From Muricea muricata (Eukaryota > Cnidaria > Anthozoa > Malacalcyonacea > Plexauridae), in contig OY979731.1 in the NCBI GenBank assembly GCA_963855995.1, forward strand, positions 1,823,001 through 1,887,000: 64,000 nt of DNA, in the 5' to 3' direction. Positions 1 to 64,000 of the stretch are shown in pieces; the first letter of the stretch is position 1, and every line of letters starts with the position of its first letter. A program made the translations under genes and the position numbers. The notes under the pieces are model-generated. The model was given only the letters and a program-made list of their open reading frames with translations. It did not search any database and was not told the DNA's origin.

Positions 1-59
1 AGGCAAAATTTGATATTAAAATAGTCAAATCACTTGTTGAAATCACTCAATGAATATTT

Positions 60-232
60 TACAATCTCAACCCATCCTGTCAACATTCCCTGTGGGAGGA
101 AACAAGAGTACCTGGATAAAACCCACGACTTTCGACTGAGCGTTGACTAAGTTTTTTTCACGTAAGTGTCACGAGTCTGAAGTGAGGATCAAACCCACGA
201 TCTCAGAGGTGAAAGGCCCTTGCCATATTACA
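60..232 (-). repeat. tRNA-like SINE, family 1, copy 1
   Basis: Reverse-strand copy of a repeat that recurs at 11195, 30060, 36235 and 45290. On the minus strand it begins with a tRNA-like B-box (GTGGGTTTGATCCTC), continues through a conserved block containing TTTCCTCCCACAGGGAATG, then TTGACAGGATGGGTTGAGAT. The 5' head is degraded. It lies upstream of the first visible ILVBL exon, presumably in an intron. Confidence 0.7.
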
Positions 233-582
233 GTGGCTGAAACATGGCCATTTTTTTTTGGGGGGGGGGAATGTTGAAGGCACATATCTTATAGGGATTC
301 TGAGGGCATGGCCCCAACAAAGATTTTAAAATTAGGGCCCTACATTAGCATTTTCAGCATTCTCGCTGAAAATTTGTAGGAAATTTCAAGGCCAAAAAAC
401 GCTATTTTAGGCATCTTAGTTCATTTGGTTACAAAATATATACAATGTTAAATAAAATGTTATTCAAAGAGTTATTGAGGGCCACCCCACCTCCTTGCCC
501 CCTCCCCTAGTTTTCGCAAGTGCTATATTGTGCCAGTGTTTTAGTGAAAAACTGTGATAGTCGACGCCAATTTCTTTTCCAG

Positions 583-3500
583 AGTGCGGGATATTCCGAG
601 TTTAGTACGAAGAGCAATGCAGATCGCGCAGTCTGACACGCCGGGACCTGTGTTCGTCGAGTTCCCCATTGACACTCTCTATCCCTATCCAACCATTAAG
701 AAAGAAGTTGGGCTGAAGGTTAGAAAACTAAGTTACCGATTTACATTAAAATTGATGATATAATCTCAAGTATAAACTATGATTTGCTCAGCATTTCGCC
801 ACCTTCGTTATTTAGGAAAATCCTTCTGGGCTCGGTCAGAAGATTGTGAATTGGTACGATGCTTATTGTCGTTTTTAATCTCAAGCTTAAATTCCTATGT
901 ATAATGCCAAAATCTCAGAGTACAGTATTTAGACATCAAAGTATAAAGCGGGCACAAATCCATTATTAGTATCATATTTTCTCTCGTTTCTAGTAAAGGT
1001 TTCCGATCTAAAAATTCTGACTCGGGAAATACCTTATGCTTTAGTAGAAATAGCCGCTCTCTCATTTGCAAGTTCTAGTTTTTGTTCTTCGCCCTCTCAT
1101 TCTAGGTGATCTGAAAACACGGAAAAGTACTGGCACTAGTTGTCAAACAAAAATCCATTTTTCGGGCCAGACTAACAAATTTCTCATTAAGTATAATTTG
1201 CTTCGGTCCAAAATTTCTGGCGGACTTATAATTTTCTTTACTAAACATGATTACAAAGTTTCAACAAGTTTCGCAGATAAAAATAAAAGATAGAAGTCAC
1301 AGCAAAATGGATTTTAATTCGGCAGCTAGTTCCAGGCCTTTTACTCACGGTCAGATCAGCTCAATACTATTCGGTGTTTATTTTTAGGTATATCAGTAAT
1401 CATTTATTCAGTTTATTTGCGGGTGCTTGGGACCCACAACCATATGAACCGCTTCCTGTATCAGTGCCTCAAGCCACAGATAGCGAAGGTAACTTTATGT
1501 CCCCGTAGTGAACCAGAAACGAGGCGGATTTGATTAAGTTGTAGATTTTACTAGCCTGATCTCAGATGCTCTTTGTCTGGCGGATCCCCCAGAGCTTGCA
1601 AAGAGCGTCTAAGATCAGGCTAAGATTTTACCGGCTTGATGCAAGTTTGTCATCAAGCATACCTTAGCTTCATCAACTTTTTTCAAGTTTGTAAAAATCT
1701 TAATGCAACTTGATATCTTCAGACTTGCTGTAATTTGTTGAGACAATTGTGGTTAAAAAGTCGACAACTGTTGACAACTTGCAGCAGACTTGTTATCATC
1801 AAGCCGTAGCAAGCGATGTGAACGCATCCTGATATCAGCTTGATGACTGCAAGGTAACAAGCCTGCAACAGACTTAATGCAACTTTTGGGCTCTTCACCG
1901 AGAAATAAAACTTACAGTGTCAGAGGTGAAAGACTTGCAATTCCAAAGCTTCGAAGATTTGAAATTTACCTGCTCAAATTTTGAGCTTGAAGCACAGAGG
2001 AACAATGGCGCTTCGAAGAACAGCTTAAAATCACACTCTTTTTCCTTACAAAATCTTTGTTCCATAGTTTCAGCTGTCGTCAAATTGGTCTCCAAAGCTA
2101 AGAAACCCGTAGCTGTCCTCGGTAGCCAATCAACTTTGCCTCCAGTCGCTACAGAGAAGCTGAAGTCTGCCCTGGAGGTATTTGTAGTTCTTTTAAAGTC
2201 ATTTTGTTTATTACTTAATGTTTGATTTTGGACTGTCACATACTCTATAATAATCACTTGAGGAATTTTGCAGTATTTAGTAGTATTCAGCTTTCAGCTT
2301 TGCCGTATTCAAGGGTTTTACCCGGGAAAACAAAGTTAAGTCCGCGTTAAGTAAATTGGGAAAGTCGTATTGCCTGAGTGTACAGAGGTGTACAGAATCT
2401 TCCCGTCCGGGCAAAATTTTCAAAGTTTGCATGAGCCTTCCTCAAAATGTTGTAAAGGTGTGCTTTCCAAACTGATGATGAGAATGAAGCCTGATCACAA
2501 TTTTTTCAGCAAGAAGATATGATTTCTGGAATAAATCATCATCTATTAATTTTTTACGTCAGTGTTTAGGATACATTATGTAGTGTGTTGACATCAAACC
2601 TTCCTCACCGACCGCCTATTTTGCAAACCTTCCTCACGGTTAATACCCGCATACCTGTAGCTTTTTTGCAACACTGTGAGTGTAATAAAGCAGGGAGGTT
2701 TGACAGGCCGCTCTGAAGACATTTTGGGTAGTTTAGACAAGGATGACTGTAATTTACATCACATTGGCTTAACTGTGTTCATGACAAAATGAAAAAAAAA
2801 ATGAACGACTGTTGACTTCAGTGCATGTTGTTTTGATGTTTTCTTTATAATATAGATGACAATAGAAGCAAACAAAAATATACACACATTCATGTGATAA
2901 AATAAAAACCCTCTCAGATCTGATGTAGAAAGTTCATTACTATCTCAATTTGGAGGGGTCTGATCAAGGATACTACTTTGATCAGACCCCTCCAAACGGC
3001 TTGTTTTTTATGTCCGCAGTCTTTGGGTATTCCCTGTTTTCTTGGCGGAATGTCGCGAGGTTTACTGGGAAGGAACAGTCCAATTCACATCAGACAACGA
3101 CGCCGTGATGCTTTGAAGGAAGCTGATGTTGTTATTCTAGCAGGTATGTGTCTGATCAAGTCCAGATCAAACGAGGATGAGAGTTGAGTCAGTGCTGCAG
3201 GCTTGTTACCTTGCAGTCATCAAGCCGATATCAGGATGCGTTGGCATCGCTTGCTCCGGCTTGATGATAACAAGTCTGCTGCAAGTTGTCAAAAGGCTTG
3301 ATGCAAGTTGATTGTCAAGACTTTTTATCCACAAGCTTGATGCAAGTTCTTTCAACAAGTTGTAAGAAGTCTCCAAGTTAACACCAGTCTGACTTCCACA
3401 AACTTGATGCAACTCGATGAAGGCAACAGGCTTGATTGAACTATTGATTTCAAACTTGTATTAAGCCTGTAAAATCCACAATTTCAGTCAAATCTACAGC

Positions 3501-5520
3501 GTGTTTCTGGCTGTGTACTTATATATTCCTAACTCTTCTCATTTTCTCCAGGTACTGTTTGCGATTTTCGTCTTTCCTATGGCAGAGTCTTAAATAAACG
3601 CAGTAAAATCATCGCTGTAAACAGAAATAAAGAACAACTTTACAAGGTAGTGAGGCATTATCGAGCATAGCAGCCTATTTCAATCATTAGGTTTGCACCT
3701 TTGCCCAAGTTATGCCTCGAAGAAAGCCTTTATTTCAATGAAACATAAAACTTTTTTCTTTAGAATTCTGACATGTTTTGGAAACCGACTTTAGCCATTC
3801 AGGGTAATGTCAATTGAGTGAAGATTTGTTCATGGTTCTTGAGTATATACTGGAAGATTCTTTATGTAAGTCGCCAGTTTTATAACTTGGAGTCCTGAAT
3901 GTTATTTGTGTTTGATTATCAGGCGACCCTGCCTCGCTTGTGGTGTCTCTGAGTGAACAGTTGAAGGGGTACAAGTGTCCTGAAGAATGGCCTCTAATGT
4001 TGAAAGAACGAGATGAGAAAAAAGAAAAAGAAAATAGGTGTGGCCATCTTCTTACCACTTCATTATCATCATCATCATCACCATCATCCGTCATTATCAT
4101 CGATCATCATCATCGATCATCATCATCGATCATCATCATCGATCATCATTATCACCATCATCATCACCATTACGTCATCATTATCGCGTTCATTGTTACC
4201 ATAATCAACCTTCACGCATCCCCACATAATCATAACCATCTCATTTCATACCTACCACGAGCTATCCAGTATCTGCAACCCAAGATATTCGGTATTTTGC
4301 AGCCTGAAAGCAGAAGAAGTGGTAGACAAACATCTAAATCCTCTCAAGATCTTACATTGTTTGGAAGATGTAATGAGCGAAGACAGCGTGATTGTCGCTG
4401 ATGGCGGAGACTTCGTTGGCTCGGCAGCGTACATCTTACGGTACACAGCAAAAAAATGAACGACTTGTTTGGAACGTTGACGGAAACATGACTGAACAAT
4501 GTCTTGCTGCCCACATTGTTGGATTTTGTCAACAATATTGTTCAGCAAATGTTGTTATACTAGATTCAGACTCGACAATATCGTTGAATATTGTTGACAA
4601 CTATAAGCAATGTTGGCAGAAAGTTATTGTTCAATCTTGTTAAACTGTGAGATCACGTTTTTTTTGGCTGTTCAAGACAAGACCTTGGCAGACACATACA
4701 CCCCTGGAATAGTGAAATGCACAGAAAAAAAAAGAAGAACCTGTTCTGAGCTGATGAAAACTGGCATGAGCAATGTTTTGCTGGTCACATTGTTCATTGT
4801 TGTCGGCAATATTGTTCAGCATTGTTTAGCGTGAATTATCCCACAGTTAGGTGTACCAATGCTTTAAGATATTGTTGACAACATTGAACAATGTGGGCAG
4901 CATAACACTGTTCAATGTTTTCATTAACCCAGAACAGATTGTTCATTCAATCTTTGCTGTTTTTTTCACAGACCACGAGGTCCATTACGTTGGTTGGATC
5001 CAGGTGCTTTTGGTACCCTCGGTGTTGGCGGTGGATTTGCGCTGGGGGCCAAGTTGTGTCGTCCAGAGTCTGAGATCTGGATCATCTATGGTGATGGGAC
5101 ATGTGGTTATAGTGTCGCCGAGTTTGACACTTTCACCAGGCATAGAGTGAGTTATTACGATTTTAGTTACCTGATTTAGTTTATGTATGGACAAAAAGAT
5201 ATTACACAACGGTGCGAAGATATGAATTTTATCTTCGATTGTTGAAAACAAGTACGGTAGAGTCTCAAAAAGTAAGCGCCTTTGTCGACACTTGCTAGAG
5301 AATGTCGAGAGTAGGAGCCGAGACTCGCAAGTAAACACTCCCTCGAAAGTAAGGGCCCCTTAAGGCTACTAATTTTGAAAGTAGTAAGCAGGGTGCTTAT
5401 TTTCTAGACTCTACGGCATTTTACGAATGAGTGCAGCGAATGAGTAAATATTGTTTCACCACGTGAAGATTAAAATGATACATTCAAACCGTCGTGTAAT
5501 GTTATGTTTATATATATCAC

Positions 5521-5585
<65 letters not shown>

Positions 5586-5614
5586 ACATCATCAACATCA
5601 TCAACATCATCATT

Positions 5615-5645
<31 letters not shown>

Positions 5646-6637
5646 ATATGGTCATGATTGTTAATTCATTTTGTAGTTACCGGTGATAGCACTGGTTGGT
5701 AATGATGCTTGTTGGAGTCAGATTGCTCGAGAACAAGTTCCTATGTTTGGCAGCAGCGTTGGATGTGACTTATCCGTAAGTTAGTCATTTTTTTCCAGTA
5801 TAAATAAAGTTAGTTTAGTTTAGGTTTCCTCCTGTAGTAACATGAGAGATGATCCTTACTGGACCTCTAGGAAGAACAGTTTAGAACTGATAGAGCTATC
5901 CAGTATAAATAAAGTAGGTTTAATTTCAGTTTCCTTCTGTGGTAACACTGGATCAATAAGAGATGATCCTTACTGGACCTTTAAAAAGAATAGTTTAGAA
6001 CTGATAGAGCTATCCAGTATAAATAAAGGTAGTTTAGTTTAGGTTTCCTCCCGTAGTAACACTGGATCAATAAGAGATGATCCTTACTGGGCCTCTAGGA
6101 AGAACAGTTTAGAACTGATAGAGCTATCCAGTATGAATAAAGTTAGTTTAGTTTAGGTTTCCTCCTGTAGTAACACTGGATCAATAAGAGATGATCCTTA
6201 CTGGACCTCTAAGAAGAACAGTTTAGAACTGATAGAGCTATCCAGTATAAATAAAGTTAGTTTACCTAAACTTTACCTTATTTCTTACTTTCTTCCTGTT
6301 GTAAAACTGGATCAATAAGAGACGATCCTTATTGGACCTCCAGGAAGATCGATCAATTTAGAACTGATAGAGCTATCCAGTATAAGTATCCAGTATTTAA
6401 ATATCCAGTCTTCAAATATCCAGTATTTTAATTATTATTTTCCTTCCATAGTTTACAGACTATCATCTGGTCGCTGAAGGTTACGGTGGTAAAGGCCTAA
6501 CCTTAAACGAGCAACATTCAGCCAACATTGATAGTGTATTGCAGAAGGCTCAGACTCTGTCACATGATGGTCACGCGGTTTTGATCAATGCCTTGATTGG
6601 CACAACTGATTTTCGAAAAGGATCGATCTCAGTTTGA
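583..6637 (+). CDS. ILVBL: ILVBL-like thiamine-diphosphate enzyme (2-hydroxyacyl-CoA lyase 2 / acetolactate synthase-like), 3' part, 12 exons
   Basis: Exons read as 583-718, 816-853, 1388-1488, 2074-2177, 3020-3143, 3552-3646, 3764-3803, 3923-4037, 4303-4440, 4972-5146, 5677-5775 and 6452-6637 (stop TGA). All have AG/GT borders and phases that join without a break, giving about 449 residues; animal ILVBL is about 630, so roughly the first 180 residues lie left of the window. Recognisable blocks in order: the end of the pyrimidine-binding domain ([12 protein letters not shown]), the central domain ([24 protein letters not shown]), and the pyrophosphate domain with [12 protein letters not shown], the thiamine-diphosphate/metal motif beginning YGDG in exon 10 and its partner LVGNDA in exon 11, and a final [12 protein letters not shown]. 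The family is known as an ER-membrane enzyme that cleaves 2-hydroxyacyl-CoA; the membrane anchor is N-terminal and not visible here. Introns hold trinucleotide repeats, word-repeat elements and the 113/123-bp minisatellite. Identity is firm from motif order; the exact reaction is inferred from the family. Confidence 0.93.
1103..1360 (+). repeat. Interspersed repeat of about 260 bp, copy 1 of 3
   Basis: The same sequence, starting near GGTGATCTGAAAACACGG and ending near CTCACGGTCAGATCAGCT, recurs in the same orientation at about 7885-8127 and 8772-9031. Copies differ by scattered substitutions. There is no coding potential and I see no clear terminal repeats, so the class is unknown. This copy lies in an ILVBL intron. 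Confidence 0.7.
1555..1890. repeat. Word-repeat element, family A (AACTTG/CAAGTT words)
   Basis: Built from recurring words such as CTTGATGCAAGTTG, their reverse complements, and the conserved core GCAAGCGATGTGAACGCATC followed by TGATATC. The same core occurs at 3189-3478, 18465-18785 and 50925-51145, and partly at 6755-6985. A separate small hairpin (TAGCCTGATCT / AGATCAGGCTA) lies at 1553-1621. It is intronic in ILVBL. Confidence 0.6.
3189..3478. repeat. Word-repeat element, family A
   Basis: Contains CTGCAGGCTTGTTACCTTGC, then CATCAAGCCGATATCAGGAT, then many CTTGATGCAAGTT-type words in both orientations. It nearly matches 18465-18785 and, inverted, 50925-51145. It is intronic in ILVBL, between the exons ending 3143 and starting 3552. 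Confidence 0.65.
4060..4190 (+). repeat. (CAT/ATC)n microsatellite with ATCGATCATC variants
   Basis: A near-pure trinucleotide tract with a secondary 15-bp periodicity (ATCGATCATCATC). It starts about 25 bp after an ILVBL splice donor and produces histidine-, serine- and isoleucine-rich open frames that are artefacts. Confidence 0.9.
4465..4965. repeat. Word-repeat element, family B (AACAATGTT / AACATTGTT words)
   Basis: Fills most of an ILVBL intron. It contains dozens of short words such as GAACAATGT, TTGTTCAGCA and AATATTGTTGACAAC and their reverse complements, in alternating orientation, ending just before the acceptor at 4971. The layout resembles families A, C and D but with different words. 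No coding sequence is seen. Confidence 0.6.
5519..5647 (+). repeat. (ATC)n microsatellite
   Basis: About 129 bp of nearly perfect CAT/ATC trinucleotides with three AACATC interruptions, about 30 bp upstream of the acceptor of an ILVBL exon (5677). The long single-residue open frames in it are artefacts. Confidence 0.95.
5790..6415 (+). repeat. 113/123-bp minisatellite, about 5 units (ILVBL last intron)
   Basis: Tandem units containing GGATCAATAAGAGATGATCC, TTACTGGACCTCTAGGAAGA, ACAGTTTAGAACTGATAGAG and CTATCCAGTATAAATAAAG. The segment ACTGATAGAGCTATCCAGT is a near-perfect palindrome. Related arrays are at 9795-10110, 26005-26245, 26955-28303 and, inverted, 10285-10400 and 52925-53350. Confidence 0.9.
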
Positions 6638-8346
6638 TTTGGAAAAGCTACTAATGAATACCCATACTTGCAAGAGGTACCACCCAGATTAGGTTAATGA
6701 TAATTTTTCTAATGAAAGATCCTAATTACCAATTTGTGTTCATATGGCTTCTTACGGCTTGCTCTAACAAGCTGTCAACCGGCTTAATGCAACTTTACTG
6801 TCAAAACTTTTTATCCATAAGCTTCATACAAGTTTTTGAAACACGAAGTCTGCAAATATCAAGTTGCACCAAGTCTGACAGACGACAACTTGATGAAAGA
6901 AACACAAGCTTGATTCAAATTGTAGACAAACTTGCACCAAGCTGGTGAAATCTACGACTTGAATAAAGTCTGTGGCGTGTCTCACGCAAGTACGCGGTAA
7001 GAAGGTGTGATTGGTTTGAAAATTTACCGAAACAGTCCAATCAATTACATATAGGATTTATTTTATTGTTTTCTCATTACTATTTAATTGACGAATTTCA
7101 ATGTTCACTATTCAATTGACGAATTTCAATGTTCAACAGAATTTACTATGTCCTTACGTTTTATGAACAAAAATGTTAATGAGAGCGATGACAATGCAAT
7201 TCGTTAGACTAATAGTAGAGAAAAATTAATCTTATCTAATTTCGAATGTGACAATTTTTACAAAGTTGAATGTGTTGATCGAGTGTTTTAATATCTTGGG
7301 TAACCCAAGGTTTGGTATACCTTGGTAAACCCAGGGTTTACAAATGATTTTAGAGAGAATAGGAAGAACTATCCAAAGATGAACATTACTTGATATTAAT
7401 TAAAGAAATTTACTGCGTGTCAGAGTAATATTTATCTACTGAGCTTTACTATATATCGAGTAATATTTAAAACACCAGCAGGAGTGCTTTATAATGATCA
7501 GATATATTTGTTCACAGATAATTATATTTACATTTGATAAAGCACGGACATCAAGAATTTTAAATGGCTTCAAACACGACCCATTCTATACCCGTCTTGT
7601 GAGTTTATTTCAATATAGATTATGTTGTTTAAGCCAGGAAAATCAGGGCAAATGTTTTGTGCGAATCAAAGTGGATCTTTACCACTTATAAGAACTCCAC
7701 CACAGTCATAATTCCCTTCGTGTTTTGCCCATGACCTTTTGAAGTAATTTTTACCTAACGCATAACTACATAACATTTATAATCGGACAAATGTTTGGTA
7801 ACACTATTCAGCTATTCAACTAAACTCCACTGAAACCAACTCAAAATTGATCGAAATTGCAGGCGGCGACATACCAGCCAGTTGATATGAAAACACGGAA
7901 AAGTACTGGCACTAGTTGTCAAATAGAAATCCATTTTTCGATCCAGATTATCAAATTTCTCATGAAATATAATTTACTTTGTTTTTAAATTTCTGGCAGA
8001 CTTATAATTTTCTTTATTAAAGACAGTTTCACAAAGGAAAGCAAAAGATACAAGCGATTAACAACAGCAAAATGGATTTCTATTTGGTAGCTAGTTCCAG
8101 GCATTTTACTCACGGTCAGATCAGCTAGGGTATAAACCGTTGTAACTCTCACTTACTGTTTTACAAAACGTTTTGTACGCACGCAAATACAACGAATGCG
8201 AAAATGTAGCACGCTTACAGATTGCGCGCGCTCGGCTTCATTAAAAACACGGGACAGTAAGGTAATTAACTACGTCATGTAATTAAACCTCATTAGTCTC
8301 ATCATCTTACAAAGCATCACCGAGGTATATTCGCAGCTCTGCAGAA
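6638..8346. other. Intergenic stretch between ILVBL and the orphan gene
   Basis: No exon recognised. It holds a family A word-repeat fragment (about 6755-6985), unassigned AT-rich sequence, and copy 2 of the 260-bp interspersed repeat (about 7885-8127). The first 200 bp or so presumably include the ILVBL 3' UTR; an AATAAA at about 6961 is a possible but unproven polyadenylation signal. The stretch 8130-8346 probably contains the promoter and 5' UTR of the next gene, but no distinct element is recognised. Confidence 0.5.
7885..8127 (+). repeat. Interspersed repeat of about 260 bp, copy 2 of 3
   Basis: Matches 1103-1360 over nearly its whole length (AAACACGGAAAAGTACTGGC near the start, CTCACGGTCAGATCAGCT at the end). 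It lies just upstream of the orphan gene. Confidence 0.7.
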
Positions 8347-11300
8347 ATGTTTAACATTTTCGCTCCGTTCGTGGTAACTTTGGCATTTTTCAACAGCGGT
8401 GCACGTCTGATTGGCCAAGCTTTTCTGCCGCAATATTTTTACCATACGGAGAGGATTTTTATCCCACCGCACAAAAGTTCCGTTAGTTTCAACAGAGTGT
8501 GGCCACTCGCTCAAACAGTCACGCGTCCCGAGTACAATTTGGATCAAGAATTGATTTTCACGGCCCTTCAGTTTGCACACAGTGTTCCGGATTTTAAAAC
8601 TTGCTTTCCACAGGTAAGGTAGATCCGATACAGTTTTTTTCTAAAGGGTAAGGTTCAGTTTTTTCTTGTTGGCTATATTTAGCGAACAATCTTTCATCTT
8701 TTTTATTATACAAACTTTGTCATGCCGGTGAGCCCCACAGAGCTAGTTGCCCCAATTATAGGGTACCTATACTAGGTGATCTGAAACCACGGAAAAGTAC
8801 TGGCACTAGTTGTCAAATAGAAATCAATTTTTCGAGCCAAACTAGCAAATTTCTCATTCAGTATAATTTACTTCGGTTCCAAATTTCTGGAGGACTTATA
8901 ATTTTCTTTGCTGAACATGATTGCAAAGTTTCATCAAGTTTCATAAAGGAAAATAAAAGATATAAGTGATTAAAAACAGCAAAATGGATTTTTATTGGGT
9001 AGCTAGTTCCTTATACTCACGGTCAGATCAGCTGGTGTTTATGCATTCATGGTTAGTCACTGTCCTTAGAAATACAATGGAGAGGTTTAGTTTGGCTCCC
9101 AATACCTCTACCGCTACCTTAATCTATCTTTCAGCCAATCAGATGTGCCTTACCTACGCAATTAACCAATCAAATTGTTTAAAAGTCGGGAAAGGGTAGC
9201 GGTAGTGGTAGAAGAAATCAAATCTGAACCTCTCTAATCAGATAAGGTAACAAGAAAATCGAGAAAATTAAGAAAATCGTTAAATATAATCGATCTAGAT
9301 ACTACCCTATATGGATGTAAGGATTTGTCAAATTTAAGAGAATCAAAGAGTACAATAAGATATAGAAATATTCTGAAGTCAGCGAATGAACCTTTCTAAC
9401 TAGTTCCAACACAATTTATCAGCAAGGCTGGACAAAGGACGACACGAATGACATTTAACACAGGCAGTTTTAAAAGTTTGTTGAACGCCAATATCATAAA
9501 CTAGTTTAGTCCTCTTATGATAATAGTTCAACAAGTAGGATTTATACATTCTTCAATGGTAATATCTGAGCCACAGATGTTTGATGGTAGACCATTGAAT
9601 ATTTTAGGAGTTCTGCTGTAGTAACTATTTTTGATGAGTTAAGGTTTTTACTTCAGGTATATTTATGCTAGCGCCATTACTTGCGTGTCTGTGACTGGAC
9701 ATATATCCCTGCAATTTGCGGTTGTGTGATTATAATTTGAACTCGGAAAAAATTCATTCAGGTTATCTTTAAAAAACATCTTCAGGAACTGCAATTGTAG
9801 TAACACTGGATGAATAAGAGATAATCCTTACCGGATCTCTTGGAAGAACAGTTTACAACTGATAAAGATCCAGTATAAAGTTAGTTTAGTTTACGTTTCC
9901 TCCTGTAATAACACTGGATCAATAAGAGATGATCCTTACTAGACCTCTGGGAAGAACAGTTTAGAACTGATAGGGCTATCCAGATAAATGAAGTCAATTT
10001 AGTTTAGGTTTCCTTCTGTAGTAACATCAATAAGAGATGATCTTTACTGGACCTCTTGGAAAAACAGTTTAAAATTGATAGAGCTATCCATAAAGTTAAT
10101 TTTCTGTTTCTTCTTTAGATTTGGGATGATATCAAAGTTGTATGTTCTCGAGAATCATCTTTCGTCAGTGCATATAAATACACCGTGATGGCGTTGCGTA
10201 TTTTGAACTGTTTGCATCACAGATCACTGGGAATCGAGGAGATTAATTTTGAGTCCATTGACCAGGTAGCTTTGTTGGATAGTTCTAAGCAGTTCTTCCT
10301 AAAGGTCCAGTAAGGATCATCTCTTATTGATCCAGTGTAACTACAGGGGGAAACCTAAATTAAACTAACTTTATTTATACTGGATAACTCAATCAGTTCC
10401 GAACAGAGCTTCCTAGAAATCTAGTAAGGTCGTTTCTTTTTGATCTGGTCGTACTACAGGAGCAAATCTAAAACGAAATATTTATGTGTAAACTGTTTAG
10501 TTCATTTCATTCTTTTCAAGAACTACATGAAATATTCAGCAATGATTATGACTGGTGAAGAAAGTAGTTTGTATCAGACGATGTATAATGTTGCTCGTGG
10601 TTTGTGTTTGAACGAAAAACGGGATAGAGCGATAAGAGATGTATATCGTATGGCAAAAAATATTGAGAATAGTGTGGTGAAGTACTTAAAACACGCCCAA
10701 GGAATGAAGGTATGCCATCGTTGTCATTGATCATCATCATATTCATTTATCATCATCGCTGATCATCATCATTATTGGTCATCATTGTCATCATCAGTGA
10801 TCATTAATAATCATCGGCATCATCATCGTCATCAGTGATCATCATCATTTTTATTGATCATTGTCATCATCCTTGATCATTAATGATTATCATCATCACA
10901 ATAACTTTAGACATGCTTACCTTACAGACACATCTCACCAGATCCTCGAAAATGTTCATGATAGTTAGAAATAAGAAACAGCGCATACACGACAAATTTG
11001 TAAACGAAACGGGGAGATTTTTGCAACAAATTGAACAAAAATCCACAGAGAGATTTAAGAAGCATATGGAATACATGAAAATCATTGTAAAGCAAAGTAT
11101 TTCTCTCAGCGAGAGCGTGGAGACTAGTTTGAACAACGTTGAAAAGGATTTTAGGAAAATAGGTGAGGGTGGGTTATGTCATCAAAAAAATTACATGCAG
11201 TTTATGTAGGCGACTATGTAAACTCTCAGTTCGTGGGTTTGATCCTCGCTTCAGAAGAGTTAGTTAGTCAACGCTCAGGCGAAAGTCGTAGGTTTTCTCC

Positions 11301-11689
11301 GGGTGCTCTGGTTTCCTCCCACAAGAAATGTTGACAGGTTGGGTTGCGATTAGCTCCTAACTAATCCTTCCATATCGTAGCTGTGCTATGTGATCAGACT
11401 GATTCAGACATGAATCATAAGTGGCTGTCAGAGGCGTCCTTAGAAAGCCTTCGACTGGATCAGTTTGAGTCCTTCGTAATCCAGCTTAGCTCTGAGCTGC
11501 AAGTGAGCATAATCAACACATCCCCATAAGAATTCATGTTTTTTTATAGACGATATTTTGCGAGGGAAGAAAAATCCTAAGGAATTCTGGTCGCGCTTTC
11601 AAAACGAGTACAGCGAAAGGGCAGCCCAGATGGAACGAAAACTGACCTCAATAGAATGGAAATTAGGTAGTACAGCAGATTTCTGCTAA
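8347..11689 (+). CDS. Orphan protein of about 325 residues with hydrophobic N-terminus, 5 exons
   Basis: Exons read as 8347-8613, 10119-10265, 10521-10709, 10928-11162 and 11550-11689 (stop TAA); all borders are AG/GT and the phases agree (0,0,0,1). The start ATG at 8347 opens a hydrophobic stretch (NIFAPFVVTLAFF) that could be a signal peptide or anchor. The rest is mainly polar and helical. Exon 3 contains GEESSLYQTMYNVARGLCLN; exon 4 (KKHMEYMKIIVKQSISLSES) looks coiled-coil-like; the end is MERKLTSIEWKLGSTADFC. I recognise no domain. Introns carry the 260-bp repeat, the 113/123-bp minisatellite and a CAT-rich tract. Consistent splice phases over five exons support a real gene, but it could have other exons, or be two genes. 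Function unknown. Confidence 0.65.
8772..9031 (+). repeat. Interspersed repeat of about 260 bp, copy 3 of 3
   Basis: Third copy of the repeat at 1103 and 7885, in intron 1 of the orphan gene, ending at GGTCAGATCAGCTGG. Confidence 0.7.
9079..9236. repeat. Small fold-back element (MITE-like)
   Basis: Inverted arms: GAGAGGTTTAG and TACCGCTACC on the left; GGTAGCGGTAGTGG and CTGAACCTCTC on the right. It includes two CCAATCA motifs. A related element lies at about 55608-55764 (CTACCGCTACCTTTCC ... AAGTCAAATCTGAAG). It is intronic in the orphan gene. Confidence 0.6.
9795..10110 (+). repeat. 113/123-bp minisatellite, about 3 units
   Basis: Units match 5790-6415 (GGATCAATAAGAGATGATCC; GAACTGATAGGGCTATCC). 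The array ends about 10 bp before the acceptor of orphan-gene exon 2 (10119). Confidence 0.85.
10285..10400 (-). repeat. 113/123-bp minisatellite unit, inverted
   Basis: A single unit in reverse orientation (GGATCATCTCTTATTGATCC), starting about 20 bp after the exon 2 donor of the orphan gene. With 9795-10110 it places inverted copies on either side of exon 2. Confidence 0.8.
10725..10900. repeat. Degenerate CAT/GATCATC-rich tract
   Basis: Imperfect trinucleotide repeat with recurring TGATCATCATC, between orphan-gene exons 3 and 4. Confidence 0.75.
11195..11530 (+). repeat. tRNA-like SINE, family 1, copy 2
   Basis: Contains CGTGGGTTTGATCCTCGCTT (B-box-like), TTTCCTCCCACAAGAAATG, TTGACAGGTTGGGTTGCGAT and AGCCTTCGACTGGATCAG. 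About 300 bp, in the last intron of the orphan gene. Confidence 0.75.
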
Positions 11690-12375
11690 CTTTCACAGTA
11701 ATATTTTGCCGCGAAGTTCGTCGCAAAGTTCAAAAGTTCATTTCATAATTCGCAAGCCGGTTTGTAAACAAAGGCTCTGATTGGCCCTTGAATTCAAAGA
11801 AGCCAATCAAATGCTTAGTTCTGAAATGAACTTTTGAACTTTGCAGACGAAGAATATTACTGTGAAAAGTATAGTTAAATTCACTGCAATGATGGTTTAT
11901 TTTTAAGCATATTCCCAAACATACGTGCCGTTTTAATACAGTGTTTTATTTTATTTTAGATGCAATTTATCAATATCATTTGAAAAGAGAAAATCCTGCG
12001 AAAAACATACAGTTGAACTAATATTCAACCACTAATTGTTCACAAGCCATTTGTAAATACAGTTCGTAGAATTAATAGACAATTTCGTAGAATATTACGT
12101 CATTCACCGAAAGCTAGCTTCCTGAAGATGTCACGTGCACAAGGAAGCGGAAGCTGGCCCGAGCCCTGCGAAAGTAAAGAAATAAAAGGAAGCCCCTTGA
12201 ACGACTTCCGGTATCATGATCTTGATCCGACTGCAGTGGACAAAATAGACAAGGCAGCATAAAAAGCGACTTGAAACCCAACCAAATTTGAACTATACAA
12301 GTAACTGGTATTAACCCGAAGGATCCATGGATTGACTTCGCTTTTTTTGAGCTTCGGGTCGTCTGTTTGTTTAAG
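11690..12375. promoter_or_regulatory. Orphan-gene 3' end, small fold-back, and CRK upstream region / 5' UTR
   Basis: About 11695-11870 contains inverted arms (GTAATATT...AAAGTTCAAAAGTTCA and TGAACTTTTGAACTTTGC...AATATTAC), a fold-back element. From about 12120 the sequence is richer in GC and leads without interruption to the CRK start codon at 12376, so the CRK promoter and 5' UTR probably lie here. I see no TATA box and cannot place the transcription start. Confidence 0.45.
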
Positions 12376-15300
12376 ATGAGTTCGAAAAACCAGTCAAACC
12401 TACAGAATTATCGGTGAGTTAGTTATTTCGTCAGTGTCAATTTAATTTATTGCTACTGCTTAGTGTTTTCACACACGCGTGTGTTTAGTGTGCTGAACAT
12501 TAAACTGTGCTTGTCCGTTCTGCAGCTGGTACCACGGGACCGTCAATCGAAATGACACAGAGCGAATGCTTCTGGGAAGAGAACCAGGGATATATTTAGT
12601 ACGAGACAGCAGTTCTTCACCCAGCGATTTTGTGTTGAGTGTGAGGTAAGTAACATGCCCAAGACACGCTGGGATGGACTTTCCCTTTCGAACTTGTCAT
12701 ACGAATGTTTTCAATGGGACATACATCGTCATTGAAATACAGGTGTATTTCATTTACGATTGCGTAAAGTTTTGAGATGTTTTTATAAGCGCTTTCTGAT
12801 TTCACAACATTAATGAGTAACAAACAACAACCGAGCTTCTTAAACACGCTTAAATGTCACGAATGCTTACTTTGCTATTTCTGCATCAAACTTTCCCAAA
12901 GTGAGCGATTTGTAAAAGCCTTCGTTGACCAAGTAATGTCGGCTGTTTGTAAAGTTTCAAAAGCATCATCAAAAAGTGTTCAAACTTTAGTAGTTGTTCA
13001 AAAATTTATTAAAACTCTTCTACAAAAATCAATATTTTTACTTATCACGTAAGCGACTTATGAGTTTGTCTCTTTTTAAGTTTCAATTGCTAGATTCTAA
13101 TTTGATTCTAATAATTAAATTGTTCGGGTTCTAATTTATTGTGTGATATCAAAGCACCGACAGTTATGTTGTGTCTAAAGCAATCGCCACAATATTGTTG
13201 TGCATGGTTTGTTTAGAGCGACGTCAAGTATATTTCAATGTTTCATAGCTTACACGATTGTTTAAACTTTAATCAAGTTAAGTGTAAATAAATATATTTG
13301 CGTGCCATTCGTCTTGAGCGTTTGTCAACGAATTTATTCATAAACAATTCTTTATCCAAGTGTCATTGATATAAGCTGCTTCTCTGATTATGTTTTCAGT
13401 GTCTCTTGACTAGGAGAGGCTATGACATTTGCATTGTCTGCATAGCCTTAGGCTCGTTTTACAATGTAATAATAGCTATTTTGTTATTCAATACTGACTA
13501 ATATGTAAAGTTAACACAATATATTTCTGGGAGATAGCTGGACTGTGAAATTCATAAAATTTCTGATATTGTGCTAATAGCTGCCAAAATTATCAGATTG
13601 TTTCAAAGCCTAAGGCATTATTAAAGAGTTTCCATTTTGTTCCAACGAAATTATGAAACAGCTTACCTGGACAGTGGTGCATTCTTCAACGTGGCTGGGG
13701 GCCTTAGTTGTATAGTGGTAGGGCAACCATGTATTTGATGTGATACTTGGCAAGATTTTTTGTTTGTATATAGCATGTAATTTCACATTATTTTGATTGT
13801 TTTTCCTGCCAAATGTGGTTGGAGTTTCTTTGCTAATTTGCCAGATTACAACCACAGTTTATTGCAATGTTATCAAGTTTGTAACATCAAGGAACTAGAC
13901 TCCGTTCCCTGGCATTGCATACTTGAACCAGCTTGACCCTGTGGCTTAGACGACATCCATATTATGCCAAAGGTCGTCATTTCCCCCTGTGGTCGGCCTA
14001 AATGCCTTGCTTCCTTGTTTTTAGCGAAAATCACAAGGTGAGCCACTATATCATAAACAACAAAGGAAACCACTATAAAATTGGCGAGCAGACGTTTGCA
14101 GACATCCCGTCAATTATAAGCTTTTATAAAAACCATTTTCTTGACACAACTACATTAACCGGAGCGGTAAGTACAAGTGTTTATATACACTCTAACTGTG
14201 ATATGCTGGTGTATCTCACAGATTTCTCTGCAATTGTTGGCTTATTCGTGTTAGCACGATATATTTAATAAAACCTACTTAAATATTCTGACAGATGTTG
14301 GCTTGAAATGTCCGCATAACTTCTTTATAGCAATGACATCAAACGTTCAGTAGGACATGGAGTTTCTCTTTCTGTCTAAGGCAATTATTGCCAATTCTTA
14401 ATTTAAGAAACTTAGGCTGTTCTATTCTATGTTTCGATGTTTAAATGCTGTTGCAAAATAGGAATAAAACAGAGTAATTAGTACAGGAAATTACATGGTG
14501 TGAGAAGTATTAATAAAAAATAACATGTGTTTTTGGCGAAGTGTTTATAATACCATGAGTGCAAAGCACGAGCAGTATTATAAATATTTTACCCAACGCA
14601 AATGTGATTTTTCATTAATACTTCAAGGACAAGTGTAATTTCCTATTAATATTAATATCATTTTTTTAAAAATATTTCATCAATTTGTTTATGTTTTTAG
14701 TTTTGAAAAATCTGCACCCTGCAGGGATCGTGATTCGTGCGGATTAATTTTTAATCAGCACACTGTGCCAATTCATGATTAATCTGTGTGCCGATTAATG
14801 ATTAATCGGCACAGATCTTAGCCAATCAGAATCGAGTAAACAAAGAAAAATGGTATTAGAAATGAAATAATGCAATTATGCATAAACAAAAAATTACAAT
14901 TTGCAGTTCCTCTTTGATGTGCAAGTTGTCTTTACATAAAAGCAAGGCTTGGTGGCTGGAAGATAAATAACCCTAGGAAAAATCTACACAAGTTCTACTG
15001 AAAAAAGAAATTCACAGACAACTGACAAACCTATTTACCAAGACTTACATTGCAGCAATGGGTGTTGCTGTCATTAAAATTGATCCACAACAATTCTGCT
15101 CTTATCTACAGCAAGTACAATGATAGAATCTCGATGCTATGTGGTGTAACTGTTGTATGTTACAATGTTTAGGTTGAAAGGGAATTAACAGTCAAGGCTT
15201 GTTATAATTTTGAAGGACGGGTGAGTTATAAGCATTGTGAATTTCATAATAATTCCTTGTTCTTAGTATGGCGAATATAAATCTTAATCCAAACCCTAGC

Positions 15301-18166
15301 CCTAACCAAAGTTTTATTTGTCATGTTTTAATGTTGATGGATTGAAGATTTAAAGATTTGATTAGATTTAGGGCTTGGAATAAAATTTAATTTCGCATAC
15401 TGAGAACATGGAATTGTTACCATGAATTTCTTCTCTTTCCTGCTGTGTGACGAAGCTAGATAGTGTGATTCATATCTGATTTTTAGGATCCAGATGACTT
15501 GCCTTTCCAGAAAGGCGAGGTATTGAAGATTGTTAGTCAGGACGAGGAGTCGTGGTGGACAGCGATGAATCGGAATGGACAACGTGGGTCAATACCTGTA
15601 CCATATGTACAGATTGTAAGTGAATATCACAATAATACCATTCACAAATCAATGTCATCATCGTGACATGATTTTGGTTATCCATTTTCATCACTGTCAT
15701 CGTCATTATTATCACTCATCATTGTCATCATCACCACCACCATCATCATCGATCATTGCAATCAGCACCTTCATTATCATCATCATCATTGATCATTGCA
15801 ATCAGCACCTTCATTATCATCATCATCACCATCATCATTGATCATTGCAATCAGCACCTTCATTATCATCATCATCGATCATTGCAATCAGCACCTTCAT
15901 TATCATCATCATCACCATCATCATCGATCATTGCAATCAGCATCTTCATTATCATATCATCAATCATTGCAATCAGCACCTTCATTATCATCATCATCGA
16001 TCATTGCAATCAGTACCTTCATTATCATCACCATCATCCCTTCTGTCAATATTGCTGCCCCCTCACATTATATTACTCTTCATCTTAGATTGACGAAGAC
16101 CAACCCCCACATATGGGACCCAAGCAACCAGCTGTGAGACCTCTATCAACACCTCTTCAAATCAACACCGGTGGTCCAAACATCAGCCCCTATTATGACC
16201 CCTACAAGAAGGAAAAACCGTCGGACAGGAGGTCGAACCCGGAGCCCTATCGTGCAAGCGTTAGTATACATTTTCTTTTTATCACTATTAACACCTCCAA
16301 TTTTTTCTGTGATTTTTCAGACCTGTCTGATGATCTTAGAATAATGTGTACAAACAAGTGAATAATTATTTATTACTCAACTCTTTCATGCTGTCACAAG
16401 TAGAATCTGCTATATACTTTGTAACCCCTGTAACGCAACTTTAAATATATTCAAGGGCTTTGTATTTGCATATTTTTAACGGGAACAACAATGCCTTTGG
16501 AACTATCGACTTTCAAAACTTCTTTTGTGTGGAAAAAAGCTAAAAACCAACACTGAATGCCTACGTTCTTTTTTAATGCCGAGAAATATCGCTACGGATA
16601 TCAGAAGGTGTTACACAGAAACATTCATTAGACTGCGAGCAAAGCAGCCCCTAAAGAAATGGAGTTGATGAATGTCGTGACTGCAGAAAACGCAGGAAGA
16701 AATGAAATATGCGTTGCCCACACAACGCAAAATTCTTATTGGTCAAAATCGATCTGGCCGTCAATCAAATCTGATACGCAATAGTGCAAATCCCTTTCTT
16801 TTCGAGACTGCTGGTAGTCTCGTGTTACCTGCATGATTTTTCGCACGGACACATCGATTTTGAGACATAGGAGTGTCGCGTTATGTCTTCCTGTGTTGTC
16901 TGCAGTCTCTCCTTTTGTTTAGGAACTTCTCACAATCTAACATTCATTCGTGATTTTCATTCTGTTTTCAAAGGTTTAACGCTCGCTAGTTTAACAGGCA
17001 TTGTTGTTTTCGTTTAAAACATGCAATTACAAGGTCCTGGAATAGATTTAACGTGAAGTTGCAGGGTTCCAAAGTAAAGCGTATCGGGCCGTATTAGGGA
17101 TGTCATTATCGCTTAAGCTCGCGTTTTCCATCTATTTAGACGCAATTTTCCATGTGGATTCCTTGCCCTCCCTGTAACAAGAATATTAATATTAATGTAG
17201 TTGTTATATTGTGCTTTTAATGTTTCTAAATTGAAAATAAAATGTTTTTAGAAGCCCGTCGAAGCACCTCCTTCCCGCCCTCCGATGCCAATGGTAAGGC
17301 TTGAAGAGCCAATAAGGCCAATATTCAAAAAATACTTGAACGTATCAGAAACTCAGTTTCATTTAAGCTTTAAAATGGCGTTGTGTTTAAAAGTGAAATT
17401 CTTGTTGTGTGTTTTACTGAGAAAAATTCTTAGAAGAACTTATCAGAATGTCTTTTATTTTTAGCCAACGTCTGACGGACCGTTGCTTGCAAGAGCGTTA
17501 ATCGATCGTGTGTGTACCCCATACGATACGAATCAAATTGCTTTCAAGGTAAATAGTCTGTACATGTGAACTATGTTGAAGTGATGTAGTGTACGTACAT
17601 ATTGATTAATTCGTTGCTGAGTTAAGCATGGTTAGATCATGCAGAGGTAGTACATGTTCTTGAATGTGAGCTATCTTAAAGTAATCTGATGTTGTACAGA
17701 ACTTATTGCAGAGTTAAGTATGGTTAGATCATGCAGAGGTAGTACATGTTCTTGAATGTGAGCTATCTTAAAGTGATCTGATGTTGTACAGAACTCATTG
17801 CTAAGTTAAGCATGGTTAGATCATGCAGAGGTAGTACATGTTCTTGAATGTGAGCTATCTTAAAGTGATCTGATGTTGTACAGAACTCATTGCTAATTTA
17901 AGCATGGTTAGATCATGCAGAGGTAGTACATGTTCTTGAATGTGAACTCACTGATGAGTTGCGTATTGTAGATCATAAAAAATAATTACATTTTTTGAAC
18001 GTTGATGTTTTCTTTTGTACAGAAAGGCGATTTGATTAAAGTCACGAAACAAAACGACAACGGCATATGGGAAGGAGAACTGCACGGAAAAACGGGCGAA
18101 TTTCCAATGTCTCATGTCAACCTCATCAATCCAGAAACCTTGGAGCCATATTCAAATGGTTATTGA
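12376..18166 (+). CDS. CRK: CRK-family adaptor protein (SH2-SH3-SH3), complete, 9 exons, 305 aa
   Basis: Exons: 12376-12413, 12526-12645, 14025-14166, 15173-15220, 15487-15615, 16089-16259, 17252-17293, 17465-17548 and 18023-18166 (stop TGA). Phases are consistent and the total is 918 nt, 305 residues, against about 304 for vertebrate CRK-II. The SH2 domain (about residues 13-100) starts WYHG and has the phosphotyrosine-binding arginine in GIYLVRDS (about residue 39), then SHYIINNKG, YKIGEQTF and LDTTTL. The first SH3 (about 103-159) contains LPFQKGEVLKIV, EESWW and GSIPVPYV. A proline-rich linker (PPSRPPMP, YYDPY, PEPYRAS) leads to the second SH3 (about 234-296): LLARALIDR, FKKGDLIKVTKQ, GIWEGE, GEFPMSHVNLI. 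The linker offers tyrosines but no clear YAQP-type Abl site. CRK couples phosphotyrosine proteins to proline-rich partners such as C3G and DOCK180. No break is seen. Confidence 0.97.
13885..14020 (+). repeat. Degenerate tRNA-like SINE, family 2
   Basis: Resembles 22080-22250 and 52495-52665 (ACTTGAACC...CTTGACCCTGTGGCTTAGACG...CCAAAGGTCGTCATTTC) but is eroded. It ends only a few bases before the acceptor of CRK exon 3. Confidence 0.4.
14475..14660. repeat. Fold-back element, about 185 bp
   Basis: Inverted arms: AGGAAATTACAT...AGTATTAATAAAAAAT on the left and ATTTTTCATTAATACTTC...TGTAATTTCCT on the right, with a second inner pair (TTTATAATACCATGAGTGC / GAGCAGTATTATAAA). No ORF. It is intronic in CRK. 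Confidence 0.65.
14715..14830. repeat. Short inverted words around GATTAAT / ATTAATC
   Basis: GTGCGGATTAATTTTTAATC, CATGATTAATCTGTGTGCC and GATTAATGATTAATCGGCAC alternate in both orientations and form hairpins. Probably a small palindromic repeat; class unknown. Confidence 0.45.
15640..16065 (+). repeat. Composite CAT-rich minisatellite
   Basis: Repeated blocks of GATCATTGCAATCAGCACCT followed by TCATTATCATCATCATC, about six copies with variable ATC tract length. It fills the CRK intron between exons 5 and 6 to within about 25 bp of the acceptor. Open frames in it are artefacts. Confidence 0.9.
16430..17110. repeat. Interspersed repeat shared with 56030-56385
   Basis: Blocks such as GCTAAAAACCAACACTGAATG, GAACAACAATGCC and GGTTCCAAAGTAAAGCGTAT recur at 56030-56385 as GCTAAAAACCAACGGTGAATG and GAGTTCCAAAGTAAAGCGTAT. 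Both copies also contain inverted versions of the AAATATGTAAATAC / ATTCAAGG blocks, which suggests an old fold-back element. It is intronic in CRK. Confidence 0.45.
17555..17990 (+). repeat. 92-bp tandem repeat, about 4 units
   Basis: GATCATGCAGAGGTAGTACA recurs at about 17635, 17727, 17819 and 17911, a period of exactly 92 bp, with ATGTTCTTGAATGTGAGCTA and CTGATGTTGTACAGAACTCA in each unit. It starts just after the donor of CRK exon 8. A single unit of the same repeat lies at 44605-44720. Confidence 0.9.
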
Positions 18167-18323
18167 ATACCATTGCAAGTCGTCCTGGTAATTTCGCGTT
18201 GAGAGTGTTGAACGCTCAAGTTGTGAATGTTAAAACTCTCGGAAGAACAGTTCAAGAGATCGAGCTACTAAAATTAAAACTTGAATCCTTGTTCAAGGAA
18301 CGATATGATTATATTATTATGTA

Positions 18324-18329
18324 AATAAA
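18324..18329 (+). promoter_or_regulatory. Candidate polyadenylation signal of CRK (AATAAA)
   Basis: AATAAA about 160 bp downstream of the CRK stop codon, the first canonical hexamer after it. Its use is inferred from position only. Confidence 0.5.
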
Positions 18330-18464
18330 ATAAGGCCAATGGCTTATGGACAAAATTTTGCAAACATATGTTAGCGGAGGTAAAAGTATTCGGTCAGTCA
18401 GTATGTTAGCAAGTTTTTCATTGGAACAGCGAGGAGCGTCATGGGCTTCACAGGCAAAAGAGTT

Positions 18465-18785
18465 GCGGCAAGTCTGCTGCAGGCTTGTTACCTTGCAGTC
18501 ATCAAGCCGATATCAGGATGCGTTCACATCGCTTGCTCCGGCTTGATGATAACAAGTCTGCTGCAAGTTGTCAACAGGCTTGATGCAAGTTGATTCTCAA
18601 GACTTTTATCCACAAGCTTGATGCAAGTTGTTTGAACAACAAGTCTGGAATTATCAAGCTCCATCAAGTCTGATTTTAACAAACTTGATGCAACTTGATG
18701 AAGCCAACAGGGTTGATGCAACTTGATGACAAACTTGCATCAAGCGGGTAAAGTCCACAACTTCCATCAAGTCTGTGACATTTCT
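18465..18785. repeat. Word-repeat element, family A
   Basis: Nearly the same as 3189-3478: CTGCAGGCTTGTTACCTTGC, GATATCAGGATGCGTTCACA, GCTTGATGATAACAAGTCTG, then CTTGATGCAAGTTG words. It lies downstream of CRK. Confidence 0.7.
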
Positions 18786-19154
18786 AGCTTCGTGCGTTCG
18801 ATGCACTGTGTCCAGTCAAAAAGTTTCAAATGATTATTATAAGCAATAATTAATATTTTGCCCTGGAACAATATTATACCCCAAAAGACTATACCCAAAC
18901 TCTAAGTATTGTGTAAATCCTTGATACTTTTTTTAGTTTGAAGGTTGTTTTCCGTTTAAAGGACACGACCAGCTCAAAGTTCATAGCTCGCTGTTCCTGA
19001 GGAAAAAAAGACAAAGTATTATAGAAAACCAGACATTTTTTACGATAAAAGGCCTTGCTAATACTAAACATAGTTTATATGATAGAATAAAAAGCCAACG
19101 TTGTTACCGGTTATTCGCAATTGTATTTTGAACCCTATTCTTAAGCACCTTTTA

Positions 19155-19290
19155 CACGACCAAATTTTCTTTGTCAAATTTCATGTGTCGAAGGCTTTTT
19201 GACCGTGTAAATTAGGGGGCTTTGACGATTTTACATTCAAAGCACATTTGACACATGAAATTTGGGAAAGAAAATTTGGCCGTGTAAAAG
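19155..19290. repeat. Fold-back element, about 135 bp
   Basis: Left arm TTTTACACGACCAAATTTTC...AAATTTCATGTGTC, right arm GACACATGAAATTT...GAAAATTTGGCCGTGTAAAA, an imperfect palindrome with a short centre. No ORF. Confidence 0.65.
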
Positions 19291-19734
19291 GGACTTTATG
19301 TGGTGGCTTTGAAAGATTGTCCGTAGCATTAAGTCTGTAATGTAATGAAGTAATATTAGTTCTGGCGAATATTTGTGTTGGCTTTGTAAAAGAGGACGTG
19401 TCCTTGGGTTTCATTAGGGCATTTTGCAGTAATGGGTCAACTAGGGTCAACCCGAGTGTATTGATGATTATATTGCACTGGAGCGAACAAATCTCACGAA
19501 ATTGCACGTATTTGCTGCCAAACACAAGCTCAACACATACAGTAAAAAATTATTTCCCTCCCGTGACTGTCTTCGATTTGTAGTTGACCCCCAGTGAAAC
19601 TTATGATGTCGCGTGAAGCCCAAAAATACGTGTACCCCTGTTTTCAGGACGGTAACGTGGAGTGTTTGAAACTAATTCGAGACTCGTTCAATATTTCGTG
19701 AAGTGAGGCATAGAAAAATATCTGAGGTGAGATG

Positions 19735-19880
19735 TAATATATAATAAACGAGAAAGCGTTTATTACCGGCGTATAAAACACCGAAGTGTGTTGAAAAACG
19801 AGACGCTAGTCGAGTTTTTTACACACACTTTGAGGTGTTTTGGATGCCGGTAACAAACAATTTCGAGTTTATTATATTGC
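19735..19880. repeat. Fold-back element, about 145 bp
   Basis: Left arm ATAATAAACGAGAAAGCGTT...TTACCGGCGTATAAAACACC, right arm GGTGTTTTGGATGCCGGTAA...CGAGTTTATTATAT. MITE-like; no ORF. Confidence 0.65.
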
Positions 19881-20404
19881 TTCTCAAACGAACTTCTATT
19901 TAGCGAGAAATTCAACACGAAAGTTGAGTTAATTTATGGACGTTTATTACCGTGGTATCAAGACAACGATATATTGATGATTTCCTTTGTGTTTTGAGCA
20001 TGAATTATTAATGAGTTTGAGAAATAATGTTCGAGGGTAGTGGACAGAAGCACAGGATATGGTGATGCAGCTTGTTCTGTGCAGATTTTTGTGTTCAAGA
20101 TTATGCACTGTAAGTAGTGTAAAATATTCGAATTTGCATATCTTTGAAATATAACAAAAGTAAGGAGTGAATAATTTAAGGAGGATTTCAAAGGACCTTG
20201 ATGTTTTATGGTACATTTTGAAGTTCAAAACTTGTCAATTTTTTTCACACCCATAAACAGGAAGCAAATCTATTAGTGGCAAAAACTTTGTTGTTTTTTG
20301 GCTGCAAAGGGAATATGGTGATGTTTAGACCACGTTCTGAAAAGTCTAGTTAGTTTTGCAGACGTTTTCGTGGAAATATCGACAAAAAATTGATGATAAA
20401 TTGT

Positions 20405-20825
20405 AACTGAATAGACCGATTGCATTATGGGCAAAATTATGAAAAAAGTTGAAATAGGAAAATTTATTACCACAGCATTGAAGAGCATCCTAAAATTAGT
20501 AAAATTGCAAAGTTTGGTTGCGAAGCGTTGTAAAATGTGGAAAATGTAAGCCTGTGAAGATTGCAAATTTTGTATATTTTTGTATTACACACGGAAAATT
20601 GATACCAACATCGAGAAAACGGTAGCAATTTTCAGTGCGTAATACAAAAGTATACAAAATTCGCAAACTTTGCAGGACTATATTTTCCTCATTTTACAAC
20701 ATTTCGCGACCAAACTTTGCAATTTTACTAATTTTAGGATGCTCGTCAATGCTGTGGTAATGAATTTTCCCACTTCAACTTTTTTTCAAAATTCTGTCCA
20801 TAATGCAATCGGTCCATTGCAACAA
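20405..20825. repeat. Large inverted-repeat element, family F1, copy 1
   Basis: Two arms of about 190 bp around AAATTTTGTATATTTTTGTA and ATACAAAAGTATACAAAATT. The arms include AGCATCCTAAAATTAGTAAA and TTTACTAATTTTAGGATGCT, and the ends include ATTGCATTATGG...TTGAAATAGGAAAA and its complement. Related copies lie at 31360-31725 and 56403-57364. Non-coding. Confidence 0.75.
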
Positions 20826-21023
20826 CAAGAGGTCCAGTCACAAAGACCTTTCCTGAGTTAATGGCTTTTGGCTTCAACTAAACACCCAGCTCTTGTGCTT
20901 TCAAAAGAAAGGGTTGAAAATCTTACTTCAAAGGAGTTTCATGAACATAAAAGTTCGGCTGAAAGTGATTTTTCGTGGTGAAGGCGAAAGTCAGTCTGCT
21001 AATGACGTCATCACTCAACAAAG

Positions 21024-24000
21024 ATGGCGGACGAAAACAACGAGTTATTAACTCAATTCATTTCTATCACCGGAGCTGACCCAGAAACGTCAAAAGTTTA
21101 CCTTCAAAGTGCTGGGTGGGATCTCCAGGTAGTTCATATTGTATTTTATCCGTTTATTGCTTGGGAAGAGTGATTTGAATGTTGCACAGTTAGAATATGT
21201 CACTTGTCCATTTTCACTTTTACTTTGTATGATATAAACCATTTCAGTGCTCCAAAGTATGTAGTTTGTCGTAGTCCTAATTGGTTTTTTTTTTAATTAT
21301 GAAGTTCTTAGGTCGTATATGCTCTCTAGTTTAGGGTAGCATAATGCAAGACTTGACATGTCAAAATTGCACAAGCCCAAAATGAGGTGAAATTTTGTCA
21401 CGTCAAGTTTTAGTTTTGTAATTTTTTCCAAGTGCTTACACTTGTTGACTAAAGCTGAAACAAAGCAGTACCATATATTTATCTAGATACTGCTGTAATA
21501 AATGTAGTCAAGCCTTATTCATATTGAATTCATCTAAAAAAAATCTACTTTTGAAGACCATTCAACCCAGACTGCAGAGTGTGGCCGTTTTCGCCGAGAT
21601 CTCGGGTGCGGAAAAGCTGTAAAATCTTGGGGCAGGGGCACACAAATGTTTTGAGCTGCCATGCCGAGTATACATTTTTAAACTATAAAAAAATGGAGTC
21701 CAAGCAGTCACATGCAAATTACTATTATAAACGGTGCTAACAGCCCATAACTCTACGCCAACATTTATGATTTTGCTCATCGCATGCCCAATACGCCAGG
21801 GCGTGGAGTGCACCGAATGCACCCGGGCCATTTAAGGCTTTGAAGCTGTTCTTACCGGTGACGAAACAACTTAAAATATTTGTGGTTTTTACTCTGAGTT
21901 CATAGCCGCACTGGGGAAGCTGAAAAATATGCCTCGCCATGGTAGGAATCAAACCTACAACCTTTGGAATGCTAAGACCAATGTTCTGCCCCAGACTGAA
22001 AAATTTGCAAAATGCACATGTGAAGACGTTTTGAAAATGCATAAAAAATCTTGATTACACATAAATTACATTTATATCTAAGGAACTAGACTCAGTTTGG
22101 AAATATCACATACTCGAACCGACCTGACCACATAGCCCAGTTGACAGGGCATTGAGCTAGCATTCCAAAGGTCATGGGTTTAATTGCCATCATGATCAGG
22201 CATATTTTTCAGCTTTTCCAGTGTGGATATAAACTCAGAACAACACAAAAAAGTGAGTACACAGCCAAAATTACATCAGTTTCACAATGAGTTTGATACA
22301 ATTTCCAATGGAAATCATAGCCTTGTTCTTCTTTTTGCCTATCCTTTGACGCAAAATTATTAATATATTACAATGTAGTAAGTACTTTGCAAAACATCAT
22401 GGTCATTTGCAAAATGGATAATTTTGCACTAGCAAAAAGAGATTTGCAAAACATGAACCCGGCTGACAAGTCCTTCTATTTCTGTTTCGTAGTCTGCAAT
22501 GGAGAATTACTTTGACAATGCTCCGACTGAAGGGATGGAAGATGATGAAACTGATATCCCCACAGGTCCTGCCGATATCCCCACAGGTCCTGCTGTTCCA
22601 CCTTCGAACCCCCCAACCAGTAGAACTCGGTAAGTGACATTGCAAAAATCTTGCAGCTTCCATGAAGTTGAGCTAACCATTGTACAAGGTAGCCTAGGTT
22701 CTGCCCTTTTGCTTACGCTGGAAACAAGGTCGGTGAGTGAGAAAGCCTTGCAAAATTTGCAAGTTGACCTGTCCTCAGGGGCGGATCTAGGATTTTTTAA
22801 ATGTCAGTCAAAAATTCTGGGTAGTGACCGCTGTGACGTCATAGTGATGACGTCACCAATACGATGACATCATCATATTAGCATTAACTTTGTTACAGCC
22901 GCATTTGAACTCCACTGCTGTTTTGCCCAATATCAGGAGTCATCAGCATGCTTAGGAAAGGCATAAAGAAACGAATCCAACACACAAGCTTTAGTTTACT
23001 ATACTTGTGTGAGTTCGTGATTTATAATTGATTGTTAATAAAACTTACATACACACAAGATTTCTTTTTTTGTTTGTTTATTTTTTAGCCTTCAAAATCT
23101 CATACACTTACAATAAGTCGCTCACAACTAGCCTATGCTATATCATATTTCATACTCTAGTTGACTGCCTCATACGGAACAAAAGGACTGTTGTTACTAA
23201 ATATTGTTTATGTTTGCATGACACAAACATGGTTCCCTATTACCTATTTGAATATTGTTTTTTACCTTCCATAACTCATACATTTACAACAAGTCATACA
23301 GACTCGGCTTTCATGCTATACCATACTTCATATTGTAGTTACTGCCTCATTACAAACATAGGGACTATTGTTACAAAAAAATTGTTGATTGCACATGATA
23401 CCAATATAGTTCCTATTACCTATTTGAGTATTTCCACTACTAGATATTATTTTTTACCTTCCCTGTCTCATAGATTTACATTTGGTCCCTCAGGCTTAAC
23501 TTGCATGCTATATCATATTTCTTATTACATGGAGACTGCCCATTATAAACAAACAGACTGTTGTCACTAAATATTGTTTTATTTTGCTAGACACCAATAT
23601 GTTTTCTATTATCTATTATAATGAGGAATAAGAAGTAAAGGAACAAAAGATTAGGCTAAAAGGTTTTACCAGGTTCAACTCTACCTTCAAAACAAAACAA
23701 CAGGTGAATTGCATCTCAATCTATATTGTGATTATGCTGGCGAGGTTTAATTAGGTGGTTAAAAAGCAATTTATATGCAGCTTGCCACAATCAGGGTAGT
23801 AGATACATATATTTGTACCTAAAACAGATGAAAGACCCAGTGACTACTACAATTCAAAAAAACCTCCTTCCTCACTAAGACATCTTCAGTTAGATTACTA
23901 TCAAAACAATCTTTGGACACACACAAGGTAGAAGATTTTTAAGGCAATAGTACTTACCATGCACTTTTATAACAGACAAAAAAGGGTGTTGTGAATAAAA

Positions 24001-27000
24001 ATTAGTATGAATGTAAAGCTCAAGGAAGTTGAAATTCTCAAAGGTTAAACTAAACTGTTATTGCCTATCAGTACCAAAGACACAGAACTGTAAAGACAAT
24101 CACCAGAGACATCAGATCTAGTAGAAATATTCCAAAACAATGTCACTTACTTGTATAGTATCCAACAATACCATATAGTAATAATAATAATAATAATAGG
24201 CAATGTAATATTTCAGAAATAAATAATATTAAATAGATCAACAGAACTTTGGTTCATAAATGGCAATATACACAATATAACACACTGTCGTGTTGTGATT
24301 TAGAATTTTAGATTGCATTTCAGTGATTTGACAAAGTTTACAACATAAGTTATAACTTTAACATAAAGTACACAACATTGTTTTGAAATCGAGTTGACCT
24401 TTGCAGCCAACGCAAGTATATGCAAATATATCAATATGCTAATATATACCAACGAAAGTTGTCCATATTTCACACTGCAAATCTGCAATAATTGGATAAC
24501 TAATAGCACACAAACAAAGTATTGTTGCCCAACTTACCTTATAGCAGTACACGCTTCGTTCTTTCCTTCACGAGCATTTTTGAGCAATTTTACCCTTCAT
24601 TTTGGTGTAAATACTTTCCAAAGGCTTCAAATTGCCTCTGAGCTATTCTGATCTAACCATATCGTATTTGCAATGCAAGACATATTTGCACAATGTAAAT
24701 TACCAGAATATACTTCGAATCGAACGAACCTTTGCAGTCAAGGTTGAAATCATTTAATATTTTAAATTAGCTTGCCAATGCCAAACTTGCAGCATCATGA
24801 CTGATATACTTGACGTAAAGGTCAGTCAGAAAAAATGAGCCAATGAGAGTGGAAAGTTTTTTCAAATCATCCAATTAAAAAGCTTGTAGAGAGCTTCGAA
24901 TTGCGCAAGCTAAGTCAGACCCCCGCAAAGGTCAGTCAAAATAGTTAATATAGCCTCTCGACCAATCAAATGACTAGAAACCACCACCCGAGTCGGCAAG
25001 ATTTTGGTGAAATACCGCTGTCTGTGACTTGAGAGTAACGATTTAAACGCGTGCTGCCGGAATTTACTTAACTGGACTACAATAAGTTGGACTCATATAA
25101 AATTCGGGAAAAGCTGCTTATAATATAAGCGCCTGATTCAGACAGAATATTAATTATTTATGATTTTACAAGTAAGTCGCATGACTGACTTGACTACCCC
25201 TGGATCCGCCCCTGCCTTGGACCATCGCTGCCCTTCCAGTTTGAGTACTTGTTGTTAGACTTCAGTTGACATTCTTACTCTATGATGAAGAATGTAATTC
25301 ATGTAATATACTGTATGGTAGGGAAGTACAAGAGCTGAAAGTTAAGATTACTTTGTTAAATTGTAACAAACAAATTGTGTTAGACCTTCTCTAGCTTGTG
25401 GGGCAGGCGCTATCGAGATTCAGTGATGGAACGATCCATTGATGAAACCTGATAGCATCTGCATCGCAGGCTAGGCCTTCTCCAGGTGTTCTGGATTTGA
25501 AACTGACCCCACACATGAGAAGGTTAGGGACTAATCTATGTAAGTTGTAGTCAGTGGTGCTCCTGTCTAATCCAGATGTGTTTTCAACAGGAAGCCAAAG
25601 ATTGCTACTCTAGCTAGTTTTGCACCTGAGGAGGAAGAAAAAGATAATGATGATCGACAAGCTTTTTATGCTGGAGGATCTGAGACTAGGTGAGTTGATT
25701 ATTATTAATCAATATTATTTATCACCATCTATGATGATCATAATCATTGTGATGATCATTATTGATCATAATTGTCATCATTGATTATCATCATTATTAT
25801 TGATCATCATCATTATTATTGATTATCATCACCTTTACCATTGAAAGGATTCCCTATTTTATCTCTACCATGCAATAACTATTAATTATTTTACGTTGTT
25901 CTTCCACAGTGGTCAGCAGATTGTGGGGCCACCAAGAAAAAAGAAAGAGAAATCCGAGAATTTGACACAAAATATTTTTGACTCTGCCAAAAGGTTATTT
26001 TTAAAGTTAATTTGAGTTTAGTTTGGGTTTCCTCTTGTTGGAACAAGAAGAGATGATCTTTACTAGATGTTTAGGAAGAACAGTTTAGAACTGATGGAGC
26101 TATCCAGTATAAATAAAGTTAGCTTATGTAGTTTAGGATTCCCCCTGTAGTAATACTGGATCAATAAGAGATGATCCTTACTGGACCTCTAAGAAGAACA
26201 GTTTAGAACTGATAGAGCTATCCAGTATAAATAACGTCAGTTGAATATTATTCTTTGACTTCAGACATGGAGCGGAGGTCGTTGACAGATCTCAAGAAGA
26301 GAATAAAAAGAAAAAGGCTCCAGCATTTCGTGGTTCAGGTAGAGACACAACACAAGAAGGGGGAATTTCAGTTTTAGCCAATTTTAACATTTTCGCTACG
26401 AACCAATCAGAGCGCGCTAAACGTAAAAATGTAGACACATATGTACGCTGCTGATTGGCTAAAACTGAAATTCACCCTTGTTACATAACACTGAATTGTT
26501 TTTTGTCCCAGCATCTTTGCTTGAAACAAATTTGCGTATTTACTGATTTCTGACACTTTCTGCTCCTTTATACAATCCTTGAAGTCTTAAATTCTTCTCA
26601 GAACATCTTTGCAAAGAACGTCTAAATATTTACTGCGATAACAACTCGTTCCAAAAACTTCATATTTTTCTCATGCACGTCTTTAGGCTTTCGTCTTGGT
26701 GATACGGAAGGTGTCTCAGACGTCATTGAGTCCACTTCGGCGAGTAATATCGAAGCTCCTGAGCCGGTGAGATTGTCATTTTGTTTTAATAAACTGATTC
26801 ATTTTGCACAGCTATGGCTCATATAATTGTTTCTTTGTAGGTTGATGTAGAGCTAAATTTTTGGTCGAATGGTTTTTCTATCGATGATGGCCCTTTGAGA
26901 GATATGAATGATCCTGAGAATGAAGAATTTCTGAGAACTATTACCAATGGGTTAGTGCAAGATTATTCAGTATAAATAAAGTTAGGTTTCCTCCTGCAGT

Positions 27001-30000
27001 AACACGGTATCAGTGAGAGACGACCCTTACTGGACCTTTAGGAAGAACAGTTTAGAACTGATAGAGCTTCCAGTATAAATGAAGTTAGTTTAGTTTAGGT
27101 TTCCTCCTGTACAGGTAGTAACACGAGATCAATAAGAGATGATCCTTACTGGACCTCTAGGAAGAACTGTTTAGAACTGATAGAACTGATAGAACTATCC
27201 AGTATAAATAAAGTTAGTTTAGTTTAGGTTTCCTCCTGTAGTAACACTGGATCAATAAGAGATGATCCTTACTGGACCTCTAGGAAGAACTGTTTAGAAC
27301 TGATAGAACTGATAGAACTATCCAGTATAAATAAAGTTAGTTTAGTTTAGGTTTCCTCCTGTAGTAACACTGGATCAATAAGAGATGATCCTTACTGGAC
27401 CTTTAGGAAGAACAGTTTAGAACTGATAGAGCTTCCAGTATAAATGAAGTTAGTTTAGTTTAGGTTTCCTCCTGTAGTAACACTGGATCAATAAGAGATG
27501 ATCCTTACTGGACCTCTAGGAAGAACTGTTTAGAACTGATAGAACTGATAGAACTATCCAGTATAAATAAAGTTAGTTTAGTTTAGGTTTCCTCCTGTAG
27601 TAACACTGGATCAATAAGAGATGATCCTTACTGGACCTTTAGGAAGAACAGTTTAGAACTGATAGAACTGATAGAGCTTCCAGTATAAATGAAGTTAGTT
27701 TAGTTTAGGTTTCCTCCTGTAGTAACACTGGATCAATAAGAGATGATCCTTACTGGACCTCTAGGAAGAACTGTTTAGAACTGATAGAACTGATAGAGCT
27801 TCCAGTATAAATGAAGTTAGTTTAGTTTAGGTTTCCTCCTGTAGTAACACTGGATCAATAAGAGATGATCCTTACTGGACCTCTAGGAAGAACTGTTTAG
27901 AACTGATAGAACTGATAGAACTATCCAGTATAAATAAAGTTAGTTTAGTTTAGGTTTCCTCCTGTAGTAACACTGGATCAATAAGAGATGATCCTTACTG
28001 GACCTTTAGGAAGAACAGTTTAGAACTGATAGAGCTTCCAGTATAAATGAAGTTAGTTTAGTTTAGGTTTCCTCCTGTAGTAACACTGGATCAATAAGAG
28101 ATGATCCTTACTGGACCTCTAGGAAGAACTGTTTAGAACTGATAGAACTGATAGAACTATCCAGTATAAATAAAGTTAGTTTAGTTTAGGTTTCCTTCTG
28201 TAGTAACACTGGATCAATAAGAGATGATCCTTACTGGACCTCTAGGAAGAACTGTTTAGAACTGATAGAGCTATCCAGTATAGATAAAGTTAGTAGGAAG
28301 AAGAGTTAAAGTGCTTATAATCCAAAATGGGTTATTGGTGATTCAGATAGAGCTAAAAAAGTTAGTTAGTAAGTTGTGATTTAGTTTTTTCGTTAAGCGT
28401 TTTGTTACGGAGATAACCGGGCTCAAAGAAGCCAGCTTGTTGAAAAAGTGCGCGCCTGAGGGAGACTGGATCCCAGGAACATGTTTATGTAAACTTGATA
28501 TACAATTACATAGTAATTTTAGTCTCGAAGCTCGAAGATCAGCTATTTTTGCGTAAAAAAGTTGAAATGTCTAGCTCAAATTCATTCTTGGTGACACATG
28601 CATTCGCAATAAAACGCGCCTAGTGACTGTGAAAATCGGTTCCTGGGACCCAGGCCTCTAGGCGTAAAATTTGGATACGCACTTTTTTCCCAAATGTGCC
28701 CAAACTAGCACGTTTGACTGCATTTATCTCCGTAACTAAACGCTTGACGAAAAAACTAAATTATAACCTACTTACTAACTTTTTTAGCTCTATTTGGATC
28801 ACCAAAAACCCATTTTGGGTTTATAAGCACTTTAAGAACTGATAGAGCTACGTATGTGATATAAATAAAGCTAAAAGTTTGTTTTTAATCATTCGCTTCA
28901 TTAGTGAAATTCCACGAGAATTAATTCATCTTCATCGTGGTCGTCAGATCAATGTAAACATGGTGAAGAAGGATACGGAGTACGTCAAACCAAAAAAGAC
29001 TGTGAAAGCTTTTTCTGGAGCGGGGCATACTCTTGGGAGGTATGAATTTTGACCCATTTACAAAATACTACTTACACTAGACCACCACATTTGAGATATC
29101 TTTTTCAGGTAGTTCAGACACAAACCACGACAGCTTATTGCAGAATACTACCTACACTAGACCATCACATTTGAGATATCTTCTTCAGGCAGTTCAGACA
29201 CAAACCACGACAGCTTATTGTAGAATACTACCTACACTAAACCACCACGTTTGAGATATCTTTTTCAGGTAGTTCAGACACAAACCACGACAGCTTATTG
29301 TAGAATACTACCTGCACTAGACCACCACGTTTGATATATCTTCTAGACCACTTTTCCCTTTCAATTTAGCCCCACACCAAAACTAGTGAGTTCTCGGACA
29401 GCGACATCGAGCTCAACAGCAAGTTCGGCTCAAACGCCCAAAATTGACGACTCTGCACCCGTGACAACTCTACAGATACGACTGGCTGATGGCACAAGGT
29501 AGCATGCAATATTATACAAAGGTTATAGGCGTGTTGGTATATATCTTAGTTTGACACCTGTGCGAAAAATCGGGTTTAGACAAAGGTTGTGATGAAGCAT
29601 ACGCATGTAATAACTACGGCAACCAATGTTTATCATGATAGCGGTATATAGAAAAGTGAATTCAGTGTAAAGTATCGAAAAAATGAGGACCTCAACATCA
29701 TAGAGAGACGCTTTTCTTAAAAGGTGCCTAAAACTTTTACTGAGTACTGTATCTTCTAAGAGGGATAAAAATATCTGTGCTTCACCATTAACTTTAAAGA
29801 GGGGTTACAGTCCGTAATGTAAACAAACGCTTTGTTTGCATTTTGAAATTCTATATTCGTAAAATATGACTTACTAAATGAATGTCTGACACTTTTCTGG
29901 TTTGCTATGCTTATACATGAATGTAAACCAGAGTTTCAATTCAAAAAGAGTTCGAAAAATGTGAAATTTGGACAATGTTTATATTTGGTGGCCCACCTTT

Positions 30001-31180
30001 GTTATGAGCAGAACCGATGCGCAGAACGGACTGTAACCCCTCTTTAACAACGTTAATAGAGTTAACAGCTGAGAGCTCTGAATCACGAAGGACGCAGCCT
30101 AACCTGATCCAGTCGAAGGCTTTCTAAAGACGCCTCTGACAGCCACCTTATGACTCATGTCTGATCACGGAGCACAGCTACGATGGAAGGATCAGTTAGG
30201 AGCTAATCTCAACCCAGCCTGTCAACATCCCTGTGGGAGGAAACCAGAGTACCTGGAGAAAACCGACGACTTTCGAAGCCCGCGTTTCAGCGAGAGGTGT
30301 TACATTAACGATATCTATTTTTGTATTATTTAGGCTAGTGGCTAAATTTAACCATTCGAGCACAATAGAGGACGTTAGACACTTTATCAATGCGTATCCT
30401 TTCAAATAATCGACCAGTTTAGTTTGGTTTGCGTTTAATTTACCCTTTTGGGGTCGGTTGTTGAATGCTGGGTTAGCGTAAACTCTGAATTAAGTTTAAC
30501 CGACTGTTAGTTTTAAGAAATATAAAACATTGATCCGTGTTGATATACAATTATATCAACACGAGTGGAAATTGGAAAAACGAGAAATTGTGTGGAAGTT
30601 TTCATATTTCCACGAGTGTTGATATAACTGTACATCAACGCGAAAAAATGTTTTTTTAATTTTTTTATAATATGTCAAAAGCTCGAAGGATACGAAAAAT
30701 TTCTGTGTTTGCAAGTGGCGGGAAATTTTCCGTGTTTACATTGAGTTATGTAAACACGGCTCTTAACCAATCAGCATTCAGGATTCACAAATGCCATCTT
30801 ATAATCTGTATTATTACACGTCCGTTTCTATTGAAACTTCAAAAACGGAAACCTCTATTGATCTAGACAAGATTTGTGGCGAAATATTTCTAAGCTTTTA
30901 GACAAGTTGTTGGGAAACTTCGTTTGAATTCTAGCTTAATTCAGGATCAAACTAACCACTAACTGCTGAACAACTGCCCCTGTATATGACGTAATTATGC
31001 TTCCCCTCACAATGACGTAATTTCCTTAACCTGTTCCTCAGTTCCAGGCCGCAAATGGCTGGTCGCGATTACGTTCTAATGACGACATTTCCGCGGAAAG
31101 AGTTTACGGATGAGAGTTTGACCCTTGTCGATGCTAAGTTATTGAATGCCGTCGTTGTACAGCAGTTTAAACAAAGATAA
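21024..31180 (+). CDS. NSFL1C: p47 / NSFL1C-type p97 cofactor (UBA-SEP-UBX), complete, 11 exons, 383 aa
   Basis: Exons: 21024-21128, 22493-22629, 25591-25689, 25910-25993, 26265-26338, 26687-26766, 26841-26950, 28905-29039, 29370-29498, 30334-30393 and 31042-31180 (stop TAA); phases agree throughout and sum to 1,152 nt. Mammalian p47 is about 370 residues. The UBA-like domain (about 1-46) reads [10 protein letters not shown]...[13 protein letters not shown]. An acidic/proline linker contains a short duplication (DIPTGPA, IPTGPA), then FYAGGS and [12 protein letters not shown] with a basic stretch. The SEP domain (about 194-274) has [34 protein letters not shown] and YVKPKK; the UBX domain (about 303-383) has [12 protein letters not shown] and the p97-contacting FPR loop in [10 protein letters not shown]. 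p47 links the p97/VCP ATPase to ubiquitinated substrates and to Golgi and ER membrane fusion. Introns are heavily invaded by repeats. Confidence 0.97.
21870..22010 (-). repeat. tRNA-like SINE, family 2, inverted copy
   Basis: Reverse complement resembles 22080-22250: AGGTTTGATTCCTACCATGG (B-box-like), GGCATATTTTTCAGCTTCCC, GCGGCTATGAACTCAGAGT. With the next copy it forms an inverted pair in p47 intron 1. Confidence 0.6.
22080..22250 (+). repeat. tRNA-like SINE, family 2
   Basis: Contains CATAGCCCAGTTGACAGGGC (A-box-like), GGTCATGGGTTTAATTGCC (B-box-like), GGCATATTTTTCAGCTTTTC and GTGTGGATATAAACTCAGAA. The tRNA-like head plus fixed tail matches 52495-52665. It is intronic in p47. Confidence 0.65.
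22776..25214. mobile_element. hAT-like non-autonomous DNA transposon, about 2.4 kb
   Basis: Ends are inverted: CAGGGGCGGATCTAGGATTT on the left and its partner GGATCCGCCCCTG on the right, with further inverted TCAGTCA/TGACTGA and GTAGTG/ACTACC blocks nearby. The CAGGGGCGGATC terminus is typical of many hAT elements. It lies in p47 intron 2 and has no transposase reading frame. I could not match an 8-bp target duplication at its borders, so the class rests on the termini. Confidence 0.65.
23085..23620 (+). repeat. Tandem repeat of about 185 bp inside the hAT-like element, about 3 units
   Basis: Three diverged units share TTACCTTCC..CTCATA.ATTTACA, CATGCTATA.CATA.TTCATA and ACTGTTGTTACTAAATATTG blocks. 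A 180-residue open frame over this region is repetitive and has no protein-like features; I treat it as chance. Confidence 0.6.
25695..25840. repeat. Degenerate ATC/GATCAT-rich tract
   Basis: Imperfect TGATCATCATTATTATTGAT repeats, starting just after the donor of p47 exon 3. Confidence 0.75.
26005..26245 (+). repeat. 113/123-bp minisatellite, 2 units
   Basis: Two units (GGATCAATAAGAGATGATCC; GAACTGATAGAGCTATCC) filling the short p47 intron between exons 4 and 5, ending about 20 bp before the acceptor. Confidence 0.9.
26357..26490. repeat. Fold-back element, about 130 bp
   Basis: Left arm GGGGGAATTTCAGTTTTAGCCAAT (broken at position 20 here for reading) and right arm ATTGGCTAAAACTGAAATTC face each other around CGCTACGAACCAATCAGAGC. 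It is intronic in p47. Confidence 0.7.
26955..28303 (+). repeat. 113/123-bp minisatellite, about 11 units (largest array)
   Basis: GGATCAATAAGAGATGATCC recurs at about 27249, 27372, 27485, 27608, 27730, 27852, 27975, 28088 and 28211, so spacings are about 113 or 123 bp. The longer units duplicate GAACTGATA; several short units instead have GAGCTTCCAGTATAAATGAA. It starts immediately after the donor of p47 exon 7. The last unit is split by the element at 28310-28831 and resumes at 28832-28870. Confidence 0.95.
28310..28831. mobile_element. TTAA-flanked inverted-repeat element (piggyBac/Kolobok-like MITE), 522 bp
   Basis: TTAA at 28306-28309 and at 28832-28835 flank arms of about 110 bp: AGTGCTTATAATCCAAAATG on the left and its complement CATTTTGGGTTTATAAGCACT on the right (read in two parts). 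The insertion splits a minisatellite unit whose uninterrupted copies read AAGAACAGTTTAGAACTGAT. There is no transposase frame. The TTAA duplication is characteristic of piggyBac- and Kolobok-type elements; which one is not decided. Confidence 0.8.
29057..29345 (+). repeat. 80-bp tandem repeat, about 3.5 units
   Basis: TTCAGACACAAACCACGACA recurs at about 29113, 29193 and 29273 (period 80 bp), with CCTACACTAGACCACCACAT and TTTGAGATATCTTTTTCAGG. It fills the p47 intron between exons 8 and 9. Confidence 0.9.
29798..30043. mobile_element. TTAA-flanked inverted-repeat element, 246 bp
   Basis: TTAA at 29794-29797 and 30044-30047 flank perfect terminal arms AGAGGGGTTACAGTCCGT and ACGGACTGTAACCCCTCT. 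The centre is AT-rich and non-coding. It is a second TTAA-type MITE in p47, with different arms from 28310-28831. Confidence 0.8.
30055..30300 (-). repeat. tRNA-like SINE, family 1, inverted copy
   Basis: Reverse-strand copy: AGCCTTCGACTGGATCAGGT, GAGATTAGCTCCTAACTGAT, TTGACAGGCTGGGTTGAGAT and TTTCCTCCCACAGGGATG. It is truncated before the tRNA-like head and lies between the TTAA element and p47 exon 10. Confidence 0.75.
30525..30660. repeat. Palindromic element around GTGTTGATAT
   Basis: CGTGTTGATATACAATTATA, TCAACACGAGTGGAAATTGG, TTTCCACGAGTGTTGATATA and ACATCAACGCG form nested inverted repeats. It lies in the p47 last intron. Confidence 0.55.
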
Positions 31181-31359
31181 TCCTTCATACATGGTAAGTC
31201 TGTCATGTTGTCATACTGGAGAGTTCGGTAAAATGTTTATTTAAATAGCATAGCGGTTGAATATCGAACACTGTTCTGTAGTGAATAGCACAATTCATCA
31301 CAGATGGCGATTTTCTCAAACTTTTAAAACATGTTCAGTGTCCGAATAAAACCATGTAA

Positions 31360-31725
31360 CAATGGACCATTCCCCTTTTAGACAAACTTTTGAATTAGGA
31401 ATATTCATTAGCACAGCTGGAAAGGGCATCCTAAATTTAGTAAAGTGGTGAAGTTTGGTTACAAAACATTGTAAAATGTGGAAAATATAGCTCTGTGAAG
31501 TTTGCAAATTTTGTATACTTTTGTATTGTGCACGGAAAAGTGTAATCACATTTCGAATTCTGATTTCACTTTTCCGCGCCTAATACAAAAGCATACAAAT
31601 TTCGAAAACTTCACAGGGCTATATTTTCCACATTTTACAATATTTTACGAGCAAACTTCACCATTTTACTAAATTTAGGATGCTCTTTCCAGCTGTGCTA
31701 ATGAATATTCCGAGTTAAAGTCAAT
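31360..31725. repeat. Large inverted-repeat element, family F1, copy 2
   Basis: Arms of about 175 bp. Left: ATTCATTAGCACAGCTGGAA, GGGCATCCTAAATTTAGTAA, TTGTAAAATGTGGAAAATAT. Right: the complements ending TTTCCAGCTGTGCTAATGAA. The centre is CACGGAAAAGTG...CACTTTTCCGCG. No ORF. Confidence 0.8.
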
Positions 31726-32235
31726 TTTTATCTTCTATCTTTCGGAATTCAATATCCCTGGTGTCATTGCTTTTTATGCCTTTCTGCGGCAGTTGAAAAA
31801 TCACTATCCAGTTGATAGCGCCATCCACCCTCCGTACAACCGGTTCCTTGCTTGCTATGGTTACCAAACAACACACCAGTTCCAGCAATGTTTATAAGTT
31901 CCGCTTGGGTTACCCTTTCTTATGAACAGAACCGATGAGTGCAATGTCGTTCAACTTTCCTTATTATCCTTTTTTCTCTACCATTATATATATTCTTTGC
32001 TACGTTGTGTCGTTCTCTTTCGAATAAAGTTGCCTTGAAACTAAACTAACCCATTAAACCACTAGTACGACACATCGAATTAGATTAATCAGATTAATCT
32101 GAATCTAGTTTTTCATATCTCTGAGGATGGTAGAATATAATAGAATTGAAACACTGCGCGTCCTCAAAGACAAGCGTTAAGTCGTCGCGAAAATATTTTG
32201 TGCCCTTAAATTGGATAAGACTCGCTACAAATCCC

Positions 32236-32370
32236 AGTTGACTCGATAGCTCAATTGGTAGAGCGGCGGTCTAGAAACCCGAAGATGCGAGTTCAAATCC
32301 CGCTCGAGACAACGAATTTTTCGTTGTTCTCTGCAGTGCCAGATTAATATGAATCTAGTTTTTCAACCCA
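32236..32370 (+). repeat. tRNA-derived SINE, family 3, copy 1
   Basis: A tRNA-like head folds in part: acceptor GACTCGA/TCGAGAC (6 of 7 pairs), D-arm GCTC...GAGC, T-arm GCGAG-TTCAAAT-CCCGC (4 of 5 pairs). The anticodon stem is weak (3 of 5 pairs, loop CTAGAAA). It is followed by a non-tRNA tail (AACGAATTTTTCGTTGTTCT, GCAGTGCCAGATTAATATGA) that recurs inverted at 57478-57590. The shared tail and poor anticodon stem argue for a SINE rather than a functional tRNA gene. Confidence 0.7.
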
Positions 32371-32912
32371 CCCTGTATACAAGATTAATCTCCCAGTGAT
32401 CGAAACGTTACCTCTTAGCGTTCGGGGTTTGGGTTTAGAGTTGAGCCTCGCGTGGAACGAGGCGATTCTTCGTTCTTTGTATTTTATGTGGGACTTGGTA
32501 TTTGGCATGGTGTCTCTGAATTCTTGCTGAACTTCTTCTATAGTGACTAGAATTAAAATGATATAACAATTGTTTCGTTATTACATGTCTTTGTATAGCC
32601 AGCACTGCCTTGCGCTTCTACCAAATCAATTTCATTGGAATCAAGCGTTGGTTTTAGAGTTTAGATGTTTATTAAGGGGGGTTCACTTACTTGAACTAGT
32701 TCCAAGGGAGGGGAGGGGTGGGGCTCATTACTTGAACTGCTTCTAAAAGGGGGGGGGGGGGTTCACTTACTTGAATTGCTTCCATGGTCGTCTAATGTTG
32801 CCTGGAGATAGGCTATGTACTTGATTGCTTCTTCAATGACATCAATCTTAAAGAAGGGATTACATGCTTGAAAATGGCTCTAAGACCTTCAACATAACAG
32901 TAGTGCTACTCA

Positions 32913-33055
32913 GTGACCGAAATTTTTCATTGTTTTGAAAATCTCATTGTTTTCCATATCATCCAGTCGAGATCCAGTGATCAGAATGTTCCATTGTCTT
33001 TTCATTGTTTTGAAAATGTCACTGTTCTCCATCTCATCCAGAAAATCAGAAAATT
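32913..33055 (+). repeat. 75-bp tandem repeat, about 2 units
   Basis: CATTGTTTTGAAAATCTCA...TTCTCCATCTCATCCAG units, the same repeat as 50180-50425. It is followed at 33060-33150 by a run of CCTACCGG-type words. Confidence 0.75.
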
Positions 33056-34855
33056 CTTGGGGGGAAAAAATTACCTACCGGGCAAGCTATCCTACCGGCA
33101 AAAAATCCCTACCGGATTAACGATCCCTACCGGAAGTGCTACCCTTACCGAAGAAGTGCAACTTCTGCGTGAGGTTGTTGGCAGGACGGACCTGAGCTGC
33201 GAAAACTCCTCGCATTTCATCAATCGTGCTTTTCGCTGCGATGCAACCGCTGGTATTTCTTGCATTTCTGAAACGACATCGTGCATCAGATTTAAACCGA
33301 TGTTATCTAAGAAAACTATAACTGATACACAATTTCGAAGCCGTTTAGCTTTCAGCCTAAGTTGAATTAGAAGCGTCACGCCTAAGCTTCATTTCGCTCC
33401 TTTTAAACCCTTCTATTGCACTGTATTTTCCAATACCCTTGTCGTCTTTTGACGTATGTGAATTGGCAGGCGAGTTGTATACGTTGCGAGTCTATGTTCT
33501 TTGGTGCGAACAACTGTCCAGCTCATTCCCTCTTCCTCTCTTCCTCATCTCTCGGGAGAGAAAGCGCGCTGAATTTCTGAGCGACAATTGCTTGGGTAAA
33601 CAAGCGTTCGTTAGAGCCAAGTACACATACCTCTGACGCACTCTGATTTGCTAGATATCTCTATAGCTTAGCCAGATGTACTGCTAACAGGCGCCACAGC
33701 TAAATATACCTATCGTAATTGCCTCCAACCACAGTGCAAAAGCTGGGGAAAAAAGGCGGATAAATTCGCTGTAAAAACCTCGCTTGAATTACGAACGCAC
33801 GAACCCCACTCGACCTCAGAGTTTGGACATTTGCGAGGTGAAATCCTCGCGAAATTACCGCGAGATTCGTGTTTAGACCCTTTGACAGCTCGACTCTTAC
33901 CTCTGTGATGTAAATACGGCTTTGAAAATCGGTAATCACTTTTAAATTGCCTTTAACGGCTTTGTTTCGTCGTTGCTTCAACGTTGCCAGCCGGCTACGA
34001 AGTAAAATTTTTCCAAACTTTCACAACACACACACACACAGGTGCATTTTACCGCGGGAAAAACGGCATCTGAAACGTCTCGCAAAGCAGCCAATCACGG
34101 CTCGGCGATGTAAACAATCACCTGTAGCACAGCCAATCAGATTGCTCGACGCTCTAGCACAACAAAGCCACCGGGAGAGCGCTTGAATCCAAAAAGCGTG
34201 GTGGGCTCCGCATTTCGTTTTCAATATCGAAATCGTACGGATTTCCTTTTGAAACACAAAGAAATTTCGCTTGTGCCGGCCGAAAAACCGAACACAAGGC
34301 TTTGTCATCGTTTTTTATCGACAATTTGGGGAAGTTTGGGTGTATTTTTAGACAAAAAATAAGCAAATTCGGCCAGCTGCTGCAGAAAAGGTATCGACAG
34401 CTGAAACGCTTTTTCACGTGTAGCTTTAGATATGGCTAAATGCGACCAATAAGCATTAAGTCTTATTTATAAAAACATATTTAAACTGAGTACCGGGTCG
34501 CCATGGCTTTGCGGTCGAAAGCTGTGAATTTTATAAAGTTTAAACGATGCGTATCTAAATACATGTTGAAAATCTCGCCTGATTGTTTCTAAGCGAGCGT
34601 TGTTTTGGCAGTTGAACTTTGCAGCCTAGCAGCCCAGATCTCCAAGGAAGAATTCTTTTAAGACGAAAATGAAATACTTTATAGACGTGGGCATATTAAA
34701 ATTTTATTTGCAATGCATGCTTGAACAGCTGTGCGTTGTCAGCATTTGGCGTTTTGAAGATATTTTAAAACGAATGTATGCATATATGTTAAAATATACG
34801 TACGAAACTTCTACAGATATGGCGTGTCAACGCACTTAATTATTTCAAAACTCTG
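33056..34855. other. Unassigned intergenic sequence, locally GC-richer
   Basis: No exon I can support. It contains CCTACCGG words (33070-33150), a short CA run at 34022-34040 and CCAATCA motifs around 34095-34145. The local rise in GC could mark a promoter or an unrecognised exon, but neither strand gives a frame with protein-like composition and splice support. Confidence 0.4.
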
Positions 34856-35402
34856 ATGTCCAGGTCAAACGAGAACAAAAGTTGCATGAAAGTTGATGGA
34901 GTTGACTGGTGAGAGTTTGTATAAGAGTTATCTCAACTCTCGTGTCCTGGTCAAACGAGAACAAGAGTTGCATGAAAGTGATGAGAGTTGACAAGCAAGA
35001 GTTTGTATGAGAGTTTTCTCAACTCTCCTGTCCTTGTCAAACGAGAACAAGAGTTGCATGAAAGTGATGAGAGTTGACAAGCGAGAGTTTGTATGAGAGT
35101 TTTCTCAACTCTCGTGTCCTTGTCAAACGAGAACAAGAGTTGCATGAGAGTTGACAAGCGAGAGTTTGTATGAGAGTTTTTTCAACTCTCATGTCCTGGT
35201 CAAGCGAGAACAACAGTTGCATGAGAGTTGACGAGAGTTGACAAGCGAGAGTTTGTATGAGGGTTTTCTCAACTTTCATGTCCTGGTCAAGCGAGAGAAA
35301 GAGTTGCATAAGAGTTGATGAGAGTTGACAAGCGAGAGTTTGTGAGAGTTCTCTCAACTCTCATGTCCTGGTCAAACGAGAACAAGAGTTGCACGAAAGT
35401 TT
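34856..35402 (-). repeat. 90-bp GAGAGTTG/CAACTCTC minisatellite, array 1 (reverse orientation)
   Basis: Six or so units containing TCAACTCTCGTGTCCTGGTC, AAACGAGAACAAGAGTTGCA and TGACAAGCGAGAGTTTGTAT. It runs opposite to arrays 2-5. Frames reading through it in either direction are repeat artefacts. Confidence 0.9.
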
Positions 35403-36234
35403 GTACATAAGAGCTTGTTAACAAGCAGGTGTTGATATATTCTTACCTTAGATATGACTCACTCGGTTTCTTTCGAAAGTTAGAACCAAAATATGTTTCT
35501 TACTTGGCCAGGGCAGTATTTACATGCTTAACTTTTATAACAACACCGTAATCTGTTAAAATAAAACCTTTTGATAATCCATAGTTATAGGAAGATTTAA
35601 AACAAATCCCGTGTAATTCGCTATACTTGCAAAAAGATTAAAAAATTCGTTAAGAAATTTTGGAAAGAGTTTGAAAGCGCACGAAGGCTTAAATGCCACA
35701 AGAAAACGATTAGCATGTTTTCTCAAAAAGCTAAAGACTCCAGCGAAGGATAAGCTTTTTCTTAAGAGGAAGAGCAGAAAAGCGATGTTGTAGAGAGCAG
35801 TGAAAAGTAGATTTACATGATTTAAAAAGAAGAAGGCAAGATTGTTTCTTTGATAAATCGGCGTGAGCATCAATCATCACTTTCATTTTTGTCAATTCGG
35901 TCAAAATTTTATTTTTTGTTGCTTCTTCAAGTGCGCCGTATCGAAAATTTTTTAGAATTGGCCCTAGTTTGTTGTAAATTACACAAACGTTAATACTTTA
36001 GTCTTTAGCGTAATTAAGAGTCGTGGCAAAGAGGCGTTCTGCATTGATTCAGAAAGGCTCCACGTGTTCTTTTGTCTAAGACAAAGACGCTCTCTGTGCC
36101 AAGACAGTTGGATTAGGATAATCTCACATGCGGTCGCACTTTCGTTTTGTGAAATTGTTGGTAACGGACAAATTGATTGAATATTTCTGGCAAATATTAG
36201 GGTTTAACGAAGATTTATAAGCAATAATCGGTTT
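35403..36234. other. Unassigned AT-rich intergenic sequence
   Basis: No gene recognised. A 105-codon frame on the minus strand (35556-35873) is hydrophobic and lysine-rich in a low-complexity AT context, with no splice or domain support. Confidence 0.4.
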
Positions 36235-36555
36235 AGAAGTTATTGTAGACTACGGTAACACAATCGTCAGAGCAAGCGCCTTTAACTTCTGAGATCGTGG
36301 GTTTGATCCTCACTTTAGACTCATGACATTTGAAAGATTTAGTCAACGCTCTGTCGAAAGTCGTGGGTTTCCTCCGGGTACTTTGGTTTCCTCCCACAGG
36401 GAATGTTGACAGGCTGGGTTGAGATTAGCTCCTAACTGATCCTTCCATCGTAGCTGTGCTCCGTGACCAGACGCGAGTCATAAGGTGGCTTTCAGAGGCG
36501 TCCTTAGAAAGCCTTCAACTAGATCAGGCTGAACTGCGTCCTTCGTGATTCCTTA
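36235..36555 (+). repeat. tRNA-like SINE, family 1, near full length
   Basis: The best-preserved copy: a tRNA-like head with CTGAGATCGTGGGTTTGATC, then GAAAGTCGTGGGTTTCCTCC, TTTCCTCCCACAGGGAATG, GTTGACAGGCTGGGTTGAGA, ATCCTTCCATCGTAGCTGTG, TCAGAGGCGTCCTTAGAAAG and TTCGTGATT. About 300 bp. Confidence 0.8.
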
Positions 36556-36764
36556 TTTGATAACTAATACTTAATTGCTTCCGTTAAAATTAATCGAGAA
36601 CGAATTTTAGGTGTGGTATTTATTAAATTTGATTTTGTGTACAATATTAATGAGTTAACATTCGAATATTTAATATTTCATACAGTGATATAGTTATGTT
36701 ATAATTTGAATTAATTATACTCTTCTTGCTAAAAATAGGTGGGAATTACAGTCAACTCCAATAA

Positions 36765-37799
36765 CTGCATGAAGACCTGGGGAAACTCCTCATCAACTCT
36801 CATGCAACTCTTGTTCTCGTTTGACCAGGACACGAGAGTTGAGAAAACTCTCATACAAACTCTTGCTTCTCAACTCTCATCAACTCTCATGCAACTCTTG
36901 TTCTCATTTGACCAGGACACGAGAGTTGAGAAAACTCTCATACAAACTCTGGCTTGTCAACTCTCATCAACTCTCATGCAACTCTTGTTCTCATTTGACC
37001 AGGACACGAGAGTTGAGAAAACTCTCATACAAACTCTGGCTTGTCAACTCTCATCAACTCTCATGCAACTCTTGTTCTCATTTGACAAGGACATGAGAGT
37101 TAAAACTCTCATACAAACTTTCGCTTGTTAACTTTCATCAACTCTTGTTCTCGTTTGACCAGGACCTGAGAGTTGAGAAAACTCTCATACAAACTCTCGC
37201 TTGTCAACTCTCATGCAACTCTTGTTCCCGTTTGACCAGGACATGAGAGTTGAGAAAACTCTCATACAAACTCTCGCTTATCAACTCTCATGCAACTCTT
37301 GTTCTCGTTTGACCAGGACATGAGAGTTGAGAAAACTCTCATGCAAACTCTCGCTTGTCAACTCTCATGCAACTCTTGTTCTCGTTTGACCAGGACATGA
37401 GAGTTGAGAAAACTCTCATGCAAACTCTCGCTTGTCAACTCTCATGCAACTCTTGTTCTCGTTTGACCAGGACATGAGAGTTGAGAAAACTCTCATGCAA
37501 ACTCTCGCTTGTCAACTCTCATGCAACTCTTGTTCTCGTTTGACCAGGACATGAGAGTTGAGAAAACTCTCATACAAACTCTCGCTTGTCAACTTTCATC
37601 AGCTTTCATGCAACTCTTGTTCTGGTTTGATTAGGACATGAGAGTTGAGAAAACTCTTATACAAACTATCACTTGTCAACTTTCATCAACTCTCATGCAA
37701 CTCTTCTTCCCGTTTGACCAGGACATGAGAGTTGAGAAACTCTCATACAAACTCTCGCTTGTCAACTCTCATCTCATTTGACCGAAGTCTTCATGCAGT
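36765..37799 (+). repeat. 90-bp minisatellite, array 2, bounded by 13-bp inverted repeats
   Basis: About 12 units of CAACTCTCATGCAACTCTTG, TTCTCGTTTGACCAGGACAT, GAGAGTTGAGAAAACTCTCA and TACAAACTCTCGCTTGTCAA. ACTGCATGAAGAC just left of the array is mirrored by GTCTTCATGCAGT just right of it. It lies immediately downstream (in the minus sense) of the giant coiled-coil gene's stop codon. Confidence 0.9.
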
Positions 37800-37898
37800 G
37801 GCTTTGTGAAATATCCCAATCTTGAGAAACTGTGAATTCAAAAAATGTTGTACAACACAAGAAATATTCTTAGCTATCTGTGCGAATTAATTGGAAAT
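37800..37898 (-). other. Proximal 3' flank / 3' UTR of the giant coiled-coil gene
   Basis: About 100 bp between the stop codon (37899) and minisatellite array 2. I see no AATAAA on the minus strand here, so the polyadenylation site is either non-canonical or inside or beyond the minisatellite. Confidence 0.4.
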
Positions 37899-40800
37899 TT
37901 AATCATTCAAAACAAGCTGCCCATAAACTTCAATTCCACTCAGTCGCAGCGAGTCTTTGCCGGCCTCGTTTTTGCCCGTCTGGCGCACGCGCAGATGTCG
38001 ATATGCCGTGCTGTCGTCATCAATCTTCCATGTTGCGGCCGCATACCCTTTGTCCAGCATCTCGTCGTTCACGTGATTTCTGAGAATGTGCCATACTTTG
38101 CCATCACGTGATCCTTCAAGTACCCAGTTTCTGAGCGCACCAGATACACCGCTCCAACCGTGCTGAGAAAAGAATTAGAGAGAATTTTGATTTGAGGGCC
38201 TGACATGAGAGTTGGGAAACTCTTACACAAACTCTCGCTTGTCAACTCTCTTCAACTCTCATGCAACTCTTGTTCTCGTTTGACCAGGACATGAGAGTTG
38301 AGAAAACTCTCATACAAACTCTCGCTTCTCAACTATCATCAACTCCCATGCAACTCTTGTTCTCGTTTGACCAGGACACGAGAGTTGAGAAAACTCTCAT
38401 ACAAACTCTCGCTTGTCAACTCTCATCAACTCTCATGCAACTCTTGTTCTCGTTGGACCAGGACATGAGAGTTGAGAAAACTCTCGTACAAACTCTCACT
38501 TGTCAACTCTCATGCAACTCTTGTTCTCGTTTGACCAGGACATGAGAGTTGAGAAAACTCCCATACAAACTCTCGCTTGCCAACTATGATCAACTTTTAT
38601 CGTTTGACCAGGACATGAGAGTTGAGAAAACTCTCATACAAACTCTCGCTTCTCAACTATCATCAACTCTCATGCAACTCTTGTTCTCGTTTGACCAGGA
38701 CATGAGAGTTGAGAAAACTCCCATACAAACTCTCGCTTGCCAACTATGATCAACTTTTATCGTTTGACCAGGACATGAGAGTTGAGAAAACTCTCATACA
38801 AACTCTCGCTTCTCAACTCTCATCAACTCTCATGCAACTCTTGTTCTCGTTTGACCAGGACATGAGAGTTGAGAAAACTCATACAAACTCTCGCTTGTCA
38901 ACTCTCATCAACTCTCATGCAACTCTTGTTCTCGTTTGACCAGGACATGAGAGTTGAGAAAACTCTCGTACAAACTCTCACTTGTCAACTCTCATGCAAC
39001 TCTTGTTCTCGTTTGACCAGGACATGAGAGTTGAGAAAACTCTCATACAAACTCTCGCTTGTCAACTCTCATCAACTCTCATCAACTGTCATGCAACTCT
39101 TGTTCTCGTTTGACCAGGACATAAGAGTTGAGAAAACTCTCATACAAACTCTCGCTTGTCATCTCCCATCAACTCTCATGCAACTCTTTGTTCTCGTTTG
39201 ACCAGGACATGAGAGTTGAGAAAACTCCCATACAAACTCTCGCTTGTCAACTATGATCAACTTTTATCTTGCCTTTGACTACTCAACTCCAATACATCAA
39301 CTAAATCTCGTACCCACCTGCAGAGTATACGCTGAAGGTAAAATAGATCGTTTCTCGCCAAAATCAATCTTCCACCATTGATTGGCTTTGTTGCTTGTGC
39401 TGCACCATGATCCCTTGCGATCAGCGACATCAGACGCCTTCCCGTGACCGTAGGATGACCGGCTGATCTTGACCAAGCCAGCCTCGGCCGGATTCTTCCA
39501 CTCCTCCGTCCCACCGCTTGTACCAAGCCAATAGAGTATACCTTGCGTGTCCTTGTTCTCAAAGTCTGCCGGTACTGGAAGAAATATGATTGCATTGTGA
39601 ATGGGGTTCTAAAATCGCACAACTTGTCAACGCTTGTCTTCAGTTGTTGACAAGTCTAGAACAAGTTATTAGGATTTTCTCACAAGATTGATGGGGCCAA
39701 GAGGCTTGCTACAAGTTGTTCCAACAAGTGTGATAGCGTCAAGAAGTTGTTGACAAGATGATGACAACAAGCTCGTGTTACGAACAGTCTGTATTTGTCT
39801 GGTTAGAACAACTCGTAACAAGTCTGTTACCGTGATCAACCTTGTTAGAAGATGATAGCAATCTGTTCCAGACTTGTCGCAACAACTGGGATCAAGAAGT
39901 GCGGACACATTCTGACATCAGCTTCCTACCTCCTCGACTGTTGGTATCTTTGTTGTCTTTTAAGCTGTCTTCGTTTTCAGACACTTCTGCTAGTTCTGCT
40001 ACAGCGAAACCTGTCGAACAATTTAATTTGTTAAAGAGGTAAATGTTTCATGAATGATCATGTTGAGAAGAAAAACTTGTTGGAAGGGATGATACACTAA
40101 TACAAACTGATTTTCAAATGGTGTGTATTAGTCCATGTACATTTCATCCAAATTACAAAGGTCAGACTAATCAGAAGTTTGTCCAGTTAGTGTACGAAGC
40201 TCAGTCTTCTTAAACGTTTGTCCAGCTAATTTACAAAGATCAGTCTAATTACCTACCTTCGCTCCTGCTTGTGTCTAATCCTTCATTCTCCACTGCCGCT
40301 TCATCCTCAGTCTTCACCGGTTGCTTGTCTTTACCCTCTTTGTATCCCCTTGTATCCTCTTCATCTTGTCCCATTCTATCATCCTTACGTCCCTCCGTAT
40401 CCTCACTTACCACCTCTGCTTTGACAACTCTGGCGCCCAGGCTACTTTCGAGCCACGCTGCTTCTAGTTTCTGGCCCAGCCTCTCGTTTTCACGGGTGAG
40501 TTTTTCAAGCGAATTTTTTAATCCTTTGATTTCTTTTTGTTTGCGTTGGACTGCCCTAATAGCGAAAATATTCGGTAATAGTTGAGATAACTGATGGTTC
40601 GTGGATATATGTGGATACTTATGGTTACCTGTGATCTTGGCTTGATTTATCCTGCAGTGCACCCAGATCTTTCAACAATTTGCCCTGTTTGTCCCTCAAT
40701 TCTTGCATATCCTTCATAGTGTTCTTCTCTTGCTGACGTAACTCGTCTATTGTCTTGGTTGCTATCGACAACCGTTTCTGAAGTTCCGTGATTTGCTTTT

Positions 40801-43800
40801 CCTGAATATCGTAGAGAGACTGTGACTTTTCCTTCTTGGAGCTGTCAGCACTGTCTTCCAATTCTTGCGTGACTGTTTCCAAGGTTTGCTTTTGTTTCGA
40901 TAGTTGATTTTGAAGATCGTCGATTTGATCCAATAAAACCTTCAATCATATATATACTGTTCATAGTAATCAGTAATCAAGCGATTCAGAACTTAGCCAC
41001 AAGTATTTTGTTTTACTAATGAAAGGCTCCATCATTTTGTACTTATACCTCACTAAACTCTCAAACAAACTCTCGCTTGTCAACTCTCATCAACTCTCAT
41101 GCAACTCTTGTTCTCGTTTGACCAGCACACGAGAGTTGAGAAACTCTCATACAAACTCTCGCTTGTCAACTCTCATCATCAACTCTCATGCAACTCTTGT
41201 TGTCGTTTGACCAGGACATGAGAGTTGAGAAAACTCTCTTACAAACTCTCGCTTGTCAACTCTCATCAACTCTCATGCAACTCTTGTTCTCGTTTGACCA
41301 GGACATGAGAGTTGAGAAAACTCTCATACAAACTCTCGCTTGTCAACTCTCATCAACTCTCATGCAACTCTTGTTCTCGTTTGACCAGCACACGAGAGTT
41401 GAGAAACTCTCATACAAACTCTCGCTTGTCAACTCTCATCAACTCTCATGCAACTCTTGTTCTCGTTTGACCAGGACATGAGAGTTGAGAAAACTCTCAT
41501 ACAAACTCTCGCTTGTCAACTCTCATGCAACTCTTGTTCTCGTTTGACCAGCACACGAGAGTTGAGAAACTCTCATACAAACTCTCGCTTGTCAACTCTC
41601 ATCAATTCTCATGCAACTCTTGTTCTCGTTTGACCAGGACATGAGAGTTGAGAAAACTCTCATACAAACTCTCGCTTGTCAACTCTCATCAACTCTCATG
41701 CAACTCTTGTTCTCGTTTGACCAGGACATGAGAGTTGAGAAACTCTCATACAAACTCTCGCTTGTCAACTCTCACCAACTCTAATGCAACTCTTGTTCTC
41801 GTTTGACCAGGACATGAGAGTTGAGAAAACTCTCATACAAACTCTCGCTTCTCAACTCTCATCAACTCTCATGCAACTCTTGTTCTCGTTTGACCAGGAC
41901 ATGAAAGTTGAGAAAACCCTCATACAAACTCTCGCTTGTCAACTCTCATCAACTCTCATGCAACTCTTGTTCTCGTTTGACCAGGACATGAGAGTTGAGA
42001 AAACTCTCACACAAACTCTCGTTTGTTATCTTTCTCAAACTCTCATACAACTCTTCTTCTCGTTAAAATTGGGCATACCTTCTCTCTATCTTGTCTGATT
42101 TTATTAATTTCCTGAAAACGTTTTCTCAGATCTTCCCTGGTCTCTCTCTCGTGTTCCATTTGAGATTTCATTTCAACTATCTCGCCGTTCATTTTCTCGT
42201 TCTTTGCAAGTTCCGAATCAACTTGATCCAAGAAGTCCTTAGCCATCTTTCTTTCTTCGGCGAGTTTGCGCTCGAGTTCCGCGACCTAGGTAAGGTTGAA
42301 AAACAATAGGGTTTGAGGTGTTGGCGATAATAATAATAATGGCGATAGCCGTCTACCTTCTCAACTAATTGTTTCTTCTCTTGCTTTATCTTCGAGGTCA
42401 TCTCATTCTTAACTTTATCTTTCTCTTTCTCAACATTCTTCAATATTTCTTCACGAGATTTCTTCTCTTCTTCCAAAGCCACACTCAGTTCTTCCTTTTC
42501 GTATTTACTCAATTCCTTCAAAACATCAATTTCTCGGGATCCATGTTTCTGTCTTTTTTCCAACTCCTTGATCACCCGGTTAAGTTCCTCCATTTGCCGT
42601 CGTTGTTTCGAACAGTGTGCGGTGGATTTCTTGAGTTCTTTCTCAAGCTCTTCAATGTGTTTAAGGCGTTCACGTTTTTCTTTCCGCAGTCTCTCGATCT
42701 CCCGTCGAACCTAAGAAACAAAGTCTTGAATTAATTCTTGTTGCTCATTTGAGCACAGAAAGAACACGTGTTGTTTCAGATCTTAAAATAAAGTTGTTGT
42801 TAAGCTACGTTTGGAACAATCTGTTAACAACTTGTAACAAGCTTGATGGGACTGTCAGACTTGGTACAAGGTTGTTCTAGTACTGATACAGTCATGATAT
42901 AACAGTATTGTTAGAGCCTTGTGTTGTCAACTTTGTGACAATCTTGTTACAACAGGTCTGTATCAGACTTGTTACAAGGTTGTTCCAACAAGCTGATACA
43001 GTCATGATATAACAGTATTGTTACAGCCTTGTGTTGTCAACTTTGTGACAATCTTGCTACAACAGGCCTGTATCAGACTTGTTACGAGGTTGCTCTAACA
43101 AGGCTGATACAGATATAACAGTATTGTTACAGCCTTGTGTTGTCAACTTTGTGACAATCTTGTTTCAACAGGTCTGTATCAGACTTGTTACGAGGTTGTT
43201 CTAACAAGGTGATACAGTCATGATATATAGTGACAACACAAGGCTGTAACAATATTGTTACTTCATGACTGTATCAGTCTTGTTCGAACAACCTTGTAAC
43301 ATGTCTGATAGTCCCATCAAGCTTGTCACAAGTTGTTAACAGCCTGTTTCAAGGTATGGAACAAAACTTCTTGACAGACTTGCGATAAGATGAGAAAATC
43401 TCTGGTGGTCAATTCTCCCTATTTATACCTCTGTTACCCCATATCACCTTACCTCGCGCTGTGTTCGCTGTTCCATCTCTCTGACTTCAGTAATGACGTC
43501 ATCTGACTCCTTGTTGTAAGATCTCTCTACTTCCAAGAGTCGTTTCCACGTTTCCATTTGCTCGGCCATTCTTTCTTGCCGACGAACCTGACGATATTAA
43601 CACAGATACGATGTATACCCCGGTTTTGACATGTCATTTTTACTGCTTCATCGGTATTTTATCGATATGCAATATATACAGGGTGTATCAAAAAAAAGGT
43701 AATCGAACTTTGATGTGCTCTAGAGCGTTCAATATTTAACATACAGAAATAATTCTTACTTAGTTGGAAAGACCAGGCTTTTAGATTTTAATTGCCATCG

Positions 43801-46800
43801 TTGTTATAAAATTTGAAGAAAAATCAAGCAAATACAAATGCGATAAAAATTGCAGGTCGAAATCGCATTTTTTCACCGTTGGGAGTTTATTGAAAATCTG
43901 TTGAAATTTAATCCTATTAGGGAATTAAATTACAAAATTAATTGGCCAATTTTAGCTTAGGTAGTAAACGTCTGGCATTTTATGAGTGATGTTAATTGTT
44001 TCTCGTGACAGATAAATGATTAATGAAATTTTCTTTTCTTATTTGCTGCCCTAATAATGCTCAGAGGTGGAAATATGCGATTTCGACCGGCTATTTTCAT
44101 TTGATTCGTATTTGCCCCATCTTTCTTCAAATTTCACAAAAAATGATGGCAATCGAAAGCTAAAAGCCTGGTCTATTCGCCTGCGAAAGAATATTTCTGT
44201 AGATTGTATAATGAACGCGTCAGAGCGCTGCAAAGTTCGATTACCTTTTTTTGATACACCCTGTATAAGATATAAGTTAGTAAGTTAGTAAGTTAGTAAG
44301 TTAGTAAGTTAGTAAGTTAGTAAGTTAGTAAGTTAGTAAGAGAAACATTGGGCTTACTTCTTCATCGACTCGTTCTCGCAATTCTTCGATTTCCTGACAT
44401 CTTTGTTGGTTAAGCTCTGACGCTTCTCTTGTTACCAGTCTTTTAAACAGCGCTCTTCCTCCGGCCGTTGCCAGGATGATAATAAACGCCATCTTTTGAA
44501 GATAACCGTTGCTATGCACCAGGGTGATGGTTGAGATAACGATGCACACGAATAATATATCCAGTAGAAGACGCCTGAGTTGAATTGGATGAATTTTTAG
44601 TAAACTCACTGCTGAGTTAAGCATGGTTAGATCATGCAGAGGTAGTACATGTTCTTGAATGTGAGCTATCTTAAAATGATCTGTTGTTGTACAGAACTCG
44701 CTGTCAGATTAAGCACTGACAAGTTTTATACTCCAGTAAAATAACGTAGTTCAATTACCTCATTTTTGTATCGCATGATTTGTCGCAACCCGCCTCAGTC
44801 TTCTTAAGAGCGACAAAAACGGCACAGCCAATGAGCGGCAATAACGACAACGCGAAATACTCCGCATAGAACAACCACAGAAAGGCCAAGAAACAGGCAA
44901 CAAAAACTGCCCCAACTTTCCAGAATCGTTTCAACTCCTTAACTTTGCAGCCGTTCAACTTCTGAGGGACACTTGGGAGTGACTTTGTGATATCCCTAGT
45001 TGCTTGCTTGAGATCCTGCAAGATCCATCGTTTCTCCTCGTTGTCCACATCATCTTCAGCCAGATGCGTGCGCATGGTCTTGAAGAGGTCTATTTTCTCC
45101 TTCACGTGATTCTCTGCCATCGATTTCAATGCTTGCTCCAGAGCCCTCTTGTCTTGTCCGCGATAGGAGCCAGATCTTTCCAGCAGGTTTTCGATGTCTT
45201 TTCCTTCCTGTATCGTCCAAGTCAGCTTGGCTATGATCAGTTTTTGGTTCTCGTTTCTAAAATTATAGAAGCAGTGAAAAATTCAAGGACTTCGGTTCTC
45301 GGAGCAAGCGCCTTTCATCTCTGAGATCGTGGGTTTGATCGTCACTTCAGACTCATGACATTTGCATGAAAAGAGTTAGTCAACGCCTTTACAAAGGTCG
45401 TGGGTTTTCTCCAGGTACTCTGGTTTCCTCCCACAGGGAATGTTGACAGGATGGGTTGAGATTAGCTCCTAACTGATCCTTCCATCGTATCAGTGCTCCG
45501 TGATCAAACATGAGTCTTAAGGTCCTTGTCTGAGGCATCCTAGAAAGCCTTCGATCATTCAATATGTTATGCCACCTCGAGGAAAACTGTCTACGCTTAC
45601 CTGCCATGTTCGACTTTCAATTGTCGTTCAAGTGCTGCTATTGCGTGTTTCTGTTTAGTGACAACTTCCAAATGCTTTTCCACGAGCGTAGATAGTTCAT
45701 GTATTTCCTGACTGCTTTCCAGACTTCGTTCAGCCTCCACGTTTAACTCTTCGGCCAGTTTCGCTACCTAGAGATAAAGTTGGACACAAAGTGAACACCA
45801 GAAAGAGCAAGCACAACCCGAGGGGCAAAATTAATTTTTTCAATGACAAGTGAACGTTTTTTGCAAATCAAAGACAACAAACGCAAACCTTACGAGCTGG
45901 GTATGAACACAAGCGTCTGATGTGCCCTGCGTCAGTATTTCGAGTGAAAATTATACGCATTTGGAAATTCAAGCCGTGAATGGGCAGCCCCTGAAATTCA
46001 AATTTTTTCCCCGCGGCAAAAAACTGCCGTCCTGAATCCGTCTTTTCTGTTTCACGACGGCAATAGCGGAATTCACGGCGGCATTATTTTGAAAATTACT
46101 TTTATTTTGCCAAAAAAGCCCGATGGTACTGCTTGATTATGATATTTCATTTTTTCATTCTTCTCGCAGCAAAATACAGCGGCATTTTCAATTGTAAAAT
46201 TTATTTAAAAATTCTACTCAATACTCACCTTTTTATGGCAAAACAAAAACGTTCGTGATCAGCGGTTCGGATTGCAGACTGATGAAGAGACGAAAATTCT
46301 TCATCAAACTTGTTTTCCAGTGAATAATAACAGTGAAAAAAAGTTTGCGTCTAACTCTTTTGACCGTACATCGTCAAAAATATGACAATGGCAAAAAACA
46401 TATCTCTTGCCGATCAAGATGATAAGCAATCTTGCTTCTCCGTCGATAATAAACAATTCCTTGCCGATATCGTAAAATTTATTCACGTAGGCAAAAAAGT
46501 GCCGTCGTGATATGCTATTTTCACTATTCACGTCGGCAATTACTATGGCAATTGCCGAATGCCGCCGCGAATTTCAAGAGCTGATGGGTGAAAAAATTCA
46601 TCATCAACTACAGGTCCTCCGGCAGGAATCGAACCCAGGCCTTTGCGACGATGCTACAATCCTGTAACCACTAACCTTTACCGCCAACCTGTTGGCCGAC
46701 ATTACCAGCCTTAATACTCATAAATTTTGCTTGCTGTTGCGTCAGCTGCACCAACATCGCAAAGGCCTAGGTTCGATCACTGCCGGAGGACCTATAGTTG

Positions 46801-49800
46801 ATGATGAATTTGTCTCGACTGTTCCCGGTGAATTCCGACATGTTTATGATTTCCACTCGAATTCATACACATTTACCCTCAGGCAAAGTGCCACATCCTG
46901 TCCCCACTTATCCCCACATACCTCGTTCCGAGATTTGAGGATAAACCAGAACATAAAAGCGACGACTACAGACAGTAAAGTAAGAACACCAGAACCAAGC
47001 AAGAATGATCCTCGACAAACAACCACAAACAGAACTCCCGCAATGACTAGCACGGCGAACAATCCCCCCAGCTTTTTCTCGTCTCTCGAATTCTTCATAA
47101 CGCTCGCCGTCAGCGCCTGGAAGCGCTCAAGAGCCGCTCTTTTTTTCGCGTCCTTCTGTTCGTCATCTTGTCGGATTTCCTGCAGTATTTTCTCCGTGGA
47201 CAGGTCGACTCCTTCCCCGTCGATAATGTCTCGTAATTTCTGCTCGAGTTTCTTGATGAGCTTGTCTTTCTGCTGTAGAATGCCTTCGTTTGTCCTTAAT
47301 TTCGCTTTCAATTGTTTTCCTTCTTCAGTCAGTGTTTTCCTCATTTCAGTCAAAGCTTCGACCGTTTTAGCTTTTTCTGCCAACTCTAGCCCGAGTTCCT
47401 TCGTTGCTTCAGGATCCCGCGCGGTCGTCGTGCCCGACCTCCCTTCTTTCGACCCGGTCCTTTTCGCGAGCTCGTTTTTCTCGACAGTTTCCGACGCGAC
47501 CCGAACAATCAACTGCTCAACGGTTTTCCTCAAGCTTTGATTTTCCTCGTAAATATCACCGACCGCCTTGGACAGTGCGTCGTTCGCCTCCCCCGGTTTT
47601 AAAATCTTTCTGCACCCTCCTGTCTCCTTCCATATAAGGTAACCCAAGGTCGTGAGGTAGAGTAGGACACACGTCATCACCACGTGCGTCGGAAATTGAC
47701 TGAAAAGAACCGGGACGGAAATCAGAATCAAAATCAGCGATATCCAGCTATAATTCCAGATAACGTCTTGTTTCTTGTTCAACGGTCCAGTATTTTTACC
47801 AAAAATACCGTCTTTATGCTTTTTTTCTTTTCCTTGCATTAGTTTCAGACATTCTTGTTCGATATCTGCATCGTTTTCGAAATTTTTCGTCTCTTTTCCG
47901 ATGTTGTATTCAAGCTCAATCAGACGGCGCATGTCCTCTACACTGCCGCTCACTCCATGTTTTATGTCGATTGCAGGCTCGTGTATGAGTTTCCCCTTGA
48001 GTTCTTGAACCTCGTTTTGATACACGGCAATGACTTCTTCACCTAAGAAGAAATGGTATTATTTATAAACTTTCATGTAACTCGCTCGTCAACTCTCGTC
48101 AACTCTCATGCAACTCTTGTACTCATTTGACCAGGACATGAGAGTTGAGAAAACTCTCGTACAAACTCTTGTTTGTCAACTCTCATCAACTCTCATGCAA
48201 CTCTTGTTCTCGTTTGACCAGGACATGAGAGTTGAGAAAACTCTCGTACAAACTCTCGCTTGTCAACTCTCATCAACTCTCATGCAACTCTTGTTCTCGT
48301 TTCACTAGGACATGAGAGTTGAGAAAACTCTCATACAAACTCTCGCTTGTCAACTCATCGTTTCTCGTGTACCTTCAGATATCAGTTTTCTCATCATGTC
48401 CTTTTCTTCTTTCTTGGCTTGCATGACTTCGTCCAACTCCGCTTTCAAATCATCCACTTCTCGCGTCTTCTCCTCCAGTTTATCTCGGACTCCTTCAAGA
48501 ACTTCCACATCTTCCTTCAAGCTTTCATTTTCCTGCTTCAATCGTTCCCGCGATTGTTCAATGGCCCGAATTTCCTCCACGTATCGCTCTTCTTCACTCC
48601 AGAATTTCTGTTCAATGTCCTCGCTCAGCCTTTTGTCATTCAACCTGGAAATAAACAAGACAACTCGTGTATTCTTTTTATACTATCTCATTTTATGTCA
48701 TAGAAAGCTGCTGTACAACTAGACACGTAAAACGCACAACAAACTCGCAACAAGTCTGTTCGCAAGCTGTTGACAAGTTCGCACTGCTTGTTTTAAGTTA
48801 AAAGAAACAAATTCCGAAAAATAAAGTCATCTGGCAATTCAAGATATGAATAAAATAAGACAAACAATTGAAACTGTAAACTTTCGACTTTATTTCAAAA
48901 TTTACAGTTTCAGTTGTTTGTCTTGTCGAGATGACTTTATTTTTCGGAATTTGTTTCTTTTTATATTTTCTTAAATTGTCGGCTGGCTGTGGTTTTTGTT
49001 TCAAGTTGTTGGAACAAGTTTGGAACAAGCTTGATGGGACTGTCAGATTTGTTACGAGGTTGTTGCAACAAGACTGATACAGTCATGATATAGCAATATT
49101 GTTACAGTCTTGTGTTGTCAACTTTGTGACAATCTTGTTACAACAGGTCTGTATCAGAGTTGTTAGGACATCCTTGTAACAGGTGTGATTTTCCCGTCAA
49201 GCTTGTTACAAGTTGTTCCAAACTTGTTGACAATCAGTTCCAACACAACTTGTTGCCAGATTTGCTACTAGTTTTGAGACTGAAAAAAAATAGTTTCTAA
49301 TTTGTTTTTAATTCAAACAAGTTGTTAGCTCTTAAAATGCGGCGTTTGACCCAGTTTTGAGAGAGATTACCTTGCTTTCTTTTGCGATTCGAGCTTGTCA
49401 CTTAACTCTTTAACGGCTTCTTGTAGCGTCTCTTTTTCTTCACTCATCCTCTTGGCTTTCGCTTCATTCTCTTTCAGCGTTTCTTCCTTCTGCATTCGTT
49501 CATCTTTTAAGTTTTCTTCTAGCTCAAGAACTTGTTGTTTCAACTTCTTGCATTCATGGTCATGGCGACGTTTCTCTTTCATGAATTCGGCCTGGTGTTG
49601 TTTTCGTGCCATTTCGCGGATGCTTTTTGGGTCGTTGGTTTTGTTGGCTTCTTTTTCGCGTCTCAATTCACCTTGTAATTCATTCATTTCTTTGTCTTTT
49701 TCCGCGACCAGCTTTGCTTCTTCCTCGATGTAATCTTTGACCTAAAATTTTGTTTAGATATAAATTAAGCTATATTTTCTTCTCTTATTGCTCGGGTGTT

Positions 49801-52800
49801 AGTACTTATAAACAAACTGGCGAAAGTTGTACGTGTAGTACAACACAGTCAATCGTATTGTAAATAGCTTGTGAAATTCTTTGTCTTAATAAATCTGTTG
49901 GCCAAGTAATATGAGGTTTACTTAAGATAGAATACCTCTAATAAATCGGAATTAAGATTCTTAATTTTGGCATCTTTTTCTGCTATTGTTTCCTTCATAA
50001 CAGCCATTTCCATCAATATTGTTCTCTCGCGTTCTTCCACTTCATTCTCCCGTCTTTTCATTTCGTTTTCCATTAGTTCCAACTGTTTTCTTTGCAACAA
50101 AATATCTTCTTCAACTCCGTGGACCTTCTTCTCTTTCCACTCAACCTGCAAGGGAAAAAACAGGGTGGAAGTTGCAAACTGTTCCATTGTCTTTTCATTG
50201 TTTTAAAAATCTCACTGTTTTTCATGTCGTCCAGTCATAATCCAGAGATCAGAATGTTCCATTGTCTTTTCATTGTTTTGAAAATCTCACTGTTCTCCAT
50301 GTCACCCAGTCATGATCCAGTGATGAGAATGTTCCATTGTCTTTTCATTATTTTGAAAATCTCACTGTTCTCCATGTCACTCAGTCATGATCCAGTCATC
50401 AGAATGTTCCATTGTCTTTTCGCTTATTTCAAGGACGATGACGAACTTAAAGAACTATCCAGTTACCTCTTTTCGTACATCATCTTTTTCTCGCTTGTGT
50501 CTTTTAATTTCTTTATCTTTTTGATCAATTGTCTTGCAGTGCTGGTCAATCTGGTCTTTAAGATCCTGTACTAAGCTGTCTTTCTCGTTCACTTGTCGTT
50601 CATACGATTCCAAATCATACATTTGAGACTCTAGGAGAATCTGGCGAACATATAAAATAATACAAAGTCAGACCAGCGTAATTTTATATAAAAAAGTTTT
50701 CAACTTTTAGTAACAACAGTAGTAAAACTACTTTAGAAGAAAGTCTTTTAAATCGATTCAATGGATCACCTTTTCTTCTTCTATGGCTTTTTGCAGCGTA
50801 GCCAACTGATCATCTTTGAAACTAATCTGTGTTCGTAGATCGCTGTTCAATGCTTCCAATTTTGTAACCTGTGGTGAGAATGGCGGAGTTCATTTGTTCT
50901 CATATTTGTATCCAAATTGCATTCACTGTTGTTTTCATCAACTTGCATCAAGTCTGCGAATTCAGACTTGATACAAGTTTACAGTTACTGCAAGTTGTTA
51001 AACCTTGTGGATAATAAAATCTTGAGGATCAACTTGCGGCAGACTTGTGATCATCAAGCCGGAGCAAGCGATGTGAACGCATCCTGATATCGGCTTGATG
51101 ACTGCAAGTAACAAGCCTGCAGCAGACTTGCTGCAATTTGCGCGTTTTCGACTGGGTAACTCAACTACATTCACTAGAAGTTGCACTTTGTCATTTACCA
51201 GCTAACACGAAGGGTACTAACTGACATGGAATGTCATAATATGTCTATCCTAACCTCGTATTCTTTCTCTTCCAAAGTGTTCGCAATGAACTGCAAATCT
51301 TCGCTTGATTTCCTCAAATATTCCAACTCTTGTTCCCTTCGTTCCAAGTTATTCTTGACCACGTTCAATTCACTTCTCAACTCTTTCATCTTCTCATCTT
51401 TTCCTTGTAGTTCTCGTTGAAGATCATTGACATCATTCCTCACCAGTTCAGTCTTCAATTCATTCACAAGACGAGTTAGGCTCGCTATTTTCTCCTGTTG
51501 ACTTTGAGCGTCTTCAACTTTCTCTTCTAGACTTTTGTCCAACTCAGCAACTCGTTCGATCGCCTCTTCGGCGTTAGCTTTGAAATCGTTCATGACTTTG
51601 TCCTTTATCCAAACTTTTTCTTGAAACTCTTTCAGAACCTGGAAGCAGAAAAGATCTCGTTAAATTCTTTATTAGTTTAACTTGCGCGCAAATTGAGATC
51701 CGATGTACACGCTTAAAAATCTCACAATGTGAAATAAAGGTTTTGAGTGACTGATAAAACCCAGAAATAATGTTCACGTTAAAGTCACTCTTTGTGTCTT
51801 AGAAGTTCAATTTATCGGTGTCATTGCTTTTTATGCCTTCGTGCGGCAGTTCAAAACTGATAGTACAACCGATATACAGACCTGTTGTCACAAAAATGAC
51901 AGCACAAGGCTGTGACAATATTGTTATATCATGACTGTATCAGTCTTGTTGAAACAACCTTGCAACAGGTCCGATAGTCCCCTCAAGCTTGATACAAGTT
52001 CTTAACACCTTGTTCCAAACTTGTTTCAACAACTTGAAACAAACGGAACTTGTCAACAGTTTGTGAACAAAGTTGTTTGTAGGTGTAGTGTAGCTGTGTC
52101 TTCTCGTCTCATACGAACAGATTCTAATACCTTCTCTTTTTCCTGAAGCTCGTTTTCTTTTTCTTCCATCCTGTCTTTCAACCTGTTGTGCATTTCAGTG
52201 AGTTCCCTATACTTTCTTTCGAGCTCTTTGAAGTGTCTGTTCTGTCGAGAATATTGATGTAATTTTACACGGAGTTCCTCTTTTGTTTCTCCTAGTTCGC
52301 GTTTCACCTGGTCGTGCTTTACTTTGATTTCATCATAACCTGCGATAAACAAGAGTATTCAAAAATGACGTGTTTAAATAGTGGACAGGGTTGGTTGAAT
52401 GTAGCTCCTAACTGCTCCTAGCATCGTAGCTGTGCTCCATGATCGCACATGAGTCATAGGGTTGAGTCATGAGGCGGTCATTAACTAAAACGGTCGCTAG
52501 TATGACATACTTGAACCGACCTTATCGCGTAGTTCAGTTGGCAAAGCATTGGGCTAGCATTCCAGAGGTCGTAAGTTCGATTCCGGCCGCGTTCGGGCAT
52601 ATTTTTCAGCTTGCTCCGTGTGGATATAAGCTCAGAGTACAAGCAGAAAATAGAGCTATTCATACCTCTGCGATATTCATCAAATTTCTCCTTCATTTTA
52701 TCATGGTCGTCTTTAAATTTGCTCGCAGCTCTCCTTTCTTTGTCTATTTGAGACTTGGCTTCCACCGTTTCTTTCTTCTGTTCTTCTGCTTTGCTCTGCG

Positions 52801-54451
52801 CTTGTTCCTGCTCGCTTTTCATGTTCTTCAATTGCAGTTTAACATCGTTCAAAAGTCGCTTGCTTACGTCAGCGTCCCTCTTCATGCGCTGAAAGTCTTG
52901 CCTGAAGAAAGGTTCAAAAATTCAAAACTAAATTAACTCTATTTATACTGGATAGCTCTATCAGTTCTAAACTGTTCTTCCTAGGGGTCAAGTAAGGCTC
53001 ATCTCTTATTGATCCAGTATTACTACAGGAGAAAACCTAAACTAAACTAACTTTATTCATACTGGATAGCTCTATTAGTTCTAAACTGTTCTTCCTAGAG
53101 GTCCAGCAAGGATCATCTCTAATTGATTCAGTATTACTACAGGAGGAAACCTAAACTAAACTAACTTTATTTTTACTGGATAGCTCTGTCAGTTCTAAAC
53201 TGTTCTTCCTAGAGGTCCAGTAAGGATAATCTCTTATTGATCCAGTGTTACTACAGGAGGAAACCTAAACTAAACCAACTTTATTTATGCTGGATAGCTC
53301 TATGTGTTTTAAACTGTTCTTCCTAGAGATCCAATAAGGTTCATCTGTTTTTAACGCAGTGTACTTGATTTCTTTCAAAGTGTTCTAATTGAAAAGATAA
53401 TTTCATTGAGTAGTTAATTAGCTATTTAATAAACTAATTACGAACTTTAATTTCTCTCGTTGTTCTTTCAGCTGTTCTATCTCTCGTTCACATTCTCCGA
53501 GATTAAACTTCCACATATCAATTTCCGTTTCCATTTTTTCTTTATTTTTCCTTTCCTGTTGCAACTCATCGCTCAGCTCGTTATTCCTTCTGCTTTGGAT
53601 ATCAATTGTCGCCTTGAGTGACGTCACTTCCGTGTCTCGCGGTGATATGCCTTCACGCGTGGGCTTTACGTCATTTCCACTCTCACCGGACGCGTCCTTC
53701 AGCTTTGCCGCCATGAAATTGAGCTCTGACGTTTGTTCGTTCATTTGACGGATAAGGTTTCGTATCGTGTCCTCTTGCTTGGAAACGAGTTCATCCCTTT
53801 GACAGATAAAAGTGAACTTAGATATAGCCTGCCGCAAACCAGTTACTCGTGCACGTTAGCTCAGCCGATAGCGCACCGTGTGCGAGGTTTATGCTTCATG
53901 CAACCTTTTCTTTCGTATCAAACATGTTTGATGTGGAAGAAAAGTTTGCCCGAGGGGTCGGTTTTACAAAAGGTGAAATAGGGCTATACAGCGGATAGTG
54001 ATTTTTTCAAACTTTACAAACATGTTCAGTAACTAGTAAAACCCATATTAAAGTTCAGCATTTTCGAGTTGAAGTCACTTTTATCTCTTGCAAGTTCAAT
54101 GTTCCTGGTGTTATTGCTTTTTATGCTTTCTGCCGCAGTTGAAACTCCGGCGGATAACGCTATATACCTTTCCTACAACCGACCTTGGTGCTTACCTTTC
54201 TTCATGCCGTTTCTGTAGTTCGGATATTTTCAAATCTTTATCAGCTAACACATTTTTAAGTAAGGAGTTTTTCTTCTGATACTTCGCTAAAGTCCATCTT
54301 AGACGTTTGTTTTCCCGCAGTAACGGTTCTATTAGTTCATTGTCGCTCGATTGATACTCGTCGTCTGAATCCGAAGACATTATTGTTCCGGTGTAACTCA
54401 AGGCTCCCTCGCGGGGCCACGGAAGATGAAGCTAGCTTTGGTTTAAATTGT
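37899..54451 (-). CDS. Giant coiled-coil, multi-hairpin membrane protein with C-terminal F5/8C-like domain, 22 coding exons, about 2,145 aa
   Basis: Coding exons in transcript order: 54380-54196, 53796-53442, 52888-52666, 52339-52131, 51638-51255, 50868-50770, 50640-50467, 50145-49936, 49741-49371, 48644-48373, 48042-46877, 45767-45601, 45256-44759, 44574-44358, 43587-43453, 42710-42357, 42285-42079, 40939-40629, 40555-40257, 40010-39930, 39574-39318, 38162-37899 (stop TAA). Every junction matches in phase and the sum is 6,438 nt. The ATG at 54380 is the first after an in-frame TAG in the same exon, which begins at an acceptor at 54451. The N-terminus is acidic (SSDSDDEYQSSD) with no signal peptide. 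Coiled coil covers about residues 20-900. Hydrophobic pairs follow at about 927-965, 1152-1193, 1386-1421 and 1440-1480, separated by charged helices. A second coiled coil runs about 1485-1910, then an acidic linker. Residues 1972-2145 read as a galactose-binding-like (discoidin/F5/8C-like) fold: WLGTSGGTEEWKNP, NQWWKIDFG, LPSAYTLQ, LRNWVLEGSRDGKVW. I know no family with this whole architecture. Introns carry minisatellites. Confidence 0.85.
38195..39268 (+). repeat. 90-bp minisatellite, array 3
   Basis: About 12 units like array 2, some shortened, with a recurring longer module containing GCTTGCCAACTATGATCAAC then TTTTATCGTTTGACCAGGAC. It fills the last intron of the giant coiled-coil gene, between exons ending 39318 and starting 38162. 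Confidence 0.95.
39595..39925. repeat. Word-repeat element, family C
   Basis: Words such as ACAACTTGT, ACAAGTTGTT, TTGTTGACAAG and AACAAGTCTG in both orientations, in the intron between exons 20 and 21 of the giant gene. It ends within a few bases of the exon 20 donor. Confidence 0.6.
41045..42062 (+). repeat. 90-bp minisatellite, array 4
   Basis: About 11 units (CAACTCTCATGCAACTCTTG; GACCAGGACATGAGAGTTGA), some with the variant GACCAGCACACGAGAGTTGA. The array stops about 17 bp from the donor of exon 17 of the giant gene (42079). Confidence 0.95.
42795..43395. repeat. Word-repeat element, family C, with inverted ends and 3 internal tandem units
   Basis: Ends are inverted: GTTAACAACTTGTAACAAGC...TTGATGGGACTGTCAGAC on the left and GTCTGATAGTCCCATCAAGC...TTGTCACAAGTTGTTAAC on the right. 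Inside, units of about 115 bp repeat GATACAGTCATGATATAACA, GCCTTGTGTTGTCAACTTTG and TGTATCAGACTTGTTAC. Related copies lie at 48985-49265 and 51865-52080. It is intronic in the giant gene. Confidence 0.75.
43679..44263. mobile_element. Inverted-repeat element, 585 bp, Tc1/mariner-like ends
   Basis: Begins CAGGGTGTATCAAAAAAAAG and ends with the complement TTTTTTTGATACACCCTG, flanked by TATA (or TA) on both sides. The arms extend about 190 bp (GGTAATCGAACTTTG...AAAGCCTGGTC). CAGGGTGT-type termini with a TA target are common in Tc1/mariner MITEs. There is no transposase frame. It is intronic in the giant coiled-coil gene. Confidence 0.65.
44272..44340 (+). repeat. 8-bp tandem repeat (AGTTAGTA)n
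   Basis: About eight perfect copies of AAGTTAGT, immediately beside the 585-bp inverted-repeat element and about 18 bp from the donor of exon 14 of the giant gene (44358). Confidence 0.95.
44605..44720 (+). repeat. Single 92-bp repeat unit (same as CRK intron 8)
   Basis: TTAAGCATGGTTAGATCATG, CAGAGGTAGTACATGTTCTT and GAATGTGAGCTATCTTAAAA match the 17555-17990 units almost exactly, 27 kb away. Confidence 0.85.
45285..45560 (+). repeat. tRNA-like SINE, family 1
   Basis: GGAGCAAGCGCCTTTCATCT, CTGAGATCGTGGGTTTGATC, TTTCCTCCCACAGGGAATG and GAGATTAGCTCCTAACTGAT. It is intronic in the giant gene, starting about 25 bp upstream of the acceptor of exon 13 on the minus strand. Confidence 0.8.
45985..46590. 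repeat. Diverged fold-back element with TGCCGTCGTGA-type words
   Basis: Left half has CCGCGGCAAAAAACTGCCGT, TTTCACGACGGCAATAGCGG and TTCACGGCGGCATTATTTTG. Right half has ATTCACGTAGGCAAAAAAGT, GCCGTCGTGATATGC and GAATGCCGCCGCGAATTTC, in inverted arrangement. It is intronic in the giant gene; class unknown. Confidence 0.5.
46608..46812. repeat. Pair of inverted tRNA-like sequences
   Basis: AGGTCCTCCGGCAGGAATCG at 46611 and CGATCACTGCCGGAGGACCT at about 46785 face each other. Each arm carries a B-box-like GGTTCGAT(T/C) and the block GCAAAGGCCTRGGTTCGAT. It is either two head-to-head tRNA-like SINE heads or one fold-back element built from them. It lies about 65 bp from the donor of giant-gene exon 11. 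Confidence 0.6.
48075..48357 (+). repeat. 90-bp minisatellite, array 5
   Basis: About three units (CAACTCTCATGCAACTCTTG; GACCAGGACATGAGAGTTGA) filling the intron between giant-gene exons 10 and 11 and ending about 16 bp from the exon 10 donor (48373). Confidence 0.95.
48806..48963. repeat. Perfect hairpin element, about 158 bp
   Basis: AAACAAATTCCGAAAAATAA and AGTCATCT on the left match AGATGACTTTATTTTTCGGA on the right; the inner arms AAACAATTGAAACTGTAAA and TTTACAGTTTCAGTTGTTT also pair. MITE-like, intronic in the giant gene. Confidence 0.75.
48985..49265. repeat. Word-repeat element, family C
   Basis: Starts GGAACAAGTTTGGAACAAGC...TTGATGGGACTGTCAGAT and ends GTCAAGCTTGTTACAAGTTG...TTCCAAACTTGTTGAC, an inverted-ended element related to 42795-43395 but with one internal unit. 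It is intronic in the giant gene. Confidence 0.7.
50180..50425 (+). repeat. 75-bp tandem repeat, about 3.2 units
   Basis: CCATTGTCTTTTCATT recurs at about 50184, 50259, 50334 and 50409 (period 75 bp), with AAAATCTCACTGTTCTCCAT and GTCACCCAGTCATGATCCAG. The same repeat occurs at 32913-33055. It is intronic in the giant gene. Confidence 0.9.
50925..51145. repeat. Word-repeat element, family A (inverted relative to 3189 and 18465)
   Basis: ACTTGCATCAAGTCTG, GCAAGCGATGTGAACGCATC, CTGATATCGGCTTGATGACT and GTAACAAGCCTGCAGCAGAC. It is intronic in the giant gene, between exons 5 and 6. Confidence 0.7.
51865..52080. repeat. Word-repeat element, family C, partial
   Basis: TGACAGCACAAGGCTGTGAC, AATATTGTTATATCATGACT, GTATCAGTCTTGTTGAAACA and CCTCAAGCTTGATACAAGTT match the right half of 42795-43395. 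It is intronic in the giant gene. Confidence 0.65.
52378..52470 (+). repeat. tRNA-like SINE, family 1, fragment
   Basis: GTGGACAGGGTTGGTTGAAT, GTAGCTCCTAACTGCTCCTA and ATCGTAGCTGTGCTCCATGA: the middle part of family 1, joined directly to the family 2 copy that follows. Confidence 0.6.
52495..52662 (+). repeat. tRNA-like SINE, family 2, best copy
   Basis: CGTAGTTCAGTTGGCAAAGC (A-box-like), GAGGTCGTAAGTTCGATTCC (B-box-like), then GGCATATTTTTCAGCTTGCT and GTGTGGATATAAGCTCAGAG. It ends at the donor of giant-gene exon 3 (minus strand). Confidence 0.7.
52925..53350 (-). repeat. 113/123-bp minisatellite, about 4 units, inverted
   Basis: GGATAGCTCTATCAGTTCTA, AACTGTTCTTCCTAGAGGTC, CAGTAAGGATCATCTCTTAT and ACTACAGGAGGAAACCTAAA: the reverse complement of the ILVBL and p47 intron arrays. 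It fills the intron between giant-gene exons 2 and 3. Confidence 0.9.
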
Positions 54452-54859
54452 CTGAAAAAAAAAGGGATATAACTGAAGTTATTGCAGACGTTATTCCAGT
54501 TATATAAACTGATTTTTGCGGTTTTGCTGGTCGAGAACTTCAGAGATAAGCATTTGTTTTTTCTTTGTTTGAGAATGTTTAACTATCGTAGTCTTTCGTT
54601 GTGAAAAGGAAATAATTCTCTTGTTAGATAACTAGGAAAAGAGAGTTCATATAATTTATTGAGCTATCTTGTGTAAATAGAGATTGCAATGGGATTGTTG
54701 CTATGCTAAGTTCTAAAGCAACAGGTTGATTGTTTTGCGGTATAACCTTGGATAAACGACATGTTCAAAATTAACATTGGCTATATATAAATTGTTTTGC
54801 TGCCCTATTTCTTTGCTTGTCCTGTAAAAGTTGTGCGAAAGATGCTAAAGCTTTTATTT

Positions 54860-55080
54860 TCACCCGAGAAACATGGATGGGAAACAATGTTTCCTGATTT
54901 TTCCATGCACTTTGCATCCAGCCATTGAGCCTGACCAGGAAACAATGTTTCCTGGTTTGTCAACCTTCCTTCATGAAACATAACGAGGAAGCATTGTTTC
55001 CTGGTTTGCCCACCTTCAGGAAACATGGCTAGGGAACAATGTTTCCCGGTTTGTCCGTCTTTCGGAACAATATAACTACA
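54860..55080. repeat. Word-repeat, family D (GGAAACAATGTTTCC)
   Basis: The near-palindrome GGAAACAATGTTTCCTG or a variant occurs four times about 50 bp apart, with CATG-linked half-words (GAAACATGG, CATGAAACAT, GGAAACATGG) between. No ORF of note. Confidence 0.75.
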
Positions 55081-55607
55081 ATTTGCAGCTAAGTTAGCTT
55101 CAAGTTTACCCGAATTACGAAATACAAGCGCTTACTGCAGTTATTTTAACAATTTAATGTGTTTTTTTTCTTAGGCAGCATCTACATATCAGGACAAGTT
55201 TTGAGAGAATTACGAGCTTCAAGCCAACTAAGGACAAAATACGCAAATCTTCTAAGATAAGTTTGCATTTAACAGTATTATAGAAGTTTTAATTCTATGT
55301 GAAATCACAAATCTCGCTGGCAAAGAACGCACCTGTTTTAGAGACCTCGATGATGCTTTTGAATCTTCATTCAGACATGTTTAAACAACCTTAATAGCTT
55401 CCAGTGATTTGCATGCGTTTTCGAAGCGTCCTGGACGGGTTGTGTGGTGAATTATTAATTAGCGTCGTCTTGTGTGGTTCAGACTCTATTCCTGCCAATT
55501 CGTGTGCGTGCATTTCGAAATACGGGGTCATAAAGACCCGTACTTTGCTCCTAAAATATCAGAAAGGATTTAAACTGCTTTCAACGTAGAAATTCAAAAG
55601 AATAGAC

Positions 55608-55764
55608 TCGGTTCAGATTTGACTTTTACTGTCCCTACCGCTACCTTTCCTCGAATTTTGAGCAATTTTATTGGTTAATGGGTAAGGTCTGGCACAGCTG
55701 ATTGGCTAAAAGACAGAACAAAGTGGTAGTGAAGGCATTGGAAGTCAAATCTGAAGCAAATTCT
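55608..55764. repeat. Small fold-back element, related to 9079-9236
   Basis: Left arm TTCAGATTTGACTTTTACTG...CCTACCGCTACC, right arm AAGTGGTAGTGAAGGC...GAAGTCAAATCTGAAG, with a central CAATTTTATTGGTTAATGGG. Confidence 0.6.
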
Positions 55765-56029
55765 TTGATATATACGGGATGTTATACGCTTTACTTGAAG
55801 AATTACGCTGTAATTCTTCACTTTAAATACATTGCTGGTTTCCGGTTGTTTAAAAGACGGTTAAGCAAATTTTGAAGGTCATTCCTATAGCAGCTTGTTT
55901 GTAATTTTGGAAATATTTCGTCAGAAATCTTGTGTGGATCAATAGTAGATTTGGTTTCTTAAGTTTTGAAATTAAAATAGACAACAAAACGAGTGGCTTA
56001 GCACAGTCTTTATTTTGTGGTTAGAAGAA

Positions 56030-56385
56030 CCGGCTGCTGGATTTTGGATTTACATATTTTAAACAAGAACAGCGATGTTTATTTGAGACTATGGAATTTT
56101 AAAACTTCTTTTGGGTAGAGCAAAGCTAAAAACCAACGGTGAATGTCTTGACTTCAGAAATACCGCTGTTGCATGTTTGTTAAATAGGGTATATACTAAA
56201 ACATTCAATGGTGTTTCGACCTTGTTTAGCCCCTGGAAGAAATTTTAAAAGTCGATAGTCCCACAGATATTGCTGTTCTTGTTTAAAATATGTAAATACG
56301 AAGTCCTGGAATATATTCAAAGTGAAGTTACAGAGTTCCAAAGTAAAGCGTATCAGCCCGTATCATGGATGCACGTCAAGTTTCT
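56030..56385. repeat. Interspersed repeat shared with CRK intron (16430-17110)
   Basis: AACTTCTTTTGGGTAGAGCA, GCTAAAAACCAACGGTGAAT and GAGTTCCAAAGTAAAGCGTA match the CRK intron copy. The two ends are partly inverted to each other (AACAGCGATG / TGCTGTTCTTG). Confidence 0.45.
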
Positions 56386-56402
56386 TCTGAAATCGAGCAA
56401 AA

Positions 56403-57364
56403 ATGGACCATTCCTCTTTTAGACAGTCTGTTGAATTAGGAAAATATATTAGTACCGCTGGAAATTAGAGCATCCTAAATTTAGTAAAATTTTGAAGTTT
56501 GGTTGCCAAAATATTGTAAAATGTGGAAAATATAACCTTGTGATATAAGACAAGAGTTATCCCGAATAACGTGTGCATAGTAATAAGTACACAATTTAAT
56601 TTAAACTGTATATTTCGAATCGATTTGATTCATCTTCAGCAGAAAAGCTTACAAGAAAACTGACTTGACCAACAAAACTAACAAAGAACTAGTTAATGTT
56701 GTTGTAAATAATACTAAAATAATCGATTCAGCCAGAAATTGGAACTTGTTACTTTATAAATAAGCACTTCATATAAAACGACGTGAATGTGTTCTAAATA
56801 ATGGTTTTAAGGCAAGCAAAGAATTGCAATTATTTAATTGATTAGTTAAAATGAACAAAATAACGCTTTAGAAATGACGGCTTTGATTCTTAGTTGTTTA
56901 TTGCTCACGCGTAACTTGCGCACGCTATTTAAAATTCGTGTACACGTAATTGTTTTAACGTATTCTTGTAAGCTTTTCTGCTGAAGATGAATCAAATCGA
57001 TTCGAAATATACAGTTTAAATTAAATTGTGTACTTATTACTATGCACGCGTTATTCGGGATAACTCTTGTCTTATATCTGCTGAAACTATCAGTCGGCCA
57101 AGATAACCTTGTGAAGGTTGCAAATTTTGTATACTTTTGTATTATGGGCGGAAAAGTGTAATGAGATTTCGAAACGTGATTACACTTTTCCGCGCATAAT
57201 ACAAAAGTATACAAAATTTGCAATCTTCACAGGACTATATTTTTCTCATTTTACAATGTTTTGCAACCAAACTTCATAATTACTAAATTTAAGATGCTCT
57301 TTCCAGCTGTGCTAATGAACATTCCTAATTTAAAAGTTTGTCCAAAAGGGGAATCGTCCATTTA
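56403..57364. repeat. Large inverted-repeat element, family F1, copy 3, split by an insertion
   Basis: Left part 56403-56543 (TGGACCATTCCTCTTTTAGA; AGAGCATCCTAAATTTAGTA) and right part 57103-57364 (CACTTTTCCGCGCATAATAC; TTTCCAGCTGTGCTAATGAA) together make one F1 element like 31360-31725. Confidence 0.8.
56544..57102. mobile_element. 559-bp element with about 110-bp terminal inverted repeats, nested in F1, 12-bp target duplication
   Basis: ATAACCTTGTGA occurs at 56532-56543 and again at 57103-57114, exactly flanking the insert. The insert's left arm (TATAAGACAAGAGTTATCCC, GAATAACGTGTGCATAGTAA, AACTGTATATTTCGAATCGA, TTTGATTCATCTTCAGCAGA) is mirrored on the right almost base for base (TCTGCTGAAGATGAATCAAA...GGGATAACTCTTGTCTTATA), and about 24 non-mirrored bases follow. 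No ORF. The class is unknown: the duplication is longer than usual for common cut-and-paste MITEs. Confidence 0.8.
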
Positions 57365-57477
57365 AAGAGATAAATTACGATAGATTATATCATTGACTAA
57401 CTCGTTTCGTCGTTAGAACTATTTTCCTGGTTACAACTAATTACTTGATTACAATTATACCTATTTATATAAAAAAC

Positions 57478-57592
57478 CAGGTTCATATTAATCTGACACT
57501 GCAGAGAACAACGAAAAAATCGTTCTCTCGAGCGGGATTCGAACTGGCATCTTCGTGTTTGTGGGCTGCCGCTCTACCAATTGTATGACGTA
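57478..57592 (-). repeat. tRNA-derived SINE, family 3, copy 2, 5'-truncated
   Basis: The minus strand has the T-arm GGATTCGAACTGG (as complement), the tRNA-like head up to about the A-box (TTGGTAGAGCGGC), and the same tail as 32236-32370 (GTTCTCTGCAGTGTCAGATT, AATATGAACCTGG). It breaks off at the A-box, about 35 bp outside the long inverted-repeat element. Confidence 0.65.
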
Positions 57593-58345
57593 CAATATCC
57601 GCCAAAATTGTATAGTAGATTTGTACAATTGTACTTCCAATATACGTGTAAGTTTGCATTTCAACATTCAACATTCAATTCCTGTTCATAATCGAACATT
57701 GTAAAGTTTACGATTCTTGGATTTGTTTTCATTTTTCCAGAATTGAACATTGTAGATCGCTCTACTCAACTTCCTACTTTTCATCATTGAACATCGTAAT
57801 TTACGATTTCCAACTTCCAATCTCGAACCGTCTGCGCGGGCTCAACCATTTACCAATTTTCACCCAGTGGGGTAGAGAACGGTTAATCAATTCCACCCGT
57901 TACACCCCTGATAGCTGAACTTTTTTTGCCCTAGCAACTGAGATTATGCAAATTATGATGCGGAATTATACAAATTAATTATGATAAGGATTATAGAAGA
58001 TGGCGGCCGATAAAATAAGCGAAGTTCGTTCGTCTCTTTTGAAGGCCGTGGAACGTCTTTGCGAGATGCATCAAAACGTTTTTAATGTGATTTCTTAGTT
58101 ATTAAAAGAAATACATGTAGATATACTAATTACTATCACAATATTCCGAGCTTTCCATTTAAAATCTTTGTTCACATGATGACATTAATCGAAGTGTTAA
58201 CATTTAAAAATACATTCTCTAGCATATTTTTACTACAATCAGATTAGATAAGCAATTATTTTTGAGGAATGGTCTCAACTAGCAACGGAACGATCGAAAA
58301 CAAAATCATTTTGTCGTACTATAGACTATAGTCACATATAGCATA

Positions 58346-59464
58346 GATTGGTATCAAACACATCAGCTTCTATTTGAAATTGAAAACATTTTTATATGAG
58401 CAAGAAAACGTATGCTTCTTCAATCACTAATTAGTACTAATTTTATGACATAGTTGTCCGTACCTTTACATTTCAATTAAAAGCCTAGAATGAAAGCCTG
58501 ACTATATTTTAAAAATTCAAAATTTTGGCCCCTCACTTATACCACATGTGCCTTGAAAAGAATATGCCCTTTCAGTACCTAATTTCAATACCTGAAAGTC
58601 TGAAAAAAATGTATTAAGTGATGGCCTGAAAAAGGGCCTTAAATTTTATTTATTTGGTTTCATTGAATTTTTCAGTGAATTCAAAACATTTCATGCAGTT
58701 TTCACTACATTACATGCACTGACTATGTCAATTTGAGATTTTGAGTATCTGAATTAGATGTTTTTAGCCCAGTTTATACATTTTTACTACCTCAAATCAA
58801 CAATAGTATCAATAGTCTTTTGTTTCTGAAATAAGAGCATATATATTATAACCCACATATTTGGCATGTTTTGCAGTCTCAATTGTCAATAACTAGTAGG
58901 CAATGATTTTCAGTTACAGTGAATTTAAAATTACAGAATTGTGTGTAAAAAGTGTGCGACTGGGTAAGGGCCATGCCCTCCCCCCTTGTACCCCCCCCCC
59001 CCAGGAATGATTCTCTTGATATTTTTGTTTCAAAAATTATTCCAATCCTACATTTTTAGCTGCAAAATTTACTACCAAGTACAGTATTTGCTTCATACAT
59101 GTATTACAGTCAGCAGTGCTTGTTGCAGCAGACTGATGTTACACACTACTGCTACAGCTAGCTAACCGTTGGAGCTGAAAAATCATCAGGATGGACAAAT
59201 CTTTGGTGTTCTGCTATTCATAGAAAAAGGTTCTTCACAAATGAAACATTCAATAAAAAAAATTAGTTAAACACGTACATAATTAACATAATGTCATTTC
59301 AGGATAGCATGTGTGTGATATTACAGTATGCCGGGATTAATATATTAGGCAAGTTAAAATCCTGTATGTTTTTTGGGGTCAATTCAGTAACAATTATTGT
59401 CTTTATTGTGTTGATTCTCTAACTGCATGGCAGTGCTGATTGTTGGCTCAATTTGTTTACGATG
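58346..59464. other. Central region of the long inverted-repeat element
   Basis: AT-rich, no frame of protein-like composition, a poly-C run near 58980-59000. I see no coding or RNA feature in it. Confidence 0.5.
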
Positions 59465-59545
59465 GCTATGCTATATGTGATGATTTGCAAAATAATTTTG
59501 TTTTCGATCGTTCTGTTGCTAGTTGAGACCATTCCTGAAAAATAA

Positions 59546-62500
59546 TTATTATTATTAACTATATTTATCCAGGATACCCACGTCACCGAAGTGATTTTCA
59601 GTGGGGTTCTGCACATCTATCTTACATGAAATTCAGATTTTATGCATGCATTATTTACATCATCAAATTTTAACAATAATTATCTAAACATGAGTTCACA
59701 GAATGCACATGAGTTATACGGTACAAAACAACAAAATACAATAAACACAATACAGTACAATACAATACAATAATGCAATATAATAGAACACAATACAATA
59801 GAACACGGTACAACACAATACATTACTAACTGACTTATCGTGTTTTCAAAAGGTTCTTAAAGTTAGATAACGAAGTTGCGTCTTTTAGTTTCTGTTCCAA
59901 GTTATTGAAATCCACTATAGCTTGATATGTTGGACGTTGTCTTCCTTTGTTAGTCTTAACTCGTGGTAGATGCAGATTGCTACGTTGTCTTGTATTGTGA
60001 TGATGGATGTCTTCATTCTTTGTTAAGTTAAAATCAAAGTCAATTAAGCCATGCATGCATTTGAAGATGAATGTGCATCGGTGATTATGCCTTCTCGTCG
60101 CCAGTGTTGACCATTTAAGTTCTTGTAACGCCTCGGTCGAAGAATATCGCGGATGTTTATCTAAAATGAGCTTTGCAGCCTTGTTCTGAAGCACTTGAAG
60201 CGAGTTCATCAATCCCAGATTGTTCTTGTCACCCCAGATCACGTCACCGTAGTCAAATAAGGGTAAAACTAGTGATGTGTATAACATACAGCGAGTGTTC
60301 AGATCTAAATAATCCTTTATTCTTCTTAATAACCCGAGTCTTTGGTTAATCTTCGACATGATATTGTCAACATGTTCATGCCAAGTTAAATCACTCGTTA
60401 GAGTTACACCAAGATATTTAAGTGATTTTTCTTGCAATATTTTCTTAGTTTGGATACAGATATCTACAGTGGAAGCCACCAGGGTTGGTTGTTTTTTGTT
60501 AGCGAAGATCATAAATTTGGTTTTCTCGTAATTCAATGTTAGGAGGTTGTTGTTTAGCCATTGATTGAGTGAATTCAGATCCTCGTTGATTTTATCCTGT
60601 AGTTCAGTTTCTGTTCTGGCAGTGTAGTAGATTAAAGTATCATCTGCATACAGAATTGATTTGCAGTGTTTCAAACATTGGGGCAACTCATTGATAAATA
60701 TCAGGAAGAGTAGTGGCCCTAGGATACTTCCCTGAGGCACACCCACGGTTACTGGTTTTGGACTTGACGTGATGTTGTTAATGGATGTAACAGCTGTGCG
60801 TAAAGATAAGTAGGATGAAAACCAATTGATAACAGCTTCCGAAAGTCCAATGTGCTTTAATTTTCTTATTAGAAGGGTGTGATCCACTGTGTCGAAGGCT
60901 TTTCGTAAATCAATGAAAACTGCACCGGTATTTAATTTGTTTTCCATATTGTACAGAATTTCCTCCGTAACCTGGGTCAAAGCAACATTTGTGGATAAAT
61001 TCGGGCGAAAACCAAACTGCTCTGAAGTGATAAGTTTGTGTTCCTGTAGATACTTGTAGATTTGTCTATGAACAATGCGCTCCATAATTTTGCTTAAGGT
61101 AGGTAAAATAATGATAGGTCTGTAGTTGTTTGGTGCTGTTGGATCGTTGCATTTGAAGAGGGGAATGATTTTTCCTCTTTTCCAAATATCAGGGAACGTT
61201 TGTAAGGCGAGCGAGGCATTGAAAATCTTCGTTAAACTGGAGGCAATGGTAGAAGCTGAATCTTTTAAGAGCTTGGCACTGATTTGGTCAAGTCCAGTTG
61301 CTTTATTAGTTTTCAGAAATGAAAGTTCTTGATGGACAAATGTTTCGTCGACTTCTTCAAATTCAAAACTGGAGGGCAAATTAGTCAAAGGTGGATGTGG
61401 TTTAGATTGGAATGTACTCTTGATCTTATCTGCCAGTTTTGACCCAATAGACGTGAAGTACTCATTTAGGATTGTTGCCATAGATTTTTGATCAGTGATA
61501 ATTTTATCTTCAGAGATTATACACGACGGACTTGTTTCTGATTTCTTACGAGATGTTAGTTCATTTAATGTTTTCCAACGTTCGGAAGGTTTATCTTTAG
61601 TAGTGATCACTGAGTCTTGGAAGTACTTAGATTTAGCAAGCTTGATTTGGCTATTAACTTGATTTCTTAGTTGACGATAAAGCTGCCAATGATATTCAGA
61701 GTTAGTTTTATGTGCTTGCTTTAGATGATAATCGCGTTCACGCATTAGTTCAGTAAGTTCTGGTGTGATCCAAGGGGATTTACTCGTGCATTTAACTCGT
61801 CTGGTTTTAATAGGAGCGTGTTTGTCTGCAATATTTGAGAATTCTTTGCACCAAGTGTTAACAGAGTCATTAATATCAGATATGGAATCTGTGAAAGACC
61901 AGTCAACGTTCGTGAGATCGTTATTAAATTTGTGTTGATCATAATTCTTATAGCAACGATAATTGATGTCGCGGAAACTTCCTCCCGATTTAGCAACACC
62001 AGCTTTAATTACACAGAAAATCAATGAATGATCACTGATATCTAAAGAATAGACTCCGCTTGCTACCACGCGATGAATATTATTTGGCAAAAATGAGATC
62101 TATTGTTGTTTTACTGGATTGTGTTATTCTAGTTGCCGACGTGATGAGCTGTTCAAATGAAAACGCACGCGCAAGTGTTTGTAGACGTGATTTGGCAGTT
62201 GATCTCTGTTGGTAGTCGACATTGAAATCTCCCATTAGAATGACTTCGGCATTTACTTGGATTTTTGACAAATCGTTCTTGAATTTTTCAATGAAAGTTT
62301 CAATGTTAAAATCTGGTGGTCTATAGGCTGAACAAATAAACAGGGACTATGTTTTAGGACGTATGATTTCAATCCAAGAGGTCTCAATATGACTGCTTTG
62401 CAATTCCCCGCGCGAGCAAAACGGTAGACCATTGCGAACATAAAATGCCGTTCCCCCACCGGTTTTATCTGTACGATCATTTCGAGTTAAAGAGTAATTG

Positions 62501-63020
62501 GGAATGATCAATTCGGCAGTCGTAGTTGAAGGTTTAAGCCATGTCTCCGATATAGCAATTACATCAAACGGATTTTTACTGATAAATAGACGCAGACTGT
62601 CAATTTTTGGAAGCAAACTTCTCACATTGAGATGGCATACCTTGAGTCCCCTTGTACGACATTCTTTTACTTCAAAGTTGAAAGGTCCAGGGTTAGTTTC
62701 AACATCTCCAGACAAACGTATCAATACAGCAACCAGAGAAAAGTTTATAAAGATCCTCATTCCAATAAGTAGTTTAGTGGAGGTTGTTAAATATTTCTGT
62801 TTGACCGTTGACTTACGTAATTTTGCGTTATACAGTGGTTTCGCACCAGCGAGTTCTTTGGAGATGAAAATAATTGCCACGTTGCCTGCAGTATGAATTC
62901 TTGCTTCATTTTTAATTGTAACATCACCAAGAATCAAATAAATATACAGTATATTCACTAAATTGTACGAGCGTAAAAATCCGCGGCCAACCGCCATTGC
63001 GGCGCGGGCTTTCTATTTCT
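59546..63020 (-). mobile_element. Non-LTR retrotransposon (CR1/L2/jockey-like LINE), about 3.5 kb, nearly full length
   Basis: It sits on the minus strand inside the right arm of the long inverted-repeat element. The 5' end lies near 63020, just before the start codon at 62997. After the RT stop (59835) comes a 3' UTR with an ACAATACAAT-type stretch (59700-59825 on the plus strand), then GTGGGTATCCTGGATAAATA and a terminal (TAA)n run at 59546-59565, typical of this LINE group. The target at the junctions reads AAAAATAATT on one side and CTAATTGCTTATC on the other, so the duplication is short. Confidence 0.85.
59835..62997 (-). pseudogene. LINE polyprotein: 2A-type motif, endonuclease, reverse transcriptase; one stop and one frameshift
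   Basis: Start ATG at 62997. Residues 1-105 are hydrophobic in part and end in GDVETNPGP (62683-62709), the 2A ribosome-skipping signature known from some animal LINEs. The apurinic-type endonuclease follows: CHLNVRSL, SETWL, then an in-frame TAG at about 62347; in the same frame AYRPPDF, MGDFNVDY and TTIDLIF to a TAA at about 62080; and after a frameshift near 62080-62090, DISDHSLIF. The last 751 codons are open and hold the reverse transcriptase: NYRPIIILPTLSKIMERI, FGFRPNLST, FIDLRKAFDTVDH, VPQGSILGPLLFLIFIN, YADDT (catalytic aspartates), LTLNYEKTKFM, LKYLGVTL, ending FKNLLKTR. No separate ORF1 is seen. With two lesions the copy is probably inactive as a whole but recent. Confidence 0.9.
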
Positions 63021-63681
63021 AATTGCTTATCTAATCTGATTGTAGAAAAAATATGTTAGAGAATGTATTTTTAAATGTTAACATTTCGATTAATGTCATC
63101 ATGTGAACAAAGATTTTAAATGGAAAGCTCGGAATATTGTGATAGTAATTAGTATATGTACATGTATTTCCTTTAATAACTAAGTATTCACATTAAAAAC
63201 GTTTAAACAAATACCTTGTGTGTTCGATGCATCTCGCAAAGACGTTCCACGGCCTTCAAAAGAGGCGAACGAAGTTCGCTTATTTTATCGGCCGCCATCT
63301 TGTATAATCGTTATCATAATTAATTTGTATAATTCCGCATAATAATTTGCATAATCTCGGTTGCTAGGGCAAAAAGTTCAGCTATCGGGGGTATAACGGG
63401 TGGAATTGATTAACCGTTCTCTACCGTACTGAGTGAAAATTGGTGAATGGTTGAGCCCGCGCAGACGGTTCGAGATTGGATTGCGGTTGGAAGTTGGAAA
63501 TCGTAAATTACGATGTCCAATGATGAAAAGTAGGAAGTTGAATAGAGCGATCTGAAATGTTCAATTCTGGAAAAATGAAAAGAAATCCAAGAATCGTAAA
63601 CTTTACAATGTTCGATTATGAACAGGAATTGAATGTTGAATGTTGAAATGCAAACTTACACGTATATTGGAAGTACAATTG

Positions 63682-63945
63682 ATTCAAGATTCACATTATG
63701 TGTTCTACACACAGTCTTGTCGTCCAAAGGACCCACGAATAGTCCACGGGTTTCGATATTTTATTTTTTTTTTATTTAGCTTAGCAATTGGGGCAGGGTC
63801 ACCACAACAGCGTGAGCCAATTACTGTGGGCCCGTATTACCTATCCCACCCTGTCGACTAGTTGTTTTGTTGTCTTGTCGTTGATTGTAAGACAGCGAAC
63901 TCATGAAAGTAAATTAAAGGTTGTGTTTATATTTTATTCACACTT
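63682..63945. other. Right-edge unassigned sequence
   Basis: No feature recognised apart from a short A/T run near 63760-63775. It lies outside the long inverted-repeat element. Confidence 0.4.
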
Positions 63946-63949
63946 ACCG

Positions 63950-64000
63950 AGCTCCAGAAAAGGACAAGACGTTGGGGCTTTGTGCCACTTGCTTAGCGTT
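63950..64000 (-). other. Possible exon end with splice donor (minus strand), cut by the window edge
   Basis: The minus strand reads TTTTCTGGAGCTCG then GTAAGTGTG, a strong donor consensus, and the preceding 51 bases are open in one frame (NAKQVAQSPNVLSFSGA). It could be an upstream, even non-coding, exon of the giant coiled-coil gene or the end of another gene's exon. A single donor is weak evidence. Confidence 0.25.

Follow-up and report, generated by a model that had tools for sequence, protein, structure and literature searches.

What is probably a single gene of 22 exons occupies the minus strand between positions 54380 and 37899 of the window, the 64,000-nucleotide stretch of the Muricea muricata genome analysed here. 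A splice-aware dynamic program joins the exons, with consistent phases, into one frame of 2,127 residues and a stop codon. This model and its controls bear out the preliminary description of 22 minus-strand exons read in one frame; the large single frame stands, although its length had been put at ~2,145 residues, a discrepancy that comes down to a few junction choices. The automatic model was 2,062 aa long, and four boundaries were then set by hand, i.e. the exon 2 donor and the acceptors of exons 3, 18 and 20. Since the method permits nothing but GT-AG introns and open frames, neither of these counts as evidence.

As a control, the same scorer, with start and stop left free, was applied to the gene region and to five further stretches of the window of equal length. 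The gene region scored 1,216 bits, with the same ATG (54380) and stop (37899) recovered, while its plus strand scored 11 bits and the four remaining stretches 19, 39, 20 and 64 bits (maximum 64). Having been trained on this very gene, the codon table favours it; when a table trained on one half was applied to the other half, the two halves scored 487 and 639 bits in frame, compared with at most 42 and 274 bits out of frame with stop codons skipped. Since the control stretches and the out-of-frame readings score so much lower, the gene is real, with a few junctions still open. The free run used 23 exons, one of them an extra exon of 70 bases, and reproduced 16 of the 22 model exons exactly; it departs from the model at exons 2, 3, 12, 14, 18 and 20, and it is there that the boundaries are open. 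Exon 14 begins at 44511 in the free run, at an acceptor scoring -1.3 versus 4.0 for that of the model, and the first leg of hairpin 4 is lost as a result. The scorer probably shuns this hydrophobic leg because it was trained mostly on coil codons.

All of the parts first described, from an acidic start through a coiled coil, four hydrophobic hairpins, a second coil and an acidic linker to an F5/8C-like domain, are present in that order in the 2,127-residue model, and every exon lies on the minus strand. Exon 1 (54196-54380) contains the start codon at 54380, the acidic N-terminus (MSSDSDDEYQ...) and the beginning of coil 1. The coil is continued by exons 2 to 10 (48373-53796 together, about aa 62-828): exons 2 (53442-53796) and 3 (52666-52888), whose mutual junction is uncertain, exons 4 (52131-52339), 5 (51255-51638) and 6 (50770-50868), exons 7 (50467-50640) and 8 (49936-50145), and exons 9 (49371-49741) and 10 (48373-48644). 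Exon 11 (46922-48042) has 373 complete codons and encodes the end of coil 1, which runs to about aa 870, then hairpin 1 (H1, aa 920-967), a stretch of coil and hairpin 2 (H2, aa 1149-1200). Exon 12 (45601-45767) holds the coil after hairpin 2, and exon 13 (44759-45256) more coil and hairpin 3 (H3, aa 1365-1414), so that coil separates H1 from H2 and H2 from H3. Hairpin 4 (H4, aa 1421-1471) lies close to H3 and is encoded by exon 14 (44358-44574) together with the start of coil 2. Exons 15 (43453-43587), 16 (42357-42710), 17 (42079-42285), 18 (40629-40939, acceptor uncertain) and 19 (40257-40555) together encode the second coil, which reaches about aa 1876, and the start of the acidic linker. 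The linker has a net charge of -10 in a 56-residue window and includes exon 20 (39930-40010, acceptor uncertain). Exons 21 (39318-39565) and 22 (37899-38162) encode the first and second halves of the HECTD1-type F5/8C-like domain (aa 1958-2127), the latter ending in the stop codon.

The 19-residue Kyte-Doolittle maxima of H1 to H4 are 2.0, 2.9, 2.1 and 2.4, and no hydrophobic 19-residue window occurs before aa 919. Heptad-like periodicity of 3.5 residues was present (p <= 0.05, uncorrected for the 74 windows overall, against within-window shuffles) in 23 of 28 windows of aa 29-840 and in 10 of 13 windows of aa 1485-1876. Pfam was run on four pieces of the protein (1,849 aa, partly from the first model) and on two pieces with exons 9, 10 and 15; across these six pieces only F5_F8_type_C, in the last two exons, rose above the cut-off, and exon 11 matched no family. 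Matches to DUF2207_C, PIN_8, feoB, CydC, SMC, ASRP, DUF745, DUF599 and PRKG1_interact all fell below the cut-offs and were set aside as chance. An AlphaFold model of exon 11 was poor (pLDDT 47), a PDB sequence search with the hairpin region gave a best E of 0.016, spectrin SH3 matches in the PDB were dismissed as chance and a viral-contig scan returned nothing of use.

Several repeats and mobile elements lie in and around the gene. A minisatellite with a unit of 77-87 bp (AACTCTCATG...ATGAGAGTT) is found at 34849-35400, 36790-39262, 41055-42064 and 48081-48356; these arrays fall downstream of the gene and within its introns 10, 17 and 21. A dispersed tandem repeat of 108-123 bp is located at 5794-6264, 9796-10090, 26982-28294 and 52925-53346, one of these arrays being in intron 2. 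Intron 14 (43588-44357), between the hairpin 4 and coil 2 exons, contains a short element flanked by long inverted ends (ACAGGGTGTATCAAAAAAAGG...CCTTTTTTTTGATACACCCTGT) that, by eye, resembles a small DNA transposon. On the minus strand at 59835-63012 there is a 754-aa reverse-transcriptase-like frame, preceded by an endonuclease-like frame with the sequence GDVETNPGP (both judged by eye); the pair is presumably a non-LTR retrotransposon and GDVETNPGP a 2A-like motif. Exon-like frames on the plus strand at about 10900-18100, with an SH3 domain at 18020-18100 (PF07653, E 4.5e-10), mark a neighbouring adaptor-like gene. A GFP-family match (E 9.2e-12) with internal stops is consistent with a cnidarian.

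The C-terminal domain matches Pfam PF00754 with 47.4 bits (cut-off 28.2, E 2.6e-12), so its description as F5/8C-like stands, with the correction that the intracellular HECTD1 type is its closest match. The genome contains at least 162 F5/8C places. When it was searched with the domain and 13 places were scored, the gene's own two exons came first, followed at E 0.03 and 0.07 by two neighbouring exons at C4:5.8176-5.8184 Mb; the others had E >=0.15. Joined by eye with the preceding exons (C4:5.816-5.818 Mb), the C4 exons are identical to the window domain at 66 of 158 positions, with a Smith-Waterman score of 308 (300 shuffles: 33 +- 5.5, maximum 53). The C4 domain matches Sad1_UNC (E 6e-17) and, barely above the cut-off, F5_F8_type_C (28.4 bits), and HECT-domain exons follow downstream (PF00632, E 6.6e-23, 3.4e-11 and 2.1e-5). 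The gene is called HECTD1-like on the strength of the SUN-type domain and the HECT exons; the few frames scanned yielded no MIB, ankyrin or armadillo parts. The available excerpt of PMC11947180 gives HECTD1 a C-terminal HECT domain besides its SUN and MIB-HERC2 domains, and that of PMC2837046 puts the number of HECTD1 genes in the cnidarian ancestor at one. The window gene itself shows no HECT domain (PF00632) in the pieces scanned, and its C-terminal domain is not listed for Sad1_UNC at a limit of E 10, with filters that drop most matches above about 0.1.

In a single-exon comparison across 32 loci, the HECTD1-like exon scored 90, the best of the other F5/8C exons 81 and the loci with Sad1_UNC matches 33-35. 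The margin over the other F5/8C exons is small. It is the colinear exons, once joined, that carry the HECTD1 link; the HECTD1-like exons were the only ones joined, and other F5/8C genes were compared as single exons. Whole F5/8C chains from the PDB reached at best 20.8 bits against the domain, and a two-sequence profile of the domain, run against the PDB, picked out a GH92 enzyme (E 1.7e-4), an antibody chain (0.01) and then, weakly, FBP32 and factor VIII. On these comparisons the closest relative of the domain in the genome appears to be the SUN-type domain of a HECTD1-like ubiquitin ligase and, because of this kinship, the domain is probably cytosolic. A secreted F5/8C protein of the discoidin lectin kind was rejected: the N-terminus is acidic, with nothing hydrophobic ahead of residue 919 in the hydropathy scan that could be a signal peptide, and the domain has its nearest kin in the HECTD1-like gene.

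The hairpin region was searched against the 453-Mb genome and 12 candidates were scored. Four places were the gene itself, and the best non-self match (C16:1723214-1723867; E 8.6e-5, 23% identity) falls within an open frame of 906 residues and spans H2 in both proteins; three others (E 0.03-2.7) look like chance. The corresponding gene, referred to as paralog B (C16:1722097-1729164, minus strand, 3 exons, 2,017 aa), lies ~132 kb from the window gene on the same contig and strand. It has the same plan, a long coil and four hairpins of which the first two are separated by coil and the last two lie near each other (about aa 1470-1521, 1650-1700, 1888-1931 and 1948-1993, limits by eye), and the hairpin starts are similarly spaced in the window gene and B (H1-H2 229 versus 180 aa, H2-H3 216 versus 238, H3-H4 56 versus 60). 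A block after H2, encoded by exon 12 (aa 1215-1254 of the window protein), is common to both, with 18 of 40 residues identical (blastp E 5e-4), and when 61-residue windows of the window protein were compared with B at steps of 10, the best three fell in this block. The local score between the two proteins was 128, a value reached by none of 500 window shuffles (mean 71, maximum 126); in global mode the observed score was reached by 3 of 500 shuffles and 0 of 76 rotations. The reverse search, from B to the window gene, gave E 0.136, and the N-terminal coils show no significant match (72; 200 shuffles, mean 54, maximum 78), so kinship is weak outside the post-H2 block. As B shows detectable sequence similarity and has its coil and four hairpins in matching order, it falls in one family with the window gene, of which it is likely a distant paralog. 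Two similar-looking (by eye) frames for multi-pass membrane proteins, at C16:1719233-1720672 and 1731052-1731984, flank B and have no Pfam match at E 0.1; a unit similar to the 108-123-bp tandem repeat also occurs near B (by eye).

B differs from the window gene in having 3 exons rather than 22 and in lacking both coil 2 and the F5/8C-like domain; its stop codon directly follows hairpin 4, and coil 2 and the C-terminal domain are therefore extra in the window gene. The coil and four-hairpin body is probably the older part, common to both genes, and coil 2 with the HECTD1-type domain would be either an addition in the window gene or a loss in B. The combination of parts had been put forward as unfamiliar. 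The literature searched, which left most subscription journals outside, listed no protein or family with this order and no HECTD1 work on cnidarians beyond PMC2837046, but the coil and four-hairpin part is not unique, given the likely paralog 132 kb away.

The abrupt end of B also raises the question of whether two genes have been joined here, exons 1-14 being a B-like gene for a coil and four hairpins and exons 15-22 a separate gene, on the same strand, for a coil and a HECTD1-type domain. Reading past exon 14 in the window gene meets a stop after 10 codons, and the 770-bp intron 14 contains repeats and AATAAA/ATTAAA sequences at 43891, 43912 and 43792. Against this, the exon 14 donor (GAA|gtaagc, 3.0) and the exon 15 acceptor (2.6) are both fair and in phase 0, the coil continues across the junction and the free run joins both exons, so that two genes seem unlikely.

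The anatomy is read most economically, as first proposed, as that of a membrane scaffold or tether. The fuller reading favoured here, to which we give an even chance, is an animal protein working on the cytosolic side, with a four-hairpin anchor, two coils and a HECTD1-type partner-binding domain; a tethering function would be a further step from the anatomy. The four hydrophobic helical hairpins would fix the protein in the membrane, leaving both coils and the C-terminal domain in the cytosol, a topology suggested by the lack of a hydrophobic stretch near the N-terminus and by the pairing of the hydrophobic segments, which makes their number even. Coil 1, of about 850 residues, could form a long dimeric arm (~125 nm at full extension, given the usual helix rise) that either extends to a partner surface or organises it. 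Coil 2, of about 400 residues, may be a second arm carrying the HECTD1-type SUN/F5-8C-like domain, which might in turn bind a partner, perhaps one in common with the HECTD1 ubiquitin ligase. Most long coiled-coil tethers are attached to their membrane by a single tail; if real, an anchor of four hairpins placed between two coils, with two diverged genes showing it, would represent an alternative means of mounting a long arm. The HECTD1-type domain offers a concrete, testable lead to the partner. Animal genomes commonly contain large coiled-coil genes specific to one lineage. A bolder proposal, tentative and somewhat doubtful in our estimation, is that the two genes belong to a family of giant animal membrane proteins, not described so far, that combine coiled coils with four hairpins; one member would have acquired HECTD1's partner-binding domain and would present, or steal, the partner at the tip of a long arm on a membrane.

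Two other readings of the same anatomy were weighed. SUN proteins have a membrane segment, a coiled coil and a C-terminal SUN-type domain in that order, which is also the order of the parts here, and the kin domain in the HECTD1-like gene is itself a Sad1_UNC match (6e-17). Were the number of true membrane passes odd, coil 2 and the domain would face the lumen of the ER or the perinuclear lumen and would bind a partner there, much as KASH peptides are bound by SUN domains in a LINC-type complex. The eight hydrophobic segments in four hairpins make an even count, however, and the domain's closest kin belongs to a ubiquitin ligase, which renders this arrangement distinctly unlikely. A true SUN protein was rejected on the missing Sad1_UNC listing of the window domain, under the E limit and filters given above, together with the scores at the four loci of genome Sad1_UNC matches, which at 33-35 at best (single exons) are noise. 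Alternatively, the hairpins might wedge into and bend the membrane as in reticulons and lunapark, with the coils setting the spacing of oligomers. Lunapark likewise pairs membrane segments with flanking coils (CC1-TM1-TM2-CC2 in the available excerpt of PMC5021524), but coil 1 far exceeds the length needed for shaping, hairpins of ~40-50 residues equally fit plain two-pass hairpins and, at E 0.01, the window-gene pieces scanned matched neither reticulon nor lunapark families in Pfam; membrane shaping is improbable on this evidence.

The cytosolic scaffold or tether proposed here can be set beside several known systems. Golgins, giantin and p180/kinectin also hold a long coil on a membrane, by a single tail anchor or peripheral attachment, and plant PICC, as far as the available excerpt describes it, has a long coil fixed to the membrane like that of the window gene. 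What marks golgin-type tethers is residence at the Golgi by way of a small-GTPase-binding tail or anchor. To our knowledge, none of these has a four-hairpin block or such a C-terminal domain, and we know of no named family with this order of parts. Lunapark (LNPK) is much shorter, with a zinc finger where the window gene has the F5/8C-like domain. Its closely spaced membrane segments with coiled coils on both sides recall the window gene (PMC5021524, available excerpt), but there is one pair rather than four. SUN-domain proteins differ in that the window domain is nearer to HECTD1 and predicted to be cytosolic, and in the four hairpins. The likeness to HECTD1 lies in the domain, whereas the HECTD1 domains given in the excerpt of PMC11947180 include neither coils nor hairpins. 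Each part of the protein is of a known kind, and the protein as a whole would join the membrane-anchored long coiled-coil scaffolds.
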